From a virus: a DNA stretch of 64,000 nt. A model generated the notes under the pieces. It was not told where the DNA came from and did not search any database. It was given only the letters and a program-made list of their open reading frames with translations. This document shows, in pieces, positions 1 through 64,000 of this stretch; the first letter of the stretch is position 1; every line of letters begins with the position of its first letter. The DNA is taken from positions 34,605 through 98,604 of the IMG/VR virus record IMGVR_UViG_3300044641_006011; one strand, 5' to 3'. Made by a program: the position numbers and the translations under genes.

Positions 1-1
1 C

Positions 2-46
2 TTTCGTAATCGCTGGTTCTGGTCTAAGTTTAACTTAAAAATATGA
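2..46 (+). CDS. possible C-terminal end of an upstream protein (partial)
   Basis: One frame is open from the window edge and ends at a TGA that overlaps the ATG of the next gene (ATGA). The visible tail reads FRNRWFWSKFNLKI. An ATGA overlap is typical of co-translated phage genes, so this may be the end of an upstream tail-fibre-region gene. Only 14 residues are visible and no function can be given. Confidence 0.3.
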   Translation, partial: FRNRWFWSKFNLKI

Positions 47-1968
47 CCGTCATTCAAAGTTTTCTTACGCTCGACAATAGCACACAAACTTCCAACACAA
101 CAGAAACTGGTCAACAACTTTTTAAAGTTGATGACTTAGAAATCACTAAGATTCCAAAAGTAAGTATTCCAACTGGAAATAACTCAAATTTATATGTCAG
201 CAGTTCTACTAATGGTTATATAACTGACAGTTCATTTGCTGCGACTATAAATCTTGGATTTAATGTTTGGTTTAATGGAACTCAATATAGCAACGTTATT
301 ATAGGTGTAGACAGTTATATTGTATTTTATCCTGGTTCTTACACTCATGATACCAGTCCTAACTTTAGTAATCCAGGAGAAATTCCATATGATAAAATTT
401 TTATATGTGCAAATACTGCAAATAATTCATATAACAGTTCGGATAGCATAGTAACATATGGATATAATGGACCAGTAAAAATAACTTCAGGGACAAGTCC
501 AAATAGAACAACAACCATAATATATGCCGGATGGCAATCTAACAGGGTAAATCCATTAGTTTGGTCAATTACTTTTTATGAAGGTGGTTCTTCAACAAAT
601 CCAAGTAGAATAGATCTTCATATAAACACAATAAGATCTGGTGTTTCTGGTTTTTATGATAGAGATTCCTTATTTAAAGCGTTTACACCAGAATCCAACA
701 GTGGATACACATTAAATACATTTCCACAAACACGCACTTGGACTTGTCCAGAAAATGTATATGAAGTTTCTTCGGTATGTATTGGTGGTGGTGGTGGAAG
801 TGCTTCAAACTCAAATTCTGCATCAGGTGCTGGTGGTGGTGGATTGGGATGGAAAAATATAATACCGGTAACACCAGGAAATACATATACGATTCAAGTT
901 GGAAAAGGAGGAACTAGAATTATTAATAGTACAACTAGAGCTGGTTCTGGTGGTCAAAGTTACTTTATAAACTCTTCAACAGTTGCAGGTAATGGAGGAC
1001 AAGGTGCAATAGGTGCTAATAATACATCTGGTCTTGGTGGATCATTTGTTGGAGAAGGAGGTGGAAATGGCGGAAACGGAGGTACAAGGGGAGGATCTGC
1101 TGACGATTCTGGAGGAGGCGGCGGTGCCGGTGGATATTCTGGAAATGGAGGAAAGGGTGGAGATGTTGTGTCTAATGTAGGTACGTCTGGATCTTCCGGG
1201 TCTGGTGGAGGAGCAGGTGGTGGTGGTGGAAGTGGTGGAGTTGATACCGCTGGATCTGGAGGAGGAGTAGGAGTATATGGAGAAGGTTCTAGTGGTTTAG
1301 GTGGTTCTGGTTCTACTGGTGATGGATCTGGGGGAAAAGGCGGATCTGGAGGAGAAGATGCAACATTGCCACTTTATGATGACAGTCCATATAATCCCTC
1401 AAAACCGGGAAATTTTGGAGGAGGAGGTGCTGGATCAGATAATACTCTTGTAGAATACGAAGATGGAGGGAATGGGGCAGTAAGACTTATCTGGGGTCCA
1501 AGATTAAGTCGCAAATTTCCAACTAGAAACACACAAGATCTTTACCTCACCTACCAATATATAAAATGGCAAATAACAGAATCTAGAAGTTCACCCACGT
1601 CAACACAAGCATCAGAATTTAAATTATATTATAATCAATCAGAAATTTTATATTCAAGTTCAACATCAGTAACCAGTTCAGCAGGATCAAATCCAGAAAA
1701 TCTAATAGATTTAAATACCGCAACTAAATTTACAAGTTCTTCATTAAGTGTAGACGTAATATTTAATTTAGGAGTTTCAACAAATATAACTAGTTACAAG
1801 TGGTCTACAGCAGATAATGACAATACCCAAGATCCAAAATCATGGATAATTTATGGTTCAAACGATAATAGTAATTGGACAGAAATAGATAGAATAGCAA
1901 ACTATACAGCACCTACCACAAGACAAACACAGTCAAGAGTGTTTTATTTGCCAGTTATTCCAAGATAA
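43..1968 (+). CDS. glycine-rich tail fibre / adhesin-like protein with discoidin-like C-terminus
   Basis: A 641-residue protein in three parts. The N-terminal ~240 residues are beta-rich with no family I recognise. Residues ~245-480 are a poly-glycine domain (many GGGG and GGxG blocks) ending in NGAVRLIWG. Polyglycine segments of this kind occur in T-even type receptor-binding adhesins and in cyanophage tail fibres. Residues ~505-641 resemble an F5/8 type C (discoidin) carbohydrate-binding fold, with WSTADN and WIIYGSNDN motifs. The likely role is host-surface recognition at the fibre tip. The call rests on composition and motif impression, and the receptor is unknown. The glycine block makes the gene repetitive at DNA level. 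Confidence 0.7.
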   Translation: MTVIQSFLTLDNSTQTSNTTETGQQLFKVDDLEITKIPKVSIPTGNNSNLYVSSSTNGYITDSSFAATINLGFNVWFNGTQYSNVIIGVDSYIVFYPGSYTHDTSPNFSNPGEIPYDKIFICANTANNSYNSSDSIVTYGYNGPVKITSGTSPNRTTTIIYAGWQSNRVNPLVWSITFYEGGSSTNPSRIDLHINTIRSGVSGFYDRDSLFKAFTPESNSGYTLNTFPQTRTWTCPENVYEVSSVCIGGGGGSASNSNSASGAGGGGLGWKNIIPVTPGNTYTIQVGKGGTRIINSTTRAGSGGQSYFINSSTVAGNGGQGAIGANNTSGLGGSFVGEGGGNGGNGGTRGGSADDSGGGGGAGGYSGNGGKGGDVVSNVGTSGSSGSGGGAGGGGGSGGVDTAGSGGGVGVYGEGSSGLGGSGSTGDGSGGKGGSGGEDATLPLYDDSPYNPSKPGNFGGGGAGSDNTLVEYEDGGNGAVRLIWGPRLSRKFPTRNTQDLYLTYQYIKWQITESRSSPTSTQASEFKLYYNQSEILYSSSTSVTSSAGSNPENLIDLNTATKFTSSSLSVDVIFNLGVSTNITSYKWSTADNDNTQDPKSWIIYGSNDNSNWTEIDRIANYTAPTTRQTQSRVFYLPVIPR

Positions 1969-1992
1969 AAACACTAAATACTTGTAGTGTTT
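1969..1992 (+). terminator. hairpin after the adhesin gene
   Basis: The 8-bp perfect stem AAACACTA / TAGTGTTT starts at the adhesin stop codon. The loop contains CTAAATA, a possible variant late-promoter box for the next gene, whose ATG lies 17 bases downstream. No long T-tract follows, so termination is uncertain. Confidence 0.4.
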
Positions 1993-2008
1993 ATCACAAA
2001 ATAAGAAA

Positions 2009-2470
2009 ATGAAAAGACTTCTATTAGCCTTTTCGTTATTCTTCGCAATCCCAGTTAATGCTGCTGAAATTACATCAAAAATTACTGATTCCGTTCAATT
2101 GAAAGTTGATGGTGCCGCAGTTCAATCAACCCGAATTGGTGCTTCGTATTCCGCATCAGGAACCAATATCCAATCCACATCCTTTGGTGGTGTAGGTGGT
2201 GCTGGAACCTATGATATCAATACTCCAGGTCAAGCATTTAGTTTCTCAGAAAGTATCAATGCTGCTGATACTCCTGTTACTACTCAAACTGTAACCACTG
2301 GTGTTATTGGTTCTCCCAATCTCTATGGAGATAGTGTAACTCAAGTTGGTGGTGAGAAAGGAACTCTTGCAGGTACTCTTTCCCCAACTGGTGTTCCTAC
2401 TGTTACTGCTGGTGGCGCAGGAACTTCTGCTACTGCTCAACGTAGTATTGAATTGAGCGTATTCAAATGA
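2009..2470 (+). CDS. small Sec-exported protein of unknown function (1 of 3)
   Basis: A 153-residue protein with a clear signal peptide: MKR, a hydrophobic LLLAFSLFFAIPV core and cleavage after VNA or NAA. The mature part is rich in Thr, Ser and Gly and contains SASGTNIQST and PGQAFSFSESI. The latter resembles the next protein's GTNINIPGT and GAPFQFSETYL, so the two look distantly paralogous. Its stop overlaps the next ATG (ATGA). Export to periplasm or envelope is inferred from the signal. I do not recognise the family. Confidence 0.75.
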   Translation: MKRLLLAFSLFFAIPVNAAEITSKITDSVQLKVDGAAVQSTRIGASYSASGTNIQSTSFGGVGGAGTYDINTPGQAFSFSESINAADTPVTTQTVTTGVIGSPNLYGDSVTQVGGEKGTLAGTLSPTGVPTVTAGGAGTSATAQRSIELSVFK

Positions 2471-2826
2471 GACATATCCTAGCAGGTTTATTCCTGATAG
2501 GGTTTTCTTGCCCTGCCCTAGCAGAATCTGTTGTGCCTAATTTCACCAGAGGCACAATCAATGCAACTACAGAATCTACTACAAAAGTAATAGAAACAAT
2601 TCGCCAAGTTGAATATACAACTGGCACATCATATACTGTGACTGGAACTAATATTAACATTCCTGGCACTCCTCAACAGGGAGCAAACTACAGTATTATG
2701 ACTCAAGGTGCTCCATTCCAGTTCAGTGAAACCTATCTCGGCCCTGGAGTGGCAAAAGAAACATGGATAGATCGCACCACAGAAACACAATCCACCACTA
2801 CATCAATTTCTGTCTTTACGCAATAA
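2467..2826 (+). CDS. small Sec-exported protein of unknown function (2 of 3)
   Basis: A 119-residue protein with the signal peptide MRHILAGLFLIGFSCPALA, predicted to be cleaved before ESVVP. The mature part is Thr-rich and contains TGTNINIPGT and GAPFQFSETYLGPGV, similar to the preceding gene. It overlaps the preceding gene by 4 bases and the following one by 64 bases, so the three are probably translated together. Function unknown. Confidence 0.75.
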   Translation: MRHILAGLFLIGFSCPALAESVVPNFTRGTINATTESTTKVIETIRQVEYTTGTSYTVTGTNINIPGTPQQGANYSIMTQGAPFQFSETYLGPGVAKETWIDRTTETQSTTTSISVFTQ

Positions 2827-3359
2827 TTTCAACTGGAACTGCATTTGCACAAAGCACTCCAGCACCAAGTAATACGAATATTGCAGGACCTTCAGCATCT
2901 GCAACTGGTAACGTAACAAACCAAGCAGTTCAGGTGTTACAAGGTCCATATGCATTGAACACTTATGGTGGTGGTGTAAGTTGCCAAGGAGCAACTTTTT
3001 CAGTATCTCCATTTTTAATGAGTAGTAATAATGCAAGTGATGACCCAGAAACATTTGCATCACGCAATGGAAACTGGGGCATTTCTGCTGGTCTGAATAT
3101 TCCATTAGATGGTGATCTAATGAGTTTGTGCAAAAAAAGAGCGGCAACTGAAATTGCTAGGCAGCAAAGTGAATATGAAAAAAGTCGTTTAGATTTTGAG
3201 CTTGTAAGAATTTTGAAGTGCTTAGAAGTAATTAAATCTGGTGGATTCTTTCATCCAGAAAGTCCTTATGGAAAAGTATGTGCTGATATAGTTGGACCAT
3301 CACCAAATGGATATTTAATGACTGGTGATGGCAAAGTTATTTCTAAAATTACAAAATAG
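2763..3359 (+). CDS. small Sec-exported protein of unknown function (3 of 3)
   Basis: A 198-residue frame with a hydrophobic FCLYAIISTGTAFA segment followed by QSTPAPS, which looks like a signal peptide with cleavage after AFA. The ATG used lies inside the preceding gene, and no ATG, GTG or TTG occurs nearer the hydrophobic core. The N-terminus is therefore unusually long and His-rich, unless a rare ATT/ATC codon initiates. The mature part has a beta-rich first half and a charged, probably helical second half with two cysteines. It meets a convergent endonuclease gene at its 3' end (11-base overlap). Function unknown. Confidence 0.65.
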   Translation: MDRSHHRNTIHHYINFCLYAIISTGTAFAQSTPAPSNTNIAGPSASATGNVTNQAVQVLQGPYALNTYGGGVSCQGATFSVSPFLMSSNNASDDPETFASRNGNWGISAGLNIPLDGDLMSLCKKRAATEIARQQSEYEKSRLDFELVRILKCLEVIKSGGFFHPESPYGKVCADIVGPSPNGYLMTGDGKVISKITK

Positions 3360-4014
3360 TTTCTACTTTTAATATATTTTTTGCTTTACCATAAAATTTT
3401 CCAGTTCTACTATCTGGTTTTGGCAAATATCCGTATTGCCTTTCAAATTCTCTAATACCCCAACATTCAATAATAGAACCATCAACAAAATAAACTTTTA
3501 TTTTTCTGCAATTTGTCAATGGTTTAATGTCTCTATTATGTTTTTTTCCAGTATTTGATAATGAAATTTTTTTCTTATGTTCTTCAGTGAAAGGTTTATC
3601 TCTTTTTAATCCCTTCATTTTTGATCCTGGATTATCTTCACCTTTCCATTTTCCCATTCTTTTACTTCTTTCACTTAATTTTTTTCGTCCTTCATCACTT
3701 ATCTTGCGATTTTTAGCAGCAATACTCATTCTTTCAATAGTTTCTTTTGATAATTTTCTTCCAGAACTTCCTTCGCCACCATCAGTAAGATTTCTCAAAA
3801 TTCCAGTTCCATTATTTTTTCTACCAAATATTGAAATCATATAAACTTCGTGTTTAATTGCATCTTCTTCAGAAATATTTTTCTTCAAAAATAAAATTCT
3901 ATCCTCTGTGGGAATTGGAACAATATGTTTTTTGTATATTCTATTTTCTTTTCCTTTGCCAATATAATAAGGTGTTCCATCTTCACGCAAATATGCATAA
4001 GTATAATATTTCAT
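3349..4014 (-). CDS. GIY-YIG homing endonuclease with NUMOD3 region
   Basis: A 221-residue protein. The N-terminus reads YYTYAYLREDGTPYYIGKGK, a GIY-YIG nuclease signature with the second triplet as YIG. A middle Lys/Arg/Ser/Gly-rich segment (~110-160, LSKETIERMSIAAKNRK and EEHKKKISLSNTGKKH) matches the NUMOD3 DNA-binding repeat. The C-terminus resembles the helix-turn-helix end of such enzymes. It is expected to cleave an intron- or endonuclease-free allele and promote its own spread. It is free-standing, on the strand opposite to its left neighbour, and has its own late-promoter box 27 bases upstream. Confidence 0.85.
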   Translation of the reverse strand: MKYYTYAYLREDGTPYYIGKGKENRIYKKHIVPIPTEDRILFLKKNISEEDAIKHEVYMISIFGRKNNGTGILRNLTDGGEGSSGRKLSKETIERMSIAAKNRKISDEGRKKLSERSKRMGKWKGEDNPGSKMKGLKRDKPFTEEHKKKISLSNTGKKHNRDIKPLTNCRKIKVYFVDGSIIECWGIREFERQYGYLPKPDSRTGKFYGKAKNILKVETIL

Positions 4015-4040
4015 AATTATCTTAAATATATTATCAGTAT

Positions 4041-4048
4041 TATTTATA
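4041..4048 (-). promoter_or_regulatory. T4-type late promoter box TATAAATA
   Basis: An exact TATAAATA on the minus strand, 27 bases before the GIY-YIG endonuclease ATG. This is the consensus read by gp55-containing RNA polymerase in T4. Confidence 0.6.
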
Positions 4049-4076
4049 ATAAGTATTAATTAGAATACTAAAACGT

Positions 4077-4913
4077 ATGGAAATAAACCCAATTGAGATA
4101 CAAAGCACTAACATAAGAATTACTGGTCCTAGTATCATTCCAACAATAAATCCCCCAGTTGTTAGATCAACAGAAGCACCAGTAGTTCGTGGATTAGAAG
4201 TTCCTGTTGTTGATGTACCAAATATTACAATCAAGTATCCAGTTATTAATGTACCGACTCAAGCAGAGTTTGATGCTGCAGTAAATGCAGAACGTCAAAA
4301 ACAAGCACAAGAAGAGAAACCAAAAGAGAGAGGATTACCTGATACTACCCCCCCTCCTCAACTGCCTCAGGTTGCTCAAACCCCTCCTACTCAAACTCCT
4401 GTTCCCACTCCAGTTACAGAAGTCCCAGCAAATAAACCTCAACCTAGTTTCACTGCTTATGGAGTCGATATTAATTTACCTGATCCTTCTCTTGTTGCTA
4501 CGGCTGGTGCTGTCGCAGTAGTTACAACTGCTGCTACTATTGCATCCACAACAGTTCTTAATGCATTAAAAAATGCTGCGGAACCATTGATTAAAGAAGC
4601 AACAAAGAACAAGTTTAAAATTAAAATCAAACATGTTAAACCTGTTCTTCACTATGTAATGGCAGAAGGTGGACACATCGATATCTTTGAATATTCGGCA
4701 GAAGGAACTCGTCTTGTAGAGCAAGTTGATAATGTAGAACAATATATTCGTGACCAAGTGGAAATTAATGCTCTTTATGAAATCGATAATAAAATTATTA
4801 TCGACGACGTAATATCAGACAAATTTACAAAAGAAGGCAAAGAAAGATTCAAGTCTCTCTTTGCCCCCGCTAAAAAAATTGCTAAAAAACTATCTGCTCG
4901 ATTATCCTTTTAA
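4077..4913 (+). CDS. cyanophage virion-type structural protein, unknown function
   Basis: A 278-residue protein with a Pro/Val/Ile-rich N-terminal half (APVVRGLEVPVVDVPNI) and a Pro/Gln/Thr-rich linker (~85-130). An Ala/Thr/Val-rich hydrophobic helix follows (~140-170, AGAVAVVTTAATIASTTVL). The C-terminal part (~185-278) is charged and ends KKIAKKLSARLSF. The pattern resembles structural proteins of cyanomyoviruses and the helix could span a membrane. It is a single plus-strand gene between minus-strand genes. No enzymatic motif is seen. Confidence 0.6.
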   Translation: MEINPIEIQSTNIRITGPSIIPTINPPVVRSTEAPVVRGLEVPVVDVPNITIKYPVINVPTQAEFDAAVNAERQKQAQEEKPKERGLPDTTPPPQLPQVAQTPPTQTPVPTPVTEVPANKPQPSFTAYGVDINLPDPSLVATAGAVAVVTTAATIASTTVLNALKNAAEPLIKEATKNKFKIKIKHVKPVLHYVMAEGGHIDIFEYSAEGTRLVEQVDNVEQYIRDQVEINALYEIDNKIIIDDVISDKFTKEGKERFKSLFAPAKKIAKKLSARLSF

Positions 4914-5047
4914 TCCCAATCAAATTTTGATATTATCCAAGTAACTACAATAATGGGAAGTTGAACTAAAAGACTATAGAATATTTCAAGAAAAATATTA
5001 TCTTTTTCCCTCTTTTCTTCCTTATCTTTTGCTGGTGCTTGTGTCAT
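4910..5047 (-). CDS. short single-pass membrane protein
   Basis: A 45-residue frame starting MTQAPAKDKEEKREKDN, followed by the hydrophobic segment IFYSLLVQLPIIVVTWII and ending SKFDWD. A charged N-terminus plus one membrane helix suggests a small membrane protein. It overlaps the next upstream minus-strand gene by 26 bases and sits in a run of overlapping small genes. Confidence 0.55.
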   Translation of the reverse strand: MTQAPAKDKEEKREKDNIFLEIFYSLLVQLPIIVVTWIISKFDWD

Positions 5048-5255
5048 TATGCAACACCTTAAACAAATCTTTACTATTTAACAAAGTAGTACCAAACTGT
5101 AACGATTTTTTACGACCTCTTTTTGCGGGTCTCCTAACAAAACGAATCACTTCTGGTGGTTGTCTTTTAGGAATAGGTCTTCTATTTTCAAGCATTATAC
5201 CATCATTAGTGAGCAATCTTAAGACGATTAAGAAATCAAGAATCGCTAGTTTCAT
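5022..5255 (-). CDS. small basic protein, unknown
   Basis: A 77-residue, strongly basic protein with a hydrophobic start (MKLAILDFLIVLRLL) and a Pro/Arg-rich middle (RRPIPKRQPPEVIRFVRR, PAKRGRKKS). It overlaps both neighbours in the minus-strand cluster. A plus-strand frame also covers this interval, but the strand of the surrounding genes and the overlap pattern favour this one. Function unknown. Confidence 0.55.
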   Translation of the reverse strand: MKLAILDFLIVLRLLTNDGIMLENRRPIPKRQPPEVIRFVRRPAKRGRKKSLQFGTTLLNSKDLFKVLHNDTSTSKR

Positions 5256-5451
5256 TTTTCTTCTTTAGTTTGAAAGCAGCATCACCAAGAAAAGAACCAA
5301 CAGCAAGCACAAGAACTTTTGCATATGCATCTCTGCTTGTAGTTTCAAGTTCTACCTGCCCTTCTGTACGAATCGCAACAGATTCTACAGCAGAAATCAT
5401 AAGTGCTGCCCAAATAATAATAAACAATCTAACAATATTAAAGTAAATCAT
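5236..5451 (-). CDS. small membrane-anchored or exported protein
   Basis: A 71-residue protein with a hydrophobic N-terminus (IVRLFIIIWAALMISAV) that could be a signal or anchor. A second region (AYAKVLVLAVGSFLGDAAF) is amphipathic to hydrophobic, and the tail is charged. Its start overlaps the stop of the nuclease gene upstream (ATGA-type). Function unknown. Confidence 0.6.
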   Translation of the reverse strand: MIYFNIVRLFIIIWAALMISAVESVAIRTEGQVELETTSRDAYAKVLVLAVGSFLGDAAFKLKKKNETSDS

Positions 5452-5858
5452 TTATTTCTGATTTGTTTGAGAACATCAAAGTTTTTATCTTTTGTTCCCC
5501 CGTCATATGCGAGAGCATAACCTTCGATAATCATTTGGTTATTCAATGAAGTTTCTTGTCCGTTAATAAACAAATGTCCAATAATACGTCCATACTTCTC
5601 TGTACTATCTGGAAGTTCTGTCTTGATGATAATATCTTTAGCACCTTCAAGTTTTTTCTTCAACCATTCTTTTGATTCAAGACCCATTGCCTTCTCTTTG
5701 AGGTCGGTTGTTCTACTTTCTGGAGTATCAACCCCAGCAAGACGAATTCTTTTTTCCAATGCAATATCAAATCCTAAGTCTATTGACGCATCAATAGTAT
5801 CACCATCTACTACTCTTCCTACAGACTTAATTCTGTAAATGTAAGGATCCTTATCCAT
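5448..5858 (-). CDS. thermonuclease-like (SNase fold) nuclease
   Basis: A 136-residue protein matching the staphylococcal nuclease family, with RVVDGDTIDASIDLGF, IRLAGVDTPES and the motif EKYGRIIGHLFI. These carry the usual metal-binding Asp and catalytic Arg/Glu positions (VDGDT; R of IRLAGVD; E and R of EKYGR). Family members are Ca-dependent DNA/RNA phosphodiesterases. No signal peptide is visible, so it probably acts in the host cytoplasm or on host nucleic acid. It lies in a tightly overlapping small-gene cluster. Confidence 0.85.
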   Translation of the reverse strand: MDKDPYIYRIKSVGRVVDGDTIDASIDLGFDIALEKRIRLAGVDTPESRTTDLKEKAMGLESKEWLKKKLEGAKDIIIKTELPDSTEKYGRIIGHLFINGQETSLNNQMIIEGYALAYDGGTKDKNFDVLKQIRNK

Positions 5859-6070
5859 CAGAAAGGTAACTTAAACTTCTCAGTATTTAGTTTAGGAATA
5901 GGCAACTTTTCAAATGCCTTATTAACTTGATTTTCTACAACCTTTCCAACAAACTCTTCTGGATTCTCAAGAATCTTCTGTGCTTTTTGATAAGTCACAT
6001 AAGCACCATAACAAAGTGCTCCACTAATTGCCAGACTCGTCGCTGACAGAATGATTGCTAAATTCTTCAT
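5858..6070 (-). CDS. small membrane-anchored protein
   Basis: A 70-residue protein with an N-terminal hydrophobic helix (LAIILSATSLAISGALCYGAYV) followed by a charged helical region and a Pro/Lys-rich tail. It overlaps the preceding 50-residue gene by 47 bases in another frame. It looks like a phage inner-membrane protein. Function unknown. Confidence 0.6.
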   Translation of the reverse strand: MKNLAIILSATSLAISGALCYGAYVTYQKAQKILENPEEFVGKVVENQVNKAFEKLPIPKLNTEKFKLPF

Positions 6071-6176
6071 CTTTCATCTCCTCGTGTGCTAACTTTAATA
6101 TGTAGTAAATGATATATGCAGTAAAACTAAGACCACATCCTAATATTATAACAACACCCCAAGGGAACTGGTCCAT
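6024..6176 (-). CDS. short single-pass membrane protein
   Basis: A 50-residue frame, MDQFPWGVVIILGCGL followed by SFTAYIIYYILKL and a charged tail. Its ATG overlaps the stop of the metalloprotease gene (TGATG), a translational-coupling arrangement. One membrane helix is predicted, with an acidic cytoplasmic tail. Confidence 0.6.
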   Translation of the reverse strand: MDQFPWGVVIILGCGLSFTAYIIYYILKLAHEEMKDEEFSNHSVSDESGN

Positions 6177-6922
6177 CAATACTTACCTTCAGTACAATAC
6201 TCTACTCTTTTATTTGGATAGTATGGATACTTTCCTTCCTGTGGTTTCATATATCCACACCCAATCAACCAATCCATAGTCATTGGTGTTGGGCGAATTT
6301 GATCCCATAAAGGACCCTTGGCGCACATTTCTATCTTTTCAGCAGTTACATTCGATTGTTCTTCTGCCCAGTTTGCGTCTGCCTCCCAAGGAATAGCACG
6401 ACTTTGCATCATTGACTCATAAGTTAATCTAGTATTTTTCATAATCCAAGCAGGAATTTCACTATCCTGATGCACTTGAGCCATAAAGGATGTTTGCAAT
6501 CCACCACCCATACAATCCTGAACAACATGCCATCCTTCGTGTCTCAGTGTTCCTAAAAACTCTCTTGGATCTTTAAGAAGAGTTTCATTAACAAAGAAAC
6601 GGTTGTAGTTTGGTTTATACAATCCTACTGTCCTTGGAGTAAAATATCTTTCTGGTGCAACATAAACTGGAACATTTACACTATCAAGAGCGATAATAAT
6701 CCTTTTCAATTCCTCTCTGAATGGATCAAAGTCTGGTTTTTTTAGTAATTCAGAATCCACTGAAAGTTTTTCTACACCTTCAGTACATTCCAAAAGAATC
6801 ATACAACCCATTGCCTCTGCACTATAAGGTCTTACTGTTGGTTGTGTTCTTAACAACTTATCAGCATATACTGGACCAACTAAAGTTAATGATAAACCAA
6901 TTGTTGCTAGGATTTTTTTCAT
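6176..6922 (-). CDS. secreted HExxH putative zinc metalloprotease
   Basis: A 248-residue protein with a signal peptide (MKKILATIGLSLTLVGPVYA, cleavage near residue 20). HEGWH at residues 128-132 matches the zincin HExxH motif. E180 in IPWEADANWAEE is a plausible third zinc ligand of the gluzincin type. Six cysteines suggest disulphides and an extracytoplasmic location. The gene lies upstream of small membrane-protein genes and near the lysis enzymes. It could cut envelope proteins at lysis or during infection. The fold and substrate are inference, since only the motif and signal are seen directly. Confidence 0.65.
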   Translation of the reverse strand: MKKILATIGLSLTLVGPVYADKLLRTQPTVRPYSAEAMGCMILLECTEGVEKLSVDSELLKKPDFDPFREELKRIIIALDSVNVPVYVAPERYFTPRTVGLYKPNYNRFFVNETLLKDPREFLGTLRHEGWHVVQDCMGGGLQTSFMAQVHQDSEIPAWIMKNTRLTYESMMQSRAIPWEADANWAEEQSNVTAEKIEMCAKGPLWDQIRPTPMTMDWLIGCGYMKPQEGKYPYYPNKRVEYCTEGKY

Positions 6923-7119
6923 TCATCCCACCATCCTTCTTGTTTATGAATCCAGACTTTCAAATCTTTTACATACTTTCTCAAGATCTGGGCCTGTTCT
7001 TCATGCCAAAAATCACCCGTCTCCATAAAAAGACGGGTGTGATTATCTATAGCTTTCAATATTTGGTGGATTGGAGCGTTCCAACACTCCCTCTTTGGAG
7101 TGTTCCATTCTCTTGGCAT
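6919..7119 (-). CDS. conserved-looking small Trp-rich protein, unknown
   Basis: A 66-residue, soluble, charged protein. Six tryptophans are notable, including the end HKQEGWWDE. Its stop overlaps the protease start (ATGA-type) and its 5' end overlaps the neighbouring 54-residue gene by 64 bases. Function unknown. Confidence 0.6.
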   Translation of the reverse strand: MPREWNTPKRECWNAPIHQILKAIDNHTRLFMETGDFWHEEQAQILRKYVKDLKVWIHKQEGWWDE

Positions 7120-7220
7120 TTGTATTCAACTGTATAAAGTTGTCCTTTATGTATAAAATCAACCGCACATAAATTAGGTCCAATTATAATATTACCAGCA
7201 ATTAAAATTTCTAGTAACAT
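7056..7220 (-). CDS. short protein, unknown
   Basis: A 54-residue frame starting MLLEILIAGNIIIGPNLCAV and ending TLQRGSVGTLQSTKY. The ATG overlaps the stop of the 38-residue gene upstream (TAATG), which supports it as a real coupled gene. The 3' half overlaps the Trp-rich gene in another frame. Confidence 0.5.
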   Translation of the reverse strand: MLLEILIAGNIIIGPNLCAVDFIHKGQLYTVEYKCQENGTLQRGSVGTLQSTKY

Positions 7221-7336
7221 TATTTTTTCTTGCCTCCATTTTTTGCTTTATTGGCATTGGCGTTTCCAGAGTTCTGCTTTTTATTATTAGCAGAACCTGC
7301 TCCACCTTTCTTAGCTTTGTTTGCTGACTTTGCCAT
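7220..7336 (-). CDS. short Lys/Asn/Gly-rich basic protein
   Basis: A 38-residue frame, MAKSANKAKKGGAGSANNKK continuing as Asn/Ala/Lys repeats and ending NGGKKK. It is coupled by TAATG at both ends. The low-complexity basic composition suggests nucleic-acid or surface binding, but this is only composition. Confidence 0.5.
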   Translation of the reverse strand: MAKSANKAKKGGAGSANNKKQNSGNANANKAKNGGKKK

Positions 7337-7677
7337 TATGCTCCTGTACGTGGTTGAACTTGACCTTCAAGAACTTCTACTCTTTCTTCAAGAGATTGCT
7401 CTGAAGTGGTTACTTCAGGTGCTGGTGGTTCTGGAGGTGCTTCTACAAACTCTTCTCTTTTTGGTTCTCCTTTCTTTTCGTCTTCTTCATCTCCACCTTT
7501 CTTCATAGTATTAATACCAAAAGTGGCGGCAGATGCAGTGAAAACTGTTGCAATAAATGTTGGGTCCATCTTAGATAGAGTACCAGCATAACTTGCAGTC
7601 AGAAGAGCAGCAGACCAACCCAAAATACATATACGAATTAATTGTCCCATAGCATTTTCGTTTTTCTTGTTAGTCAT
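7336..7677 (-). CDS. two-helix membrane protein next to lysozyme, holin-like candidate
   Basis: A 113-residue protein with two hydrophobic segments, about residues 13-32 (IRICILGWSAALLTASYAG) and 39-56 (PTFIATVFTASAATFGIN). A highly charged Glu/Lys/Pro-rich tail follows. Two short membrane helices plus a charged C-terminus, directly downstream of the endolysin gene, match the layout of class II holins. No holin sequence family is recognised, so the role is inference. It could equally be another inner-membrane protein. Confidence 0.55.
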   Translation of the reverse strand: MTNKKNENAMGQLIRICILGWSAALLTASYAGTLSKMDPTFIATVFTASAATFGINTMKKGGDEEDEKKGEPKREEFVEAPPEPPAPEVTTSEQSLEERVEVLEGQVQPRTGA

Positions 7678-7696
7678 TGTAGTTTAGTGTGTGAAG

Positions 7697-8368
7697 TTAA
7701 CTTTTTTTCCAAGCTTCACCTTCTGCTTTTCTTCTACGAGCAAGACCTGCTTCTACATTTGAACCAGGATTTCTGTAAAGATAAAGCGCATCAGGAACCA
7801 TATCCCACTCTTTATTCTTCAGGCGTTTAGTAATAGTATTAAAGTTATCACCACCGTAAAAACCGGCACCAAGATTATAAGCAAAGCTGAGCAGAGCGCC
7901 TCTTTTTCCATCAGACATTTCATTCCAGTGTGGGATTTTGCGAAGTGCAGGAAGAAATTCATTCTTACACTGTTCAATAAGAAGTGAATCTGCTTCTTGT
8001 TGAGTCAAAGTATCACCAAGTTTAAAGTGAGATCCATCCTTCTTACGGGTTGAACCCCAACCAATTGTGATTGGAAGTCCACCTGTGAGAGGATCAGGAT
8101 ATGCATTTAAATGACATCCTTCAAACTCTTTGATGAGTTTTAGACCCATCATAGGCATATCATCACCACCTGCTACAGTAGCGGCAGCAGTTGGTGCTGA
8201 TGCTGGTGCCGCATTACCCTTTTTTCCCCTATAAATCTCCGCCCAATCAATATTATCTTCTAGATACTTGACTGGGAGGTTATCTTCCAACCACTGAACT
8301 GCTTTGACGTGGTTAGGGTTCTTCTCGTCATAAAACTTGAAGAAGTTATGTAGATCGATTCTTGCCAT
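7697..8368 (-). CDS. endolysin: GH24 lysozyme with N-terminal targeting module
   Basis: A 223-residue protein. Residues ~75-223 are a T4-lysozyme type (GH24) muramidase. LIKEFEGCHLNAYPD and LPITIGWG place the catalytic Glu at E83 with D92 and T101 in the T4 E11/D20/T26 positions. Residues 1-45 (DLHNFFKFYD ... AVQWLEDNLP) form a separate module shared almost intact with the C39-like peptidase gene upstream, joined by an Ala/Pro linker. It hydrolyses peptidoglycan at lysis. No signal peptide is visible, so release probably needs a holin. Confidence 0.9.
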   Translation of the reverse strand: MARIDLHNFFKFYDEKNPNHVKAVQWLEDNLPVKYLEDNIDWAEIYRGKKGNAAPASAPTAAATVAGGDDMPMMGLKLIKEFEGCHLNAYPDPLTGGLPITIGWGSTRKKDGSHFKLGDTLTQQEADSLLIEQCKNEFLPALRKIPHWNEMSDGKRGALLSFAYNLGAGFYGGDNFNTITKRLKNKEWDMVPDALYLYRNPGSNVEAGLARRRKAEGEAWKKS

Positions 8369-8453
8369 TGTTGTCTCCGAAATACCGTTGATAAAGTTCG
8401 TTTGCTTCTAGGTGCCTACCATTATTTGTAAGATCTTTGATCACTTTAAGCAT
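8346..8453 (-). CDS. short protein between lysozyme and C39 peptidase genes
   Basis: A 35-residue frame (MLKVIKDLTNNGRHLEANEL, ending NGKNRST) that fills the gap between two wall-active enzyme genes and overlaps the lysozyme start by 23 bases. It has a helical LKVIKDL start. It is supported only by position and coding continuity. Confidence 0.35.
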   Translation of the reverse strand: MLKVIKDLTNNGRHLEANELYQRYFGDNNGKNRST

Positions 8454-8466
8454 CTTTCTTTTAAAA

Positions 8467-9141
8467 TTAATCGAAGATTCTGCCCCATCCATCGTTACCT
8501 CCTGGGCACCAACGATGCTTAAGAACTGCTTTTGTGTAAATAGTCTTCTTACCGTTTGTAACTGGACCAGTATAGTTATCGTTCAATGAACCATAGGGGT
8601 CATTGATATAATATCCTTTACCATCTGGAGTCTTACCAATTACAACACACATGTGCCCACCAGTAGGTGCAGATAAAGAACCCCTGTGCAAGATACCAAT
8701 AACAACAGGTTTCCCAGCATCAAGACTCTTATCAATGTCAGCAAAAGAAAGATTGTAACTAAAGTGTGACTTAATTCCATAACCTGCGAGAACTTTCGTT
8801 TGTACCGCATGGTCAGTAGTATCGCCAATTGCAAATACTTTCTTAACATACTCGTCATCACCTTTAATGCTTCCTGGCTTGAGGAAAGCAAGGCACATAG
8901 CACATGACGAACTGTTACAAGTTCTTTGTGCATCTCTGTAATTGTCTACTTGATTGAAGTAAGGAACATTCAGAACTGCTGGTGTAGGTGGCTTAGTTCT
9001 AAAAATTCCAATCCAATCTGCTTCTGAATCATCAAGGAATTGAGCAGGAAGATTGTCTTCTAACCACTGAACTGCTGCTACATGATTTGAATTATTATCG
9101 TCGTAAAATTTGAAAAAGTTATGAAGATCTAAGGTCATCAT
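8467..9141 (-). CDS. C39-like cysteine peptidase with the same N-terminal module as the lysozyme
   Basis: A 224-residue protein. Residues 4-33 (DLHNFFKFYD ... AVQWLEDNLP) match the lysozyme N-terminus. The rest resembles Peptidase_C39_2. C75 in RTCNSSSCAMC is the likely nucleophile, H163 in GGHMCVVIG the His, and D181 in YINDPYG the third residue. Family members cut peptide bonds, often Gly-rich leaders or cell-wall peptides. The shared module and adjacency to lysozyme suggest a peptidoglycan endopeptidase working with it. The substrate is inference. Confidence 0.7.
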   Translation of the reverse strand: MMTLDLHNFFKFYDDNNSNHVAAVQWLEDNLPAQFLDDSEADWIGIFRTKPPTPAVLNVPYFNQVDNYRDAQRTCNSSSCAMCLAFLKPGSIKGDDEYVKKVFAIGDTTDHAVQTKVLAGYGIKSHFSYNLSFADIDKSLDAGKPVVIGILHRGSLSAPTGGHMCVVIGKTPDGKGYYINDPYGSLNDNYTGPVTNGKKTIYTKAVLKHRWCPGGNDGWGRIFD

Positions 9142-9316
9142 TCTCTCCTAAGTACTCTAATGAATAGATATCATGATCTGAAATATTCGGATTCAACCAT
9201 TCACTAAACTCAGATTGAATCGCATGGGCATTTTCAATATCTTTTTCAGATAAAGTATGAATACGATCAATTGCCCAATCATGTGTATTCCGAAGAGTTT
9301 GTTCCAAAGTTGCCAT
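9119..9316 (-). CDS. small acidic protein, unknown
   Basis: A 65-residue soluble acidic protein (TLEQTLRNTHDWAIDRIHTL ... EYLGENDD). It overlaps the C39 peptidase start by 23 bases and the upstream GIY-YIG gene by 38 bases, as in the other coupled pairs here. No family recognised. Confidence 0.5.
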   Translation of the reverse strand: MATLEQTLRNTHDWAIDRIHTLSEKDIENAHAIQSEFSEWLNPNISDHDIYSLEYLGENDDLRSS

Positions 9317-9728
9317 AATCTTTTCGCATGTAGCGACCTAGAATATTGCTATTGTAGTACGCTGGTCCCCCATCGTCAAGAGACTCTTTCAACACATTAT
9401 TTAGGAAAAGTTGTTTTGTTTCTTCATAGTTACAGTCACCTTTTGTGTTATGAAGACTTAATATTTCTCTACTGAAGATCTCTTTTCCATACTTTTTAAT
9501 ATCTTCTTTTAATTCCGGACAAGAACCATAATACTTTTTCCAATCTGATTCTTGTTTTATTCTTCTCTTTTTTCCTGGAGGAGTTCTATAAGACCACAGA
9601 TACTTTCTTCCAATATATTTTTTACCGGTGGTCTTATTGGTAATCAAATAAACAAAACCAAAGTAATCCCCAATATTATCAGTCTCAAAAACTTGGCTTT
9701 TATACAACCAAGGATTCTCATAGCTCAT
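9279..9728 (-). CDS. GIY-YIG domain nuclease (Seg-like)
   Basis: A 149-residue protein. The N-terminal third has FGFVYLITNKTTGKKYIGRK, the GIY-YIG motif with YIGRK. YYGSCPELKEDIKKYGKE matches the region around the catalytic Arg/Glu of short GIY-YIG enzymes. No NUMOD repeats are visible, unlike the other two GIY-YIG genes in the window. It may be a resident phage nuclease rather than a mobile element. A GATAAATA box lies upstream in the divergent intergenic region. Confidence 0.75.
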   Translation of the reverse strand: MSYENPWLYKSQVFETDNIGDYFGFVYLITNKTTGKKYIGRKYLWSYRTPPGKKRRIKQESDWKKYYGSCPELKEDIKKYGKEIFSREILSLHNTKGDCNYEETKQLFLNNVLKESLDDGGPAYYNSNILGRYMRKDYGNFGTNSSEYT

Positions 9729-9749
9729 ATCATAATCTTATAGAGCTAT

Positions 9750-9819
9750 TATTTATCTTCAAAGGAGACAAACCTATTCTAGGTATATTCCAATGGTTTT
9801 GTCAAGCCCTTGATAAATA
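9750..9819. promoter_or_regulatory. divergent late-type promoter region
   Basis: The minus-strand GATAAATA (9750-9757) faces the GIY-YIG gene, and the plus-strand GATAAATA (9812-9819) lies 20 bases before the ATG at 9840. Both differ from the T4 late box TATAAATA at one base. The plus-strand side also has TTGTCA 17 bases before TAATAA, a weak sigma70-like alternative. Confidence 0.45.
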
Positions 9820-9839
9820 TCTAATAAAGACTTATAATA

Positions 9840-10181
9840 ATGACAGTTTACGTCAGAAATTTTGTAATTAATCAAGGTGTTGATTTTTCACAAAATTTGA
9901 ATTTTGAATCAACTTCAGATGTGCCAATAGTTTTGTCTGGATATGCAGCTTCTTCATATATTAGAAAACATCCGGAATCTAGAAATATTGTCGCTGGGTT
10001 TGGAATAAGTTTTAGCAACCCATCCGCTGGAGAGTTAACATTATCTTTGGGATCTACTATAACAACAAATATTAAAGAAGGAAGATATGTCTATGATGTT
10101 GTCCTCAAAAATAATACAACTGGAAAAAAATCTGTAATTATGGAAGGTATGATTTTTGTAAGATCTGGAATCACCGCATAA
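9840..10181 (+). CDS. beta-sandwich virion-type protein, paralogue 1
   Basis: A 113-residue protein that aligns with the next gene: both start with a Val/Tyr strand, have VDFxQxxxFE, LxGYxASSxIxK, a GELTLSL/GEVKVAL strand, YxYDxVL and end with EGxxFVxxxIT. The layout recalls BppU-type or Ig-like domains of baseplate and fibre proteins. A structural role is inferred from the fold impression only. Confidence 0.6.
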   Translation: MTVYVRNFVINQGVDFSQNLNFESTSDVPIVLSGYAASSYIRKHPESRNIVAGFGISFSNPSAGELTLSLGSTITTNIKEGRYVYDVVLKNNTTGKKSVIMEGMIFVRSGITA

Positions 10182-10187
10182 GAAAAA

Positions 10188-10520
10188 ATGGCAATTTACA
10201 TATCAAATCTTGTAGTATACACCGACGTAGATTTTGAACAAACATTTGAACTAACAAATGTTGATAATTCCCCTCTTAATCTTGTTGGATATACTGCTTC
10301 ATCAAAAATAAAGAAGAATAGCGATTCCGATTCTTCTGTATCATTTACTGTTTCTTTTCCGAATCAAGAAACTGGAGAAGTTAAAGTAGCATTGGCAGCA
10401 ACACAAACATCACAAATAAAACCTGGAGTCTATCAATACGACTTAGTATTGATAAAATCAGGTATTAAAACGAGAGCAGTTGAAGGGGAAGTATTTGTTA
10501 AAAAGGCAATAACTAGATAA
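10188..10520 (+). CDS. beta-sandwich virion-type protein, paralogue 2
   Basis: A 110-residue tandem paralogue of the preceding gene, starting 6 bases after its stop (a purine-rich AAAA leader precedes the ATG). The shared motifs are listed there. It keeps the YQYDLVLIKSG and VEGEVFVKKAIT core. Tandem duplication followed by divergence is likely. Function unknown. Confidence 0.6.
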   Translation: MAIYISNLVVYTDVDFEQTFELTNVDNSPLNLVGYTASSKIKKNSDSDSSVSFTVSFPNQETGEVKVALAATQTSQIKPGVYQYDLVLIKSGIKTRAVEGEVFVKKAITR

Positions 10521-10526
10521 TAAAAA

Positions 10527-10546
10527 AGGGAGAAATTGCCCTCCCT
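10527..10546 (-). terminator. intrinsic terminator, minus strand (possibly bidirectional)
   Basis: Stem AGGGAG / CTCCCT with an 8-base loop. On the minus strand it is followed by T6. It lies between two convergent genes (stops at 10520 and 10563). Confidence 0.65.
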
Positions 10547-10562
10547 AATATGCAAATTAAAA

Positions 10563-12047
10563 TCAATTTTTTGGTTTTCTATTTGGATTTGGCATATTTG
10601 CAGTTCCTGGTCTATCAGTTTTAGACCCTCTACCAGCCCTTCCACCACGTCTTGGTTGCTCACTATGTTGAGGAGTTCCCTCACCATATTGTGAATCTAC
10701 ACCGTGCTCTGTTCTAGATTTTGCTCTTCCTGCAATTTGATTCATGATTGATGCTTTTGATCTTGGATTTTTGAATCCAGGACCTTGAGGCTTATAAGTT
10801 GTTTTTGCCCCTGGTTCTTCTGCTTTTTCACTTGCTCTTCTTGCAAGTTTTTCAGTCGTTGTTTCTTCTACGATATTAGTAATCATTTCGACATCCATTT
10901 GTGACATAATATATTGAGCTTCGGAAATTGTTTCAGCCTGCTCAGTATCAAGCAAGTATTCCATAACTAAATCATAGATATCATTTTCACTATATTCATA
11001 ATGTGCATTTTGAAGACTTGGCAATTTGGCGCCAGTTGCTTTTGGTTCTTGTCCTTTTGGATAAACTGGAGTTCCGCCACCCAGTCCAGAACCTGGTTTC
11101 ATTTTTACTGACCCACCAACATTTTCATCAACATTTTCACCTTCTGGTTCATAAGACATTGTAAGCCCACCCTTTACAACTGATTTTAATGGTTTAGTGC
11201 CATGAGAGAACTCTCTGCTTCTTGGTTGAGTTACAGCAGAACCTGATGTTGCAGATCCTGCTGCTTTTGGAGATCCAGTAGATGCTGGTTTTGCACCATG
11301 AGTTAATTCAGGTCCTCTCATCCCTGCGGCATTTTGTGCAGATCTCTGTGTCGCCATCGTTGCTTTTATATTACCAAGAGATGGCTCTTCATTAATTGAA
11401 GATTCACCAAGTCTTTCAGCAGCTCTACCAGCAGCAGCACCTGCTTTACGTGCCTTCTGGGCAACTACACCAGCAGCGCCTGCTGCCTTACGGAGACCCC
11501 TTCCAAGCAGGCTCTTAACACCCTGCTTAACTTCTGCCTTCTTCGCTCTAGCAGCGTCTGTGACCGCTGTAACTGCCTTGCCAGGAGCACTTGCAACAGC
11601 ACTAGCAGCTTTGCCAACTGCATGAAGAGCGCCACGTCCTGCTCTTCTTGCCTCATCCTTGGCGATTGAACCTGCAATTTCAACACCTGCCTTAATGCCC
11701 TTTGCCTTTGTTTTAACACGCTCTACAGCGCCTTTTACCGCTGCCTTACGTGCTGTTGCTTTTCTTCCACCAAGTCTTTCTTTTGCTCTTGCAGTTCTTT
11801 CTTCTGGACTCTCAGTATCGCTACCGTAAGTTACTTTTGCTTCTTCAAGTTCTTCGGCATCAAAATAGATTTCTGCCGCTTCTTGAATGGCATTAGTTGC
11901 TTCATCGAGAGTATATCCAAACTCTAAACATTCTTCTACTAGTTCTTCAACAATCTCTTCAATCATTTCAGAAGAAATATCATCGTCTTCTTGCTGATAA
12001 ATTGATTGATATGATTTGTACAAATCTTTGATATCAGATGGGAGCAT
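10563..12047 (-). CDS. large basic prohead-core / internal virion protein candidate
   Basis: A 494-residue protein. The N-terminus MLPSDIKDLYKSYQSIYQQE belongs to a set of four genes here that share an 11-residue leader followed by [AS]Y..IY. Acidic helices follow (~20-65), then a ~140-residue histone-like Ala/Lys/Arg region (~85-215). The C-terminal part contains LQNAHY, MSYEPEGE and a degenerate copy (~350-395) of the EGYAD/MSEEW helical module found in four neighbours elsewhere. It is preceded by a late-promoter box and terminator, as expected for a late structural gene. A role in packing the prohead core or DNA is inference. Confidence 0.6.
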   Translation of the reverse strand: MLPSDIKDLYKSYQSIYQQEDDDISSEMIEEIVEELVEECLEFGYTLDEATNAIQEAAEIYFDAEELEEAKVTYGSDTESPEERTARAKERLGGRKATARKAAVKGAVERVKTKAKGIKAGVEIAGSIAKDEARRAGRGALHAVGKAASAVASAPGKAVTAVTDAARAKKAEVKQGVKSLLGRGLRKAAGAAGVVAQKARKAGAAAGRAAERLGESSINEEPSLGNIKATMATQRSAQNAAGMRGPELTHGAKPASTGSPKAAGSATSGSAVTQPRSREFSHGTKPLKSVVKGGLTMSYEPEGENVDENVGGSVKMKPGSGLGGGTPVYPKGQEPKATGAKLPSLQNAHYEYSENDIYDLVMEYLLDTEQAETISEAQYIMSQMDVEMITNIVEETTTEKLARRASEKAEEPGAKTTYKPQGPGFKNPRSKASIMNQIAGRAKSRTEHGVDSQYGEGTPQHSEQPRRGGRAGRGSKTDRPGTANMPNPNRKPKN

Positions 12048-12077
12048 TTTCTTTATACTTATAGAGATTCCTACGAA

Positions 12078-12085
12078 TATTTATA
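12078..12085 (-). promoter_or_regulatory. T4-type late promoter box TATAAATA
   Basis: An exact box 31 bases before the 494-residue gene, fused to the T-tract of the terminator at 12092-12109. Confidence 0.65.
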
Positions 12086-12091
12086 AAAAAA

Positions 12092-12109
12092 GAGGGTCCG
12101 AAGACCCTC
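12092..12109 (-). terminator. intrinsic terminator with UUCG-type loop
   Basis: On the minus strand, a 7-bp stem GAGGGTC / GACCCTC closed by TTCG and followed by T7. It ends the nrd transcript, and the stop codon of the 53-residue gene lies in the stem. Confidence 0.85.
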
Positions 12110-12269
12110 AGTTTACATCATCAGTTTTTTTACCTAACCATTCTGTCTCATAGTCATAATCACCAAACAGAAATTCATCTGCTTCTGCTGCATTCTTATA
12201 TGCGTTTATGATATCTTGTTCCACCCATTCATCATAATTGGAATCCTGAGAAAGTATCTTTGGTAACAT
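12108..12269 (-). CDS. short acidic protein downstream of nrdB
   Basis: A 53-residue frame beginning MLPKILSQDSNYDEW and ending EWLGKKTDDVN. It overlaps the nrdB 3' end by 38 bases and ends in the terminator stem. It is acidic and soluble. Position and clean coding to the terminator support it. Function unknown. Confidence 0.5.
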   Translation of the reverse strand: MLPKILSQDSNYDEWVEQDIINAYKNAAEADEFLFGDYDYETEWLGKKTDDVN

Positions 12270-13413
12270 CTTGTTTAATCCCACCTACTATGTATGATTC
12301 AACTTCCGTTTCCTGGGGTGCCACTTGAAGTCCCTTAGAAGAAATCCAATGCTCAGTCCAAGGAAGTGGATTATTCTTAGCAGGAATATCATAAAGTGGG
12401 CGAAGACCAATCGCCTTCATTCTACGATTAGCAATCCATTCAACATACTGCTGTAACAGTTTGTCATTCAAACCAATCATAGATCCATCCTTGAACAGAT
12501 ACTCTGCCCAAAGTTTTTCTTGATTGACAGCGTTCTCAAAGGTCTTGTAGACCCATTGCTCTTCTTCTTGTGAGATTTTCTTCATATCAGGATCATCACC
12601 TTCCTTCCACTTGTTAAGAATGTTTTGAGTGATGACAAGGTGCTGATTTTCATCTCTAGCAATTAGTGAGATGATTTTTGCACTTCCTTCCATAAGTTTG
12701 AGTTCGCCAAATGCAAAACTGCAAGCGAAACTGACATAAAAGCGAATACCTTCAAGAATATTAACGTTTGCAACTGCTCTGAAAAGTTTTCGTTTGAGTT
12801 CATACCTTTCTGCCTGGGCGTAGGGAACTTGTTCTTGGGCATGTTTCCAAAGTTCAGAAGTCCCATAATGTTGAGCACTATTAATGAAGTCATTATATGC
12901 CTCAGTTACACTGACAGCACGTTCCATAATACGATCCTCTTTTAAAATCGTATCAAAAACTTCAGATGGATCTGAATAGACATTCTTGATAATATAGGTG
13001 TATGAGCGGGAGTGGATCATCTCCATAAACTCCCAAACCTTCATACACGCCTCCAGTTCGGGAAGTGAACAGTATGGTGCAAATGCCATACCAGGTCCGC
13101 GACCCTGAACAGAGTCCAGCATCACCTGATACTTCAGGTTGCTGGTAAAAATGTGTTTTTGTTCGGGGCGAAGGGATTGATAATCTCCACGATCCTTTTG
13201 GAGGGAGACCTCCTCAGGTCTCCAGAAATATCCTAATTGCTGTGTTGTGAGTTTATCAAAGATTGGATACTTATAAGAATCATATCTCTGAATTCCAAGC
13301 GGTTGACCAAAAAACATTGGTTGTTTCTTAGTATCAACTTCTTCGGAGTTGAAAACTGTCATTTGATTGATCACTTTTCTATCCTCTAAACTTGTTTTAA
13401 AACTAAAAGTCAT
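12232..13413 (-). CDS. nrdB: class Ia ribonucleotide reductase, beta subunit
   Basis: A 393-residue protein matching NrdB throughout: PMFFGQPLGIQRYD, FWRPEEVSLQKDRGDY, SNLKYQVMLDSVQGR and the radical-Tyr segment IHSRSYTYIIKN (equivalent to the E. coli Tyr122 region). The di-iron ligands are carried by helices with PELEACMKVWEFMEMIH and DENQHL. With NrdA it converts ribonucleotides to deoxyribonucleotides for phage DNA synthesis. The first ATG was kept because AGAAGAG precedes it at usable distance. A second Met at residue 18 is possible. It follows nrdA by 45 bases. Confidence 0.95.
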   Translation of the reverse strand: MTFSFKTSLEDRKVINQMTVFNSEEVDTKKQPMFFGQPLGIQRYDSYKYPIFDKLTTQQLGYFWRPEEVSLQKDRGDYQSLRPEQKHIFTSNLKYQVMLDSVQGRGPGMAFAPYCSLPELEACMKVWEFMEMIHSRSYTYIIKNVYSDPSEVFDTILKEDRIMERAVSVTEAYNDFINSAQHYGTSELWKHAQEQVPYAQAERYELKRKLFRAVANVNILEGIRFYVSFACSFAFGELKLMEGSAKIISLIARDENQHLVITQNILNKWKEGDDPDMKKISQEEEQWVYKTFENAVNQEKLWAEYLFKDGSMIGLNDKLLQQYVEWIANRRMKAIGLRPLYDIPAKNNPLPWTEHWISSKGLQVAPQETEVESYIVGGIKQDVTKDTFSGFQL

Positions 13414-13458
13414 AATTTTTCTCTTCTAAACTAACCAACACTGTTATATTTAATAAAC

Positions 13459-15759
13459 TTAGATTGTACAACTTTCACAACTTTCTTCGTCAGAACTCAT
13501 AATATCATCAAGAAGAGATTGTAGTTCTTGTTTTGGTTCTTCAACTACTTCATCAGTTTTATGGTCATAAGTATTTTGATAATATGCTGTTTTGTGTCCC
13601 AGACGATAAGTTTCAAGCATATCGTGTGCCATTACACTAACAGGAACTTCATTATCTGGGTAATTTTCTGGATTATAGGACCAGTTTCCAGAAATCGCTT
13701 GATCGAAGAATTTTTGCATAACAGCAACAATATGAATATACCCACGATTGCTAGGCATATCCCACAGAAGCGTATAATTGTTCTTAAGCGTTTGATACTG
13801 TGGAACAATCTGCTTGAGTGGACCCTTCTTCGACTTCTTAATGGACAAGTATCCGCGAGGTGGTTCGATTCCGTTGGTTGCATTTGACACAACGGAACTG
13901 CTCTCCGAAGGCATCTGTGCGGACAACGTGCTGTTCCGTACTCCGTACTGCTTGACCCGCTCACGAAGCGATTCCCAATCATACTTAAGTTCGTTAGGTA
14001 CAATTTCGTCCACATCTCTCTTGTAAGTATCTATAGGGAGAATGCCATTACCGTATTTGGTTCTATGTGAATATTCACATGCACCCTTTTCTTTGGCAAG
14101 ATCAACAGTTGCTTGAATCAGATAATATTGAAATGCCTCAGTCAGATCATGAACCAGTTTCCATGCACCAGGATCATCATAATGCTCCCCGTGCTTGGCG
14201 AGATAGTGTGCCAGACCAATAAAACCTACCCCAAGTGAACGACGTGCCCTCGTGGCGATTTCTGCTGCTTTGACGGGATATCCTTGAAAATCAATGAGTT
14301 CATCAAGACTCCTAACAGCAAGATCGCAAAGAACTTCAAGATCTTCGTGATCCCTAATTTTTCCAACGTTAATAGCACTAAGAATACAGAGAGCAATTTC
14401 CCCATCAGTATCATCAATATGTTGAAGTGGTTTGGTTGGCAGAGTAATTTCTTGACAAAGATTACTCATCTCAACCTTATCCAAGAAGGAAGAGTGGGAA
14501 TTACAGTGGTCAATATTCATAATGTAAATACGACCAGTTTCCGCACGTTCTTTCAGGAGGTCCAGAAAGAGTTCTTGAGCTCCGATAGTTTTTCTAGGAA
14601 TAGACTCATTTCGTTCTGCATCAACATACAAATCGTCAAATCTATCAGTCCCAAAAGCATCATACAGACCAGGAACGTCGTGTGGAGAGAAGAGAGAGAC
14701 TTCTCCGTTTTGAATGAATCGTTCATAGAATAGTTTGGAGATTTGAATACTGTAGTCTAACTTACGAACACGGTTATCTTCGGTTCCTTTGTTATTTTTT
14801 AATACTAGGATATCTTCTATCTCTTGGTGCCAGATTGGAAAGTGGACAGTTGCTGATCCACCTCTGATGCCATTCTGAGTGCAGCATCGGACAGTTGCTT
14901 CAAACTTCTTGAGGAAAGGGACAACGCCCGTATGCTGTACTTCTCCGCCTCTGATTTTAGCGTTGATGCCACGGATTCTACCTGCGTTGATACCGATACC
15001 CGCCCTTTGTGCAACATATCTGCCAATAGCCATATCGCTAGTAAAGATACTATCGAGGGTGTCATCAACGTCAACAAGAACACAACTAGCATATTGTCTA
15101 AGTGGTGTTCGCACTCCCGCCATGATGGGGGTTGGAATGTTGATTCGGTGTCTTGAGATTGCGTCATAGTACTTTTTAACGTAGTCTAAACGTGTTTCCT
15201 TTGGATATTTGGAGAAGATAGTCGCTGCAATCAAAAGGTACATAAACTGTGGAGTTTCGTAAAGTACTCCAGTGCTTCTGTCTTGCACTAGGTACTTATC
15301 AACGACTTGACGTAACCCTGCATAAGTGAACAGATAGTCACGACTATGATCAATAAACGATTGAAGTTTATCAAACTCTTCATCAGAATACAATGAGATA
15401 ATTTCTGAGTCATATACACCCCTACCCACACAACGCTCTACGTGCTTCTTTACGGTAGGGCATTCATACATTCCACCAAACAGTTGCTTGCGAAGGGCAA
15501 ACAACAAAAGACGGGCGGCAACGAACTGATAATTGGGATGCTCCAGATCAATCAGGTCAGAAGCAGAACGAATCAGAATCTCTTGAATCTCTGCGGTTGT
15601 AATGCCGTCATAAAATTGAATACCAGACTGCATCTCAACCTGTGATGCAGAAACATTTGCGAGGTCCTTACACGCCTCTTCTACCATGATATGAAGTTTA
15701 TTTAAATCAAGAGGTTCAGTTTTACCGTTCCTTTTGACGACTTTCGTTCCGTTGCTCAT
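13459..15759 (-). CDS. nrdA: class Ia ribonucleotide reductase, alpha subunit
   Basis: A 766-residue protein. An N-terminal ATP-cone (VVKRNGKTEPLDLNKLH) is followed by the reductase barrel with LRQYASCVLVDVDDTL, MSNLCQEITLPTKPL (NxCxE catalytic motif) and the C-terminal redox pair ESCESCTI. Length and domain order match the E. coli and T4 enzyme. It carries the active and allosteric sites. It overlaps the primase gene upstream by 4 bases and is followed by nrdB. No intron or intein is seen. Confidence 0.97.
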   Translation of the reverse strand: MSNGTKVVKRNGKTEPLDLNKLHIMVEEACKDLANVSASQVEMQSGIQFYDGITTAEIQEILIRSASDLIDLEHPNYQFVAARLLLFALRKQLFGGMYECPTVKKHVERCVGRGVYDSEIISLYSDEEFDKLQSFIDHSRDYLFTYAGLRQVVDKYLVQDRSTGVLYETPQFMYLLIAATIFSKYPKETRLDYVKKYYDAISRHRINIPTPIMAGVRTPLRQYASCVLVDVDDTLDSIFTSDMAIGRYVAQRAGIGINAGRIRGINAKIRGGEVQHTGVVPFLKKFEATVRCCTQNGIRGGSATVHFPIWHQEIEDILVLKNNKGTEDNRVRKLDYSIQISKLFYERFIQNGEVSLFSPHDVPGLYDAFGTDRFDDLYVDAERNESIPRKTIGAQELFLDLLKERAETGRIYIMNIDHCNSHSSFLDKVEMSNLCQEITLPTKPLQHIDDTDGEIALCILSAINVGKIRDHEDLEVLCDLAVRSLDELIDFQGYPVKAAEIATRARRSLGVGFIGLAHYLAKHGEHYDDPGAWKLVHDLTEAFQYYLIQATVDLAKEKGACEYSHRTKYGNGILPIDTYKRDVDEIVPNELKYDWESLRERVKQYGVRNSTLSAQMPSESSSVVSNATNGIEPPRGYLSIKKSKKGPLKQIVPQYQTLKNNYTLLWDMPSNRGYIHIVAVMQKFFDQAISGNWSYNPENYPDNEVPVSVMAHDMLETYRLGHKTAYYQNTYDHKTDEVVEEPKQELQSLLDDIMSSDEESCESCTI

Positions 15760-16727
15760 ATTTTTTTCCAGTTGTTAAACTTAATTTTTGCTTCTAAACC
15801 TGTGTATGTATTTGATTTTAACACATTCATAACATTAAGTCCAGCGAGCACCATATCATTAATATCTTTTTGCTCGATGGTTGTTGGCCAAATAATTACC
15901 TTTTCACCTCTATTGATGGTTTTTTCGATTCTGATGACGATTTCTCGATTACGTGGTTCGTTATCAAAAACGTAAATATAATCGCCCCAACCAAACGACC
16001 CAATATCAACGTCGGACCCACACATAGCAACAGCATTTTGTACAAACGTGGAGTCGAAGGGTCCTTCAACGATGTAAATGGGTTTCGAAGAATCCACTTG
16101 ATCAAGACCATAAATTTTTGGTGCATCATCAGAAAGCATCACGGTAATATATTTAACAGGGTTAGGACCGAGTGCTCTTCCCTGAAAACCAATCAAGTTA
16201 TTTTCAGTATCATACATTGGTATAATAATGCGACTCTCATCTCTACCAACAGTACTGAATGTAATCTTTTGAGTATTTGTCCACTCTTTAAATTTGTGAG
16301 CAAAATAAAACTTTTCAGGATTAAGTTTTCTATTTTCTAGATATTGTTTAGAAATAGGATTCTCAGATGCTTTGGGAAGATCTAACTTTTTTTTAAAAGA
16401 TGGTTTTGTAAACTCAAACTTCGGTTCTTCAACCACAAAATTTTTGCCAGTATGTCCTTCTTTAAACTTCTCCAAAGTATATTGTTTATGAAGATTCAGA
16501 TCTATTTCTTTGAGAAAGTTATTGAATGATAAACTGGCACCACAGTTATGACACTTGAAATTGGTATTATTTTTTACGGTGTAAATATAACCTCTTGTCT
16601 TATTTTTGTTTTTTTGAGAATCGCCACAAATAGGACAACGAAAATTGTAGAGATCCGATTTGACCCTTTTAAATTTTTGTAGACGCGAAGATACTAATCC
16701 AATGTACTTAGAATCAACAAAATCCAT
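15756..16727 (-). CDS. 61: DNA primase subunit gp61-like
   Basis: A 323-residue protein. An N-terminal zinc-binding domain has FRCPICGDSQKNKNKTRGYI and FKCHNCGASL (CPxC...CxxC). A Toprim catalytic core follows (IYIVEGPFDST with the conserved Glu, then VFDNEP as the DxD-like element). This matches T4 gp61, which makes RNA primers with helicase gp41. Its position directly upstream of nrdA is cyanophage-like. The stop overlaps the nrdA start (ATGA). Confidence 0.9.
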   Translation of the reverse strand: MDFVDSKYIGLVSSRLQKFKRVKSDLYNFRCPICGDSQKNKNKTRGYIYTVKNNTNFKCHNCGASLSFNNFLKEIDLNLHKQYTLEKFKEGHTGKNFVVEEPKFEFTKPSFKKKLDLPKASENPISKQYLENRKLNPEKFYFAHKFKEWTNTQKITFSTVGRDESRIIIPMYDTENNLIGFQGRALGPNPVKYITVMLSDDAPKIYGLDQVDSSKPIYIVEGPFDSTFVQNAVAMCGSDVDIGSFGWGDYIYVFDNEPRNREIVIRIEKTINRGEKVIIWPTTIEQKDINDMVLAGLNVMNVLKSNTYTGLEAKIKFNNWKKI

Positions 16728-16739
16728 TATGAAGGGTGC

Positions 16740-17156
16740 TTATTTCAGTCTTTCTACTGTAGCAGGTGAAATACGAGGTGTCAAGAGATTAAGTGCAGGT
16801 GGAGCAAATTTAATAAAAATGGCAAGTACTGCTAAACCACCCAGTACTTGCCATCTGAATTTTGAAATACTTTCTACTTTTTCTTCTACCTTTTCTATTC
16901 TTTCACTTAATTTTTCACTTATTTGATCATGCTGCTCTTTTGATGATACTTTGATATCTTCAATCATCTTTACAATAATATTGTCTGTTCGATTACACTG
17001 CTCAATCTTTTCATTATGAATGGCAAGCATTTGACTAATATTTTGACTTGTCTCTCCTATCTTCTGAATTGCAGTATCAATGCGTTCCATCATCTGCTCA
17101 TAAACATTGATACGCTCTTCAAGTAGTGCTATTTTTGTTTCGGTGGATGATGGGAA
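16740..17156 (-). CDS. coiled-coil protein with C-terminal membrane helix
   Basis: A 138-residue protein from MFPSSTETKIALLEER. The start was chosen because the previous gene's stop lies 5 bases before this ATG. Residues ~5-95 form long heptad-like helices, followed by one membrane helix (WQVLGGLAVLAIFIKF) and a short tail. It looks like a tail-anchored coiled coil. Spanin-like or membrane-remodelling roles are possible but not shown. Confidence 0.6.
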   Translation of the reverse strand, partial: FPSSTETKIALLEERINVYEQMMERIDTAIQKIGETSQNISQMLAIHNEKIEQCNRTDNIIVKMIEDIKVSSKEQHDQISEKLSERIEKVEEKVESISKFRWQVLGGLAVLAIFIKFAPPALNLLTPRISPATVERLK

Positions 17157-17163
17157 CATTGTT

Positions 17164-17361
17164 TTATTGTCGTGGTTTTCTTCTTTGCATTTTAGCAAGA
17201 TCTTTAAAGAAAGGATTCCAATTTCTTCTTCTTCCTCTTCTCAAATCAACTGGGGGGTCATCCCCTGCTTCTTGTGTTCCAGCAATTTGTCCAGAACCCA
17301 AGGTCATTCCACCTTCTTCTTTTAAAATTTTAATAATAGAAATTACTTTATCAATATCCAT
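17164..17361 (-). CDS. small virion-type protein with IAGTQEAGDDPPV motif
   Basis: A 65-residue protein starting MDIDKVISIIKILKEEGG. The start at 17361 overlaps the stop of the upstream gene (TAATG), so the longer frame is not needed. The middle GMTLGSGQIAGTQEAGDDPP looks like a tag found on cyanophage structural proteins. The tail is very basic (RRGRRRNW, MQRRKPRQ). Function unknown. Confidence 0.55.
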   Translation of the reverse strand: MDIDKVISIIKILKEEGGMTLGSGQIAGTQEAGDDPPVDLRRGRRRNWNPFFKDLAKMQRRKPRQ

Positions 17362-17735
17362 TAAATTTCTTGTAGTTGTTTTAAACAATTTTCATCATAT
17401 TCAATATTATTAATATCTCGACTAATAGGATATTCTGGAATCCTATTTAAAAATATTAAAAAACTTTTTATGATTGACCACAAATCTTTTTCTAAATTAT
17501 AAAACAGTAATGGAATAGTAGCTTCATTAAAAACATTAAATAAAACAATTAAATGGTTAAGAATTAAATGGGACTTTAGAACGCCAGTATTTTTATATCT
17601 TTTTATCAATCTTTTTACATACTTAATTCTTTTCAAGTCGTCTTCAAAATCTTCCCTAGTAACAGACTGAGGATTATCATAGAATTTTATCGCAAAGAGC
17701 ATATAATTGCTCTCATTCAATTCATCAAATCTCAT
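17361..17735 (-). CDS. helical protein, unknown (tail/head accessory candidate)
   Basis: A 124-residue, mainly helical soluble protein (FDDLKRIKYVKRLIKRY; HLILNHLIVLFNVF). It starts 7 bases after the upstream structural gene stops. Helical proteins of this size are common in phage head-tail regions. No enzymatic motif is seen. Confidence 0.55.
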   Translation of the reverse strand: MRFDELNESNYMLFAIKFYDNPQSVTREDFEDDLKRIKYVKRLIKRYKNTGVLKSHLILNHLIVLFNVFNEATIPLLFYNLEKDLWSIIKSFLIFLNRIPEYPISRDINNIEYDENCLKQLQEI

Positions 17736-17741
17736 ATATTA

Positions 17742-18302
17742 TCAACTATCTGGATATCTAGAGTCGTCAGCAGCGTCACCAGTAATCATACTTCCAGCAA
17801 CAAGAGTTTCTGTCTTAACTCTCAGATTTCCGTGCATATCATTATAAGTTGTAACTCCAACCCATCCAGCATGAGCAGGTGCATACTTACGTGCATTACC
17901 TGCTGCTGCATTTGCAACTGCTTGCTCGGTGGTATCTACACCAAATACCGCAGAAAATCTATTTGATTTTACATCTGGTGCAAAATACTGACCATCTTCT
18001 AAAGTATATTTTGGTTTTTGAGTTATAGTGTAAGCAACTCCAACAGTTGCTCCAAAACCAACGGTTCCTATTCCGGTGATGAATTGGGTTGAACCAATTG
18101 ATAGTATAGTAGCAGAAGTTATTCCACTAATTACTGCTTGACCGTAAGTAGCTCCAATACCAATTACAAGAATATCTCCGGTAGAAATACCAGCGGTTAC
18201 AAAAGTTGTGCCACTACCGGTTACCGTTTCCGTAGCAAGATTGATTGTTATAGTTCCAGTAAGACCCGTGCTTAAAGAATCTTTATTGCCCCAAAGAGAC
18301 AT
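17742..18302 (-). CDS. virion structural protein, unknown
   Basis: A 186-residue protein starting MSLWGNKDSLS. Residues ~12-100 are Gly/Thr/Ile beta-rich repeats (TGSGTTFVTAGISTGDILVI), followed by VDTTEQAVANAAAGNARKYA and AGWVGVTTYNDMHGNLRVKTETL. This composition is typical of phage head/neck decoration proteins. A late box and terminator lie just upstream. Confidence 0.6.
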   Translation of the reverse strand: MSLWGNKDSLSTGLTGTITINLATETVTGSGTTFVTAGISTGDILVIGIGATYGQAVISGITSATILSIGSTQFITGIGTVGFGATVGVAYTITQKPKYTLEDGQYFAPDVKSNRFSAVFGVDTTEQAVANAAAGNARKYAPAHAGWVGVTTYNDMHGNLRVKTETLVAGSMITGDAADDSRYPDS

Positions 18303-18331
18303 GTTTTCTACCTATAATTTCTTTATATTGA

Positions 18332-18339
18332 TATTTATA
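18332..18339 (-). promoter_or_regulatory. T4-type late promoter box TATAAATA
   Basis: An exact box 30 bases before the MSLWGNK gene and directly after the T-tract of the terminator at 18343-18371. Confidence 0.7.
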
Positions 18340-18342
18340 AAA

Positions 18343-18371
18343 AAAGGAGACCTTTACTTTTTGTCTCCTTT
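18343..18371 (-). terminator. intrinsic terminator
   Basis: A 9-bp stem AAAGGAGAC / GTCTCCTTT followed by a T-tract on the minus strand. The stop codon of the 54-residue gene lies in the loop. Confidence 0.8.
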
Positions 18372-18518
18372 GCGTAAAACAACTCTTAAAAAATGTGTTG
18401 TTAAATCTAGTAATCCATTTTCTTCAAATCTTTTTGTTTTTGCCAACCACTCAGAGGCAGTTAGTAATAGACCGAGAACAATGGTTACTCCCCAATTAGT
18501 TACAAAACAAGTAATCAT
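18354..18518 (-). CDS. short membrane-associated protein
   Basis: A 54-residue frame with MITCFVTNWGVTIVLGLLL and a basic tail (LRVVLRKGDKK). One hydrophobic helix near the N-terminus. The ATG overlaps the stop of the 57-residue gene (ATGA), and the stop lies in the terminator. Confidence 0.6.
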   Translation of the reverse strand: MITCFVTNWGVTIVLGLLLTASEWLAKTKRFEENGLLDLTTHFLRVVLRKGDKK

Positions 18519-18688
18519 GTTTGTGGTTTAAAGAGGTTATCCTTAACCAATTCATAAACAACATCATCAATGCTATTGTCCGTTGACTTAACATACTTGG
18601 CAAGCAACTCAAGAACTAAGTTCTTAACCGCCGGATGTGTTGCAATTTGAATAAGAAGTGGTTTTACCACTGCTACTACTGCGCCCAT
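18515..18688 (-). CDS. short helical protein
   Basis: A 57-residue frame (MGAVVAVVKPLLIQIATHPA ... DDVVYELVKDNLFKPQT) with a strong Shine-Dalgarno (GGAGG, 5 bases before the ATG). It has an amphipathic or membrane-touching N-terminus. It is coupled to the next small gene by ATGA. Confidence 0.6.
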   Translation of the reverse strand: MGAVVAVVKPLLIQIATHPAVKNLVLELLAKYVKSTDNSIDDVVYELVKDNLFKPQT

Positions 18689-18721
18689 GATGACCTCCGT
18701 ATAGAGAGTATCCTGTCCTAT

Positions 18722-20071
18722 TTATCTGTATCTACGTCTTTTGTTTGCTGGATTGTGTGATGATCTTGCCCAGTCTGAATCAGACATAGATCCATATCTT
18801 GGATCATCTGACACTGAAGGTCTACGTCTTACTGGCCTTTGACTTCTTGATCTCCAATCACCTGCTTCTCTTGCTCTATTATTATTAGTGTCCTCATCAC
18901 CTTCATAAACTAATTCACCTTCCGGTTCATAAGACATGTTAAGACCTCTTGCCCTTAAAGCATTTTTTACAAGATTAATTTTTGTTTTCAAAGGTCTTGT
19001 ATCTTCTTTTTTCTGATCATCACATCCACATTCTGCGGATTCTTTTTGAACCTTTTCTGGAAGACCTTCATGTGATGTTGATGCAAAATCACGAAGTTGT
19101 TTTTCTGTCATGGAATCATACATTTCACGGGCAGCGCCTTTTAATTTTGAAGGGTCTGTTTTACCTCTTTTTGCAGAAAGAGCTGCACCAGCTGCTTGCT
19201 GTTGATTAACGCTTACTGACATTTCAAGAACAGTTTCTTCACTTACTTCTGGACCAACAGTAACACAACTTTTATTATCTTTTTTTATATCAATTATTCT
19301 ATCTTTTTTAGTTTTTCCCTCTACTTCAAAGAGATATTCAAATGCTTCTTTACGAACTTTTTTTTTACCACCCATTTGATCATTACCAGTGGCTCCAGCA
19401 ATAACATCACCACGAGTTACTCTGTTATATGGGGGATAATTATTGGCAAGATTTCCGTCATTCTTCAATCCTTTACCAGACTTAACTTTTGCAGTATTTT
19501 CACCTTTTGTCTTTTCTTCATCAGAATCCCTATCATATTCTGTCATTTCAACAGAAGAAATATTTGGATTTGCACGAAGTTCTGAAATTTTCGAACGAGT
19601 TGCATCGCGAGTATAGGTATTTCCAGTTTTCTTATCAGTTACTCTAATATGATACAGTCTTTCACCTTCCTTATTTACTTTAGTGTAAAGTTCTTGTAGA
19701 TATTCATTCTCAACGTCAACCTCTTCATTAGTAACACCTTCAACAAAAACTTTATTGAGAGCCACAAGTAATGATTCCTTTACAATATCGCTGACTTCAA
19801 ACTGTTCTGCAGATACTGTTGGTTGAGGCATAAGTTTTTTTATTGCAATTGCCTTAACTGCAGAAGGTGCAGGAGATGACTTAAGTTTTTGCTGATATTT
19901 TTGAGCAACTTGAGCAGGATTTAAATTGGTGTTTGGACCTAATTCCTTTTTAACTTTATATTTTACATCAGAAACAAGTTGTGATGCTGCCTTTTCAATA
20001 TCACTGTCGCCAGCGGCATGACCGCGATGAGGAGCAACTCTTTCATTTTCCTCAAAAAATTTCTTATTCAT
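18722..20071 (-). CDS. large putative internal virion protein with DUF3008-like segment
   Basis: A 449-residue, Lys/Glu-rich protein. Residues ~285-340 (QQQAAGAALSAKRGKTD, REMYDSMTEKQLRDFAST, GLPEKVQKE) match the small bacterial DUF3008 family, here embedded in a larger protein. A CGCDDQKK cysteine pair follows. NMSYEPEGELV is shared with the 494-residue gene at 10563-12047. The C-terminus is Arg-rich (RPVRRRPS; NKRRRYR). It lies between structural-type genes and the nucleotidyltransferase. A virion-internal role is inferred from the shared segment and composition. Confidence 0.5.
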   Translation of the reverse strand: MNKKFFEENERVAPHRGHAAGDSDIEKAASQLVSDVKYKVKKELGPNTNLNPAQVAQKYQQKLKSSPAPSAVKAIAIKKLMPQPTVSAEQFEVSDIVKESLLVALNKVFVEGVTNEEVDVENEYLQELYTKVNKEGERLYHIRVTDKKTGNTYTRDATRSKISELRANPNISSVEMTEYDRDSDEEKTKGENTAKVKSGKGLKNDGNLANNYPPYNRVTRGDVIAGATGNDQMGGKKKVRKEAFEYLFEVEGKTKKDRIIDIKKDNKSCVTVGPEVSEETVLEMSVSVNQQQAAGAALSAKRGKTDPSKLKGAAREMYDSMTEKQLRDFASTSHEGLPEKVQKESAECGCDDQKKEDTRPLKTKINLVKNALRARGLNMSYEPEGELVYEGDEDTNNNRAREAGDWRSRSQRPVRRRPSVSDDPRYGSMSDSDWARSSHNPANKRRRYR

Positions 20072-20087
20072 TGGGAGATTTTTTTAA

Positions 20088-21392
20088 TTACTTACTTTTC
20101 CTATACTTATTTATGAAATTCAATCCAAAATTCTTTTGACCAAAAGCTAAATTTTCTTTATCAAGTTCTGAACCAGGTGTTTGTTGTGCGACGTATTTTA
20201 AATATCCAACTGTACCAACTAATGTATTTGGTTTTCCAGGAAGTCTCATTTTACTATTTACAGATTTTTCTTGATAAGATTCCTTTACATCTTTAATCCA
20301 AGACTTAAACATAATGTTATCTTCAGTTACACAAATAAGATAATTAGTTCCTCTGCGAATAATTTTTCCAACCAATCCCGTATTTAAATTTTCAACTAAT
20401 TCACCTACTTGATATATTCTTTCATGAATATAATTTTCTCTAAGATTTTTCCAGTCAAGTTTTGGTGCTATTTTCCAAACTTCAACAACCTCGTCTTGAA
20501 TTCCCATTGATTGACGAACAGTATTAAAAATATCACGAATTTCTTTTGGTCTCATTTCTGCAGGCATTCCAGAGCGAAAAGTTTTAAAGTCATTTTCTGC
20601 AGCAGCAAGTCTCATTCTTGAAGCAGAAAAGTCTTCAGCTTTATCAGAATCTGCGTCCTTTTCACCAATTGGCATTACTTCTATAGTATCAAATTGATAA
20701 AGATTACCATTATAACCATTAGTCAATTTTTCAAATTCTTTTACTCTATTAGGTCCACCAATAATTCTTACATTTGCATATCCGTCATTATGTGCTTTTT
20801 TAAGAACATCAAAAATAGTACTTGTATTTGAATCATTTACTATTCTCTCACTATGCTGTGGAAACATTTTTCTCATTATTGATACTTTTGTATCCACATC
20901 CAATGGATCTTTATTTTTGTCCTGAGTTCTTGAAGGAACAATTACATAATCACTACCCTCAGATTCTGCCGAACTAGCAGCAGTATCCATTAATTGAAGA
21001 TGACCAGCATGAGGAGGATTAAATCTTCCGTATGCAATGGTTAGAGTTCCTTTTGTTTTTTCTACAGGAAGATAATTTGTTGGAGTTGTCTCTTGAGGAA
21101 CTGTTGTTTGTTCTGGAGAGGATCCCTGAGTAGATTGTTGCTGAACTTGAGAGTTAGACGAATCGGTTGAAAAATAAGAAAGATTTTTTTCTTTTTCTGA
21201 TTGTGGAGAATCTTTCTCTCCTACTTTCTGGCGTTTGTTATAAAACTTTAATTCGCCATTTACCGTTTTTGCTACGAATTCTCCATTTTTATACCAACCA
21301 CCATGTTGGTCTGTATCCAAACCCATACGTTTAGCCTGTTGAATCGCTTTAGATTCTTGTGCTTCGGATAAAAATTGAAAAAATTTTTTCAT
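20088..21392 (-). CDS. nucleotidyltransferase with a T4-type capsid targeting sequence
   Basis: A 434-residue protein. It starts MKKFFQFLSE-AQ, close to the T4 internal-protein tag MKTYQEFIAE, with a prohead-protease type site (LSE/A). Residues ~115-265 are a cytidylyltransferase-like domain with GRFNPPHAGH (HxGH) at 122-131 and FSASRMR (ISxxR-like) at 255-261. A Gln/Ser/Thr linker separates tag and enzyme. The C-terminal part has a KOW/SH3-like strand set (QVGELVENLNTGLVGKII). The family transfers nucleotides to phosphate-bearing substrates. Substrate unknown. Packaging into the head is inference from the tag. Confidence 0.7.
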   Translation of the reverse strand: MKKFFQFLSEAQESKAIQQAKRMGLDTDQHGGWYKNGEFVAKTVNGELKFYNKRQKVGEKDSPQSEKEKNLSYFSTDSSNSQVQQQSTQGSSPEQTTVPQETTPTNYLPVEKTKGTLTIAYGRFNPPHAGHLQLMDTAASSAESEGSDYVIVPSRTQDKNKDPLDVDTKVSIMRKMFPQHSERIVNDSNTSTIFDVLKKAHNDGYANVRIIGGPNRVKEFEKLTNGYNGNLYQFDTIEVMPIGEKDADSDKAEDFSASRMRLAAAENDFKTFRSGMPAEMRPKEIRDIFNTVRQSMGIQDEVVEVWKIAPKLDWKNLRENYIHERIYQVGELVENLNTGLVGKIIRRGTNYLICVTEDNIMFKSWIKDVKESYQEKSVNSKMRLPGKPNTLVGTVGYLKYVAQQTPGSELDKENLAFGQKNFGLNFINKYRKSK

Positions 21393-21622
21393 TACTTATT
21401 TTTACAGATTTTAGAGATTATTTCCTTTTCGTTTACTGCTATGTATCTCAGAACATTTAATTTGATCTTTTTATATTTATTCTTTGACTTTTCTATCCTA
21501 CAAGAATTAATTTTATCTTCAAAAGTATCATTAACATATAATAAAAAGTCTTTATATCTAGAGTTTGTATTTTTTGATTTACTCTCAAATGTTTTGATAA
21601 TATCTAAAATAATAGAGTTCAT
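21392..21622 (-). CDS. small basic helical protein, unknown
   Basis: A 76-residue, Lys/Ser/Asn-rich helical protein (MNSIILDIIKTFESKSK; KKIKLNVLRYIAVNEKEI). Its stop overlaps the nucleotidyltransferase start. No family recognised. Confidence 0.55.
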   Translation of the reverse strand: MNSIILDIIKTFESKSKNTNSRYKDFLLYVNDTFEDKINSCRIEKSKNKYKKIKLNVLRYIAVNEKEIISKICKNK

Positions 21623-21624
21623 AA

Positions 21625-22866
21625 TTAACTAATCTGAAATCCCATTTTATCACCAGTTCTTGTCGGAGAACTATTTGATGATCTTAAATAAAGTCTCCTT
21701 ACAGCAGAAGATCCTCCACCAGAAGATGCGGTAATAGTTGGAATTCCTGTTCTGGCATTTATAGTAGTCTTAACATAAATTATTCTCGATTCATTCAAAT
21801 ACACATTAAATATTTTTCTAAGATTTTGATTTAACATACCAACTTTAGATTCACTTTCAATTAACTGTTCACATTTATACCTAACTTGTCCATATGTAAC
21901 TCTTTTTCTTCCAGAAAAATATCTTTTTAAAAATGGTTTCCAAGATTCATAATCGACTATTATACTCGATCCTTTTTTATTTCTAGGAGCATAATTTGTT
22001 TCCATATCTGAAATTGCAGCATTAGTCAATTCAACTCTAGTTTGTAGAAGTTGCCATCCATAAAAAGGACCTTGCTTAATACTATAATTTGATAATATTT
22101 TCAATAATTTATAAGATTCAGACATTAATAAAGCACTTGATAAATTATCTTGAACTACAGGAATTACATACTGCGGTTTAACTTGATTAGAAACTCCTTT
22201 TCCCGATTTAGCGGATATTAAATGTTCTGTTGTTCCAATTATGAGTTTATAATCATAAACTGATTGTCCAGAAGACGGAATATAAATTTTAGGTGAAGTA
22301 AGTCCTACTGTTGGTACTATTTGATTTAATATTCCTCTTTTCACACAAGCTATAGGTCCGAGTACCTCTCCAAAATCTTTCATTAACGGTCCCCAAGGGA
22401 ATCCAGTCATCTTAATGCCTTCATAATCATGAGATCCTGTTTTTACATAGTTTAAAAGTTGGTGTAGATAATCAAACAACTCTCCGTCAATATCATTTCT
22501 CAAATTCAACGAATTTATAACTGAATTGTAATAAGTTGTGGCAGAAGCATAAGTTTGACTTTCTAATCCAAAAGAACCTGGATTTAAAGAAATATAAGAC
22601 CTATCAGTTTTCTTAGGTTTTATTAAATTATCAATATTAATATAATAAATGTCGTCTCTATTAGGTAACTTAATTGCCGCTCTAGTATGAGATTTAGTTT
22701 CAGAATCAATATAAGTTATTTGAGTTCCTTCATTTAAATTGCCAATTCTAGAAAAAGTATTATTTTTATTTTTTCTATAGTAAGCAGAAGATGATTTTTT
22801 CACAGTAGATTGGTGATCACTACCTTTCCAATTTCTATTCCAATTATCAACTCCGTAACTTGCCAT
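21625..22866 (-). CDS. 413-residue protein, possible PD-(D/E)XK-like nuclease fold
   Basis: The N-terminal ~85 residues look like a small SH3-type barrel (FSRIGNLNEGTQITYID; YYINIDNLIKPKK). A central segment has VYDYKLIIG followed by EHLISAKSGKGVSNQVKP. A strand with Asp, then a strand with SxK, resembles the restriction-endonuclease core with Ser replacing the usual Glu. GFPWGPLMKDFGEVLGPIAC and RVTYGQVRYKCEQL are other conserved-looking blocks. It lies just downstream of the tRNA genes. Enzymatic activity is not established and it could be structural. Confidence 0.4.
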   Translation of the reverse strand: MASYGVDNWNRNWKGSDHQSTVKKSSSAYYRKNKNNTFSRIGNLNEGTQITYIDSETKSHTRAAIKLPNRDDIYYINIDNLIKPKKTDRSYISLNPGSFGLESQTYASATTYYNSVINSLNLRNDIDGELFDYLHQLLNYVKTGSHDYEGIKMTGFPWGPLMKDFGEVLGPIACVKRGILNQIVPTVGLTSPKIYIPSSGQSVYDYKLIIGTTEHLISAKSGKGVSNQVKPQYVIPVVQDNLSSALLMSESYKLLKILSNYSIKQGPFYGWQLLQTRVELTNAAISDMETNYAPRNKKGSSIIVDYESWKPFLKRYFSGRKRVTYGQVRYKCEQLIESESKVGMLNQNLRKIFNVYLNESRIIYVKTTINARTGIPTITASSGGGSSAVRRLYLRSSNSSPTRTGDKMGFQIS

Positions 22867-22882
22867 TTTTATTTTTATTTAG

Positions 22883-22955
22883 TGCCCGTGAGAAGATTTG
22901 AACTTCCACTGTATGGATTCTAAGTCCACCCTCTCTACCGTTGGAGTACACGGGC
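22883..22955 (-). tRNA. tRNA-Leu(UAG)-like
   Basis: A 73-base cloverleaf on the minus strand. The acceptor GCCCGTG pairs with CACGGGC and the discriminator is A. The anticodon stem GTGGA/TCCAT closes loop CTTAGAA, giving anticodon TAG (reads CUA). The T-arm is GGAAG-TTCAAAT-CTTCT. The variable region is only about 5 bases (ACAGT), although leucine tRNAs normally have a long variable arm, so the amino-acid identity is less certain than the fold. CCA is not encoded. Confidence 0.8.
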
Positions 22956-22958
22956 AAA

Positions 22959-23029
22959 TGGAGAATAGGAGAATCGAACTCCTAATAAGTGCTTGCAAAG
23001 CACCCGTTATACCGTTTAACTAATTCCCC
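22959..23029 (-). tRNA. tRNA-Ala(UGC)
   Basis: A 71-base cloverleaf on the minus strand. The acceptor GGGGAAT pairs with ATTCTCC and contains the G3:U70 pair that specifies alanine. The anticodon stem GGTGC/GCACT closes loop TTTGCAA, giving anticodon TGC. The T-arm is AGGAG-TTCGATT-CTCCT. CCA is not encoded. It is separated from the tRNA-Leu by 3 bases. Confidence 0.95.
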
Positions 23030-23046
23030 AGTAAAACCCCGAAGGG

Positions 23047-23232
23047 TCACACATCAACACCCATAATATGAGCAAAATTGCAATCAATTTCCGCAATTAC
23101 TGTGCGAATATTTAAAATTCTTTCTGGGGTATACTCGTCACTATATCCTTTTTGAGAATCAAAAAGAACTTGACGTACTGCTCCAGCAGTAGAAAGATCC
23201 ATTTTAATTGTCACTTGTTTTTGTTTAGTCAT
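23047..23232 (-). CDS. small protein, unknown
   Basis: A 61-residue protein (MTKQKQVTIKMDLSTAGAV; GYSDEYTPERILNIRTVIAE). It overlaps the mazG stop (ATGA) at the end of the long replication operon, just before the tRNAs. A beta-strand followed by a helix. No family recognised. Confidence 0.6.
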   Translation of the reverse strand: MTKQKQVTIKMDLSTAGAVRQVLFDSQKGYSDEYTPERILNIRTVIAEIDCNFAHIMGVDV

Positions 23233-23645
23233 CGATCATCAGCAGCACGGTTTTCGGAGAAATAAACATCAAACGCACCTTCAGGATAACGCTTGAGAAG
23301 TTTTTGTACATTACGAGCAACTACATCATCAATACTAACACCAAGTGCCATACATGCCTGAGCAACGTACCACATAATATCACCCAGTTCAATAATCAGG
23401 TGCTCGCGGTTGTCTTCGTTATAGGGTTTACCTTGGAAGATCATTTTCTTCACAATCTCCATAAACTCACCACCTTCAGCATTAATGCCAACAGAGGCAG
23501 TCAGAAGTCGTTCAATATTTGCACCCTTTTCATCCAGTTCAACCAAACGGTCAGAAAGAGCAAGAAAGTCTTTGGATGCGTCAGAAGTTACGGCATCCAC
23601 AAACTCAGCATACTTATCAAAATTAACGTGTTTAGCAGTTTCCAT
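23229..23645 (-). CDS. mazG: MazG-like nucleoside triphosphate pyrophosphohydrolase
   Basis: A 138-residue protein with the MazG helices: GINAEGGEFMEIVKKMIF (ExxE) and LIIELGDIMWYVAQAC (ExxD). This all-alpha family hydrolyses (d)NTPs or related nucleotides to monophosphates, using Mg bound by those acidic residues. Cyanophages often carry one. It is thought to tune host nucleotide pools, and a role in ppGpp turnover has been proposed. Its ATG overlaps the stop of the homing endonuclease gene (TAATG), a junction created by the endonuclease insertion. Confidence 0.9.
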   Translation of the reverse strand: METAKHVNFDKYAEFVDAVTSDASKDFLALSDRLVELDEKGANIERLLTASVGINAEGGEFMEIVKKMIFQGKPYNEDNREHLIIELGDIMWYVAQACMALGVSIDDVVARNVQKLLKRYPEGAFDVYFSENRAADDR

Positions 23646-23728
23646 TAAAATTTAAATCCTTCAAACGATTTTTTAGGTTTCTTGTCTTCATAATCATTAT
23701 ACTCATCATCCTGCCCACTGTCAAGTAT
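23645..23728 (-). repeat. direct repeat copy A: gp41-tail coding sequence at the end of the homing gene
   Basis: An 84-base copy encoding 27 residues plus stop, matching 24364-24447 in length and frame. Both end in FKF then TAATG. The endonuclease gene lies between the two copies. Confidence 0.8.
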
Positions 23729-24364
23729 CTTGATAGTCCATCCCTTATAAGTTTTTCTTTCTCCTCTCAAAATACGACTAAAATAACTTTGGGAAAAATT
23801 GTTATCTCTACAAAATTTTGCTAGATTTTTAATTACCAAAATAGTTCCATCTTCTTTTTTTAATTCGTAAGTATTTTTTGAATGTGATTGAGAAATTTTT
23901 TCTTTACAACTTTTAGTAAGTTTTCTACCAGTTCTATATGCGATCATTTTATCAACTGTTTCTCTTGATAAAACTTTTCCTTTATGTGCTTTACTTAACT
24001 TTTGCTTATGCTCCTCGCTCAAAGGTCTTCCAATTAATTTTTTTCTTCTTTTTTCTATAGAACTTTTAGATTGTTTAAATCCTCTTGCACATTTACCACC
24101 TTCTTTAATATTAAATCCATTATCTATAGAATCATAATATTTTATCCAATATTGTTCTCTTTCATCTAATAAATTTTTATCTTCTATTTCTTCAACTACA
24201 CCATAAACAAAATCATATTTACTATATTTTTGAATTTCCCTGCTAATTTTAGTTTCATTTATAGTTCTAAAATGACGCAAAACTCTTCTCTGCATTTTTT
24301 CAATAGTTTGCCCTATGTATTTTTTACCAGTAGATAAACTATGAATACAGTAAATAATTGCCAT
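23645..24364 (-). CDS. GIY-YIG homing endonuclease carrying a copy of the gp41 C-terminal tail
   Basis: A 239-residue protein. The N-terminus MAIIYCIHSLSTGKKYIGQT is the GIY-YIG core. NUMOD3-like repeats (SSIEKRRKKLIGRPLSEEHK; SKAHKGKVLSRETVDKMI) and a helix-turn-helix (LAKFCRDNNFSQSYFSRILR) follow. The last 27 residues (ILDSG ... KKSFEGFKF) align without gaps to the last 27 residues of the upstream gp41 (15 identities). The gene is joined by TAATG to gp41 on one side and mazG on the other. It therefore appears to be a homing insertion that duplicated the 3' end of gp41. No late box is seen upstream, unlike the HNH genes. Confidence 0.9.
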   Translation of the reverse strand: MAIIYCIHSLSTGKKYIGQTIEKMQRRVLRHFRTINETKISREIQKYSKYDFVYGVVEEIEDKNLLDEREQYWIKYYDSIDNGFNIKEGGKCARGFKQSKSSIEKRRKKLIGRPLSEEHKQKLSKAHKGKVLSRETVDKMIAYRTGRKLTKSCKEKISQSHSKNTYELKKEDGTILVIKNLAKFCRDNNFSQSYFSRILRGERKTYKGWTIKILDSGQDDEYNDYEDKKPKKSFEGFKF

Positions 24365-24447
24365 TAGAATTTAAATCCATCAAATGATTTTTTTATTTTT
24401 GGTTCATCGTCATAAACAAAATCTTTATCTTTACCAGAATCTAAAAT
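24364..24447 (-). repeat. direct repeat copy B: end of gp41 helicase gene
   Basis: An 84-base segment encoding the last 27 residues of gp41 plus stop, paired with 23645-23728. Confidence 0.8.
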
Positions 24448-25743
24448 ATCCTTCTGAGCGGTTTGCTCACAATCATAAAGACGCATTTTTGCTCTATCAA
24501 TTCCTAACACGAACCTCTTATATTTATCAGTTGAAGAATATCGGTTTTTCAGTTGTTTCACCATAATCTGTCCCAATTGCTCCAACTCTTCGGTGCTAAT
24601 AAGAGCAAACATAAGATCAGCAGTGGCAGGGAGACCGAATGACTCACTTGTATCAGTTAATTCTGGATCAGATGAACCAAATCCACTCCTAGTGGTCTGG
24701 GTAGCAGAGACAATGGGAACATTGAATTCCACTGCCAATCCACGTAACTCTTCTGCAATTGACTTAATGTACGAATAAGAATTGATAGAACTATTTGCCT
24801 TATGCCTACTGGAAGCACAAATATTGAGGTAATCAATGAAAATAATATCAGGTTGAAATGATTTCTTAAGAGCAAGTTCATTGAGAAGTGCCTTGAAGTG
24901 ACCAGAATGTGCAGAAGCGGTTGGATATTCCTTAATAATTAAAGATCCCTGTGTCTTTTTTACAATACCATTTACTTTATTTTCAAATGTTGAACGCGGA
25001 AGATCAATTAATTGTTGAATTGGCACATTCAAAAGGTTTGCGTCAATTCTTTCAGCAATGCGTTCTTCTGCCATTTCCAACGTAATGTACAGAACGTTCC
25101 GTCCTTGGAGCAAGACGGAGCTAGCCACATGGCACATGAATAAACTTTTCCCGACGCCCGTACCAGCAAGAGCGATGTTAAGAGTTTTGTTAGGGAGACC
25201 ACCTTTTGTGATTTTGTTAAAGTATTCGAGATCAAATTCAATTTTGTCTTCTTTTCTGTGGTAAAACTCATATCGTTCCTCATAGTTATTTAAATAATCG
25301 TGCCCAATATTATTATCAAAAGATACTGCAAGAGCATCGGAAAGAATGTTTGGAATCGCATCACGATTCTTTTTATCATTATTTCCATCGGCAATATGGA
25401 TAGATTCCATAAGTGCCAGGTAAATAGCACGATCACGACACCACTTTTCGGTAGTATCAAGTAACCATTGCTTATCAACTAGATTATCATTTAAAGAACC
25501 ATTAATATCTCTGATTTCTTTAATCTGATCTTCGGTTAAATCAGTTCGATTTTCTACCTCAATATTGAGTGCTTCAATGGTGATTGCCGAACCATACTTA
25601 ACAATGAATTGAACAATCTCTTCAAAAATGACCTTTTCGGTCTTTTGCTCAAAATAATCTGGTTGTATGAAAGGAATAACTTTGCGTGAGTAATCTTCAT
25701 TAAATACTAAATTTCTGAGAATAGTTGTCTCAATTCGTTCCAT
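24364..25743 (-). CDS. 41: replicative DNA helicase gp41
   Basis: A 459-residue DnaB-type helicase. The Walker A is ALAGTGVGKSLFMCHV, the Walker B DIIFIDYLNI, and a later segment TQTTRSGFGSSD contains the conserved Arg-finger neighbourhood. It forms a hexamer on the lagging strand with primase gp61. Length is close to T4 gp41. The last 27 residues are also present in the downstream homing gene, so the gp41 tail here may have come with the insertion. Its start overlaps the glycosyltransferase stop by 14 bases. Confidence 0.95.
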   Translation of the reverse strand: MERIETTILRNLVFNEDYSRKVIPFIQPDYFEQKTEKVIFEEIVQFIVKYGSAITIEALNIEVENRTDLTEDQIKEIRDINGSLNDNLVDKQWLLDTTEKWCRDRAIYLALMESIHIADGNNDKKNRDAIPNILSDALAVSFDNNIGHDYLNNYEERYEFYHRKEDKIEFDLEYFNKITKGGLPNKTLNIALAGTGVGKSLFMCHVASSVLLQGRNVLYITLEMAEERIAERIDANLLNVPIQQLIDLPRSTFENKVNGIVKKTQGSLIIKEYPTASAHSGHFKALLNELALKKSFQPDIIFIDYLNICASSRHKANSSINSYSYIKSIAEELRGLAVEFNVPIVSATQTTRSGFGSSDPELTDTSESFGLPATADLMFALISTEELEQLGQIMVKQLKNRYSSTDKYKRFVLGIDRAKMRLYDCEQTAQKDILDSGKDKDFVYDDEPKIKKSFDGFKF

Positions 25744-26677
25744 TATATGCTAGTTGGGGTAAGAGAAATTGTTTAACTCTGGGAAGATCAAATATAATCT
25801 GAGGTAAATTTTCTAGTGGATATTGTTTGATAATCATACCAATATTTCCACTAGGGCATATTTCACCTTCACTAAAATTATATTCTAACAAAAAGTTTTC
25901 CATTTCAACGTTTGAATAGTTACTATATTTTAAAGTATCGATTTCCTGATTATAATGGCAAAAAGATTTTGACTTTAATATTCTATTTTGATTTGATCCC
26001 ATCCAAGAAAAATGCCAACCAACGTCTTTAATTCTATCATCACCAGAATAAACCCACCTAATAAGATAATCGTATACACCACCACGAATCGCACTTAAAC
26101 TCATATTTTTAAGTTGATTCTTATTGCAGAAAAATAATGAATATCTCCACTCAGCGGGAATATCCGGAGAATCTGAACAATATAACCTGCAATTACACTT
26201 ACCTTCCAAATATACTAAATCTGCTTTAAAAATGAACTGAGGATTATCATAACATGCTTTTTTGTAAGTATCAATATATTTTGGATTTATAATTTCATCA
26301 CAATCACTAATTATAAAAATAGTTTCTTCTGAAAAATTATTTGTATCTAAACATTTAGATATTACGTCTCTTTGAAATCTTTCTCTTGAAGTTTTTTGAC
26401 TTGTATTTAAAAAATGTTCATCGTAAAAATCACAATCTGGCAAACATTCTTCAGATAAGTCTACTTCTATTACTTCTATTTTTTCAGATGGTAATTTTAA
26501 TTCTGATATTGTTTTTTTTAAAGTATACTCTTTTTTATTACCACTATGAGTATAATTAGCGTCAACTATGACAAATTTATCTACATAATCTTTTAAGAGA
26601 TTAATTCTCAATTCTAATAATTCCTTTTCATTAAAGTATGGAAAGCAATCTACTATATTATGCACTTTATGTCCCAT
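25730..26677 (-). CDS. family 17 glycosyltransferase-like protein
   Basis: A 315-residue protein from MGHKVHNIVDCFPYFNEKEL. This start was chosen because it overlaps the uvsX stop by only 11 bases. IVDCFPYFNEKELLELRINL, FVIVDANYTHSGN and the DxD-type FIISDCDEIINP match the GT17 family (beta-1,4-N-acetylglucosaminyltransferase type). The family moves a sugar from a nucleotide donor to a glycan. It is an unusual cargo gene wedged between uvsX and gp41. Glycosylation of virion or host glycans is possible. The acceptor is unknown. Confidence 0.8.
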   Translation of the reverse strand: MGHKVHNIVDCFPYFNEKELLELRINLLKDYVDKFVIVDANYTHSGNKKEYTLKKTISELKLPSEKIEVIEVDLSEECLPDCDFYDEHFLNTSQKTSRERFQRDVISKCLDTNNFSEETIFIISDCDEIINPKYIDTYKKACYDNPQFIFKADLVYLEGKCNCRLYCSDSPDIPAEWRYSLFFCNKNQLKNMSLSAIRGGVYDYLIRWVYSGDDRIKDVGWHFSWMGSNQNRILKSKSFCHYNQEIDTLKYSNYSNVEMENFLLEYNFSEGEICPSGNIGMIIKQYPLENLPQIIFDLPRVKQFLLPQLAYNGTN

Positions 26678-27671
26678 AAGAAAATTGTAGTTTAGCGGCA
26701 GCATCAAGTTGCTGCATTACTTCTTCGGTAAAATACTGATCAGGATTCTTTAAAATTTCTTTACCATAAATTTTCTTGCCGTTGATCTCATATCGACCAG
26801 CGACATTTTTCCACATTCCTGCGATTTCACCAAGTTCAAGTAATCCATAATATCGATCAAGACCTCGTTCATCATAAAATAATCGAACTTCTACATCTTT
26901 GTTTTCTTTGCTCAAACGCGACTTAGCAGTCTTTGCCTTAATAATGTTTCCAATAACTTCAGTTCCATCTTTTTCTTTTTTCTTACTAAGATATATGATA
27001 GTAGAAGCGGCATACTTAAGACCACTACCACCCCCCATCTCCTTAGTAGGAACATAAGCACCGATAACATCATAAGTGTGATTGGTTACAATCATTGGAA
27101 TTTTCGCTTGACCAAGTTTCAAGGTAAGCATACGGAATGCACCTTTAATCAGTTGTGATTTGGTCATGTCCCGAACTTCTTTATCATTCAGAGCATCATT
27201 AATCTCCTTACTCGTTGAAAGCATTCCCAAAGAGTCTAGCACAAAAATGCAGGGTTTTCGTTCTGCTTCTGGTTTTTTCATATACATATCTACTGCTTTG
27301 AGCGCAGTTCCACGAAACTCTTCAACAGTAACCACATTAACAACCACAAGACGAGAAGTATCAATTCCACGGGATTCTAAGAGAGATTTGGTAATAGCAG
27401 CTTCAGTATCAAAGTAGAGGCAATAACCATCGGGATTGGTATCAAGAAAATTCTTAACAACGGCGAGGCTGAAGAAAGTTTTTCCAGTACTAGACTCTCC
27501 AGCAATAGCAGTAATCTTGTTGCCAGATACACCGCCAAATATGCTACCTGAAACCAGTGCATTAAAAATGTACGAACCTGTGTCAACATAAGTTTCAGTC
27601 TCATCAATGTCGGAAGCAAGTTGTGTATACTCACCACCAATTTCTTTTACGATATCTTTAAGAAAATCCAT
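26667..27671 (-). CDS. uvsX: RecA-like recombinase UvsX
   Basis: A 334-residue protein with the Walker A AIAGESSTGKTFFSLAVV, the Walker B CIFVLDSLGML and the L2-like region EMGGGSGLKYAASTI. It forms the presynaptic filament for phage recombination-dependent replication, with UvsY as mediator. Its ATG overlaps the stop of the 41-residue gene (TAATG). Confidence 0.95.
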   Translation of the reverse strand: MDFLKDIVKEIGGEYTQLASDIDETETYVDTGSYIFNALVSGSIFGGVSGNKITAIAGESSTGKTFFSLAVVKNFLDTNPDGYCLYFDTEAAITKSLLESRGIDTSRLVVVNVVTVEEFRGTALKAVDMYMKKPEAERKPCIFVLDSLGMLSTSKEINDALNDKEVRDMTKSQLIKGAFRMLTLKLGQAKIPMIVTNHTYDVIGAYVPTKEMGGGSGLKYAASTIIYLSKKKEKDGTEVIGNIIKAKTAKSRLSKENKDVEVRLFYDERGLDRYYGLLELGEIAGMWKNVAGRYEINGKKIYGKEILKNPDQYFTEEVMQQLDAAAKLQFSYGT

Positions 27672-27796
27672 TAATTTTTTTCCCCCTTTAATTTATTTAA
27701 TTTATGTGACCACAACTTGGCATAAAGTGGTGGATTACGAGTTTCCAATATTTTAATTATATCATCCAACTCTTTTTCATTTATAGGCAAATTCAT
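27671..27796 (-). CDS. short protein between gp43 and uvsX
   Basis: A 41-residue frame, MNLPINEKELDDIIKILE through LWSHKLNKLKGEKN, helical and basic at the end. It is coupled by TAATG to gp43 upstream and uvsX downstream, leaving no non-coding gap, which is strong contextual support. Confidence 0.65.
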   Translation of the reverse strand: MNLPINEKELDDIIKILETRNPPLYAKLWSHKLNKLKGEKN

Positions 27797-30297
27797 TAAG
27801 AAAAAAATGATTCAAGGTTTACAGTTTTTTCTTCTTTCCACCCAATAATATTGAGAATTGTTTTAAGTGGATCCAAGAATGCTTTCTCAAATTGTAGTTC
27901 ATAGTCAATATATTTGTCAAGACCAAGTTCGGTAGGAAACTGTTGAATAAAAGAGATCACATTTTCCCGAATAATATTTGGTTTTTTCAAAAATAAAAAC
28001 TTAACTTTTTCACCATTATTAATCAGAGAATACTTATTGGTAAGATTTTTCTGTTTTATATAATGATTGAACAGTAATGCACCACGAACTTGAATCGGAG
28101 TTTTAGGTGCGTAAATATTGGAAGAAGAATGATACTTACGAACATCAGATGCAGTTCTAGGAAATGCAATTTGTTCTGGGGGAAGGGATTTAAACTCCTC
28201 ACGACACTGATCAATAAACTTAATCATATCATCTTCAGTACCACTCATTAAGATATTAAAAGATTCTTTCAACATCTTACGACAAGGGGCAGGTGTAGAA
28301 GATTTAATTGCTTCAATCCCTTTGATCTTGAGTTTGGATTCTTCATAACGAACACCTTCACTATCCCAAACACTCAAAATATATCGTTTCTTTGCAGTCC
28401 AGATTCCACGTTCAGCGATACATTCCCGCTTCATGATCATTTTCTGCTCATAAGCATTTACGTATTCCGCCAATTCTTGGTAAGAACTTTCAATATACTT
28501 TTCAAATTCCACTTGACAGACCTTATCAAGGAACGAAACAACGCTTTGAGTAGTTTTCTTTCTTCCTTTGTATACACTCTCAACCAAAGGACCCATATTA
28601 ACGTAAAGAGAATCAGTATCCGAAGCAATAACGTAATCAACATCTGTACTCTTAAGAATTTTGTTTAGATAAGCATTTACCTTATTCATGATCCAGTTAA
28701 TTGAAACTTGACCAGACAAAGTAATTGCTTCGGCATTTGCAAGCTTAAAATAACGAAAATACTGATTACCAATAGCACCATAGGCAGAGTTCAATTGAAT
28801 CTTTCGTGCCATCTGAATGTTATTGCAACGAGCAATCTCCTTAACTAACTCCTTGTTCTTGGTCTTTTCGTATTCTTGCTCTGCCGCAAGCATTTTCTTT
28901 TTAAAAATTACACGTTCATTATAGATCTTTTCCATCAATTCTGGAAGAAATCCACGAACATCCTTACGATACATCGCACCGTTGGCACATACGGCATAAT
29001 CCTTGTACATCTCAAAATTGATAGTTTGATTGAGGATTTTATCCACATTAACTGATGGATGTTTTTCTTCAACCAAAGTTTCAGGACTAATGTTGTATTG
29101 CATAATCAAGTGTGGATATAGTGAGTTAAGGTCAAAACTCACTACCCAATCATACATTCCAGGAATTGGTTCTTTTACATAAGCACCTTCATACTTGGTG
29201 TCTTTATCAGAACGCTCTTTAGGAGGAATAACAATATTCCTTTTCTTCAGATAGTTGTAAATGATTGTATCCCACATGCGAACTTGAGAAAATACATCCT
29301 CATAGTTTGCCTTGGCGTCATATGCCATGGTAAGCGCAAGTTCAATCAGTTTCATCTTGTCTTCCAAACGGTCAACAAGTTCCACGTCCTTGATGTTGTA
29401 TTCTACAAACTTTTGCCAACCTTTAGTGTAGAAGTCTTTGAACGTATCAAACTCGGAGTGATCTAATTTCTTTTGCTTAAGTTCAACTTCTGCAATATAA
29501 TCCAGACGATAAGATTCCTGTGCCTTATAAGTAAATTTCTTATAAAGATCAAGATAGTCTAACTGTGAAATTCCTCCAATATCATAACAAAGATGCCTAC
29601 GTCCAGAGATATAAGTTTCAGTTTCAGTTACAAGTCCCCAAGGAGAAATTCGTTTCATTAACTTTTCACCAAGAACTCTATCAATTCTACGAACAAGATA
29701 AGGAATATCATATAGTTTACTATTCCAACCAGTCACAACTTCAGGTGTATTCGATTCAATCATCCACCAATTAATGAAATCGGTTAAGAGATCATACTCA
29801 CTTGAGAATGAATGATAGTTTACATTCTTCTGTTTGTTTTGAAAGGGACCCTTCCCCCAAGTGTGAATTTGTTTTGAAGAATAATCTTGAACGGTAATCA
29901 AAAGAACTTCTTCAGCAGCAGATTCTACATCAGGGAATCCATTTTCAGAAGCAACCTCAATATCAATTGTTGTTACTTTAATCTTACTGATATCAAACTT
30001 CAGTTCCTCTTCTGGATAAATGTCAGAAATATACTGATAAATGTATTGTGTATTTCCGAAGATTTTGAAGTTTTCTACATTCTCATACTTTTTAACGAAC
30101 TCCCTACAGTCACGAACAGATCCAGGTTGAACTGATTCTACATATTCACCATTTAAAGTTTGATATTTTGTTTTTTTATTGGCAGGGACAAAAAGAGTCG
30201 GGTTAAACTTCTCGCGGGTCATAAAGTGTTTTCCACCTTCATAACCACGGACCAAGAAGTGATCCCCGACCATTTGAACGTTAGTATAAAATCGCAT
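27796..30297 (-). CDS. 43: family B DNA polymerase gp43
   Basis: An 833-residue protein. ExoI is VTTIDIEVASENGFPD, and the 3'-5' exonuclease domain occupies roughly 110-340. The polymerase motifs are SFDLNSLYPHLIMQYN (A), IQLNSAYGAIGN (B) and IASDTDSLYVN (C). The C-terminal end (SLESFFS-like) resembles a clamp-binding peptide. It replicates phage DNA with clamp gp45 and loader gp44/62. It is uninterrupted, with no intein or intron. Confidence 0.97.
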   Translation of the reverse strand: MRFYTNVQMVGDHFLVRGYEGGKHFMTREKFNPTLFVPANKKTKYQTLNGEYVESVQPGSVRDCREFVKKYENVENFKIFGNTQYIYQYISDIYPEEELKFDISKIKVTTIDIEVASENGFPDVESAAEEVLLITVQDYSSKQIHTWGKGPFQNKQKNVNYHSFSSEYDLLTDFINWWMIESNTPEVVTGWNSKLYDIPYLVRRIDRVLGEKLMKRISPWGLVTETETYISGRRHLCYDIGGISQLDYLDLYKKFTYKAQESYRLDYIAEVELKQKKLDHSEFDTFKDFYTKGWQKFVEYNIKDVELVDRLEDKMKLIELALTMAYDAKANYEDVFSQVRMWDTIIYNYLKKRNIVIPPKERSDKDTKYEGAYVKEPIPGMYDWVVSFDLNSLYPHLIMQYNISPETLVEEKHPSVNVDKILNQTINFEMYKDYAVCANGAMYRKDVRGFLPELMEKIYNERVIFKKKMLAAEQEYEKTKNKELVKEIARCNNIQMARKIQLNSAYGAIGNQYFRYFKLANAEAITLSGQVSINWIMNKVNAYLNKILKSTDVDYVIASDTDSLYVNMGPLVESVYKGRKKTTQSVVSFLDKVCQVEFEKYIESSYQELAEYVNAYEQKMIMKRECIAERGIWTAKKRYILSVWDSEGVRYEESKLKIKGIEAIKSSTPAPCRKMLKESFNILMSGTEDDMIKFIDQCREEFKSLPPEQIAFPRTASDVRKYHSSSNIYAPKTPIQVRGALLFNHYIKQKNLTNKYSLINNGEKVKFLFLKKPNIIRENVISFIQQFPTELGLDKYIDYELQFEKAFLDPLKTILNIIGWKEEKTVNLESFFS

Positions 30298-30566
30298 CAG
30301 GAAATGATATCAATATATTTTTTAATAAGATTGGAATTTGGACTAGTAATAGTTAGAATACTATCAGAATGAATCATAAAAGTATCTTGAGTTGTATAAT
30401 CAGACAACCAACTAGTTAAATAACATTCACCAGTAATTTCTTTAGTTATTTTACAAGGTTTAATTAATTTGCAGTTAGGTTCTCCAAGCTCAACATCAAT
30501 TTCTTCAATTTGTGTTATTACTACTGTATCATTACGAAATACAATACATTTAATTGTTGCTTCCAT
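30297..30566 (-). CDS. Sm/LSM-like small protein, paralogue 1
   Basis: An 89-residue beta-rich protein ending TFMIHSDSILTITSPNSN then LIKKYIDII. This end aligns with the genes at 30550-30882 and 50618-51025 (pattern: PW or SW, hydroxylated loop, I/V-x-x-D, I(I/L)T, then L-x-x-x-Y helix). An Sm-like fold is suggested. Its 3' end meets gp43 and it overlaps its upstream paralogue by 17 bases. Confidence 0.6.
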   Translation of the reverse strand: MEATIKCIVFRNDTVVITQIEEIDVELGEPNCKLIKPCKITKEITGECYLTSWLSDYTTQDTFMIHSDSILTITSPNSNLIKKYIDIIS

Positions 30567-30882
30567 TTACTTTTTCCTCATACATGACTTTTAATGATTC
30601 TATTGGTTCTACAAATGTAATTACCCAATTTTTAGAAACTAATATATCTTTATCCTTTGATAGGATAATCCAAGGAGAAAGAGATACTTGAACGGAAGAT
30701 TGATCTTCCTTAGTATTTTCAGATACTAATATTGGAGTTTGTGTGATAACTTTCTCGGGATTTGTGAAAATATATCCATAAACTTGATTATTACCAGAAC
30801 CTTCCGAATCTTCCGATACAAGTTCCTTTATTTCCGAAATTAGTGTTTCTCCAGATTTTAATAACGCCAGTTTAATTGTCAT
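30550..30882 (-). CDS. Sm/LSM-like small protein, paralogue 2
   Basis: A 110-residue protein. IKLALLKSGETLISEIKEL at the start and SLSPWIILSKDKDILVSKNW near the end match the Sm-like paralogues. It is the first gene of the gp43 operon, directly behind a strong sigma70-type promoter, so it is expressed early. An RNA-binding or protein-binding ring is possible. No experimental role is known to me. Confidence 0.65.
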   Translation of the reverse strand: MTIKLALLKSGETLISEIKELVSEDSEGSGNNQVYGYIFTNPEKVITQTPILVSENTKEDQSSVQVSLSPWIILSKDKDILVSKNWVITFVEPIESLKVMYEEKVNGSNN

Positions 30883-30905
30883 TTTTTCATTGATCTCTTC
30901 AGACT

Positions 30906-30934
30906 ATTATAGCAAGAAAAAAAGGAGGAGTCAA
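30906..30934 (-). promoter_or_regulatory. sigma70-type early promoter of the gp43 operon
   Basis: On the minus strand: TTGACT, a 17-base spacer ending in TGC (extended -10), then TATAAT. It lies 24 bases before the ATG at 30882. The -35 box lies inside the foot of the terminator hairpin just upstream. Confidence 0.8.
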
Positions 30935-30958
30935 CCTGGATTTTGCCAGGTGCTCCTC
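30925..30958 (-). terminator. intrinsic terminator with long stem
   Basis: Outer stem GAGGAG / CTCCTC and inner stem ACCTGG / CCAGGT, followed by a T-tract on the minus strand. It ends transcripts coming from the HNH gene and shares bases with the gp43-operon promoter. Confidence 0.8.
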
Positions 30959-30976
30959 ATGCGCCGACGATACAGA

Positions 30977-31591
30977 CTATATAGACAATTCTTTCACCTC
31001 TTTACAAGTCCAACCTTTATGAGATTTTCTTTGTCCCTTTATAATTTTATTCATAGTTCTATGATCTAATCCATACTCTTCACAGGTCTTTCTCATACTT
31101 TTAGTCATAACAATTAATCCAGAAGAATGTTTTAACTCATATTCATATCTTTTATAATTATCATTTATATTAAATTTTTCTTTTTTATTGTAATAGTTTA
31201 TTTTATTATACTTTTTATTATTTTTACAATTATACTTCCTAACAGCACCACCTTTCCAGTTCCAGTGAAGTTCTCCTCTCATACTTTCACTTCTCTTTAC
31301 CCTTGCGTTTTCATACAAATATGAATTACAATATCTTCCTTTTGATTTCATATTGATATGGGCACACAACATCTTCTGCGTGCTTCTATGTCTTATTCCG
31401 TATCTTTTCTCACATATTTTTTGAAGAAGAAGGTGAGCGATGTAATGTTCTCTCCCTGTGAGAATTACAACTCTATCATTTTTACCAAAAATACTTTTAG
31501 GAAATATGTGATGCTTTTCAACATAACCTTCAGGAGGAGTTCTATTTTCTGCTTTCCTGATAAGGTTACAATAAACCTTTAGGTAATTCAT
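30977..31591 (-). CDS. HNH homing endonuclease
   Basis: A 204-residue protein from MNYLKVYCNLIRKAENR. This start was preferred because GGAG lies 5 bases upstream and the earlier ATG at 31612 would fall at the promoter. EGYVEKHHIFPKSIFG and ILTGREHYIAHLLL form the HNH core (HH...N/H...H). The C-terminus is a helix-turn-helix (MRKTCEEYGLDHRTMNKI) ending in a HKGWT block, also seen in the GIY-YIG gene at 23645. It lies between hsp20 and the gp43 operon. Its leader contains a late box within an inverted repeat. Confidence 0.85.
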   Translation of the reverse strand: MNYLKVYCNLIRKAENRTPPEGYVEKHHIFPKSIFGKNDRVVILTGREHYIAHLLLQKICEKRYGIRHRSTQKMLCAHINMKSKGRYCNSYLYENARVKRSESMRGELHWNWKGGAVRKYNCKNNKKYNKINYYNKKEKFNINDNYKRYEYELKHSSGLIVMTKSMRKTCEEYGLDHRTMNKIIKGQRKSHKGWTCKEVKELSI

Positions 31592-31600
31592 TCTACTCCA

Positions 31601-31671
31601 ATTTGACCGCATATGTATTTATAATAAAAAGGAGGGATTTTCACCCTCCTCCTGACAGATTGCGGTCAAAT
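31601..31671 (-). promoter_or_regulatory. inverted repeat enclosing a late promoter, upstream of HNH gene
   Basis: Perfect 11-bp arms ATTTGACCGCA (31661-31671 on the minus strand) and TGCGGTCAAAT (31601-31611) enclose a terminator hairpin and TATAAATA (31616-31623). The 3' arm is immediately followed by the Shine-Dalgarno TTGGAG and ATG 31591. Read-through RNA can form the stem, while RNA started at the late box lacks its 5' arm. Confidence 0.65.
31630..31650 (-). terminator. intrinsic terminator after hsp20
   Basis: Stem AGGAGGG / CCCTCCT with a 7-base loop and T5 on the minus strand, leading directly into ATTATAAATA. Confidence 0.8.
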
Positions 31672-31684
31672 CAGGTATTATTAT

Positions 31685-32125
31685 TTATAGGTAATCTTTA
31701 CGCTTATGATGATCTGGAACAATTCTACCAAGAGTAACAGTCAAAAGCCCATCCTCAAAATCAACTGATCGTACTTCCGTATCATCAGAGAGTGTCCATG
31801 CTCTCTTAAAACTCCGTTGAGCCAAACCCTTATGGATATAGTTGGACTCCGTTTCTTTATCTTCTTTTTGACCCTCCACAAAAAGTTTTCCGTCTTGTGT
31901 GTAGACATAAACTTCTTTCTTCTTAAATCCAGCAAGAGCAAGTTCAAGACGTGATTCTACGTTACTAACTTGAACTAGATTGTAAGGGGGGTAATTGGTG
32001 GTAGTTTCATGCAGATGGAAAATACGATCAAAGTATTCATCCATTCCAATACTATTGCGAGTGATTCTTTCCATCAAAGCAGGAAGATCGGACGCAGTAA
32101 ACCGTGATGTTGCAAGGTTAGTCAT
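31685..32125 (-). CDS. hsp20: Hsp20 small heat-shock protein
   Basis: A 146-residue protein. The start MTNLATSRFTASDLPALMER was chosen because AAGGAG lies 7 bases upstream. The longer frame reaching 32236 has no such site. The alpha-crystallin domain runs from about residue 45 (VESRLELALAGFKKKEVYVY; DGKLFVEGQK; RSVDFEDGLLTVTL). Small heat-shock proteins bind unfolding proteins. A hsp20 gene at this site near regA is a core trait of cyanomyoviruses. Confidence 0.92.
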   Translation of the reverse strand: MTNLATSRFTASDLPALMERITRNSIGMDEYFDRIFHLHETTTNYPPYNLVQVSNVESRLELALAGFKKKEVYVYTQDGKLFVEGQKEDKETESNYIHKGLAQRSFKRAWTLSDDTEVRSVDFEDGLLTVTLGRIVPDHHKRKDYL

Positions 32126-32185
32126 TATGGTAGCTCCTTTAAAAGCGAGGTTGTGTTTTGTGGACCCTTTCGGCATCCGTATATA

Positions 32186-32191
32186 ATTATA
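32186..32191 (-). promoter_or_regulatory. -10 element of a probable hsp20 promoter
   Basis: TATAAT on the minus strand 60 bases before the hsp20 ATG, directly after the regA-side terminator. No good -35 hexamer is seen at 16-18 bases. Confidence 0.45.
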
Positions 32192-32209
32192 ATACCTCTT
32201 ACAAAAAAG

Positions 32210-32226
32210 GCGGGTGTAAAACCCGC
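32210..32226 (-). terminator. intrinsic terminator after regA
   Basis: Stem GCGGGT / ACCCGC with a 5-base loop, followed by T6 on the minus strand, 7 bases after the regA stop. Confidence 0.85.
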
Positions 32227-32232
32227 TCTTTT

Positions 32233-32673
32233 TCATTCGGCATCCTCTACCTTTTTCTTTTTAGATCCAATATTATACTTGGTTTCTAAAATCCATTCTC
32301 CTTTATCCTTATAGGCAAGAACTTTAATTTGGTTCAATGGAGCAATATCTTGAATCTTAGTTAAGTCAACAATTGCAATCAAACCCCAATCTGCAAGAAG
32401 TTGGGCAATACGATTACGACGTTGCACATCGTTCACAGTCAGGTTTGCATGTTTGCCATCAAGAGCAAACAGTTCCTTAAAGTGAACGAGATAATATCTA
32501 CCTTGCTTGTGAAGAATATGGCAAGACTGATAGATTTTCTTTTCCTTTCGTGATGCGACTCCGATACGAGTCAAAGTTTCGCGTACCTTCAAAAAGTCGT
32601 CTGGTTCATTAAGAACCACTTCAACCATTTGATCGGGCGTCCACTTCACTTCAGGTTCTTGAACGACACTCAT
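32233..32673 (-). CDS. regA: RegA translational repressor
   Basis: A 146-residue protein that matches T4 RegA across its core: DDFLKVRETLTRIGVASRK, YQSCHILHKQGRYYLVHFKE, QRRNRIAQLLADWGL and a KYNIG end. It has short extensions at both ends. RegA binds the start region of early mRNAs and blocks their translation. It is the last gene of the clamp-loader operon and overlaps gp62 by 4 bases. Confidence 0.95.
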   Translation of the reverse strand: MSVVQEPEVKWTPDQMVEVVLNEPDDFLKVRETLTRIGVASRKEKKIYQSCHILHKQGRYYLVHFKELFALDGKHANLTVNDVQRRNRIAQLLADWGLIAIVDLTKIQDIAPLNQIKVLAYKDKGEWILETKYNIGSKKKKVEDAE

Positions 32674-33050
32674 TTTGTTCCTCCAGTTTCAAATTTCGAT
32701 TTTATAAAAGTAAGTTGTTCTTTTGTTAGAATCCTCAAAGCTTGCTTTGCCTTCTCATTACTATAACCATAGTAACGTTTAACATAATCAAGGTCTTTGA
32801 TTTTATCTTGTCGGAGCCAGGGAGAAAATCTCTTCTTTTTCCTCAGACTATTTATAAAAAAGTCATATTGCATCTTTTTTGGGAGGAAATGATATCGATT
32901 CATTTCATTGGCAAACATAATACAATCAATGTGCCCAGAGAGGCAACGATTGATAATATATGGTGCATATTCCTTCTCAAGTGAAGGATCTTCATCAATC
33001 AGATGAGTCTTCGTTTGATTGATCGAATTTAACCAGTCCTTCAATTCCAT
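32670..33050 (-). CDS. 62: clamp loader small subunit gp62
   Basis: A 126-residue protein from MELKDWLNSINQTKTHL. The start was chosen as the N-terminus typical of gp62; upstream in-frame sequence lies within the methyltransferase gene. It contains YIINRCLSGHIDCIMFANEM and FLPKKMQYDFFINSL, as in the gp62 family. With gp44 it loads the gp45 clamp. Unusually, it is separated from gp44 by four genes. It overlaps the methyltransferase gene by 56 bases. Confidence 0.9.
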   Translation of the reverse strand: MELKDWLNSINQTKTHLIDEDPSLEKEYAPYIINRCLSGHIDCIMFANEMNRYHFLPKKMQYDFFINSLRKKKRFSPWLRQDKIKDLDYVKRYYGYSNEKAKQALRILTKEQLTFIKSKFETGGTK

Positions 33051-33867
33051 AATTAAAAAGCAAGAGTTCTTTACGTTGTTTTTGCTCACGCATATATTCA
33101 CCAACCGAACGCATCGTATAAGTAAGATCAAACTCAGCAGCGTTCCAGTTTTTAAACCTATCTTTTACAAGTTGATCGGAATTATAACTTACCAACTGGT
33201 CCATATCGTTAGCATCGCAGTCAGCAGCAAACTTATCGTGATCAAATCCTTTGTGCATTGATCCCTTGTTCCCATAGAGATTATCCTTAATGTCATAAGG
33301 AGGATCGAGATACATAAAAGCACCTTTGTTTCCATCCATCAGATAATCGTAGGAGTAATTAGTTATACGCCAGTTTGCAATCAGCGTAGAATACGCAGGA
33401 AGTTTCTCGATCCCTCGCATAGAGAAGTTGGAATTAGATGCCTGTTCTGAAAATGACGAACTCTCTGTGAGACCAGAGAAACTGCACTTATTGACAATAT
33501 AGAAAGCCACAGCACGATCAATGCTTGGCAAATCTTTGTCATTAATTTGCTCCTTTGCTTTAAGAAAAAGTTCTTTCGCCAGGACTGGAGTATTGTTTGT
33601 CGTCTTAAGATCTACTAGATTATCTTTTAAATCAACACCAAACATCTGGAGTTGTTGCCAGAAGTTTACAAGAGGTTCATAAAGATCATTTACCCAAATA
33701 TCTAGGTTAGGATACTTCTTTGTGATATAAATCGCAACACTTCCACCACCAAGAAATGGTTCTCGGAACTCATCATAGTTGCGAAGGTCTGGGAAGTAAG
33801 GTCCCATCTTTTCACAAGCACGGGACTTTCCGCCTGGATACCTGAGGGGTGTTTTCAAAGATTTCAT
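32995..33867 (-). CDS. dam: D12-class (Dam-type) adenine-N6 DNA methyltransferase
   Basis: A 290-residue protein. LRYPGGKSRA (residues ~9-16) and EPFLGGGSVAIYI (~36-48) form the AdoMet-binding motifs. DPPYD at 188-192 is the catalytic motif IV. NKCSFSGLTESSSFS is the usual insert of D12 enzymes. It methylates adenine, often in GATC, but the specificity cannot be read here. Its ATG overlaps the stop of the PD-(D/E)XK-like gene and its 3' end overlaps gp62 by 56 bases. The insertion splits gp44 from gp62. Confidence 0.9.
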   Translation of the reverse strand: MKSLKTPLRYPGGKSRACEKMGPYFPDLRNYDEFREPFLGGGSVAIYITKKYPNLDIWVNDLYEPLVNFWQQLQMFGVDLKDNLVDLKTTNNTPVLAKELFLKAKEQINDKDLPSIDRAVAFYIVNKCSFSGLTESSSFSEQASNSNFSMRGIEKLPAYSTLIANWRITNYSYDYLMDGNKGAFMYLDPPYDIKDNLYGNKGSMHKGFDHDKFAADCDANDMDQLVSYNSDQLVKDRFKNWNAAEFDLTYTMRSVGEYMREQKQRKELLLFNYGIEGLVKFDQSNEDSSD

Positions 33868-34424
33868 CAAAGGTGCTCCTCAATCAAAGAAAACATACTA
33901 TCAACGTCACAATCTTTTTCGGCAGGAGTAACGTTATCAACAATCATAGTATAATCACCTTTCTTCAATACACATTTAGGATCATTTGCAGTCTCATCAA
34001 CACATTCGTAAACTTTATCCCATGTAGTATAACCCACAGACATAGATTTTGTATCGACTAAAAGCAAATAATCAAATGTTTTAATTAAATCTTGTTTTTT
34101 CCAGTTTTTTCTGTCTTTGTTAGAAGGATGAAAATTTTTCAACACGAATGACTTACAGTCACCCTGGTATCCTTTCTTTGTTTTAAACATTCCAAGTTGA
34201 CTTTTCATTTCAACAAATTCGTTCGTTTCTTTTATGACAAAATCTCTACCGTTATCAAAAAGTCCCACATGTTTCAATTGATCATCTGACCACTTACAAA
34301 AAGACTTTTCAGTATAATGTGCTCGAAGTCCCCTAAAAGAAGAACTTTTCATTTGTTTCGTATTAGATGCGTTCACCCATCCAAAAAATTGTTCAAAATT
34401 AACGCGAGAAAAATCAATACTCAT
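33867..34424 (-). CDS. putative PD-(D/E)XK endonuclease paired with the methyltransferase
   Basis: A 185-residue protein. GRDFVIKETNEFVEMKSQ gives D61 and E72-M73-K74, the strand-turn-strand D...ExK pattern of type II restriction enzymes. TFDYLLLVDTKSMSVGY gives the following core strands. It stops exactly where the methyltransferase starts, so the two are translationally coupled as in restriction-modification pairs. No database match is known to me. A modification-dependent or protective role, or an inactive remnant, are alternatives. The acidic C-terminus may be regulatory. Confidence 0.5.
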   Translation of the reverse strand: MSIDFSRVNFEQFFGWVNASNTKQMKSSSFRGLRAHYTEKSFCKWSDDQLKHVGLFDNGRDFVIKETNEFVEMKSQLGMFKTKKGYQGDCKSFVLKNFHPSNKDRKNWKKQDLIKTFDYLLLVDTKSMSVGYTTWDKVYECVDETANDPKCVLKKGDYTMIVDNVTPAEKDCDVDSMFSLIEEHL

Positions 34425-34620
34425 AATCAGGTTTGTTATACTTTAGGTATTCAAAGAATGTAAGTTTCATTTCCTTCTGTGTCATACCACAATGCTTTGC
34501 GGCGGCAGGAAGATTCATTTTGGAATAAAAGAGTGCTTCATTTGCCTCTTTTACATTTTGAGGAGTTGTTTTTACTGGCACTTCATATAAGGATGCCTTA
34601 TTAACTTTATATGGGTTCAT
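34414..34620 (-). CDS. small helix-turn-helix-like protein
   Basis: A 68-residue protein. LPAAAKHCGMTQKEMKLTFFEYL resembles a helix-turn-helix in which GMTQKEM is the turn and recognition start. Its stop overlaps the nuclease-like gene by 11 bases. A DNA-binding or transcription-related role is a guess from the motif. Confidence 0.6.
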   Translation of the reverse strand: MNPYKVNKASLYEVPVKTTPQNVKEANEALFYSKMNLPAAAKHCGMTQKEMKLTFFEYLKYNKPDYEY

Positions 34621-34625
34621 TCTAG

Positions 34626-34811
34626 TTACTCAACTAATTCAATTTCTTCAAATTGATCCACAGATACTTCATGCTCTCCAGCAACAAGATACCAATGTTT
34701 ACCATCATCACGAAGACCAAGATATTTCATTTGATCTTCTTCAAAAATGTTTTCACGCATAACTGCCTGAATCCGATAATGCATCAATTCGGATTTGCTT
34801 GGAACTTTCAT
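34626..34811 (-). CDS. small protein, unknown
   Basis: A 61-residue acidic protein (YRIQAVMRENIFEEDQMKYL; HWYLVAGEHEVSVDQFEEIE). It overlaps the gp44 stop (ATGA). The YLGLRDDGKHWYLV segment looks like a small beta domain. No family recognised. Confidence 0.6.
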   Translation of the reverse strand: MKVPSKSELMHYRIQAVMRENIFEEDQMKYLGLRDDGKHWYLVAGEHEVSVDQFEEIELVE

Positions 34812-35752
34812 TTGAATTCACACTCCACCATAATTTCAACTAATGCTGCTAAGAGATTAATTTCTTGGTCAGCCACGAACGCACATTGGTATTGATACTT
34901 AGCAATAACAAGAACGGCAGCAGGGATAGATTGGGGAAGTAGGCAATCATAAAGGGCGTCATAAACCCTGCGAAGAAGACTAGAAGCATCGTTGTCCAAG
35001 TTGGAGACCACCCACTTTCGGACTTCTGAAAAGTTTTTGTCTTTGAGATTTTTAATGAGTTCATTTACAGAAATGTCGGAGAAAGATGCAAGAATGCCAG
35101 AATCAATTTTTCCTCCAGTAGAGTACCTTTGGCATTCATTGAGAACTCGCCTAAAATCAGGAAAATGCTTGGATATCAGTTCAACAACAACCTTTTCATC
35201 GTACTCAATTTTCTCATGATCCAAGATTTGGAGAACTCTTTTGAAGAACGATCCTGCAAGTTGTTGCTTTTGCTTTCCCTTGATTGTGAAGTCAATGACT
35301 GCACATCGGGAATGGAGAGGTTCAATAATTTTGTTCTTGTAGTTGCAGGTGAAGATGAATCGGCAGTTGCTATAAAATGCCTCAATATTTGCCCGTAGTA
35401 AGAGTTGAACATCTGAGGTTGTGTTGTCACTCTCATCCACAATAATGACCTTGTGCCTACCATTTCCTTGAAGTGATACGGTCGAAGCAAAGTTCTTTGC
35501 TTGGTTCCTGACAGTATCCAAGAAACGCCCTTCGTCGGATCCGTTGATGACATAGTAATCTGCTCCAAGTTGTTCGCATAATGCTTTCGCAATCGTAGTT
35601 TTTCCAATACCAGGAGGACCAGAAAGAAGAAGGTTAGGAATTTCTCCCTTTTCAATAAAATCCAAAAAGGTTTTTTTAGTGTCCTCGGGAAGAATACAAT
35701 CCTCTACCTTTTTTGGTCTCCACTTTTCCACCCACAAAAAATTGTCACTCAT
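34808..35752 (-). CDS. 44: clamp loader large subunit gp44
   Basis: A 314-residue AAA+ protein from MSDNFLWVEKWRPKKVEDC. This start overlaps the HNH stop (TAATG); the in-frame extension upstream is HNH coding sequence. It has the Walker A LLLSGPPGIGKTTIAKAL, the Walker B VIIVDESDN and the SRC motif EPLHSRCAVIDF. It forms the ATPase ring that opens and loads clamp gp45. The N-terminal WRPK signature is typical of the RFC/gp44 family. Confidence 0.95.
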   Translation of the reverse strand: MSDNFLWVEKWRPKKVEDCILPEDTKKTFLDFIEKGEIPNLLLSGPPGIGKTTIAKALCEQLGADYYVINGSDEGRFLDTVRNQAKNFASTVSLQGNGRHKVIIVDESDNTTSDVQLLLRANIEAFYSNCRFIFTCNYKNKIIEPLHSRCAVIDFTIKGKQKQQLAGSFFKRVLQILDHEKIEYDEKVVVELISKHFPDFRRVLNECQRYSTGGKIDSGILASFSDISVNELIKNLKDKNFSEVRKWVVSNLDNDASSLLRRVYDALYDCLLPQSIPAAVLVIAKYQYQCAFVADQEINLLAALVEIMVECEFK

Positions 35753-36201
35753 CAATAAACTCCATTCAATACATTCCAAATACTTCGTTGGTTTTTACCC
35801 ATAATATCAGCAATCTTTCTCTGAGACAACCCTTGCTCCGAAAGATTTTTTATTTCTTGTTTTACTTCATCCTCCATTTGAGGTCTTCCTTTTTTTGGTT
35901 CTGGTCTTCCTAAATGAGACCTTCTTGTGTTTTCTGAACGAGGCAACCATCTCAAATTTTCAACTTTATTATTGGTTTTGTTCTCATCAATATGGTCTAT
36001 ACACCAATCTTTACCTTTTGGTCTTGGTTCTCCCCAACATTCTACCACAAGTTGATGAAGTCGTTTTTCACGAACTACAACATATCCATCTCTTTTATCA
36101 ACTCTCCCAATAGGTTTTACATTTAGAATTTTACCACAAGCACTTACATAAATGTCTGGATAAGTTTTTGATTGTTTGTAGGTAATTCCGTCGAGTTCCA
36201 T
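35752..36201 (-). CDS. HNH homing endonuclease with AP2/HTH-type tail
   Basis: A 149-residue protein with a NUMOD4-like start (MELDGITYKQSKTYPDIYVS) and an HNH core (DWCIDHIDENKTNNKVENLRW). The C-terminal helix-turn-helix is LSEQGLSQRKIADIMGKNQR. It sits directly upstream of gp44, whose ATG overlaps its stop. A late box 22 bases upstream of its ATG lies in an imperfect inverted repeat. Confidence 0.88.
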   Translation of the reverse strand: MELDGITYKQSKTYPDIYVSACGKILNVKPIGRVDKRDGYVVVREKRLHQLVVECWGEPRPKGKDWCIDHIDENKTNNKVENLRWLPRSENTRRSHLGRPEPKKGRPQMEDEVKQEIKNLSEQGLSQRKIADIMGKNQRSIWNVLNGVY

Positions 36202-36206
36202 TAGAA

Positions 36207-36267
36207 GAGTAATAACTATTATTATTTATAACCAAACGACATTTGGTGTAGTTTGGAATAATTACTC
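36207..36267 (-). promoter_or_regulatory. imperfect inverted repeat enclosing a late promoter, upstream of HNH gene
   Basis: The arms GAGTAATTATT (36257-36267) and AATAGTTATTACTC (36207-36220) share a 7-bp perfect outer stem plus a bulged inner part. TATAAATA (36223-36230) lies between them. The start codon is 6 bases after the 3' arm. Confidence 0.5.
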
Positions 36268-36462
36268 CACATAATAATAGAAAGGTTCTTTGTATTTCCT
36301 AATTAGTCGTATTGCTTCTTGTGCTTCTTGAAGTGTTTGAAATGTATCATTTGAATAAAGATGATATTTTTTTTCAGTAAGATGATAATATTGAATTAGA
36401 AAATGAGGTTTCAAAGTTTTTAAATTGATGTCTTCTACAATTCGGTAGTCATAAACTTTCAT
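36262..36462 (-). CDS. small protein, unknown
   Basis: A 66-residue protein from MKVYDYRIVEDINLKTLK. The start was chosen because the upstream gene's TAA lies only a few bases before this ATG. It is Tyr/Lys-rich and ends YKEPFYYYVE. It has alternating strands and a helix (TFQTLQEAQEAIRLIRKY). Function unknown. Confidence 0.6.
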   Translation of the reverse strand: MKVYDYRIVEDINLKTLKPHFLIQYYHLTEKKYHLYSNDTFQTLQEAQEAIRLIRKYKEPFYYYVE

Positions 36463-36464
36463 AA

Positions 36465-36974
36465 TTAAATCCAATCAGGTTTTCGTTCGGGCATACGTAG
36501 ATAGTTATCCTTCACCCAAGGTTTGGACGCGATATACCTCTTGTATGCTTCAAATGTATCAATAGTATTGTCAGTCTTCCATTCCTCAGGCATAGCACGG
36601 GCAAAAGGTGTTACTTCTGTAATCTTACCTTTAGGAAACAAATAGTATGCATCCACAAGAGTATTATAGCACGAATGGACTTTACCATACCTTAAGGTAT
36701 ATTCATCACACAAGTTCATCCCCCACTTGATTAACCAGTAAGCATTATCAATAGTGCTTGATGCCCACTTGGTGCAGGGGTGATTGCGGAAGGCACCTTT
36801 CTCTGTGCTGTAGGGAGTACCGTCTGTCTTGGGGAGAGTTCCGTAGTTATGATACCACTTTGAAGCAACAATAGAGAGCATTTGGCAGCACTCCAATGGC
36901 ATTTTGACAATGTGCTTATCAGGAAGGCATATGGCACTCTCTGCAGGAAATGGGGAAGTAACAAAAATATTGAT
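36465..36974 (-). CDS. conserved T4-type protein with apparent ATC start codon
   Basis: A 169-residue protein if it begins at ATC 36974. The frame is open and conserved-looking from INIFVTSPFPAES onward, 24 residues before the first ATG at 36902. GAGG lies 7 bases before the ATC. The frame cannot extend further because a TGA occurs four codons upstream of the Shine-Dalgarno. It contains CLPDKHIVKMPLECCQML, HPCTKWA and TPFARAMPEEW. This resembles a phage family starting MNIFV that I know only as uncharacterised. An HNH gene ends 10 bases upstream. Confidence 0.6.
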   Translation of the reverse strand: MNIFVTSPFPAESAICLPDKHIVKMPLECCQMLSIVASKWYHNYGTLPKTDGTPYSTEKGAFRNHPCTKWASSTIDNAYWLIKWGMNLCDEYTLRYGKVHSCYNTLVDAYYLFPKGKITEVTPFARAMPEEWKTDNTIDTFEAYKRYIASKPWVKDNYLRMPERKPDWI

Positions 36975-36984
36975 GGGAGGTTCC

Positions 36985-37503
36985 TCAACTCAACTGTGAA
37001 TAATATTCTACAAGCATTTGTAAGTCCTTTACAGAACCGTTATTTTTCATAACATTTGCTTTTCTTGATACAACCACAATATTTTTGGGAATATATCCTT
37101 TTGTATTATCAATTCTATCAAGAGAAGGTGCATACTCTGTTCCTTTTACAAGAGGAACTTTAAATACTGGACATAATTCTGGAATGTGAATGTCATTTTG
37201 AGTGATTGTACATTCCATATTTTTTTGCTTTGCTCTTTGTCTTGCACTTCTTAACAACTGACTTTCTGGGCATTTTTTAGTCCATTTCTTTTGATAATCG
37301 GGATTGTTTTTTCTCCATTCAGACATCAAATGCTGGTAATGCTCTTTTCTTTCAGAGACATATTTTTTAGTATGTTCTCTTTTTTCCTTTTTCCTGTAGT
37401 TTTTTCTACAAGATTTACACATACCATCACGACCTCTAATTGAATAATACCAATCAGTTTCTATGATGTCAGAAGAGCATTTGTGACAAAAGAATGTTTT
37501 CAT
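36985..37503 (-). CDS. HNH homing endonuclease with zinc ribbon
   Basis: A 172-residue protein. The N-terminal zinc ribbon has CHKCSSDIIETDWYY and GMCKSCRKNYR. The C-terminal nuclease-like core is YAPSLDRIDNTKGYIPKNIV followed by SRKANVMKNNGS, the pattern of phage HNH enzymes. It sits between gp45 and the MNIFV-like gene. A 19-bp perfect inverted repeat with an embedded late box abuts its start codon. Confidence 0.85.
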   Translation of the reverse strand: MKTFFCHKCSSDIIETDWYYSIRGRDGMCKSCRKNYRKKEKREHTKKYVSERKEHYQHLMSEWRKNNPDYQKKWTKKCPESQLLRSARQRAKQKNMECTITQNDIHIPELCPVFKVPLVKGTEYAPSLDRIDNTKGYIPKNIVVVSRKANVMKNNGSVKDLQMLVEYYSQLS

Positions 37504-37547
37504 TTTATGAATATCTTTTATTTTATTTATAAAAGATATTCATAAAA
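37503..37547 (-). promoter_or_regulatory. perfect 19-bp inverted repeat with embedded late promoter at the HNH start
   Basis: The arms TTTTATGAATATCTTTTAT at 37503-37521 and its exact complement at 37529-37547 have a 7-base loop. The A of the HNH start codon is the last base of the 3' arm. TATAAATA (37524-37531) spans the loop and the end of the 5' arm. A late transcript would therefore start within the 3' arm and could not form the stem. Confidence 0.75.
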
Positions 37548-37553
37548 CTACAC

Positions 37554-38219
37554 TCATCCAAAAGTAGAATCAGGTTCCAGAGCAATCCAATAAGAAAGGT
37601 TATACTTTTGGTTGGTGAATTGTGACAAAAGTTTAGAAGACACAACCACGTCGTAGGCACCAGGAATAATTTTAATATTCTCTACTTTAAAGTTGAATGT
37701 AAACTCATCATCAGTTTCCCCAACAACAATAGCATATTCGTTAGAAGTATCATTCTTCTTATCACGAACTACTAATTTAATTACTCCATTTTCTCCCACA
37801 GCAGAAAAATCGGGAAGTTGGTATACTGCTGCAGCTTTAACAAGTTTTTCTAAAGAAGTACTATCCAATTGAAAACAAACATCTTTTGAAGGAAGTTGAA
37901 TTTCTTTTTCGGGAGGAGAAATAATTACATTCGGATCAGCATAGAAATACTTAACCCTACGCTTCCCCTCTTTAATACTCAAATAAGATTGTTCTGTAAA
38001 ATCAAGATCAGGATCTTGATGAAGACTCAAACCATTCAGAAATTGATTGAGATCATAAACAGCAAAATCACGGGGAAACTCTTCAGTAATATCTGCTTCT
38101 GCAAGAATGTTCTTGGCAACAGAAATAGTGCGGAGGCGAGTTCCTTGTTTTACAAGAATAGAATTATTGATGCTGGCAAAATTCTTGAGAATGGTCAGAG
38201 TATTATCAGAAAGTTTCAT
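37554..38219 (-). CDS. 45: sliding clamp gp45
   Basis: A 221-residue protein from MKLSDNTLTILKNFASIN, the start that aligns with T4 gp45 (MKLSKDTTALLKNFATIN). FAVYDLNQFLNGLSL, FNFKVENIKIIPGAYDVV and the end WIALEPDSTFG also match. It forms the trimeric clamp for polymerase gp43 and, in T4, activates late transcription with gp55. A 7-residue upstream extension is possible but unlikely. Confidence 0.95.
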   Translation of the reverse strand: MKLSDNTLTILKNFASINNSILVKQGTRLRTISVAKNILAEADITEEFPRDFAVYDLNQFLNGLSLHQDPDLDFTEQSYLSIKEGKRRVKYFYADPNVIISPPEKEIQLPSKDVCFQLDSTSLEKLVKAAAVYQLPDFSAVGENGVIKLVVRDKKNDTSNEYAIVVGETDDEFTFNFKVENIKIIPGAYDVVVSSKLLSQFTNQKYNLSYWIALEPDSTFG

Positions 38220-38236
38220 AGTTTTGTTTTGCAGTT

Positions 38237-38755
38237 TCACTTATTTTCAATAAGATTCAGATGATTGATCAAAAGAATCGTATAATGAAGAACCTTAAAA
38301 AGATCTGCACGAGGAGTGCCTTTAGTATCATAACGATCAATATACTTGGTTACATTACCAGCACAGAATCCTTCACGGCGATTGTGTTTAATCTTATCAA
38401 GAGTTTGCTCTTTTCCGCCACCAGTACGATCAACATAATGCTGGCGATAAGTGCTTGCAATATACTCTTCAAGTTGTTTCAGAATTTTGTCTTCGTTGTA
38501 TTTCCAGAAACCATTTTTGTTTGTATCTTCAGTCATAGACAAATTAAAAGTAATAGTATCGGGTGCAGAATAAGGATTTCCAGTCAGACTGATGCCGTCA
38601 TAATCCCAAAAATCTTGAGAATAATCATACATTCCACCAGGGAGACGAGACCCTGCAAAAGAAATTGTATCAGAAGAATTTGATCCACCAAGAACTGTAT
38701 AGTCTTTGGATTTTGGAATTGAATCTTTGTAAGTGCTTTCAAAGTTTTCAGACAT
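38237..38755 (-). CDS. DUF3310-containing protein
   Basis: A 172-residue protein from MSENFESTYKDSIPKSKDY. The in-frame extension to 38794 overlaps pebS and is less likely. The C-terminal ~60 residues (VDRTGGGKEQTLDKIKHNR, EGFCAGNVTKYIDRYDTKG, ADLFKVLHYTILLINHL) match DUF3310, found in many phages and sometimes suggested to be nucleotide-related. The N-terminal ~90 residues are Ser/Asp/Tyr-rich, possibly a separate domain. Confidence 0.75.
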   Translation of the reverse strand: MSENFESTYKDSIPKSKDYTVLGGSNSSDTISFAGSRLPGGMYDYSQDFWDYDGISLTGNPYSAPDTITFNLSMTEDTNKNGFWKYNEDKILKQLEEYIASTYRQHYVDRTGGGKEQTLDKIKHNRREGFCAGNVTKYIDRYDTKGTPRADLFKVLHYTILLINHLNLIENK

Positions 38756-38786
38756 TTTTAATTCATCGTAAAGTAAGGACCAGGAA

Positions 38787-39407
38787 TTAACCATAACAGA
38801 AAAGAAAATCGTTTACAAGACTTTCGGACTTTTCTTTTCCAAATTTACTAGAAAGATAACCAGCAACTGGATCAAGTTCTTTCATATATTTGTCAAAAGA
38901 ACAATAAGAGGAAAAGTCTAATCCTAAGGGTTTCTTAGATTCTATCATATTTTTGTAAATAGTCAAGTACCTTTTAAACATATCAAGGTAGTCATCAACC
39001 TCGTCAGAAGTACATTTTCTAACAAAAAGATTTTCCGAGAAGTGATTTCCAGGTTCAAAAAACCTAATTCCACCTTCACACTTTGGAAGTTCATCAACAG
39101 AAAAAAGATAGTTATCTCTGGGATGTTGAAAATCAAAGGTGATTACAACTTTCTTTGGGAAGAAACACATTAAATCCATTCCGAAACATGGAAGATCACT
39201 ACCAGTTCTTGGATAAATGATGTTGTTGTAAATACAGGTTTTTTCATTCCAGATTTCAACAGAACGAGATTTGAGAATGTATGGATTGGTATGGATAGAA
39301 GCTTCTAGGTTAATACCATCACCAGTCCAGTTTGCCCAATTACAATCTAATTGCAAATCTGGAAATGTTTCAAAAAGAAAGTTTTTGTAATTTTTCCACA
39401 AGTTCAT
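38787..39407 (-). CDS. pebS: ferredoxin-dependent bilin reductase, phycoerythrobilin synthase type
   Basis: A 206-residue protein. FETFPDLQL, SDLPCFGMDLMCFFPKKVV, FDFQHPRDNYLFSVDELP and ELDPVAGYLSSKFG closely follow P-SSM2 PebS. The two catalytic Asp positions are kept: D78 (PebS D105) and D179 (PebS D206). PebS reduces biliverdin IX-alpha by four electrons via dihydrobiliverdin to phycoerythrobilin, using host ferredoxin. No heme oxygenase gene is in this window. It is shorter than P-SSM2 PebS at the N-terminus by about 22 residues. It lies between cobS and the DUF3310 gene in a replication operon. Confidence 0.9.
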   Translation of the reverse strand: MNLWKNYKNFLFETFPDLQLDCNWANWTGDGINLEASIHTNPYILKSRSVEIWNEKTCIYNNIIYPRTGSDLPCFGMDLMCFFPKKVVITFDFQHPRDNYLFSVDELPKCEGGIRFFEPGNHFSENLFVRKCTSDEVDDYLDMFKRYLTIYKNMIESKKPLGLDFSSYCSFDKYMKELDPVAGYLSSKFGKEKSESLVNDFLFCYG

Positions 39408-39413
39408 TTTATA

Positions 39414-40550
39414 TCAGAAAGGAGCGGGTTGCTGGTCAACAGAGTGGAATGTGTCAGCGGATTCTTCAGAAGGCATTTGAAAATCTACGTCAACTTTATC
39501 ATACAGTTCCAAGAAAGACTGCTTAGTTTCATCATCAAAACGATTAATGCAAACTTGAATTGCCTTTGCCTTATCGTTGAAGATGCTGTAGGCACGGATA
39601 ATGTGGACAAGGCGACGAGTGCTAATGATTTCCTCAATACCACCGTCATAGAAGGTCTTACGGATGATGTCTGCCCAGTCCACAAGGCGTTTGCAGAAGT
39701 CACGGTCTTCCAAGCCAAGATCCAGAGAAACTCCTTCCAGGATCTTCTGCTCGGTTGCAGGGGCAGGATAGGACTGCTCAAAGGTCACAGGGAAACGCTC
39801 AAGGAATGCTTCGTTGAGCACATTGGTGCCGATAAAGCGACCATCATCAGAACCCTTACCCTTGGTGTTTGCAGTGGCAATCACGTTGAAACCAGCAGCA
39901 GGTTTCACATATTGTCCGATCTTCTTCAGGAAAACACCTTTACCTTCTAGCACGGATTGTAGGCAAAGGATTTTGTTGGAGGCAAGATCAATCTCGTCAA
40001 GGAGCAAGATCGCTCCACGTTGGAGTGCTTCGACAACAGGACCATTATGCCAAACAGTGGCACCATCCACAAGGCGAAACCCACCAATAAGGTCGTCTTC
40101 ATCGGTTTCAATCGTAATATTTACACGGATCATTTCACGCTTCAATTGAGCACAAGCTTGCTCCACCGAAAACGTTTTACCATTACCCGAAAGACCCGTA
40201 ATGAACGCAGGGTAAAAAATATTGGACTGAATAATTTTCTTAATATCGTTAAAATTACCAAACTTGACGAAGGTATCATCTTTATCAGGAATGAGGTTTT
40301 GTTCAGATGTGGGCAAAACAGCAGGAGCACTATAAGAACGCTCAATCTCTTCAACACGTTCTTGAGTCACTTCCAGATTCCAGCGACCACGATCAGTTTT
40401 GTATTGTGCAAGTTTATTAGAAATAGTCTGATAGTTAAGATTGCGATAAGCACAAAAACCTCGGAGATCGCCAGAAGTAATTTCTGGTCCATACAGATTC
40501 TGCAGAGATTCAATCAGTTGTGCGTCAGTCACAGGAAGTTTGCGAGGCAT
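39414..40550 (-). CDS. cobS: CobS-like AAA+ ATPase (MoxR superfamily)
   Basis: A 378-residue protein. Residues 1-75 are helical with no motif. The AAA+ core has the Walker A GLSGNGKTFSV (119-129), the Walker B ILLLDEIDLA (181-190) and sensor-like FNVIATANT. Cyanophage annotation calls this CobS, the ATPase subunit of cobaltochelatase. MoxR-type ATPases more generally act with a VWA protein, and one (with a zincin motif) lies next upstream. Metal chelation and chaperone-type roles are both open. Its stop is 7 bases from pebS. Confidence 0.85.
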   Translation of the reverse strand: MPRKLPVTDAQLIESLQNLYGPEITSGDLRGFCAYRNLNYQTISNKLAQYKTDRGRWNLEVTQERVEEIERSYSAPAVLPTSEQNLIPDKDDTFVKFGNFNDIKKIIQSNIFYPAFITGLSGNGKTFSVEQACAQLKREMIRVNITIETDEDDLIGGFRLVDGATVWHNGPVVEALQRGAILLLDEIDLASNKILCLQSVLEGKGVFLKKIGQYVKPAAGFNVIATANTKGKGSDDGRFIGTNVLNEAFLERFPVTFEQSYPAPATEQKILEGVSLDLGLEDRDFCKRLVDWADIIRKTFYDGGIEEIISTRRLVHIIRAYSIFNDKAKAIQVCINRFDDETKQSFLELYDKVDVDFQMPSEESADTFHSVDQQPAPF

Positions 40551-40582
40551 GATGTAGTTAGGTGGTTTGTTTCAACAAAGTA

Positions 40583-40588
40583 ATTATA
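40583..40588 (-). promoter_or_regulatory. -10 element before cobS
   Basis: TATAAT on the minus strand, 33 bases before the cobS ATG, directly after the T-tract of the terminator at 40599-40618. No good -35 is seen, since that position falls in the hairpin. Confidence 0.5.
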
Positions 40589-40598
40589 CAAGCAAAAA

Positions 40599-40618
40599 GG
40601 GGGCAGCGTAGTGCCCCC
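40599..40618 (-). terminator. intrinsic terminator
   Basis: A 7-bp stem GGGGGCA / TGCCCCC with a 6-base loop and T5 on the minus strand, 24 bases after the Pro-rich small gene. Confidence 0.85.
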
Positions 40619-40641
40619 TGTGCCAGTTCAAAAATTGTCCA

Positions 40642-40794
40642 TCAATTCATAGTGAATTTTTTCTTGATAGGTTTTGGTGCAACTAGTGGTTTATCAACTA
40701 TATTCTCTTCAACCTTTACAGATTCTGGAGTTGGTTCTGGTTCTGGTGCTGGTGCTGGTACTGGTTCTTGGAATAAATCGGTAAATCTACTCAT
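40642..40794 (-). CDS. short Pro/Glu-rich protein
   Basis: A 50-residue frame: MSRFTDLFQEP, then alternating Pro-Ala/Pro-Glu, a charged middle and KKKFTMN end. AATAAATA, near the late consensus, precedes it by about 22 bases. The extended Pro-rich composition suggests a linker or structural tag. It lies between the VWA protein and cobS. Confidence 0.55.
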   Translation of the reverse strand: MSRFTDLFQEPVPAPAPEPEPTPESVKVEENIVDKPLVAPKPIKKKFTMN

Positions 40795-40823
40795 TAATAT
40801 TAATAGAATTCTAGAAATATTTA

Positions 40824-42974
40824 TTATGCAACAAGTTCCACAAACTCACCAAGAATGCGCTTATTCATTTTTTTAGTCTTGAGACTTTTCACAAATGCAT
40901 TCTTAATTTGAGATTTAGTGGCGTCTTCTGCAACATCAAACGCAGAATCTTGCGAAAGAATACTGGAAGAAAATCCAAAGTATGAATGATATCCAGATTT
41001 TTTAATCGTAAATGCCTTTTGTTTTTTCCAAGCACCCATTACTTTATCGTATTCATCACCATAATATCCACAATAGAGACGAATAAAGGAACCAGCATCA
41101 CGAGACTCAAGTACACGAATACCAATAAAATTAATGTTAGTAAAACAATCCCTCAAATTGTGAAGAAGAACATCAGTAAATTCATGCCATTCACAATCAA
41201 AAGAATACGTATTACCTGTTTTACGATCCCGAAGGAAAGCATTTGAACCGATATGTGAAGTTCCCATAAAAGGTTCGTTTTCCCAGTGGCGATTAATTTC
41301 GCGGTGATACTTAACCGCACATGCTTCACCATCAGTCAAAACAACACACTGAACCTTCTGAAGTTTATTCTCTGTTTGGAATTTAGGCAGAATTTGGTGT
41401 AAAGAAATCAAAGCCTCATTCAGAGGAGTTCCAGAAAGACTCATACCAACAGGAACAGTATAACGAGAATAATTCCTACAGTTAAATGAAGCAGCAAGAC
41501 GGAAGATATTCTTCATTTGCTCCTCAAGAGTCTTGGTATTTACTTTACTGGTAAAAAGATTCATCATAGAGAACCATTCTCCAACTTGAATAAGACCGTC
41601 CTTTTTTTTATAAGAAAGTTGGCGAAGATTTGCCTTATTATGATCATATTTAATCACAGGATAATCCGTAGTAAAGGCATAAACCTCAAAAGGAATGCTT
41701 ACCTTTTTACAGAACCAAATCAAATTAAAGAGTTGCTTAACAGTATCAAGCATCACATCACTCATAGAACCAGACCAGTCCAGAACAAATACAAGTCCAT
41801 GATTCTTACCATCTGCAAGAGTTGTCACCTTGCGGAAAATATCTTCATTATATTTGTAGGTATGAAGTTTAGAGCAGTCCAAAACACCTGTGCGGGCAGT
41901 AGAAGCACGGGCATAGGAATCTGCTGCCTTACGGCACTCAAACTCTTTCACCAAATAGTTGACTTCCTTTTGAGCAGAACGCTTGAACTCTACAAACTGC
42001 TTATCAACTTCACCAAAGATTTCTTGGTGAGTATATCCACAATTAGTAAGATACGTATCCCAAGTTTCCTTACACCTTGCATGAATTTCAGAATTAGGAA
42101 CAATTACCTTATCCAAATCAAGTTTAGGAAGTTCAAGGTATACATTCTCATAACCATCAGCATTAACCAGTTCCTTGAGTGCTTCCTCAAGTTTGTCCAT
42201 AGTTTTCACTTCAGGTTCACTATCTTCACCACCTTCATTAGATTGAGAAGATTTTTGTTCTGGTTGAGAAGAGTCTTGGTTGGAGGATAATCCTTCAGAA
42301 CCTTCAGATTCAGGTTGATCATTCTCACCTTCCTCTTGATCAAAGAAATCGGATGCAGGTTGCTGATTTGCACCAGAAGATTGAGTCTCAAGATTATCAA
42401 TTTGAACCTTAGTTTCTTCCTGTTGCTTCTGCTTACAATACTTATAAAGTGCCTCCGAAGCAATCAAAACATCTGCAAAAGTTTCACTATCACCAATCAG
42501 ATTGACAATTTCAGTCTCTTCACCACACTCAATCGGAATATCGATATAGTTTCCAATCTTGAACAACAGATTAGCACGATCAGCAAGGTTATAAGTTTCA
42601 AGATTATCATCGCCAATTTGGAAGAAATCATCGTCAGCAAGTTCTTTGTATCCGTTGAAGAAGGTCTTGGCAAGACCAGGATAACGGCGCTTCATCATCT
42701 TCTCAATACGGGCATCTTCCACAATATTCACAAACTGTGGAGGAACCTTTACGTTTACGGTCCAATCTTCATCTGGCGTATAAAGAGCGTGTCCCACCTC
42801 ATGCCCCACCAGGAGATCGTATACAGTGTTGCTTGCCTTCTCCCACATAGGAAGCGTGAGCACACGGGTGTGAACGTTGAATTGAGCAGTCTCTACCTTC
42901 TTGTGCTCAACCACCAGATCTTCCGTGGCAAGCAACTTGGCAAGTTGAGATTTGATTTCGTGGCGGACAGTCAT
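40824..42974 (-). CDS. zincin-VWA protein (CobT-like / phage peptidase)
   Basis: A 716-residue protein. HEVGH at 58-62 (in LLVGHEVGHALYTP) is an HExxH zinc motif, with NIVEDARIE (~83-91) as a plausible third-ligand helix. A long acidic Gln/Ser/Glu linker covers ~185-260. A VWA domain starts near residue 390, with the MIDAS signature DWSGS at 399-403, SGTPLNEAL and LTDGEA. The acidic linker plus VWA resembles CobT. The N-terminal zincin is extra. With the CobS-like ATPase next door it forms a MoxR-VWA pair. Its target is unknown. Confidence 0.75.
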   Translation of the reverse strand: MTVRHEIKSQLAKLLATEDLVVEHKKVETAQFNVHTRVLTLPMWEKASNTVYDLLVGHEVGHALYTPDEDWTVNVKVPPQFVNIVEDARIEKMMKRRYPGLAKTFFNGYKELADDDFFQIGDDNLETYNLADRANLLFKIGNYIDIPIECGEETEIVNLIGDSETFADVLIASEALYKYCKQKQQEETKVQIDNLETQSSGANQQPASDFFDQEEGENDQPESEGSEGLSSNQDSSQPEQKSSQSNEGGEDSEPEVKTMDKLEEALKELVNADGYENVYLELPKLDLDKVIVPNSEIHARCKETWDTYLTNCGYTHQEIFGEVDKQFVEFKRSAQKEVNYLVKEFECRKAADSYARASTARTGVLDCSKLHTYKYNEDIFRKVTTLADGKNHGLVFVLDWSGSMSDVMLDTVKQLFNLIWFCKKVSIPFEVYAFTTDYPVIKYDHNKANLRQLSYKKKDGLIQVGEWFSMMNLFTSKVNTKTLEEQMKNIFRLAASFNCRNYSRYTVPVGMSLSGTPLNEALISLHQILPKFQTENKLQKVQCVVLTDGEACAVKYHREINRHWENEPFMGTSHIGSNAFLRDRKTGNTYSFDCEWHEFTDVLLHNLRDCFTNINFIGIRVLESRDAGSFIRLYCGYYGDEYDKVMGAWKKQKAFTIKKSGYHSYFGFSSSILSQDSAFDVAEDATKSQIKNAFVKSLKTKKMNKRILGEFVELVA

Positions 42975-43010
42975 AGGTTTGATTTCTTATGAAACCATCA
43001 TACAAAAAAA

Positions 43011-43028
43011 GAGGGTGCTAAGACCCTC
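43011..43028 (-). terminator. intrinsic terminator
   Basis: Stem GAGGGT / ACCCTC with a 6-base loop and T7 on the minus strand, after the gene at 43054-43686. Confidence 0.8.
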
Positions 43029-43049
43029 TTGTGTGCCAGTTTGAAAAGT
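43029..43049. repeat. short intergenic repeat, copy 2 of 3
   Basis: TGTGCCAGTTTGAAAAGTGG-like element just beside a terminator. Related copies lie near 40618-40640 (TGTGCCAGTTCAAAAATTG) and 44834-44855 (GTGTATCAGTTTGAGAAGTG). All three follow a hairpin or hairpin remnant at the end of a minus-strand gene. Confidence 0.5.
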
Positions 43050-43053
43050 GGAC

Positions 43054-43686
43054 TCAACGCTCACCACGCATATGTCCTTCAGATTCTCTAGCCTTTTGTA
43101 ATGCCTGTCCAGTATTTTGTTTTCCAGGAATATGCTTAAGAGCAGAACCAGATTTTCTTTCGTTTTCTTTATTAAACTTTTTTTGGAGATATTCAGTTCT
43201 TTTTGTTTCTTCAAGAATATCGTTTCTCCAATCTTCACTCATATTCGCCATAATAGCAAGAGCTGCCTCATTTGTATCAGCATAACCTTCAGCAACTAGG
43301 TGCTCAAGAATCGTGTCAAAAATATCAAAGTCTTCCTTCATTTTCTTTTCTTCTGGTCTTTTACCAAAAGTTTTATGAACCATTTTATCTAACTTGTCGT
43401 GAAACTCGCCTTCCTTTTCTTTACTTGCACCTTCTTCATCCTTTTCACCTTTTTCTTCCTCCTTATCAAGTTTTAACTCGTCAGGAGCATACTTCATTGT
43501 TTTACCATCTTCACGCTTGACGGTATAATATTTACCCTTACCTTCTGGATCGACCTTTACGATTTCACCTTCCATTCCACTTGCCTTACAGACAACTTCA
43601 TCACCAACCTTGAAGTGGGATTCGAAAATATTGGTATAGATGGATGCATAAGACTCCATCAAATCTATAATTTTTCCTGCTTCCAT
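43054..43686 (-). CDS. putative prohead-core/internal protein with KOW-like domain
   Basis: A 210-residue protein. The leader MEAGKIIDLME-SYASIY has 11 residues before a prohead-protease type site (LME/S) and the [AS]Y..IY motif shared with neighbours. Residues ~24-72 (HFKVGDEVVCKASGMEGEIV ... YYTVKREDG) resemble a KOW/SH3 barrel. A Lys/Glu-rich linker follows. Residues ~122-160 (ILEHLVAEGYADTNEAA, MANMSEDWRNDILEE) are the shared EGYAD/MSEEW module. A virion-internal location is inferred from the leader and cluster. Confidence 0.6.
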   Translation of the reverse strand: MEAGKIIDLMESYASIYTNIFESHFKVGDEVVCKASGMEGEIVKVDPEGKGKYYTVKREDGKTMKYAPDELKLDKEEEKGEKDEEGASKEKEGEFHDKLDKMVHKTFGKRPEEKKMKEDFDIFDTILEHLVAEGYADTNEAALAIMANMSEDWRNDILEETKRTEYLQKKFNKENERKSGSALKHIPGKQNTGQALQKARESEGHMRGER

Positions 43687-43709
43687 TTTATTAATAGTTT
43701 TTTATTTAT

Positions 43710-44777
43710 TTATTTAATTTTTGTATTATATTTTTTATTGTTCCAGGTAAATTCTTTTTCTCCTGAAGATCTAGCTTGTTTAAAAGCTTTATCAAAAGAT
43801 TGTGCTTTATTCAATCCCTGGTCTGGATTTTTTGGACCTTGTTGTGGTTTATAATCACCTCTTTTCAAAGCAGACTTAAGTGTTGAATCTCCAGTATTAT
43901 ATGCCTGTAATCCAGCAGCTGCAGCACCCAATCTTCCAGGAATTGAAATACCTGGATTTTTGGGTCTTAATGAAGTATTAGATTGAACAGTTCTCATTAA
44001 ATTATATTGACCTGTTTGATTTGGTTTGGGTGGTGTACCAATTTTAAATGTTTGTTTAGGAGGAGTTTGCTTTGAAGGTCCTTGTGTAGCAATTTTAGTC
44101 AAATTAGCAGGTCCACTAGGTGCTTTTTGAGGGATTTTTTCAATACCAGTCATCATTCTAAACATCTTTGCAGCATTGCCAATATTTCTTCCAACATCCT
44201 GCAAAGCATTTTCAACAATCAATTCTTCAAGAACACTAGTTCTCCAAGTTTCACCCATATTGCAGATAATTACTGAGGCGCTGTTTTCATTATCAGCATA
44301 TCCTTCAGAAATCAAATATTCTACAAGACAGTTAAAGATATCATTTTCAACATCTTCAGATTTAACTGTTCCCCCTTTGTTGAATCCAGGAATTTTCCTC
44401 AATGGTGCTGTCGCTTTATCATACATCTGTCCACCTTTATTACTACCAACTAAACCACCTATTACCCCCCCACCAGGAATTTCAGTTTTCTGTCCCTGTC
44501 TCCTACCAATCTCACTACCAACAGTTTGAGCTGCAGATCTTCCAATTCTATCTAATGTTGATAAAGGATTTTCAGTTAACTCTTCACCATCTTCAAACTG
44601 ATAATGTGCATTTTGCAATGTTGGTTTTTTAGGTTCAACAACTTTACCACCACCATGAGATTTAATTAAAGGGGTTAAAACATCCTTGGCAGTTTTTCCA
44701 GGAGGAATAGGAATTCCAATCTGCTCGTAAATACTTTGGTATGCTTCCAATATATTTTTATATTCTTTTGAATTCAT
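43710..44777 (-). CDS. putative prohead-core/internal protein
   Basis: A 355-residue protein. The leader MNSKEYKNILE-AYQSIYEQ has the same 11-residue spacing and an ILE/A site. LQNAHYQFEDGEE at ~54-66 is shared with the 494-residue gene. A Gly-rich segment (~88-137) precedes the EGYAD/MSEEW module (~146-186). The C-terminal part is basic and low-complexity (Pro/Gln/Lys). A late box lies 26 bases upstream. It lies in a cluster of four similarly tagged genes. Confidence 0.6.
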   Translation of the reverse strand: MNSKEYKNILEAYQSIYEQIGIPIPPGKTAKDVLTPLIKSHGGGKVVEPKKPTLQNAHYQFEDGEELTENPLSTLDRIGRSAAQTVGSEIGRRQGQKTEIPGGGVIGGLVGSNKGGQMYDKATAPLRKIPGFNKGGTVKSEDVENDIFNCLVEYLISEGYADNENSASVIICNMGETWRTSVLEELIVENALQDVGRNIGNAAKMFRMMTGIEKIPQKAPSGPANLTKIATQGPSKQTPPKQTFKIGTPPKPNQTGQYNLMRTVQSNTSLRPKNPGISIPGRLGAAAAGLQAYNTGDSTLKSALKRGDYKPQQGPKNPDQGLNKAQSFDKAFKQARSSGEKEFTWNNKKYNTKIK

Positions 44778-44802
44778 TTTTTTTTATAAAAACTTTTTTT
44801 AA

Positions 44803-44810
44803 TATTTATA
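44803..44810 (-). promoter_or_regulatory. T4-type late promoter box TATAAATA
   Basis: An exact box preceded by T6, 26 bases before the gene at 43710-44777. Confidence 0.65.
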
Positions 44811-44859
44811 AAAAAATGGTGGTGAGACCCTCTAGTGTATCAGTTTGAGAAGTGTCCTA

Positions 44860-45858
44860 TTACAGACCGTATTTTTTCTTCATTTCTGCTCTTGCTTCAT
44901 CTTCACGTCTGTTACGCTCTCCAAATAAATCATCTCTACGACTCTTTAGACGACCTCTCATTCTTTTAGTTTTTTCTTCTCTTTCAACTGCAGAAAGTCG
45001 GGATAAACCACGACTCCTACCTTGATGTTGATTGTCAAGAACATTTCCTGCCTTATAAGTTGTCTTTACACCTCTTTCAATTTGCTTATTTGATTGATCC
45101 TTTGCTGCCTCAACAATATCTTCTCTCCATTCTTCACTCATATTCACCATAATTGCTTCTGCTGCTTCTGTTGTTTCAGCATACCCTTCATCAATCAGAT
45201 ATCCTATAATATACTCATCATTTAGTCCTTTTCTTGCAACATGCCCAGCAAGTCTGGCAGTTCCCGATGCCCCTTTACCAACTTCAAGAGCAACTCCACC
45301 AACTTTTCCTGCTGCTTTTTTGATAGTTTTTCCAGTTTCTTTTGCAACATTCATAGCAGCATTATGTCTTGCAATTCCTCTATTAATTGCACCAGCAACA
45401 CGATCTAATACACCTGGTTTTTTAGGTTGTTTTTTTGCTGCTGCAGCAACTGCAGATTGTCTTTGAAGTGATGCCTTCATTCCAGATGGTTTTGTTGCAG
45501 ATGATTTTTCTTCCGCATCTCTTCTTGCTGCCTTTTGAGCACGAAGTCTTTCAAGAGATTTGCCAGTTGGTTTACCAGACTTGAACTTTTGTCCTTTTGC
45601 AGTCACAGGTTCAATTCTAGCACCACCTGCTCTTGCTTCGGTTAAAACATACTCTTCAGCAATATCTGAAACAAAGTTTGCAAATTCTTCTTCACCAAGT
45701 TCTTCAATAAGAATATCAACTCCATCCTCATTTAAACCCATTTCATAAAAATATTGAGCAGCAATTTCTACTTCTTCCGAAAATTCTTCTTGTACTTCTT
45801 CTCGGACATATATGTTTTGATATGCCTCAAACAAAGACTGCATCTGTTGTGCTTTCAT
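44860..45858 (-). CDS. putative prohead-core/internal protein, histone-like middle
   Basis: A 332-residue protein. The leader MKAQQMQSLFE-AYQNIYVRE has an LFE/A site at residue 11. Acidic helices (~20-75) are followed by a long Ala/Lys/Arg region (~100-212) resembling histone H1-like tails. The EGYAD/MSEEW module is at ~214-250, and the basic tail ends EARAEMKKKYGL. Architecture parallels the 494-residue gene at 10563-12047. A late box lies 26 bases upstream. Confidence 0.6.
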   Translation of the reverse strand: MKAQQMQSLFEAYQNIYVREEVQEEFSEEVEIAAQYFYEMGLNEDGVDILIEELGEEEFANFVSDIAEEYVLTEARAGGARIEPVTAKGQKFKSGKPTGKSLERLRAQKAARRDAEEKSSATKPSGMKASLQRQSAVAAAAKKQPKKPGVLDRVAGAINRGIARHNAAMNVAKETGKTIKKAAGKVGGVALEVGKGASGTARLAGHVARKGLNDEYIIGYLIDEGYAETTEAAEAIMVNMSEEWREDIVEAAKDQSNKQIERGVKTTYKAGNVLDNQHQGRSRGLSRLSAVEREEKTKRMRGRLKSRRDDLFGERNRREDEARAEMKKKYGL

Positions 45859-45883
45859 TTTTTTATAAAAAAAACTTTTTAGT

Positions 45884-45891
45884 TATTTATA
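45884..45891 (-). promoter_or_regulatory. T4-type late promoter box TATAAATA
   Basis: An exact box 26 bases before the gene at 44860-45858. Confidence 0.65.
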
Positions 45892-45898
45892 TTTAAAG

Positions 45899-46117
45899 TC
45901 AGTTCTCATCCGCATGAGGATTTGCCTTTCTATCCGTACTAACTGTTTTTTTATATTTTTCAACCGATGTAGATAATCTATCAAAATCTGATCTGGCTTG
46001 AGACGCCGTTTTTTGTGCTTCAGCATCTGTAGCAGCACTTCTTTTTTTCAATTTTTCCAACCTATCTTTAAATTCTTGAGATTTACTCTCAGTTTGAAAT
46101 TCTTGAAACGTTTTCAT
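45899..46117 (-). CDS. small internal-protein-like gene with T4-type capsid targeting sequence
   Basis: A 72-residue protein starting MKTFQEFQTE-SK. This matches the T4 internal-protein tag MKTYQEFIAE at 7 of 10 positions, and the T4 tag is cut after its final Glu. The remainder is a charged, Lys/Ser/Asp-rich helix (KDRLEKLKKRSAATDAEAQK). A late box lies 16 bases before the ATG. In T4 such proteins are packaged in the head and injected with DNA. By analogy, this could be an injected protein. Confidence 0.65.
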   Translation of the reverse strand: MKTFQEFQTESKSQEFKDRLEKLKKRSAATDAEAQKTASQARSDFDRLSTSVEKYKKTVSTDRKANPHADEN

Positions 46118-46127
46118 ATTATGGTTT

Positions 46128-46268
46128 TTAGATATTTATAAAAAAAGAAGCACCCTTAAGGTGCTTCTTGAGTGCTTGGCGACGTGCCTTTGCTTGTCGG
46201 AGTGCTTGCGGTTTCAGTTTCCGCTTCTGCTCCTTTTTAGAGTGATGGTAGCGATTAGGTACTTGCAT
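46128..46268 (-). CDS. short, very basic protein whose frame runs through terminator and late promoter
   Basis: A 46-residue frame starting MQVPNRYHHSKKEQKRKL, rich in Lys/Arg/Gln/Ala and ending KGASFFINI. The final codons are the terminator stem, its T-tract and the TATAAATA box, with the stop just after. Full translation would need read-through RNA. RNA ending at the T-tract would lack a stop codon. The basic core suggests nucleic-acid binding. Confidence 0.55.
   Translation of the reverse strand: MQVPNRYHHSKKEQKRKLKPQALRQAKARRQALKKHLKGASFFINI
46133..46140 (-). promoter_or_regulatory. T4-type late promoter box TATAAATA
   Basis: An exact box fused to the T7 tract of the terminator at 46146-46168. 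It also lies inside the reading frame of the 46-residue gene. Confidence 0.7.
46146..46168 (-). terminator. intrinsic terminator of the gp46 operon
   Basis: A 9-bp stem AGAAGCACC / GGTGCTTCT with a 5-base loop and T7 on the minus strand. It lies within the 3' coding part of the 46-residue gene. Confidence 0.85.
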
Positions 46269-46280
46269 TGTTCTGTTTGT

Positions 46281-47996
46281 TTATGATTCTACCTTATATG
46301 AGAATCCATTGCGCTTGTCGAACTTTGTGACACTTTCAAATTTGTCCTCAAGACCAGTCTTATGAGAAATTACAAAGATATTAGCGTCTTTAATGACATA
46401 GCGAATAATCTTAAGAAACTCTTCAGTCCCAAATCCATCAAGAGATGAATCAAAGACTTCATCCATAATCAGCAGATTAGTATTCACAGAATTTTTGAGT
46501 TTAGCAACTTCTCTCCAAGTAAAGAGTAGAGATAAATCAACTCTCATTTTTTCACCTTCCGAAAAAGACGAATATGAAAAGTTTTCATGAATTGGAGATT
46601 TAATTGTTTCGTTAAACTCTTCATCTAGATGAAAATTAATATAAAAATCCATCATTTGAAGATAACGATTCACCTGCTGATTTATGAACGGAAGATACTT
46701 CTTGATTATCTTCGTTTTAACGCCATCGTCCTTGAGTAAGGAGTGGGCAAAATCGTAATGAACGATTTGTTGTTTTTTGTCTGAAAGGTCTTCGAATGTT
46801 TTTTGGAGATTGGATCGAAATTCTTCTAACTTCTCATGCTCAGTATTTCTGTTTGCAAGGTTTTCGGTAATTGTTTGAATTTCATTTTCAAGATCTCGGA
46901 TTTGTCGCTGGTTAAGTGATATCCGAGTATTGTTTTGAGAAATCTCATGATTGAGTTTCGTGATCTCCTTAGATAGAACTGTAAATTGACGCTCTCTTTC
47001 TTGTTCTAACTTTATAGTCTCCTCAAGTTCTTGAAAACCTTTCTGGAGTTCCTTTGCCTTATTTTGAGCGTCTTCAATTCTATTTAACCGAAATGATTCT
47101 TCAATTTCCTGAGTACAAGTGGGGCAGACCGTATTTTCAGTAAAAAACTTATGCTCTTTTGTAATTGAAAATACTTTTTGAGACAACTTTCCCTTTAAAT
47201 TGTTTAGTTTTACTAATTTATCCTCAGCACCAATTACTTCTTCTTGTTCTTTTTGAAGTTTATGAATTCCCCCTTCAATAACAGAATTATCTACCATATA
47301 ATTGCCAACTTCAGTATCTAACTTGGCAATTTTTTCTTTATTGGAATTTATATTGGCATTACCACGATTTTCAAGCTCTTCGATAAAACTCTCTTGCATT
47401 TTAATTTTATCTTTGAGATTTTCTTTTTTCAAATCTAAAGATTTAATTTGATCCTTTTGTTCTTTAATCTTATCTTTAACCAAAGCATTCATGGCAGAAA
47501 AGACACGAATATCTAAAAGGTCTTCAATCACCTCACGACGATTTGAAGATGTAAGTTGCATAAAAGGAACAAAATTACTACTACCCAAAATTACAATTTG
47601 AGTAAAAGATTTATAATTTACTTTTAAAATATTTTCTTCTAGAATTCTTTGATTTGCACGATCGTCTGCTTCTTTATGAAGAGATATACCATTAACTTCA
47701 ATATCAAAAATATTAGGTTTAATTCCTCTTCGAACTAAGTAATTTTTACTATTAACAGAAAATTCTATCTCAACTACACAATCTCTTTCATTGATACTAT
47801 TGACAAGTTGAGGTTTTGTGATTCCTCTAAAACTTTTATTAAAAAGCACAAATGTAAGTGCATCCAACATAGTAGATTTACCTGCGCCATTTGTACCAAT
47901 TATTAAATTTGTACTATTTTTTCTAAAATCAATCTCCGTAAATTGATTAGAAGAACTTAAAAAATTCTTATATTTAATCTTATGAAATATCAACAT
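46281..47996 (-). CDS. 46: recombination nuclease subunit gp46 (SbcC/Rad50-like)
   Basis: A 571-residue SMC-type ATPase. The Walker A is IIGTNGAGKSTMLDAL and the central zinc hook TVCPTCTQEIEE sits between long coiled coils (~170-400). The signature is FSEGEKMRVDLSLLF and the Walker B LLIMDEVFDSSLD. With gp47 it resects DNA ends for recombination-dependent replication and takes part in host DNA breakdown. Its start overlaps the DUF3110 gene by 17 bases. Confidence 0.97.
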   Translation of the reverse strand: MLIFHKIKYKNFLSSSNQFTEIDFRKNSTNLIIGTNGAGKSTMLDALTFVLFNKSFRGITKPQLVNSINERDCVVEIEFSVNSKNYLVRRGIKPNIFDIEVNGISLHKEADDRANQRILEENILKVNYKSFTQIVILGSSNFVPFMQLTSSNRREVIEDLLDIRVFSAMNALVKDKIKEQKDQIKSLDLKKENLKDKIKMQESFIEELENRGNANINSNKEKIAKLDTEVGNYMVDNSVIEGGIHKLQKEQEEVIGAEDKLVKLNNLKGKLSQKVFSITKEHKFFTENTVCPTCTQEIEESFRLNRIEDAQNKAKELQKGFQELEETIKLEQERERQFTVLSKEITKLNHEISQNNTRISLNQRQIRDLENEIQTITENLANRNTEHEKLEEFRSNLQKTFEDLSDKKQQIVHYDFAHSLLKDDGVKTKIIKKYLPFINQQVNRYLQMMDFYINFHLDEEFNETIKSPIHENFSYSSFSEGEKMRVDLSLLFTWREVAKLKNSVNTNLLIMDEVFDSSLDGFGTEEFLKIIRYVIKDANIFVISHKTGLEDKFESVTKFDKRNGFSYKVES

Positions 47997-48249
47997 TTTT
48001 GGGAGGAATTACAATATCATCGGGAGTAATTACAGTATATCTGTAATTGTATAATTTACAAGTTTTTATAGCAAGTTCATCATCAACTTCAACAACATCC
48101 ATTTCTTGATCTTCTTGATCTTCAAGCATTAAAGCGTATCTTGTCGCATCGTCTTCTTCTTCAAAAAGAAACAAAACTTTATGCCCATACTGATCTTGAA
48201 CAGCATATGCTCCATCGTCTTTTTTATCTTTAAGAGTGAGAAGAAACAT
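47980..48249 (-). CDS. DUF3110-like small acidic protein
   Basis: An 89-residue acidic protein. HKVLFLFEEEDDATRYALML and QEMDVVEVDDELAIKTCKLY match the DUF3110 pattern known from cyanobacteria and cyanophages. It sits between gp47 and gp46, which suggests a link to recombination, but no function is known to me. Confidence 0.75.
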   Translation of the reverse strand: MFLLTLKDKKDDGAYAVQDQYGHKVLFLFEEEDDATRYALMLEDQEDQEMDVVEVDDELAIKTCKLYNYRYTVITPDDIVIPPKNVDIS

Positions 48250-48250
48250 T

Positions 48251-49285
48251 TTACTCTACTTGCGATGCTTGTTGGTAAAGATCTTGAAAAATATTTTTTA
48301 TAACATTTTTATCAAGATCAAATTCAGAATCATCAATATAACGATTTAATATTGATAATGTGTTTTCGTCTTCATCTACTTTAAAATCTTCACTTTCTTG
48401 AATTTCAAAATTCTCAATAATTTTTAACTCTTGAACTCCAGTGCTATAAAGTTTATCAATAAACTTTTCAAAATCTTTTGGTTTAGATTTTTTACGAACA
48501 ATTACCTTTACAATTTTATTTTTATACTCTGTGGCATCAAATATTTGATATGGAGTATCCTCATAATAAATGTTATAAAATAATTTATAAGGATTATTAA
48601 TTGGAGTATGTTCTAGTGTTTCAGTATCAAAAATATGAAACCCACGAGTATCATTTACATCTGTCCAGTACATTTCATAAGGATTACCCAAATAGAAAAT
48701 GCGTCCATTATCAGAACGAGTGTGGTAATGACCAGAAAATACTTTTGTGAAGTTTTTAAAAATAGTTGAATCCAATCCATGTTCCATCACTAGTTGACGA
48801 TTAACTCTAAATCCCTGAAACTCAAGATGTCCCATAGCACATTTACTCTTGGATTCTCCAATCATTTTTAGAGTTTTTGTTTCATTCTCTTGATTGATCC
48901 AAGGTATTAATAAAATGTCCAGTCCACCAATATTAATTTCTGTAGGATCACTATAAGTTTTAATATTGGGATAAGTCTGAAGAAGAAGTTCTGGTGAATT
49001 TACACTATTGGTATTTTTATAATAAGTATCATGATTACCTATAACCATATGGACATCATACTTTTTAAGAGGGTCAAACACAACTCTTTTTGACCACTCA
49101 AGACTTTGATAATCAATTGACTTGCGACTATCAAAAGCATCACCCATATGAATGACTGCCTCTACATTGTTTTCTTCAAGGGCAGGAAAAAATACATTCT
49201 TGTAAAAGAGTTCGAAATAATCATGAATATACTTAGAACCCTTTTTACACCCATAATGGGTGTCACAAATTAAACCCACCTTCAC
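48251..49285 (-). CDS. 47: recombination nuclease subunit gp47 (SbcD/Mre11-like)
   Basis: A 344-residue metallophosphoesterase with motifs VGLICDTHYG, VIHMGDAFDSR, MVIGNHDTYYK and FSGHYHTRSD. These carry the Asp, His and Asn residues that bind two metal ions. Partner of gp46. Its ATG overlaps the stop of the HNH gene (4 bases). Confidence 0.97.
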   Translation of the reverse strand: MKVGLICDTHYGCKKGSKYIHDYFELFYKNVFFPALEENNVEAVIHMGDAFDSRKSIDYQSLEWSKRVVFDPLKKYDVHMVIGNHDTYYKNTNSVNSPELLLQTYPNIKTYSDPTEINIGGLDILLIPWINQENETKTLKMIGESKSKCAMGHLEFQGFRVNRQLVMEHGLDSTIFKNFTKVFSGHYHTRSDNGRIFYLGNPYEMYWTDVNDTRGFHIFDTETLEHTPINNPYKLFYNIYYEDTPYQIFDATEYKNKIVKVIVRKKSKPKDFEKFIDKLYSTGVQELKIIENFEIQESEDFKVDEDENTLSILNRYIDDSEFDLDKNVIKNIFQDLYQQASQVE

Positions 49286-49917
49286 TTTTGCTGCCTCCTA
49301 CTATTTTCTTTTGCAGTTTTCATAAGATGCTCTTCATGAGTAATGATTTGGAGATTATCTGGGTGATGTAGTCCACCCTCAAACAACGAAATGATATGGT
49401 CTACATCATACTGCACTCCAGTGGTAAAAGTCAAGTGTTGTGCTTCTTGATATATTTCTTGTATTTCTCTCAATTCATTTTCAGTAATTTCAATTGGAAT
49501 ACCTTGTTTCAATCTAGCATGTCTTCTTCTTTGTTTTTCACAACTTACTGCTTTACCTCTTTCAGATTTAGCATATTTTCTTTTGATAGAATTAACTAAT
49601 TCTGTATTATTTTCACAATATTGTTGTTTCTTTTCTTTCGTCCTATAAGGTTTCATTAACTCATCATTATTCAATTTTTCAAGTCCCTTTTTAACTGCAC
49701 AGGGAGTGCAATTATAACTGCTAACATACTTTTCATAACTGCCACAATGTTTACAAGCAACTGATCCAATATAAGTTTTTTTACCTTCCTCAATTGCTTT
49801 CTCCCGAGCAGAACTTTTTTGAGTATATCCTTTTAATTTTGCCCTTTCTTTATTTTTCAATAGATTTTCCGCCATTATTTTTTTTCTTTCTTCTGGCGTG
49901 TATTTTGGTTTAGTCAT
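49282..49917 (-). CDS. HNH homing endonuclease
   Basis: A 211-residue protein from MTKPKYTPEERKKIMAEN. This start was chosen because GGAG lies 11 bases upstream, in the 3' arm of an inverted repeat; an ATG at 49935 lies at the promoter. It has a zinc ribbon (CKHCGSYEKYV ... CTPCAVKK), a basic middle (KRKYAKSERGKAVSC) and an HNH core (VQYDVDHIISLFEGGLHHPD, followed by NLQIITHEEH). It is inserted between gp55 and gp47. Confidence 0.88.
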   Translation of the reverse strand: MTKPKYTPEERKKIMAENLLKNKERAKLKGYTQKSSAREKAIEEGKKTYIGSVACKHCGSYEKYVSSYNCTPCAVKKGLEKLNNDELMKPYRTKEKKQQYCENNTELVNSIKRKYAKSERGKAVSCEKQRRRHARLKQGIPIEITENELREIQEIYQEAQHLTFTTGVQYDVDHIISLFEGGLHHPDNLQIITHEEHLMKTAKENSRRQQK

Positions 49918-49923
49918 ATCTAT

Positions 49924-49970
49924 TTCTAACTCCAAAGTATATAATTATTTATAACATTTAGGAGTTAGAA
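49924..49970 (-). promoter_or_regulatory. inverted repeat with embedded late promoter sequestering the HNH Shine-Dalgarno
   Basis: Perfect 10-bp arms TTCTAACTCC (49961-49970 on the minus strand) and GGAGTTAGAA (49924-49933). The latter contains the GGAG of the HNH gene. TATAAATA (49946-49953) lies in the loop. Read-through RNA from gp55 would pair the GGAG. RNA started at the late box lacks the 5' arm. Confidence 0.75.
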
Positions 49971-49974
49971 AAGG

Positions 49975-50490
49975 TCACTTATTACGATACTGAATGGCGT
50001 CTTTAATGGAATTATACTCCGAACTGTGCCCAGAAAGCAAGCTGTCATCAACCATCATAACCTCATCAAACCCTGTGCGTTCGATAATCTTGGTTTTGAT
50101 ATCTAGTTGCTTCTTCTCTTTTTGAATTCTCCTCAGAAATGCGTAGTGAATAATCTGAGTGAAATAAGCAAATGGATTCTTAGACTTCTCTGGATCGAAA
50201 TTATGAATATATTGAACACAATTTTCAATACCGTCAGAAATCATATCCTCACGGAACATATAATTGACAAAGTTTGGTTTGTATGATAAATGAGTTGCAA
50301 TCTTTAAAAAACATTCACCAAGATAATTTGGGATAGGTGGTTTTCCATCCCAATGTTTTGCTCTATCTTCCCTTAATGGTTTTCTATCATTTCTTTTTAA
50401 AAAGTCTGCTTCAACTTTTGATCTATAAACAATTAGTGCTTCAAGCAGTTCTTTATTGTTTACATAATGCTCTGATTTCTTTTTTGTCAT
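49975..50490 (-). CDS. 55: late-transcription sigma factor gp55
   Basis: A 171-residue protein from MTKKKSEHYVNNKELLEAL. The upstream extension to 50568 overlaps the promoter region. The sigma region-2-like core is MISDGIENCVQYIHNFDPEK with FAYFTQIIHYAFLRRIQKEK. gp55 directs host RNA polymerase to TATAAATA late promoters, of which many exact copies are present in this window. A strong early promoter lies 41 bases upstream. Confidence 0.93.
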   Translation of the reverse strand: MTKKKSEHYVNNKELLEALIVYRSKVEADFLKRNDRKPLREDRAKHWDGKPPIPNYLGECFLKIATHLSYKPNFVNYMFREDMISDGIENCVQYIHNFDPEKSKNPFAYFTQIIHYAFLRRIQKEKKQLDIKTKIIERTGFDEVMMVDDSLLSGHSSEYNSIKDAIQYRNK

Positions 50491-50530
50491 AATATTTAAT
50501 TGTAATAAATTTATTTTATAAGTTAAATTT

Positions 50531-50559
50531 ATTATAGCATTATTAGTTGAGCTTGACAA
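50531..50559 (-). promoter_or_regulatory. sigma70-type early promoter of gp55
   Basis: On the minus strand: TTGTCA, a 17-base spacer ending TGC (extended -10), then TATAAT, 41 bases before the gp55 ATG. Confidence 0.85.
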
Positions 50560-50617
50560 GAACGCCAAATGCCAGTAGACTACCTTTGTCCCGGTTGAAG
50601 ATCAGAGTTTAAGTATC

Positions 50618-51025
50618 TTAAAGATGTTTAAAGATCTTTTCCAATACTTCCCTTGCTTCTTTAACAGAAGAGATATATCCCATTCTATTTGAAAGATTTA
50701 CTTTTCCACTCTCAGAATCACTTGAATTAAATATATCTACATTTTCATCATTAATATAATTTTCATATAGGCGTATTAAATTTTTATTTTTAGTTTCTGT
50801 CATTGTAATTATCTTATCAGGTTTTATAATAAAGAAATCATCATCGGATAAGTCTATCCATGGTTTAACTTTTATAAGTATTCCGTTCAAATTTTGAACA
50901 GACTTCATAATTACTGGACTTGATAATACGACTACAGGGTCTCCTTCATTTTCATCAATGCACACTTGAGAAAATACTTCTTCACCAGAAACTAATTTTA
51001 TAATTGCGTAAAATTCATCTCCCAT
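50618..51025 (-). CDS. Sm/LSM-like protein, paralogue 3
   Basis: A 135-residue protein. IIKLVSGEEVFSQVCIDE, VKPWIDLSDDDFFIIKPDKI and NLIRLYENYI align with the two paralogues next to gp43. An extra ~45-residue C-terminal tail (FNSSDSESGKVNLSNRMGYI, then VLEKIFKHL) is unique. Its ATG overlaps the uvsW stop. An Sm-like fold is inferred. Confidence 0.65.
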   Translation of the reverse strand: MGDEFYAIIKLVSGEEVFSQVCIDENEGDPVVVLSSPVIMKSVQNLNGILIKVKPWIDLSDDDFFIIKPDKIITMTETKNKNLIRLYENYINDENVDIFNSSDSESGKVNLSNRMGYISSVKEAREVLEKIFKHL

Positions 51026-52518
51026 TAGTTTTTAATCGGTATATTTACAATATCGTAATTAAAATTTTCTTCATTATAAACTTTAATTCTTTCAATTAAA
51101 TGGTTGAGTGTATAATTTTTTCTTGATTTATAACTGATATCATCGGCAATGTCATATAGAGTTGCTTTTGCTTTGTTATCGCTCTTTCTTAATACTCTTC
51201 CAATCGATTGAAGATTGCGGATTCTTGATTTACTTGGTGAAGCAAAGATAACGTTATGCAAATTTTTAATGTTAATTCCTGTACTGAAAGTTCCATATGA
51301 AGCAACAATGATTGCATTGTTCTCTTTTTCAGTAATTTCTCTAACTTTTTCACGATTTTCAGTATCTACGCCACCATGAACAAAGAAGACATGACGATCT
51401 TCATTGATACTCTTATTTATGAGTTCGTACAAAGGTTGCCCATGACCTTCTACTCTAGCAAAGAGAATCAAAGTATTGCCTTTAAGATCTAATGCAAGAT
51501 TTTTAATAAATTTATTTCTTTTTTCATGATTAATAATATATTGAACTTCTTCTTCAAAGTTTTCAAACTTATTCGGTGGGTGTTTCAATAGAAGAATGTT
51601 AATGTCTAGTTTAGCAACATGACCCTTTTGCATCAGTTCTTCTGTTCTAATAATTTTATAAGAAGGACCAAATAAACCTTCTAAAACCCATTTATGTGTT
51701 TGAGTACCATCAAGAGTTCCTGTAAATCCAAAACGATACTTTGCGTCAGAAAGTTTTGTCATTATAGATACTAATGACTTTGATTTAAACTGGTGTGCTT
51801 CATCTCCAACGACCACATTAAATCTTGAGAAATATTGACGAGGAAGTTTGTAGATTGATTGCCAGGTAGTGATAATCACCTGAGAGTCTGTTTCCCTTTC
51901 TTTACCTGCATATATCTTGTGGCAGTATGAACCAACATCCCACCCATAATCTGCAAAGTCTTTATACATCTGCTCTACAAGGGATGTCGTCGGAACGACT
52001 ATCAGAGTATTTTGTCCTTTCTCAACGTAATATCTCACAATCGAGTATATCATCAACGACTTTCCAGAAGCAGTTGGAGATATCAACAACTTTCTATTAT
52101 GTCTTAAAGCGTCGTATACTCCCTCAACTTGGTAATCGCGGGGAGCATACTTGCAAATAGAAGTCATATAATCTTTGACACCTTCCTTTGATATGAAATC
52201 ATTAATTTCAAAAGGAAGACCATAGAATTTATTATTTACAAACTCATAGGTATAACTATGATTTTCGCAAAATCTAATAATTCGATCTAAAAGACCAATA
52301 TAAATTTCTCTTGTATCCACATTAAACAAATATATGCGACCATCCCACCATTTATTTTTATAAGCAGGAGCAAACTTTGCGTTTGGAACTTCAAATTGAA
52401 ATGCGTCCCTTAATTCATAATAGATATGAGGTTCTGCTTGAATAGTTAAATAAACCTCATTTTTCTTTTGAATTATAATATGCCCATTAGAGATATTTTG
52501 TCGCTTTGTATGTTCCAT
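51025..52518 (-). CDS. uvsW: UvsW helicase
   Basis: A 497-residue SF2 helicase. An N-terminal DNA-binding domain (~1-110, VPNAKFAPAYKNKWWDGRIY) is followed by motif I LLISPTASGKSLMIYSI, the DEAH-type VVGDEAHQFKS and SAT-like FGFTGTLDG. The helicase C-terminal domain has VASYGTFSTGINI and QSIGRVLRKS. In T4, UvsW unwinds R-loops and branched DNA and shifts replication from origin-dependent to recombination-dependent initiation. Confidence 0.96.
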   Translation of the reverse strand: MEHTKRQNISNGHIIIQKKNEVYLTIQAEPHIYYELRDAFQFEVPNAKFAPAYKNKWWDGRIYLFNVDTREIYIGLLDRIIRFCENHSYTYEFVNNKFYGLPFEINDFISKEGVKDYMTSICKYAPRDYQVEGVYDALRHNRKLLISPTASGKSLMIYSIVRYYVEKGQNTLIVVPTTSLVEQMYKDFADYGWDVGSYCHKIYAGKERETDSQVIITTWQSIYKLPRQYFSRFNVVVGDEAHQFKSKSLVSIMTKLSDAKYRFGFTGTLDGTQTHKWVLEGLFGPSYKIIRTEELMQKGHVAKLDINILLLKHPPNKFENFEEEVQYIINHEKRNKFIKNLALDLKGNTLILFARVEGHGQPLYELINKSINEDRHVFFVHGGVDTENREKVREITEKENNAIIVASYGTFSTGINIKNLHNVIFASPSKSRIRNLQSIGRVLRKSDNKAKATLYDIADDISYKSRKNYTLNHLIERIKVYNEENFNYDIVNIPIKN

Positions 52519-52733
52519 TATAACTATAGTTCAATTGTTTTTTATTGGAAAATGAACGACCTTCTTTAATATATCTTATTGCGGTGTTCCTTCCTATAGA
52601 GTATTTATCTACTGCCCCATCGTGCTGCTTCATTAATACTTTTAAACTTTATACCCTCAACTTCTATTTCAATTTTCCGTTTATATTGTTGGTTATTTTG
52701 TATATGAATGCCATAAACATATCTCCATCCCAA
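52487..52733 (-). pseudogene. frameshifted, 5'-truncated homing-endonuclease remnant (NUMOD1-type domain)
   Basis: Frame 1 reads GWRYVYGIHIQNNQ ... KIEIEVEGIKFKSINEAARWG and stops at 52605. Frame 2 continues KYSIGRNTAIRYIKEGRSF to the stop at 52487. Removing one G from a GGGG run joins them as SINEAARWAVDKYSIGRNTA, a typical NUMOD1 helix-turn-helix of homing enzymes. There is no ATG in frame and no nuclease domain. A TATAAATA box lies just upstream, as for the intact HNH genes. A sequencing error would explain the frameshift but not the missing N-terminus. Confidence 0.6.
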
Positions 52734-52735
52734 AG

Positions 52736-52743
52736 TATTTATA
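52736..52743 (-). promoter_or_regulatory. T4-type late promoter box TATAAATA
   Basis: An exact box after the T-tract of the uvsY terminator and before the homing-gene remnant. Confidence 0.6.
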
Positions 52744-52751
52744 ATAAAAAA

Positions 52752-52767
52752 GAGGCATTTCTGCCTC
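52752..52767 (-). terminator. intrinsic terminator after uvsY
   Basis: Stem GAGGCA / TGCCTC with a 4-base loop and T6 on the minus strand. The uvsY stop codon touches the stem. Confidence 0.8.
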
Positions 52768-53197
52768 AATTGTATCCTGCGGTAAATTTTAAAAACTCTA
52801 TACTATTCTTAATTTGATAAGTTCGGTTAGAAATCATACGAATGACCTCCTCAAGAAATTTTAACATAATATCATAATATCGGATTTTCATTTCTATTTT
52901 AGAAAGTTTCTCATCTGCGTCCATATGCCTCTGTAAGGCGTCTTTTTCTCTAACTTTATAGGGAAATGGTTCTTCTACATAAACCTCTGCAGGTGCCTTT
53001 CCAGTGTAGTAGTTGTAGCGTTCTAACTTGACTCTGTTGTACGTTTCTCTTGCTTTTTCACGAAGAAGAGTAATTGTATTATAAATTGTGTAATACTTAG
53101 AATGTAGTTGTGGAATTTTTAAAGATTCATCGTGTAAATTATCAGGATCTATAACAGAATCTCTCTGCCACATGTCCTGAATTTGATCAAGATTCAT
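52766..53197 (-). CDS. uvsY: recombination mediator UvsY
   Basis: A 143-residue helical protein. MNLDQIQDMWQRDSVIDPDN, LHSKYYTIYNTITLLREKAR, KLERYNYYTGKA and MKIRYYDIMLKFLEEVI follow the UvsY family. It loads UvsX onto single-stranded DNA coated with gp32. It overlaps the tail-tube-like gene by 4 bases and ends at a terminator. Confidence 0.9.
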   Translation of the reverse strand: MNLDQIQDMWQRDSVIDPDNLHDESLKIPQLHSKYYTIYNTITLLREKARETYNRVKLERYNYYTGKAPAEVYVEEPFPYKVREKDALQRHMDADEKLSKIEMKIRYYDIMLKFLEEVIRMISNRTYQIKNSIEFLKFTAGYN

Positions 53198-53733
53198 AGA
53201 GGATTTCCGTTTGCATCAACAATACTATAAACAGTATACTTGAAACTAACCTCTGCTGTAAAGTATTGAATATCATTAACTGTAGCATCAAAATCAATTG
53301 AAGTTATATAATATGGAAATAAATCTTTAAACCTAATTTGTGCTACTTCACGATAATTGCTATTTAAAATTGCCAAAGAACCGTCACTAAATTGCAATTT
53401 TTCGTCACCAATTCCATCATCATTTGTAACTAGATTTTTATATTGATCAAAATTTTCAGGAAATCCCAATCCAGTAATCCAATTATGAATTGCCATGTAA
53501 TTTTCTAAATTTTCATCAACTATGAATGATAAAATAAAATCATCATATTCAATAACATCTCCAGGAACATCTATTCTTTTAAATGGAGTTCCTTGATTTG
53601 CAATACCTAAAGTTAATCCAGGAATTTTAGCTTTATTTGAAAAAAAATCAATTTTTCTATTCTTTGCAATATTAAATTTAAATCCTATTGGAGATAAAAA
53701 ATTTCTATTGCTAATTTGATTGGGAAATGGCAT
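53194..53733 (-). CDS. tail-tube-like virion protein
   Basis: A 179-residue protein. GFKFNIAKNRKIDFFSNKAK, IPGLTLGIANQGTPFKRIDV, PGDVIEYDDFILSFIVDENL and AIHNWITGLGFP resemble the beta-barrel and loop order of contractile-tail tube and tube-associated baseplate proteins. It may be a tube initiator or gp19 paralogue. The assignment rests on pattern only. It is coupled to uvsY. Confidence 0.55.
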   Translation of the reverse strand: MPFPNQISNRNFLSPIGFKFNIAKNRKIDFFSNKAKIPGLTLGIANQGTPFKRIDVPGDVIEYDDFILSFIVDENLENYMAIHNWITGLGFPENFDQYKNLVTNDDGIGDEKLQFSDGSLAILNSNYREVAQIRFKDLFPYYITSIDFDATVNDIQYFTAEVSFKYTVYSIVDANGNPL

Positions 53734-53739
53734 AATAAT

Positions 53740-53964
53740 TTAATATGGAGCGTTGCTAACTATTCTTCCAAGAAACTTTTTAGTTTTATCAGTAGAAGAT
53801 GAAGATTTTTTGTTATTTTGTCCAATTGGTGGTGGACCAGAGGCAAATTTTTGACCAGGTTTTATTATAGTGCTTTGAAGATTTTTTTGCACTTTTGGAT
53901 CACTTAATTTATTCACTAAGTCTGGATGAAATGCCTGCTCACAAAATTGCTTAAAATTTTTCAT
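53740..53964 (-). CDS. small protein with capsid-targeting-like N-terminus
   Basis: A 74-residue protein starting MKNFKQFCEQA, close to the MKTFQEF/MKTYQEF tag, with Glu at position 9 instead of 10. The rest is Lys/Pro/Ser-rich (LNKLSDPKVQKNL-like helix, then GPPPIGQNNKKSSSS). Its ATG overlaps the stop of the 52-residue gene upstream (ATGA). It is probably expressed with gp23. Confidence 0.55.
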   Translation of the reverse strand: MKNFKQFCEQAFHPDLVNKLSDPKVQKNLQSTIIKPGQKFASGPPPIGQNNKKSSSSTDKTKKFLGRIVSNAPY

Positions 53965-54119
53965 TCTTTTACAATTAAGTTAAACCATTCTTCACTCATA
54001 CCGTTAATAATGATATCTGCAGATTCTTTACTATCTGCATATCCTTCGCTAATAAGATGTTCAACTACTTTTTCGTAACTTTTATAAATTTCTTGAGACT
54101 GTTTGGGAGTTGGTTTCAT
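53961..54119 (-). CDS. stand-alone EGYAD/MSEEW module protein
   Basis: A 52-residue frame, MKPTPKQSQEIYKSYEKVV through HLISEGYADSKESAD and NGMSEEWFNLIVKE. It consists almost only of the helical module found in three large putative core proteins (43054-45858). It lies directly downstream of gp23 with its terminator between. The module as a free protein suggests that it is a real domain, possibly binding a common capsid or core partner. Confidence 0.65.
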   Translation of the reverse strand: MKPTPKQSQEIYKSYEKVVEHLISEGYADSKESADIIINGMSEEWFNLIVKE

Positions 54120-54155
54120 TTTATTAATAGTTTTATTTTTATTTAGATAAAAAAA

Positions 54156-54173
54156 GAGGGTCTTGCGACCCTC
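54156..54173 (-). terminator. intrinsic terminator after gp23
   Basis: A 7-bp stem GAGGGTC / GACCCTC with loop GCAA on the minus strand, followed by T7. Confidence 0.85.
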
Positions 54174-54194
54174 TCGAATTTATGTGAAAATAAC

Positions 54195-55601
54195 TCACAT
54201 GAGGTTGTTAACACGTACTCTTCTGTAGTAGCGGTTAGCGTTTGCCCTGAGGCGACCAAGACCAGGTGTGGTTCCTTCTGCAAATGGGTTTGCAACGATA
54301 CCGTATCTGGTCTTAAATCCGATTTTAGGCTGGAAGTTGTTCTCACCAACGGCACGAACCATTTGGAGGGGAACATATGGGCAATAGAACAGACCTGCAT
54401 CATAAGGGGAAGAACCCTTATAACCAACAACATAGTACTGGTTAGCAGAAACGTTTGCCGAATAAGGATCGATATAAACACGATACTTACCTTGGAGAAC
54501 ACCAGCAAAGGTGTTACCAGTGTCATCAACGTTAAGATTTGCGTTGAGTGCGGGGGTGTAGTCAAGTACACCAGCCATGGTCAGGGCGGAAGCAACGTCT
54601 GCAGAGCAGAGGATCATGTTGCCCTTTCCTCTACGAGTTCTTTGTGCGATAGCGTTAGCATCGCGCTCGATTTGGAAGATAAGACCCTTGAACTTCTCAA
54701 CTGACCAACGACCGTTGGAGTCAACGTCGAGGTCGAAAGTACCAGCAGAAGCAACGTTTGCTTGAGCACCTGATTCAGCAATCTTGTAGATAGTTCTGAT
54801 AACTTCGCGGTTGATTTCAGCAAGAATCTCAGTTGAGAGAATGTTTGCTAATTCCGCTTCAGCATTCAGACCGTGGATTGCCTTGAGGTCTTGAGCAAGC
54901 TCAAGTGAGTACTCAGCTTTCAGAGCGCGTGACTTTGCAGTTACGGTGACCTTCTCGATAGAGAATGCCATTTGGTTGAACTCGTTACCGTCATAACCGA
55001 GTCCTTCAGCATTCTCAGTGTCCATACCTTGACCTACACTGTAGGTGTTGTATGCCTGACTACCTTCTGGGTTCAGAAGACCTGGATTTGTTCCTGCGGA
55101 TGCTGTAGTACCGAAACCTACGGAAGCACCGTCAGAACCGGAAACATATCCACTACCAAGAACGGCATTGCGGTCGTCATCTTGACCAGACCATGCAGTA
55201 TCTGCTTCATCGAACAGAGCTTCTGATCCACCTTGTGTAGCGTACTTAGAACGCATTGCAAAGATAAGACCAGTAGGACCATTCATTGGTTGAACGCCAG
55301 CGAGGTCATATGCGACCAGGTTTGGCATTGAACGACGAATGAGGCTGATTAGAACAGGATCGAAACCAGCAACAGGTGAAGATGCATCAGCACTAAAACC
55401 TGCGGTTGCGCCAGATGAACCAGTATTAATGTTTGGACCTTCGGAAAGGAATGCACGCTCTTCGCGTAATTCTCTTTCTTGGTTTTCTAGCAGGATAGCA
55501 GTTACCGCTCTACGATGCGAATCTCTGATTGGATCCATTCCTTGATAATCAAGGATTGGTGACCACTTCTCCTGCAATTGTTCTGCATTGAACATTTGCA
55601 T
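54195..55601 (-). CDS. 23: major capsid protein gp23
   Basis: A 468-residue protein. EKWSPILDYQGMDPIRDSHR and RAVTAILLENQERELREE form the N-terminal propeptide. FLSE-GPN at residues 51-54 is a likely gp21 cleavage site. PVAGFDPVLISLIRRSMPNL, LELAQDLKAIHGLNAEAELA and GNMILCSADVASAL are typical of T4-type gp23. It forms the hexamers of the head. AGAGGT precedes the ATG. It lies downstream of gp22 in the standard order. Confidence 0.97.
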   Translation of the reverse strand: MQMFNAEQLQEKWSPILDYQGMDPIRDSHRRAVTAILLENQERELREERAFLSEGPNINTGSSGATAGFSADASSPVAGFDPVLISLIRRSMPNLVAYDLAGVQPMNGPTGLIFAMRSKYATQGGSEALFDEADTAWSGQDDDRNAVLGSGYVSGSDGASVGFGTTASAGTNPGLLNPEGSQAYNTYSVGQGMDTENAEGLGYDGNEFNQMAFSIEKVTVTAKSRALKAEYSLELAQDLKAIHGLNAEAELANILSTEILAEINREVIRTIYKIAESGAQANVASAGTFDLDVDSNGRWSVEKFKGLIFQIERDANAIAQRTRRGKGNMILCSADVASALTMAGVLDYTPALNANLNVDDTGNTFAGVLQGKYRVYIDPYSANVSANQYYVVGYKGSSPYDAGLFYCPYVPLQMVRAVGENNFQPKIGFKTRYGIVANPFAEGTTPGLGRLRANANRYYRRVRVNNLM

Positions 55602-55648
55602 TGTTTTTACCTCTTTAAAATTTAGTTTGATTGTTTATAATTTAAAAA

Positions 55649-56854
55649 TCACTTTTTAGATACTCTACTGAGAGTTTGAAGATATGCCTCCATGATAGGA
55701 GATACTGATTCGCTCAGATTTTCTCCGTAGGAAACATCCTCAGATAAGTTCTCAGAAAAGTCTTTTTGAGTACCAGTTGATCTGGTTGGGAAATACGATT
55801 CCCTCAGAGTTACCAGTTTCTCACGATAGTTTTCTTCACTATCAAACTCAACATTTTCGGCAAGAGAAGCGAGTTTGTCCTTCTGAGAAAGTGCAAGACC
55901 CTCAGTAACATCGGCAAAGATTACATCAGCAACCGACTCTGCTAATCTTCTATTCAGAGCAACATTTCTTTGAATTTGCTCGTTGAGTTTTTCTTCCATT
56001 TCATCAAGTTTATCTACCATACTCTCGATTACATCATATCTATCTTCAGGGATTGTTACATAATGATCTTCAAAAAGACCTCTCATTCCTTGGAGGAATG
56101 ATTCGGTCATTTCAGTCTTAAGACCGTGCTCAATTGCGAGTGCATTTTCAGCAATCCACTCGTCAGCAACATACTCAAGATATGCATCAACTCTTTCGAC
56201 TAATTCTGATCTAATTGATGCAACTTCTTCAATTAAGGCGCTTTCATACTGAGATTGGAGATCTTCTTTAATCTCAAAAACCTTTGAACGAATAGCGGCT
56301 TCAAAAATAGTACGTGCTTTCTCTTGGAATTCCTCAGAAAGCTCTTCACCTTCTAGAAGAGCATTGACATCTTCTTCGATGTCAAACTCTTCCTTCATTT
56401 CATCTTCATTTTCTTTTGCTTCGTGACCTTTACCTTCTTTCTTTTCTTTTTCTTTCTTTTCCTTGCCCTTTGGTTCGCCAGTCTCTCCTTCTTCGTCGGC
56501 AGCTTCAGCAACTACTTCTTCTTCCTCGTCAAGTTCTTCCTCGTCAACGAGATCTTCATCTTCGTCTTCGGTTTCTTCCTTAACAGCACCTTTGGCAAGA
56601 TGTTGCATAGGATCAGCAGCTTTAGCACCCTTATTGACAACATTTCTTACCGAAGCAAGAGTTGTGGGTTCTTTAAGTTTTGCAGAATTATCGTCTGGGC
56701 GATAATTTTCTGGGGTTGGACCGCCAAGATCTTCCCAATTGCCAGCAGTTTGTCCAGGTGCAATACCTGTCGTTAGCTTCTGCATTGGTTCTGCAGTCTT
56801 GGCTCCTTTGGTTACTACGTTTTCCATTTCTTGTAAATTTCTACCAACGGACAT
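55649..56854 (-). CDS. 22: prohead scaffold gp22 with N-terminal repeats
   Basis: A 401-residue acidic coiled-coil protein. Residues 13-30 (VVTKGAKTAEPMQKLTTG) and 72-89 (VVNKGAKAADPMQHLAKG) are tandem repeats not expected in T4 gp22. A Glu/Lys-rich linker (~95-155) precedes the helical scaffold body (EELSEEFQEKARTIFEAAI). The C-terminal IMEAYLQTL resembles the [IL]xE-AY tag of the core-protein family. The scaffold assembles inside the prohead and is degraded by gp21. Confidence 0.9.
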   Translation of the reverse strand: MSVGRNLQEMENVVTKGAKTAEPMQKLTTGIAPGQTAGNWEDLGGPTPENYRPDDNSAKLKEPTTLASVRNVVNKGAKAADPMQHLAKGAVKEETEDEDEDLVDEEELDEEEEVVAEAADEEGETGEPKGKEKKEKEKKEGKGHEAKENEDEMKEEFDIEEDVNALLEGEELSEEFQEKARTIFEAAIRSKVFEIKEDLQSQYESALIEEVASIRSELVERVDAYLEYVADEWIAENALAIEHGLKTEMTESFLQGMRGLFEDHYVTIPEDRYDVIESMVDKLDEMEEKLNEQIQRNVALNRRLAESVADVIFADVTEGLALSQKDKLASLAENVEFDSEENYREKLVTLRESYFPTRSTGTQKDFSENLSEDVSYGENLSESVSPIMEAYLQTLSRVSKK

Positions 56855-56885
56855 TTGATTAGATATTTATGTATTAATCTATATT

Positions 56886-56893
56886 TATTTATA
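56886..56893 (-). promoter_or_regulatory. T4-type late promoter box TATAAATA
   Basis: An exact box 32 bases before the gp22 ATG. Confidence 0.65.
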
Positions 56894-56895
56894 AA

Positions 56896-57546
56896 TTATA
56901 GATTTGAAAGAAATTCATTGAATAAATTCAACTTATGCTCTTCCAATCTTTTTTGATCAACTAATGTATTAATTCTGCGTTTTGTAGACTCTGCAAGTTT
57001 TTCACGAAGAATTCCACCTTCCCAAACCCACTCTTTACCTTCCATAATTCCCGAAACAAATGCATCGGGTGCAGAAGGATCGGCAACGATATCGGCAGCA
57101 GTTGCAAGCATGAAATCTTCACCAACAATTTTATGACCTTCATTGGTCATTTTTAATGAACCAACACCACGAGAAGAAACACCAAGAGTTACACCTTCAC
57201 TAATAAGAGATTTTGCAATCTTACCCATTGGAGTTTCTAAGAGTTGTGCCTTTCCTCTAAAATTATTTCCTTCACATGTAAGGGAAACAATTTTATGAGA
57301 AACACGATCTAGATTCACAGTTGGACCATCTGGGTGTCCAAGTTCTCCAAGAGCACGACCTTTATTAATAAAAGATTCTGTATATCTTGTTACTTCGCGG
57401 GAGAGTGTTTCCATAGGATACATTCTACCGTTTCTGTTAGTAATGTCTCCTTGGAGAAAAATTCCCTCAATATAACATTTTTTACAGGAACCTTTTCCCT
57501 CAGTAATAAATTTAACTTCTGATACTTCTTCTGTGATTAGTTTCAT
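56896..57546 (-). CDS. 21: prohead maturation protease gp21
   Basis: A 216-residue protein. GDITNRNGRMYPMETLSREV, RALGELGHPDGPTVNLD (His71) and LGVSSRGVGSL (Ser124/125) carry the catalytic residues of the T4 gp21 family. VKFITE-GKG near residue 16 looks like a self-cleavage site. It cleaves head and core proteins after (I/L)xE, the sequence found in the tagged proteins elsewhere in this window. Confidence 0.95.
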   Translation of the reverse strand: MKLITEEVSEVKFITEGKGSCKKCYIEGIFLQGDITNRNGRMYPMETLSREVTRYTESFINKGRALGELGHPDGPTVNLDRVSHKIVSLTCEGNNFRGKAQLLETPMGKIAKSLISEGVTLGVSSRGVGSLKMTNEGHKIVGEDFMLATAADIVADPSAPDAFVSGIMEGKEWVWEGGILREKLAESTKRRINTLVDQKRLEEHKLNLFNEFLSNL

Positions 57547-57550
57547 TGCT

Positions 57551-57826
57551 TTAATTTGTAAATCCTACTTTTGCACCTAACACAGAAGCGTTTGAAGCGT
57601 AAACACAGTGTGAAGGTAACTTTTCTAATAATTCTGATTGAGCTCTCATTAGTGTAAAAGAACCAATAACACTACCACTTTGTGTTTCAACAACTGTCAC
57701 TGCATAATCTGCACCAGTTGATGTGTTAACTAAACGAACAACTGTTGCTGCACTAAAACTAGTTGCTGCTCCGGTTGTAGTTGGAAGTGCTGCTTCTGCT
57801 CCAAGAACTTTAATTCGTGCTGACAT
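57551..57826 (-). CDS. small virion-type beta protein, unknown
   Basis: A 91-residue, Ala/Thr/Val-rich protein (RIKVLGAEAALPTTTGAATS; VVRLVNTSTGADYAVTVVE). It has small beta-sandwich character and sits between gp67-like and gp21 genes. In T4 this interval holds gp68, but similarity is not visible. It may be a capsid decoration protein. Confidence 0.6.
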   Translation of the reverse strand: MSARIKVLGAEAALPTTTGAATSFSAATVVRLVNTSTGADYAVTVVETQSGSVIGSFTLMRAQSELLEKLPSHCVYASNASVLGAKVGFTN

Positions 57827-57996
57827 TATTCTTCCTCAGTATTCTCTTGATCTTCATAATCAAATATCAAAGAAGCAATTTCTGGTTTTGCTAATTCAAT
57901 TCTTTCTGCAGCTTTTGAATATAAGATGGATTTAATTTGATCAGTAATATCAGAAGCTGGAGAGTCTGTTGCCACCAAATCGATAAGTTCTTCCAT
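57826..57996 (-). CDS. 67: prohead core protein gp67-like
   Basis: A 56-residue frame, MEELIDLVATDSPASDITDQ through IKSILYSKAAERIELAKPEI and an acidic end DYEDQENTEEE. T4 gp67 also starts with a short helix and ends in an acidic tail, and lies between gp20 and gp21. Its stop overlaps the next ATG (TAATG). A late box lies 26 bases upstream. Confidence 0.75.
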   Translation of the reverse strand: MEELIDLVATDSPASDITDQIKSILYSKAAERIELAKPEIASLIFDYEDQENTEEE

Positions 57997-58021
57997 AAAA
58001 TTTATAAATGTTGTTATATTG

Positions 58022-58029
58022 TATTTATA
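58022..58029 (-). promoter_or_regulatory. T4-type late promoter box TATAAATA
   Basis: An exact box 26 bases before the gp67-like ATG, overlapping the gp20 stop region. Confidence 0.65.
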
Positions 58030-59713
58030 TTTCAGCTTTCTTTACGTCTTTTTGCATTTGGGCGTCAGTAACTTTTGAATCCTGAGTTAAATCTGGTTCA
58101 GTTGGAACTTGCCCTAATCCAGCATTCATATTATTAGGATCACCTGGTACAGGTAGTGGCTCTCCAGTAATTGGATCAACTAAATTTGGATCTGGAATTA
58201 ATCCGTCTTTAATTTCTTTTTTAATCTGTTTATTAATTTCTAAAATTTCAGAATCAGTTTGTCTTAGGATTTTTCTACGAACATATTCTTGGGAGAAATA
58301 TTTTCCAATATAAGGTTCTATTGTTGCTAAAGTTGCTAATCTGCCATTAACTAATTCACTTTCCTTTAATTCTGCAAATTGATTGTCATATAGAAAGTCA
58401 TATTGGATATGATCTGAAAGTTCTTCCCAATCTTCTAAAGTAATGACATTTTTTAATATTAATTGTGTTTTCAACATATCATTAAATAAATTTGCAAACC
58501 TTTTTCTTAAACGTCCTACAAATTTAGAAAACTTTAGTTCATCACGAAGAATTTCTGAAGATCTTCCCAAATTAAATCCACCGTCAGACGCAATTCTTGA
58601 TTCGGGAACTCCAAGTGCCCTGTAAAGTTTTTTCTGAAAATACTCAATATCAGCAAGTTCTCCAAGATTTTGTCCACCAGGAAGAGTAGTAATTTCAGTT
58701 CCTCTTCCACCTTCTCTACGTGGTAACCAAAAATCTTCAAGCATACTCATGAACTTGCGATCATCACGAACTTCTCCAGTAGAAGCGTTATAGACTAATT
58801 TATTTCTATAGCGATTCATAACATCGCGTAGATATTGTTCTGCTTTTACTTTTGGAAGATTGCCTACGTCAATATAGAAAATTCTGCGCTCAGGTGCGCG
58901 TGATAGTCTGTAAATTACCAAAGAATCTTCAATCATTCTAAGTTGATTGAGTGCTTTAATTGATTTATGTAAATATGATAAAATACTTCCTTTATTTCTA
59001 TCAACTAATCCAGAAGTCACATATGTGATAGAATCTTTTGCTATTTTTATTCCTTTTGAACTTGTATTGACGCTAGCTATGGCACCAACTGGAAAATTTG
59101 GTCTTGGCGTGTAAAGAAAATATTCTTCTACTTCTGGATGAAAAGCCTTATCACTCTCTTCCAATCTTGATAGGTTTGAATTTGGTATAGAATTTTTATC
59201 TTTTTTGTGTTGCCTAACAAATCTCATTTTCATTGGATCAATATATCTAACTTCTTTGATCCCTTCTTCTGGTTTTTTTAAATCAATTACTTTATGGTAA
59301 TATAGTCTTCCGTCAACATACCAATTTCTAAAAATTTCGTGACACTTTTTATCAAAATCTAATATTTCTTTAATATATTTAAATTCTTCTCTGATAACTT
59401 CTTTTAATCTATCACTAGCATTGAGATTAGAAAGTTCTATCTCTACTGGTGAATCATAAAGGTCACTAACGAGTGCTTCATTTACAACGTCTTCTATGGC
59501 ATTATCACATTCTGGGTGTAATGCCATTTCTCTGTATCTTTTAATCAGATCATATTCAGTCCTATATACACCCTCAATATCTACATACTGACCATAAAAT
59601 CCACTAGCAATATAATTATCAACCCCGTCCTCATTATTAGGAGGAACGGGGGAGACAATTGATTTGGATTTTTGATCAGAATTTTCAATAGAGAAACCAA
59701 AGAGTTTTGCCAT
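58025..59713 (-). CDS. 20: portal protein gp20
   Basis: A 562-residue protein. YREMALHPECDNAIEDVVNE, KVIDLKKPEEGIKEVRYIDP, RAPERRIFYIDVGNLPKVKA and GRSSEILRDELKFSKFVGRL are hallmark portal segments, used for cyanophage typing. It forms the dodecameric ring through which DNA is packaged and to which the neck attaches. GATAAATA lies ~35 bases upstream, inside the end of gp19. Confidence 0.97.
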   Translation of the reverse strand: MAKLFGFSIENSDQKSKSIVSPVPPNNEDGVDNYIASGFYGQYVDIEGVYRTEYDLIKRYREMALHPECDNAIEDVVNEALVSDLYDSPVEIELSNLNASDRLKEVIREEFKYIKEILDFDKKCHEIFRNWYVDGRLYYHKVIDLKKPEEGIKEVRYIDPMKMRFVRQHKKDKNSIPNSNLSRLEESDKAFHPEVEEYFLYTPRPNFPVGAIASVNTSSKGIKIAKDSITYVTSGLVDRNKGSILSYLHKSIKALNQLRMIEDSLVIYRLSRAPERRIFYIDVGNLPKVKAEQYLRDVMNRYRNKLVYNASTGEVRDDRKFMSMLEDFWLPRREGGRGTEITTLPGGQNLGELADIEYFQKKLYRALGVPESRIASDGGFNLGRSSEILRDELKFSKFVGRLRKRFANLFNDMLKTQLILKNVITLEDWEELSDHIQYDFLYDNQFAELKESELVNGRLATLATIEPYIGKYFSQEYVRRKILRQTDSEILEINKQIKKEIKDGLIPDPNLVDPITGEPLPVPGDPNNMNAGLGQVPTEPDLTQDSKVTDAQMQKDVKKAEI

Positions 59714-59752
59714 TTTATAATTTTATACTTTTAAATATCCTAAAACTATTTA

Positions 59753-60346
59753 TCAGGTAGAAATTGCAGGTGAAGTAATAGAAACTGGACTAGATGCAGT
59801 TGTTGCAGCAGCTTTCCAATAAAGGATTTGAAATTCAACACTATACTCTTCAATTGTATCAGTTGTGTCCATAGACAAATCAATTTGAGAAATATTTGTT
59901 GGAAAACAACCAATAAAATCATATGTTCTTATTGCTTCACCAGCTTTATTTAATTGACTGACCTGTAAGTCGCAATCATATTCTACTGGTCTAGTTTCAC
60001 CTGTTGCCTGATTGAGATCATTAATTCCATTCATCCATTCTTCAAATGCTGTGCGAATCTTGAAGTCAACATCATTAATTACAGTAATAGACCAAGTATC
60101 AAATGTTCTTTCACCAGCTACTTTTAAAACTCTTCCTCTAAATGGAACTTCAATTGGAGTAATATTTGAAGCTGGAAGTGCTGCAGTTTTAGCTAAAAAT
60201 TCAATTTTAGTTCCAGCAGCGATAGAATCAGTTATAGTTTGACTTCCCACTGTAGTAGGGAAAGTTAAAGAAACTGAAAATAGATTAGGTCTTGCGCCAC
60301 CGCCAACAAGTTGACCTTTAAAGTCGGTGATAGTTCTTAATGCCAT
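59753..60346 (-). CDS. 19: tail tube protein gp19
   Basis: A 197-residue protein. FKGQLVGGGARPNLFSVSLT, IEVPFRGRVLKVAGERTFDT, WSITVINDVDFKIRTAFEEW and YDFIGCFPTNISQIDLSMDT match T4-type tube subunits. Its hexamers stack to form the inner tail tube. An Ala/Thr/Ser-rich C-terminal extension (ATTASSPVSITSPAIST) is present. Confidence 0.95.
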   Translation of the reverse strand: MALRTITDFKGQLVGGGARPNLFSVSLTFPTTVGSQTITDSIAAGTKIEFLAKTAALPASNITPIEVPFRGRVLKVAGERTFDTWSITVINDVDFKIRTAFEEWMNGINDLNQATGETRPVEYDCDLQVSQLNKAGEAIRTYDFIGCFPTNISQIDLSMDTTDTIEEYSVEFQILYWKAAATTASSPVSITSPAIST

Positions 60347-60384
60347 CTTTTTTTACCTCTATGTTTTATGTTATTTTTGATTAA

Positions 60385-62532
60385 TTAAACAGTACCGATT
60401 ACTTCTTCAAAAGAAACACCAGTTTTAGTGGCAACAAAAGTTAGGCCAATATAATTAATAGATCTATTTGGTTTAATAAAGATATCGGCAATAAATTCAT
60501 TTGCATCAATAACAGAAGCAGTGTTATTCGTAGAATCACAAATTAATCTATAATCTTCAATACCTCGCTTTGATTGAATATCTCTTAGGAATGGTTCAAC
60601 AGTTGCTATAAAGTTTCTTCTAGTTGTTTCATCATTAAACTCGAATAATTGATCTTTTGCGACAGTAGAAATTGCCGCTTCAAGGTAGATAAACAATCTA
60701 CGAACATTAATACGATCAAATGCAGACGATTTTGCAAGTCCTGTCTTATCACCGAATAAAATTATTCCTGCACCTGGGGAGAATATAACTGGATTAATTC
60801 TATTTGAATAAAGTCTATCTCTTTGAGTTTTTGAAGGATTGTATGCAAGTTTAACGGCATTTAAAATAGCACCTCTAGAAGTTCCAGCTGGTGAGAACCA
60901 TGGGAAGGAAACAGAATCAGTTCTAGCGCACAAACCAGCAATATCACCATTCAAGGGAACATATCTAAAAGTATCGGAGAATCTATCATACATGTACTTG
61001 TAACCACTATCAAATACTGCAAAAGAAGAAGAAGGAATTGAAGCATAATAACTAATTACATTATCCGTAATTGTGGCGGAATCTTTGAGAACATATCTAT
61101 TTCCAGAAGATTCTGTTAAGAGTGCAGATCTATATGGAGATATAAATGCCAGGCAATCTTTTCTTTCTTCGGCTACGGATATTAATTTTGAAGCAAGTGC
61201 TTGTGCGTTTTCTTTTGCATATCCAGCAGATCCCATGAGTAAGAAGTCTACTGCATATTCATCCGAATTTGAAAGAAGTCCATAACCACTAGACAAATTG
61301 GCGAGGGTTGAACTGAGTGATCCTTCTGCAGTTAAATCAGTACCTCCATCATAATTTTTACCATTTTCTAATGTTAGAACATTTGATCCTGTTCCAGCAA
61401 AATAAATTCCACTCGCAGATTGATCCCAACCTGTATCTGTTGCTAAAGTAAATCCAGAAGTATATGCGGTAGTAACAATTCCAGACGGTGCAGATCCAGC
61501 AAAAATATATCTAGAATTTTCTGCTATGTACTTTCTCCAGTACGAAGTACTTCCAACAGAGAATTCCGCATCAGACGCTTTAGAAAGTGAAAGATGCTTT
61601 TCTAATATTGTTCCAGTATTTCCACTAACAGACCCAATATCATCAAATACAACTACGTGAACTTCATCGAATCTTGCTCCTCTTGCTGCAGCAAAGTTTG
61701 AGGTTGAGGGTCTATCTGCAAGAGTATTCCAATAAAGTGTAGAATTTGTAAGACTGATTGTTTGTTGATCAAACCAATCTTGTTGAGCGGCATATGTTTT
61801 AGTTGTATATGCGGTTAATACACCGCTGGTATGAATACCAAGTGTTCCTCCAGACGCAAAAGAGTAAACTCCTTGTGGTTGATAATCTACTGTAGTCTCT
61901 GTTCCAGCTGCAGATACATGACTCAAAACTTTTACTTGGATTGAACTTACACCTATTCCAGTAACTACACCCTTTAAATATCCACCCAAAACAGATGTAG
62001 ATCCTGAACCAGCAAGAACCGAAGTAATTGCTTGAGTTACTCCACAACCAACTTGAATATCTGTGCTAAGACCACTTAAAATCTGATCTGCTTTCGCATC
62101 AATGATTGCAACTTTAACACCATTTGCCCAAGATCCAGGATCTTTAGCACAAACTGTTACCCCAGAAATTACATTTTCGTCATATCCCAAGTTAATGTAG
62201 TCTTCATAACTTTTAATCTTTATGCTAGTTGCTGATCCAACAAAAGCATTAGAAATATTTTCATCATCTGATCTAATTACTCTAAGACTACCTCCATATG
62301 ATAAAAATGAAGAGGCAACTAACCAAGTTTCATACTGCTTATCTGCAAGATAAGGAGTACCAAAATTATTAATTAATTCTTGCTCATTTGAAACCAAAAT
62401 AGGTTCATTTACTGCACCTTTAGGAAAAGGTGCTACAATAGCTCCTATTTTATTATTTGCAGGACTAACTCTCCCAACGGTTAAATCAACTTCTCTTACT
62501 ACAATTCCAGGAGATGCTAAATTTAGTGGCAT
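60385..62532 (-). CDS. 18: contractile tail sheath gp18
   Basis: A 715-residue protein. LASPGIVVREVDLTVGRVSP at the N-terminus, FGTPYLADKQYETWLVASSF, and the conserved C-terminal sheath core (FDRINVRRLFIYLEAAIS, IFSPGAGIILFGDKTGLAKS, FIADIFIKPNRSINYIGLTF) identify it. The middle (~160-330) is a variable surface domain. It contracts to drive the tube through the host envelope. Confidence 0.96.
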   Translation of the reverse strand: MPLNLASPGIVVREVDLTVGRVSPANNKIGAIVAPFPKGAVNEPILVSNEQELINNFGTPYLADKQYETWLVASSFLSYGGSLRVIRSDDENISNAFVGSATSIKIKSYEDYINLGYDENVISGVTVCAKDPGSWANGVKVAIIDAKADQILSGLSTDIQVGCGVTQAITSVLAGSGSTSVLGGYLKGVVTGIGVSSIQVKVLSHVSAAGTETTVDYQPQGVYSFASGGTLGIHTSGVLTAYTTKTYAAQQDWFDQQTISLTNSTLYWNTLADRPSTSNFAAARGARFDEVHVVVFDDIGSVSGNTGTILEKHLSLSKASDAEFSVGSTSYWRKYIAENSRYIFAGSAPSGIVTTAYTSGFTLATDTGWDQSASGIYFAGTGSNVLTLENGKNYDGGTDLTAEGSLSSTLANLSSGYGLLSNSDEYAVDFLLMGSAGYAKENAQALASKLISVAEERKDCLAFISPYRSALLTESSGNRYVLKDSATITDNVISYYASIPSSSFAVFDSGYKYMYDRFSDTFRYVPLNGDIAGLCARTDSVSFPWFSPAGTSRGAILNAVKLAYNPSKTQRDRLYSNRINPVIFSPGAGIILFGDKTGLAKSSAFDRINVRRLFIYLEAAISTVAKDQLFEFNDETTRRNFIATVEPFLRDIQSKRGIEDYRLICDSTNNTASVIDANEFIADIFIKPNRSINYIGLTFVATKTGVSFEEVIGTV

Positions 62533-62615
62533 CTTAATTCTCCGTGATATCCAGGATTATACTAAAAATATTTATTAAAAATACTATTTCTATTGGGGAA
62601 ACACTGCATGAATGT

Positions 62616-62843
62616 TTACCAATCTGGATATTCCCACTCAACTTTATATCTTTTTTTCTTTTTAGATTCTATAATTCTTTTTATGGTACACTCCTTACAC
62701 TCATAAGAATATGAAGATGATATAGTGTTATTTTTACGTATTCTATAAAAAGAGTCTGTAAGACCTTTTCTAATACCGCAAGATCTACACTTTCTTTCTG
62801 TAAAAAATAAATGATCTAATTCAAATTGATCGTCAAGTTCCAT
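62616..62843 (-). CDS. small zinc-ribbon protein between gp17 and gp18
   Basis: A 75-residue protein. LFFTERKCRSCGIRKGLTDS and SYECKECTIKRIIES give two CxxC pairs, a likely zinc ribbon. A basic tail (SKKKKRYK) and an aromatic end (EWEYPDW) follow. It starts one base before the gp17 stop region. It resembles the zinc ribbon of HNH enzymes but has no nuclease core. It may be a packaging accessory or a remnant. Confidence 0.6.
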   Translation of the reverse strand: MELDDQFELDHLFFTERKCRSCGIRKGLTDSFYRIRKNNTISSSYSYECKECTIKRIIESKKKKRYKVEWEYPDW

Positions 62844-64000
62844 TTACTTATAATCCCACATATAAGACATATCTCCATATTCATCTGTATACCACCTATC
62901 ACCATCATTATCAACAAAACTTGTCATCTCACTTACACCATCAGATATAAATCCGAATGGAGACATATCTTGTTCTATTTGATTTTTTTGTTCCTCATAT
63001 ATTTTTTTACGAACATCATTATCTGTCATTTCTTTAAAATAATCTTGTGCTACTAGCCAAGAAAAAATAACAAGGCACATTGACAGGTCATCATTACAAC
63101 CTTCTTCTGCTTCAAAAGAATTGTGTCTTTGTGAAAATGTTGTTAACTCTGAAATAATATCATAATCTACAGTTAATAATTTATCATCCTCCATCAGAGT
63201 TTTTAAATTTGAGCATCCCAATTTCTTAACAGAGGAAGTCATTCTAACGCCAAGTTGTGATTTTTTTCCACTAAATCCAGATCCGACTATTTGACCTGCT
63301 CTTCCGCGCATAGAACACATTAATATATTATCATACTCTAAATCAAAATGAAGTATGTTTGATACTTGATCACCAATATCATTTACTTCAATCAATACCC
63401 AAGAATTATTATATGCTTTTGCTACTTGATTGATAATATTGGGAAATAACATAGGTTTAATTTCATTATTTCTATATTTTGCAACAACTTTATATGGAAA
63501 TTCTGTAATATCAAATACTATGAATGCAGAATAATCATTGCCAAGTCCTCTTGCAACATCGACTGTCATTAAATAATTATGCTCTTCTTTTTTTTCTTCG
63601 TAAATATCTAATCCTGCATTCCTTTTTATCGGATCTTCATAAACAAGATTTTTTAATTTTGCGGCATTAATTAAAGTATTAACCGATCCTAAAAACTCAC
63701 ACTCAAATTCTACTTTAAATTGCTGTTCACTAGTATTATCAATAGTCTGTTGCTTCCATTTTTCATCTCTACCGGGAACTTCTGACCAATGAACGTCTGT
63801 TGGAACATAACTATTTTTACCACGTTCTGCATCATGCCACATACGGTAGAAGTGGTTCATACCGCGAGGAGTGGAAACAATAATTACCTTTGTGCTTTGA
63901 CCAGAAGAAATAGTAGGATAAACAGAGGCAAAGAAGTCATCAGCAATGTGATTCGGGATGAACGCGAATTCGTCCAAAAAGATGACATTATAGGATCCGC
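62844..64000 (-). CDS. 17: terminase large subunit gp17 (5' end outside window)
   Basis: The frame is open to the window edge. The visible part starts in the ATPase domain with the Walker B NVIFLDEFAFIPNH, followed by coupling motif VSTPRGMNHFYRMWHD. The nuclease domain has MTVDVARGLGNDYSAFIVFD, WVLIEVNDIGDQV and EEGCNDDLSMCLVIFSWL, which supply the acidic metal-binding residues. It pumps and cuts phage DNA at the portal. About 385 residues are present and the N-terminal third is missing. Confidence 0.97.
   Translation of the reverse strand, partial: GSYNVIFLDEFAFIPNHIADDFFASVYPTISSGQSTKVIIVSTPRGMNHFYRMWHDAERGKNSYVPTDVHWSEVPGRDEKWKQQTIDNTSEQQFKVEFECEFLGSVNTLINAAKLKNLVYEDPIKRNAGLDIYEEKKEEHNYLMTVDVARGLGNDYSAFIVFDITEFPYKVVAKYRNNEIKPMLFPNIINQVAKAYNNSWVLIEVNDIGDQVSNILHFDLEYDNILMCSMRGRAGQIVGSGFSGKKSQLGVRMTSSVKKLGCSNLKTLMEDDKLLTVDYDIISELTTFSQRHNSFEAEEGCNDDLSMCLVIFSWLVAQDYFKEMTDNDVRKKIYEEQKNQIEQDMSPFGFISDGVSEMTSFVDNDGDRWYTDEYGDMSYMWDYK

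Follow-up and report, generated by a model that had tools for sequence, protein, structure and literature searches.

A nucleotidyltransferase of T4-like cyanophages carries a T4-type capsid-targeting tag and is probably delivered with the viral DNA

We propose that T4-like cyanophages load a nucleotidyltransferase into their heads by means of a T4-type N-terminal targeting tag, cut the tag with the prohead protease gp21 and eject the enzyme together with their DNA, a proposal to which we give a probability of roughly 0.78. Packaging into the capsid through the tag is well supported, and the enzyme is probably delivered into the cell along with the viral DNA; what we infer is that the enzyme sits inside the capsid, is cut behind Glu10, is ejected and is catalytically active, and that all of this extends to the uncultured phage studied here. 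During head assembly, the tag MKKFFQFLSE would bind the prohead core, mainly by residues 4 and 7, in the way of the capsid-targeting sequence (CTS) of T4 internal proteins, so that the enzyme would be enclosed in the prohead ahead of DNA packaging. Cleavage by gp21 behind Glu10 would then free the enzyme, which would remain in the head at low copy, exit with the DNA and so bring an adenylyl (or cytidylyl) transferase of NMNAT/PPAT type into the host cytoplasm ahead of any phage gene expression.

The gene lies in a window of 64 kb (the whole stretch of DNA that was analyzed), which belongs to the 98.6-kb virus record of a cyanophage-type T4-like phage. Homologs of gp17 to gp23, UvsW, UvsX, gp41, gp43, gp44 and NrdA/B are recognizable in the window's list of open reading frames (ORFs), together with the gene of interest:

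20088..21392, minus strand: tagged nucleotidyltransferase gene, T4-GC190 ortholog; 434 aa, ATG start, single intact ORF

By translation, the N-terminus of the product is MKKFFQFLSEAQESK, and a longer stretch of its opening residues reads MKKFFQFLSEAQESKAIQQAKRMGLDTDQHGGWYKNGEFVAKT. The closest relative, from S-SRM01, is 60.6% identical over the full length, P-SSM2_194 (P-SSM2/P-SSM5) is 56.7% identical, and a homology search matched 559 phage records in total. The P-SSM2 ortholog is annotated as T4-GC 190, the cyanophage "cytidyltransferase," and the window protein falls into the T4-GC190 cluster by full-length homology and by synteny (mazG, the nucleotidyltransferase, then primase and nrdA/B). 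The gene downstream of it (18722-20071, minus strand) encodes a DUF3008 protein (PF11450, E=2e-24), the orthologs of which begin with M..KIFEE, possibly another short prohead-protease site. The 64 kb also hold several genes of the homing-endonuclease type (3349-4014, 9279-9728, 23645-24364, 30977-31612 and 35752-36201), with NUMOD3, SegE GIY-YIG, GIY-YIG, I-HmuI-like and HNH_3 types among them.

As in the T4 internal-protein system, the protease, core protein and major capsid protein are all encoded in the phage's own genome and within the window (a slash marks a predicted cut here and below):

56896..57546, minus strand: gp21 prohead protease, Peptidase_S77 (PF03420, E=3.9e-36), the enzyme predicted to cut the tag
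55649..56854, minus strand: gp22 scaffold, the expected prohead-core partner of the tag (PF25623, E=7e-80)
54195..55601, minus strand: gp23 major capsid protein, recognized by sequence, with a predicted gp21 site RAFLSE/GPNI at residue 54

A sequence-only reading of this DNA had already placed gp21 at this locus, and the profile match bears it out. By analogy with T4 gp23, the FLSE/G motif near residue 54 of the window gp23 is a predicted gp21 site, and we take this position to be equivalent to the one at which gp21 cuts T4 gp23.

That reading had also proposed a T4-type tag at the N-terminus of the nucleotidyltransferase, giving no strand; the tag is real and lies on the minus strand. MKKFFQFLSE shares only 4 of 10 residues with the T4 tag MKTYQEFIAE (M1, K2, F7 and E10), with conservative substitutions at positions 4 (F/Y), 6 (Q/E) and 8 (L/I), and this identity taken alone would be a weak indication, but the functional positions are conserved in two ortholog clades. 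In a set of 45 non-redundant orthologs (<92% identity), M1, K2, F4 and F7 are invariant, position 8 is L, I, V or F in 44, and Glu10 is kept in 42, while positions 3, 5 and 9 are free to vary. The first ortholog search used six seeds, one of which was MKKFFQFL, and the search was therefore repeated with no N-terminal seed to guard against seed bias. With interior seeds, a second clade (S-SM1 type, ~38-41% identity to the window protein) displayed MK[KSN]F[SN]AFL[TNSIV]EA in 80/80 loci. In T4, amber mutagenesis of the IPIII tag assigned targeting mainly to residues 4 and 7 and processing to residues 8 and 10, and gp21 cleaves after L/I-X-E (reviewed in PMC9026906). The conserved ortholog positions 4, 7, 8 and 10 coincide with these functional positions. 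An [LIVF]-x-E is present in the first 17 residues of all 81 window-type sequences, and in the five that lack Glu10 the motif stands at 9 or 13 instead, which argues for selection on the cut site rather than on a fixed residue. Like the CTS of T4 IPI, IPII and IPIII, the tag is an N-terminal peptide of about ten residues with bulky residues at functional positions 4 and 7, L/I-x-E at 8-10 and Glu at the cut site.

Across 12 phage records, the codon pattern MK.[FY]..F[LIM].E gave 14 matches against 0 for the reversed pattern. A relaxed pattern without K2 was noisy, with control patterns about equally frequent, and only the strict form was therefore used. Chance resemblance to the T4 tag was rejected on the strength of conservation confined to functional positions, the 14 versus 0 reversed matches and the S-CREM2 association described below. 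Two further ORFs in the window carry partial tags:

45899..46117, minus strand: 72-aa ORF with partial tag MKTFQEFQTE/SKSQ, candidate second cargo protein
53740..53964, minus strand: 74-aa ORF just after gp23 with partial tag MKNFKQFCEQ/AFHP, candidate cargo protein

Since neither has homologs in the phage collection, both are weak candidates only. Elsewhere in the window, three adjacent proteins (43054-43686, 43710-44777 and 44860-45858, minus strand) share an N-terminus, M(8)[LI]xE/[AS]Y..IY, in which residue 11 may be a site for the prohead protease, and their module LIxEGYAxTxEAAxxIMxNMSEEWR recurs in a 52-aa ORF beside gp23 (53961-54119). The trio may represent another class of proteins directed to the head.

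Ortholog conservation and an AlphaFold2 model split the 434-aa protein into five parts, listed here with the two motifs of the nucleotidyltransferase domain:

21363..21392, minus strand: capsid-targeting-sequence-like tag, residues 1-10, MKKFFQFLSE; drawn from ortholog conservation and T4 positions, with gp21 predicted to cut at the bond of residues 10 and 11
21225..21347, minus strand: conserved module, residues ~16-56, AxxQAxRxGLxxDGHGGWYxxGEFVAKTxxGxLxFYNKRQ, which other virion proteins carry too
21057..21224, minus strand: variable Q/P/E-rich linker, residues 57-112, mostly pLDDT <50
20493..21056, minus strand: nucleotidyltransferase domain, residues ~113-300, NMNAT/PPAT fold, from Pfam, AlphaFold2 and Foldseek
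21000..21029, minus strand: active-site motif GRFNPPHAGH, residues 122-131, invariant apart from [HT] at 128
20610..20627, minus strand: motif SASRMR, residues 256-261, ISxTxxR type, invariant in orthologs
20268..20444, minus strand: C-terminal beta module, residues ~317-375, from conservation and the AlphaFold2 model

The flexible linker described earlier as following the tag does exist (57-112), but the module at 16-56, which intervenes, had been overlooked; AlphaFold2 predicts a short helix and three strands for its ~40 residues. The C-terminal module is a gene of its own (T4-GC534) in Syn1 and S-PM2 and stands alone behind a tag in one locus (L391). A 185-aa tagged ORF (L337) consists of the tag, the conserved module and the C-terminal module without the nucleotidyltransferase domain, and the parts therefore shuffle independently.

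Direct orthologs of the window protein, under the names cytidyltransferase or NMNAT, have been reported in the virions of four cyanophages. Mass spectrometry detected T4-GC190 (S-SM1_190) in S-SM1 (PMC3037559), ORF91, named NMNAT, in S-SCSM1 (PMC9602691) and ORF154 in S-CREM2 (PMC10665884), and in S-SZBM1 virions S-SZBM1_140 was found at an emPAI of 0.26, next to 0.30 for the prohead protease gp21 and 0.19 for a core protein (PMC9146016). The N-termini of these orthologs are MKKFSAFLNE/AERS in S-SM1, MKNFSSFLTE/ADEK in S-CREM2 and MRFRQFIIE/AVAA in S-SZBM1, and alignment of the S-SCSM1 protein with a consensus-like query begins at residue 1, the first 52 query residues showing 64% identity. 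None of the papers on the four orthologs linked the protein to a targeting sequence, and they leave room for contamination; their proteomes report presence in particles, with the inside and outside of the head not distinguished and no N-terminal peptide listed (PMC3037559, PMC9602691, PMC9146016 and PMC10665884).

S-CREM2, with 219 annotated ORFs and 52 virion-detected proteins (PMC10665884, Table 3), allowed the association between tag and virion to be measured. The pattern ^M[KRQN].[FYL]..F[LIVMF].E, fixed after these sequences had been seen, matched five of the 219 ORFs (gp6, gp13, gp14, gp136 and gp154), and every one of them was detected in virions (Fisher P=6.5e-4); shuffled N-termini averaged 0.02 matches. 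Since the broader pattern was fixed with the sequences in view, the stricter MK.[FY]..F[IL].E, for which only T4 and the window served as sources, is the fairer test; it matched gp6, gp14 and gp154, again all virion proteins (~0.013, hypergeometric, computed by hand). No S-CREM2 ORF outside the virion set has the tag. gp6 is a SAM lyase (PF23780), gp14 a kinase with a GTG start and gp154 the cytidyltransferase ortholog. The APH-like kinase gp14 (L099:10579-12846) starts with the tag plus module, as the window enzyme does, and contains the module twice. Another S-CREM2 virion protein, the "Cas9" gp12 (L099:7704-10313), has a tag-like LRFASFMAE/AA at residues 17-25 followed by the module of the window protein, and its name is doubtful because a Pfam scan of gp12 gave no match. 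A kinase of S-CRM01 has likewise been reported in virions, as PMC10665884 relays from Dreher 2011; its N-terminus is MISFDQFLSE, and its neighbors, the cytidyltransferase included, are also tagged.

These data bear on whether the virion detections could be an artifact of co-purification, in which a lysate-abundant protein sticks to virions and the N-terminal helix serves oligomerization or the binding of a neighboring gene's product. The authors of PMC10665884 and PMC9602691 themselves allow for co-purification, but we consider this explanation very improbable. The protein was detected independently in four phages, and the S-CREM2 ORFs with the tag are all virion proteins, with none outside the virion, whereas contamination would not single out tagged proteins. 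In addition, the same tag is common to unrelated proteins, its positions agree with T4 mutagenesis (PMC9026906), and its cut-site motif shifts but is never lost.

Not every phage follows the same rule. The S-SM1 paper also notes that the counterpart in S-PM2 had not been found in virions of that phage (PMC3037559); in S-PM2 the transferase domain is fused behind DUF6267 and untagged, and the phage has no tagged ORF at all. This contrast (no tag, not in virions) fits the tag model but comes from a single phage and a single older experiment. In S-CBWM1, which is not T4-like, the NMNAT reported in virions has no tag and gives no support to the tag model, and S-SZBM1_191 is a counter-example, being tagged yet missing from that phage's 30-protein virion list. 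Some clades, such as S-PM2 and Syn1, have the transferase without any tag, which speaks against tag dependence everywhere and indicates that packaging is not needed for transferase function in all phages. The enzyme could then be a packaged passenger: the tag would load it into the prohead core, but it would act in the infected cell or in assembly and be merely trapped, to be ejected without an early role. Its ability to work without packaging in the tagless phages and its low virion copy, similar to remnants of scaffold and protease (S-SZBM1 emPAI of 0.26 versus 0.30 and 0.19), would agree with such a passenger. However, T4 internal proteins and Alt, which have such tags, are ejected (PMC9026906), the co-tagged SAM lyase and kinase of S-CREM2 are of types expected to act early in the host, and the functional tag positions are kept in about 160 sequences, which argues that packaging itself is selected. 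We regard a mere passenger as unlikely.

As to what the enzyme might do, the cytidylyltransferase-like domain with GRFNPPHAGH and SASRMR that had been recognized from the sequence is confirmed by PF01467 (CTP_transf_like), which matches residues 119-213 (E=1.7e-9, 38.4 bits versus a cut-off of 21). With this score above gathering and with its [HT]xGH and ISxTxxR-type motifs, the protein belongs to the HIGH nucleotidyltransferase superfamily, and it shares these motifs and the fold with NadD, NadM, NadR, NMNAT and PPAT. Foldseek matched the AlphaFold2 model best to NMN/NaMN adenylyltransferases and to PPAT (E 4e-5 to 6e-4), and sequence and profile searches found no PDB match. Unlike the NMN/NaMN adenylyltransferases, the protein has only 12-19% identity to solved structures, added phage modules and relatives without NadV, and none of the NMNAT equivalog families scored above its NCBIfam cut-off (TIGR01526, 24.5 bits versus 341; TIGR00482, 19 versus 112). 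Since NMN/NaMN adenylyltransferases are the families and structures that it matches best, NMN (yielding NAD+) or a related compound is our leading guess for the substrate of what would be an NMNAT-like adenylyltransferase, at slightly less than even odds. A survey of phages found that every NadM phage also had NadV (PMC9503650), and NadV/NAPRTase was found in 0/7 records here, six complete relatives among them, with positive controls detected. The six complete relatives without NadV weaken a role in NAD+ salvage, and NadV-dependent salvage was rejected, which in turn weakens the NMNAT role.

The main functional rival, which we consider less likely than not, is that the transferase and DUF6267 form a two-enzyme nucleotidyl-transfer pair acting on nucleic-acid ends or a related adenylate instead of NAD+, which would leave the packaging unchanged. 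Besides the fusion in S-PM2, DUF6267 adjoins the transferase in S-SM1, S-RIM8, Syn1, S-CRM01, S-SZBM1 and 8/46 window-type loci, the two are both tagged and side by side in L352, the invariant KxDG and EGxV of DUF6267 resemble ligase motifs I and IV, and the relatives without NadV favor such a pair as well. On the other hand, DUF6267 was not found in this phage's 98.6-kb record, which is possibly a fragment, and the AlphaFold2 model of DUF6267 (pLDDT 83) had no significant PDB match, NAD+-dependent ligase adenylation domains standing near the top only at E>1. With suggestive motifs and non-significant profile and structure searches, DUF6267 as a ligase is a lead. Examples of DUF6267 (PF19782) are found at L083:1759-3534, L097:295-1269 and L352:947-2098, it immediately precedes the transferase in L006, L046, L056, L061, L062 and L072, and it also keeps invariant KLVDR-like residues that resemble nucleotidyl-ligase motifs.

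The tag extends well beyond this enzyme. Two codon-pattern scans of IMG/VR returned at least 255 tagged ORFs, from a sample that is not representative, and a Shine-Dalgarno-like word preceded 43% of them versus 13% of random positions. Small internal-protein-like genes of 170-kb, T4-sized genomes are among the tagged ORFs listed. Tagged enzymes among the matches listed include two proteins with PF03496 ADP-ribosyltransferase exoenzyme domains, a Zeta_toxin/AAA kinase and an S-AdoMet lyase, and further tagged types among them are a GNAT acetyltransferase, a glucosaminidase, a phage lysozyme, DUF6267 and more CTP_transf_like proteins. These tagged enzymes suggest a general repertoire of packaged effectors. 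A common tagged family of ~105 aa, MKSFKQFISESVNIxGDFNGNLYIN... (L106, L112, L118:4312-4629 and many IMG/VR loci, e.g., L248 and L254), is encoded close to the terminase gene and to one annotated as "virion structural protein" and was not detected in the S-SZBM1 virion list. In Caulobacter phage Cr30 (L110, start at record position 28335, minus strand), the tag MKTFKQFFNE opens a 106-aa protein weakly similar to PARP/KptA, a candidate packaged ADP-ribosyltransferase-like protein outside the cyanophages. Beyond our main claim, we lean towards the view that marine T4-like phages use the tag, often joined to a shared DGHGxW-type module, as a general cassette for loading cargo, with the window enzyme as one member. 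The cargo of such a modular and largely unrecognized cassette would comprise nucleotidyltransferases, kinases, SAM lyases, ADP-ribosyltransferases, HNH and zeta-like enzymes, acetyltransferases and DUF6267.

Compared to T4, the window protein combines familiar and unfamiliar features. Cleavage and ejection have been demonstrated for the T4 internal proteins and are predicted for the window protein, which, unlike those small proteins (IPI counters restriction), is a five-part enzyme. The suggestion that it is a packaged enzyme like T4 Alt holds in part. Packaging by a T4-type tag stands on the conserved positions, the virion-detected orthologs in four cyanophages and the S-CREM2 association, and the proposed carriage of an enzyme in the head resembles Alt, as do the PF03496 domains of tagged ORFs in other phages. 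The chemistry does not carry over, since Alt is an ADP-ribosyltransferase and the window enzyme has an adenylyl/cytidylyltransferase fold and no sequence relation to it.

The presence of the orthologs in virions was already published, and the link to a targeting tag appears to be new; no earlier link of this virion protein to a targeting sequence was found in open-licence PubMed Central papers. Within that literature, the mechanism of targeting also appears to be new, as does its reach to a whole group of enzymes with the tag. Several groups had seen this "cytidyltransferase/NMNAT" in cyanophage virions, undecided between cargo and contamination, and the tag offers a mechanism together with a cut site open to testing, and would account for the co-occurring kinase and SAM lyase. 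If the cassette view is true, the set of effectors that cyanophages inject would be readable straight from the genome. Such a sequence rule for time-zero enzymes would allow candidate lists to be drawn from metagenomes, and it would open the study of early changes in host metabolism and defense caused by abundant ocean phages.
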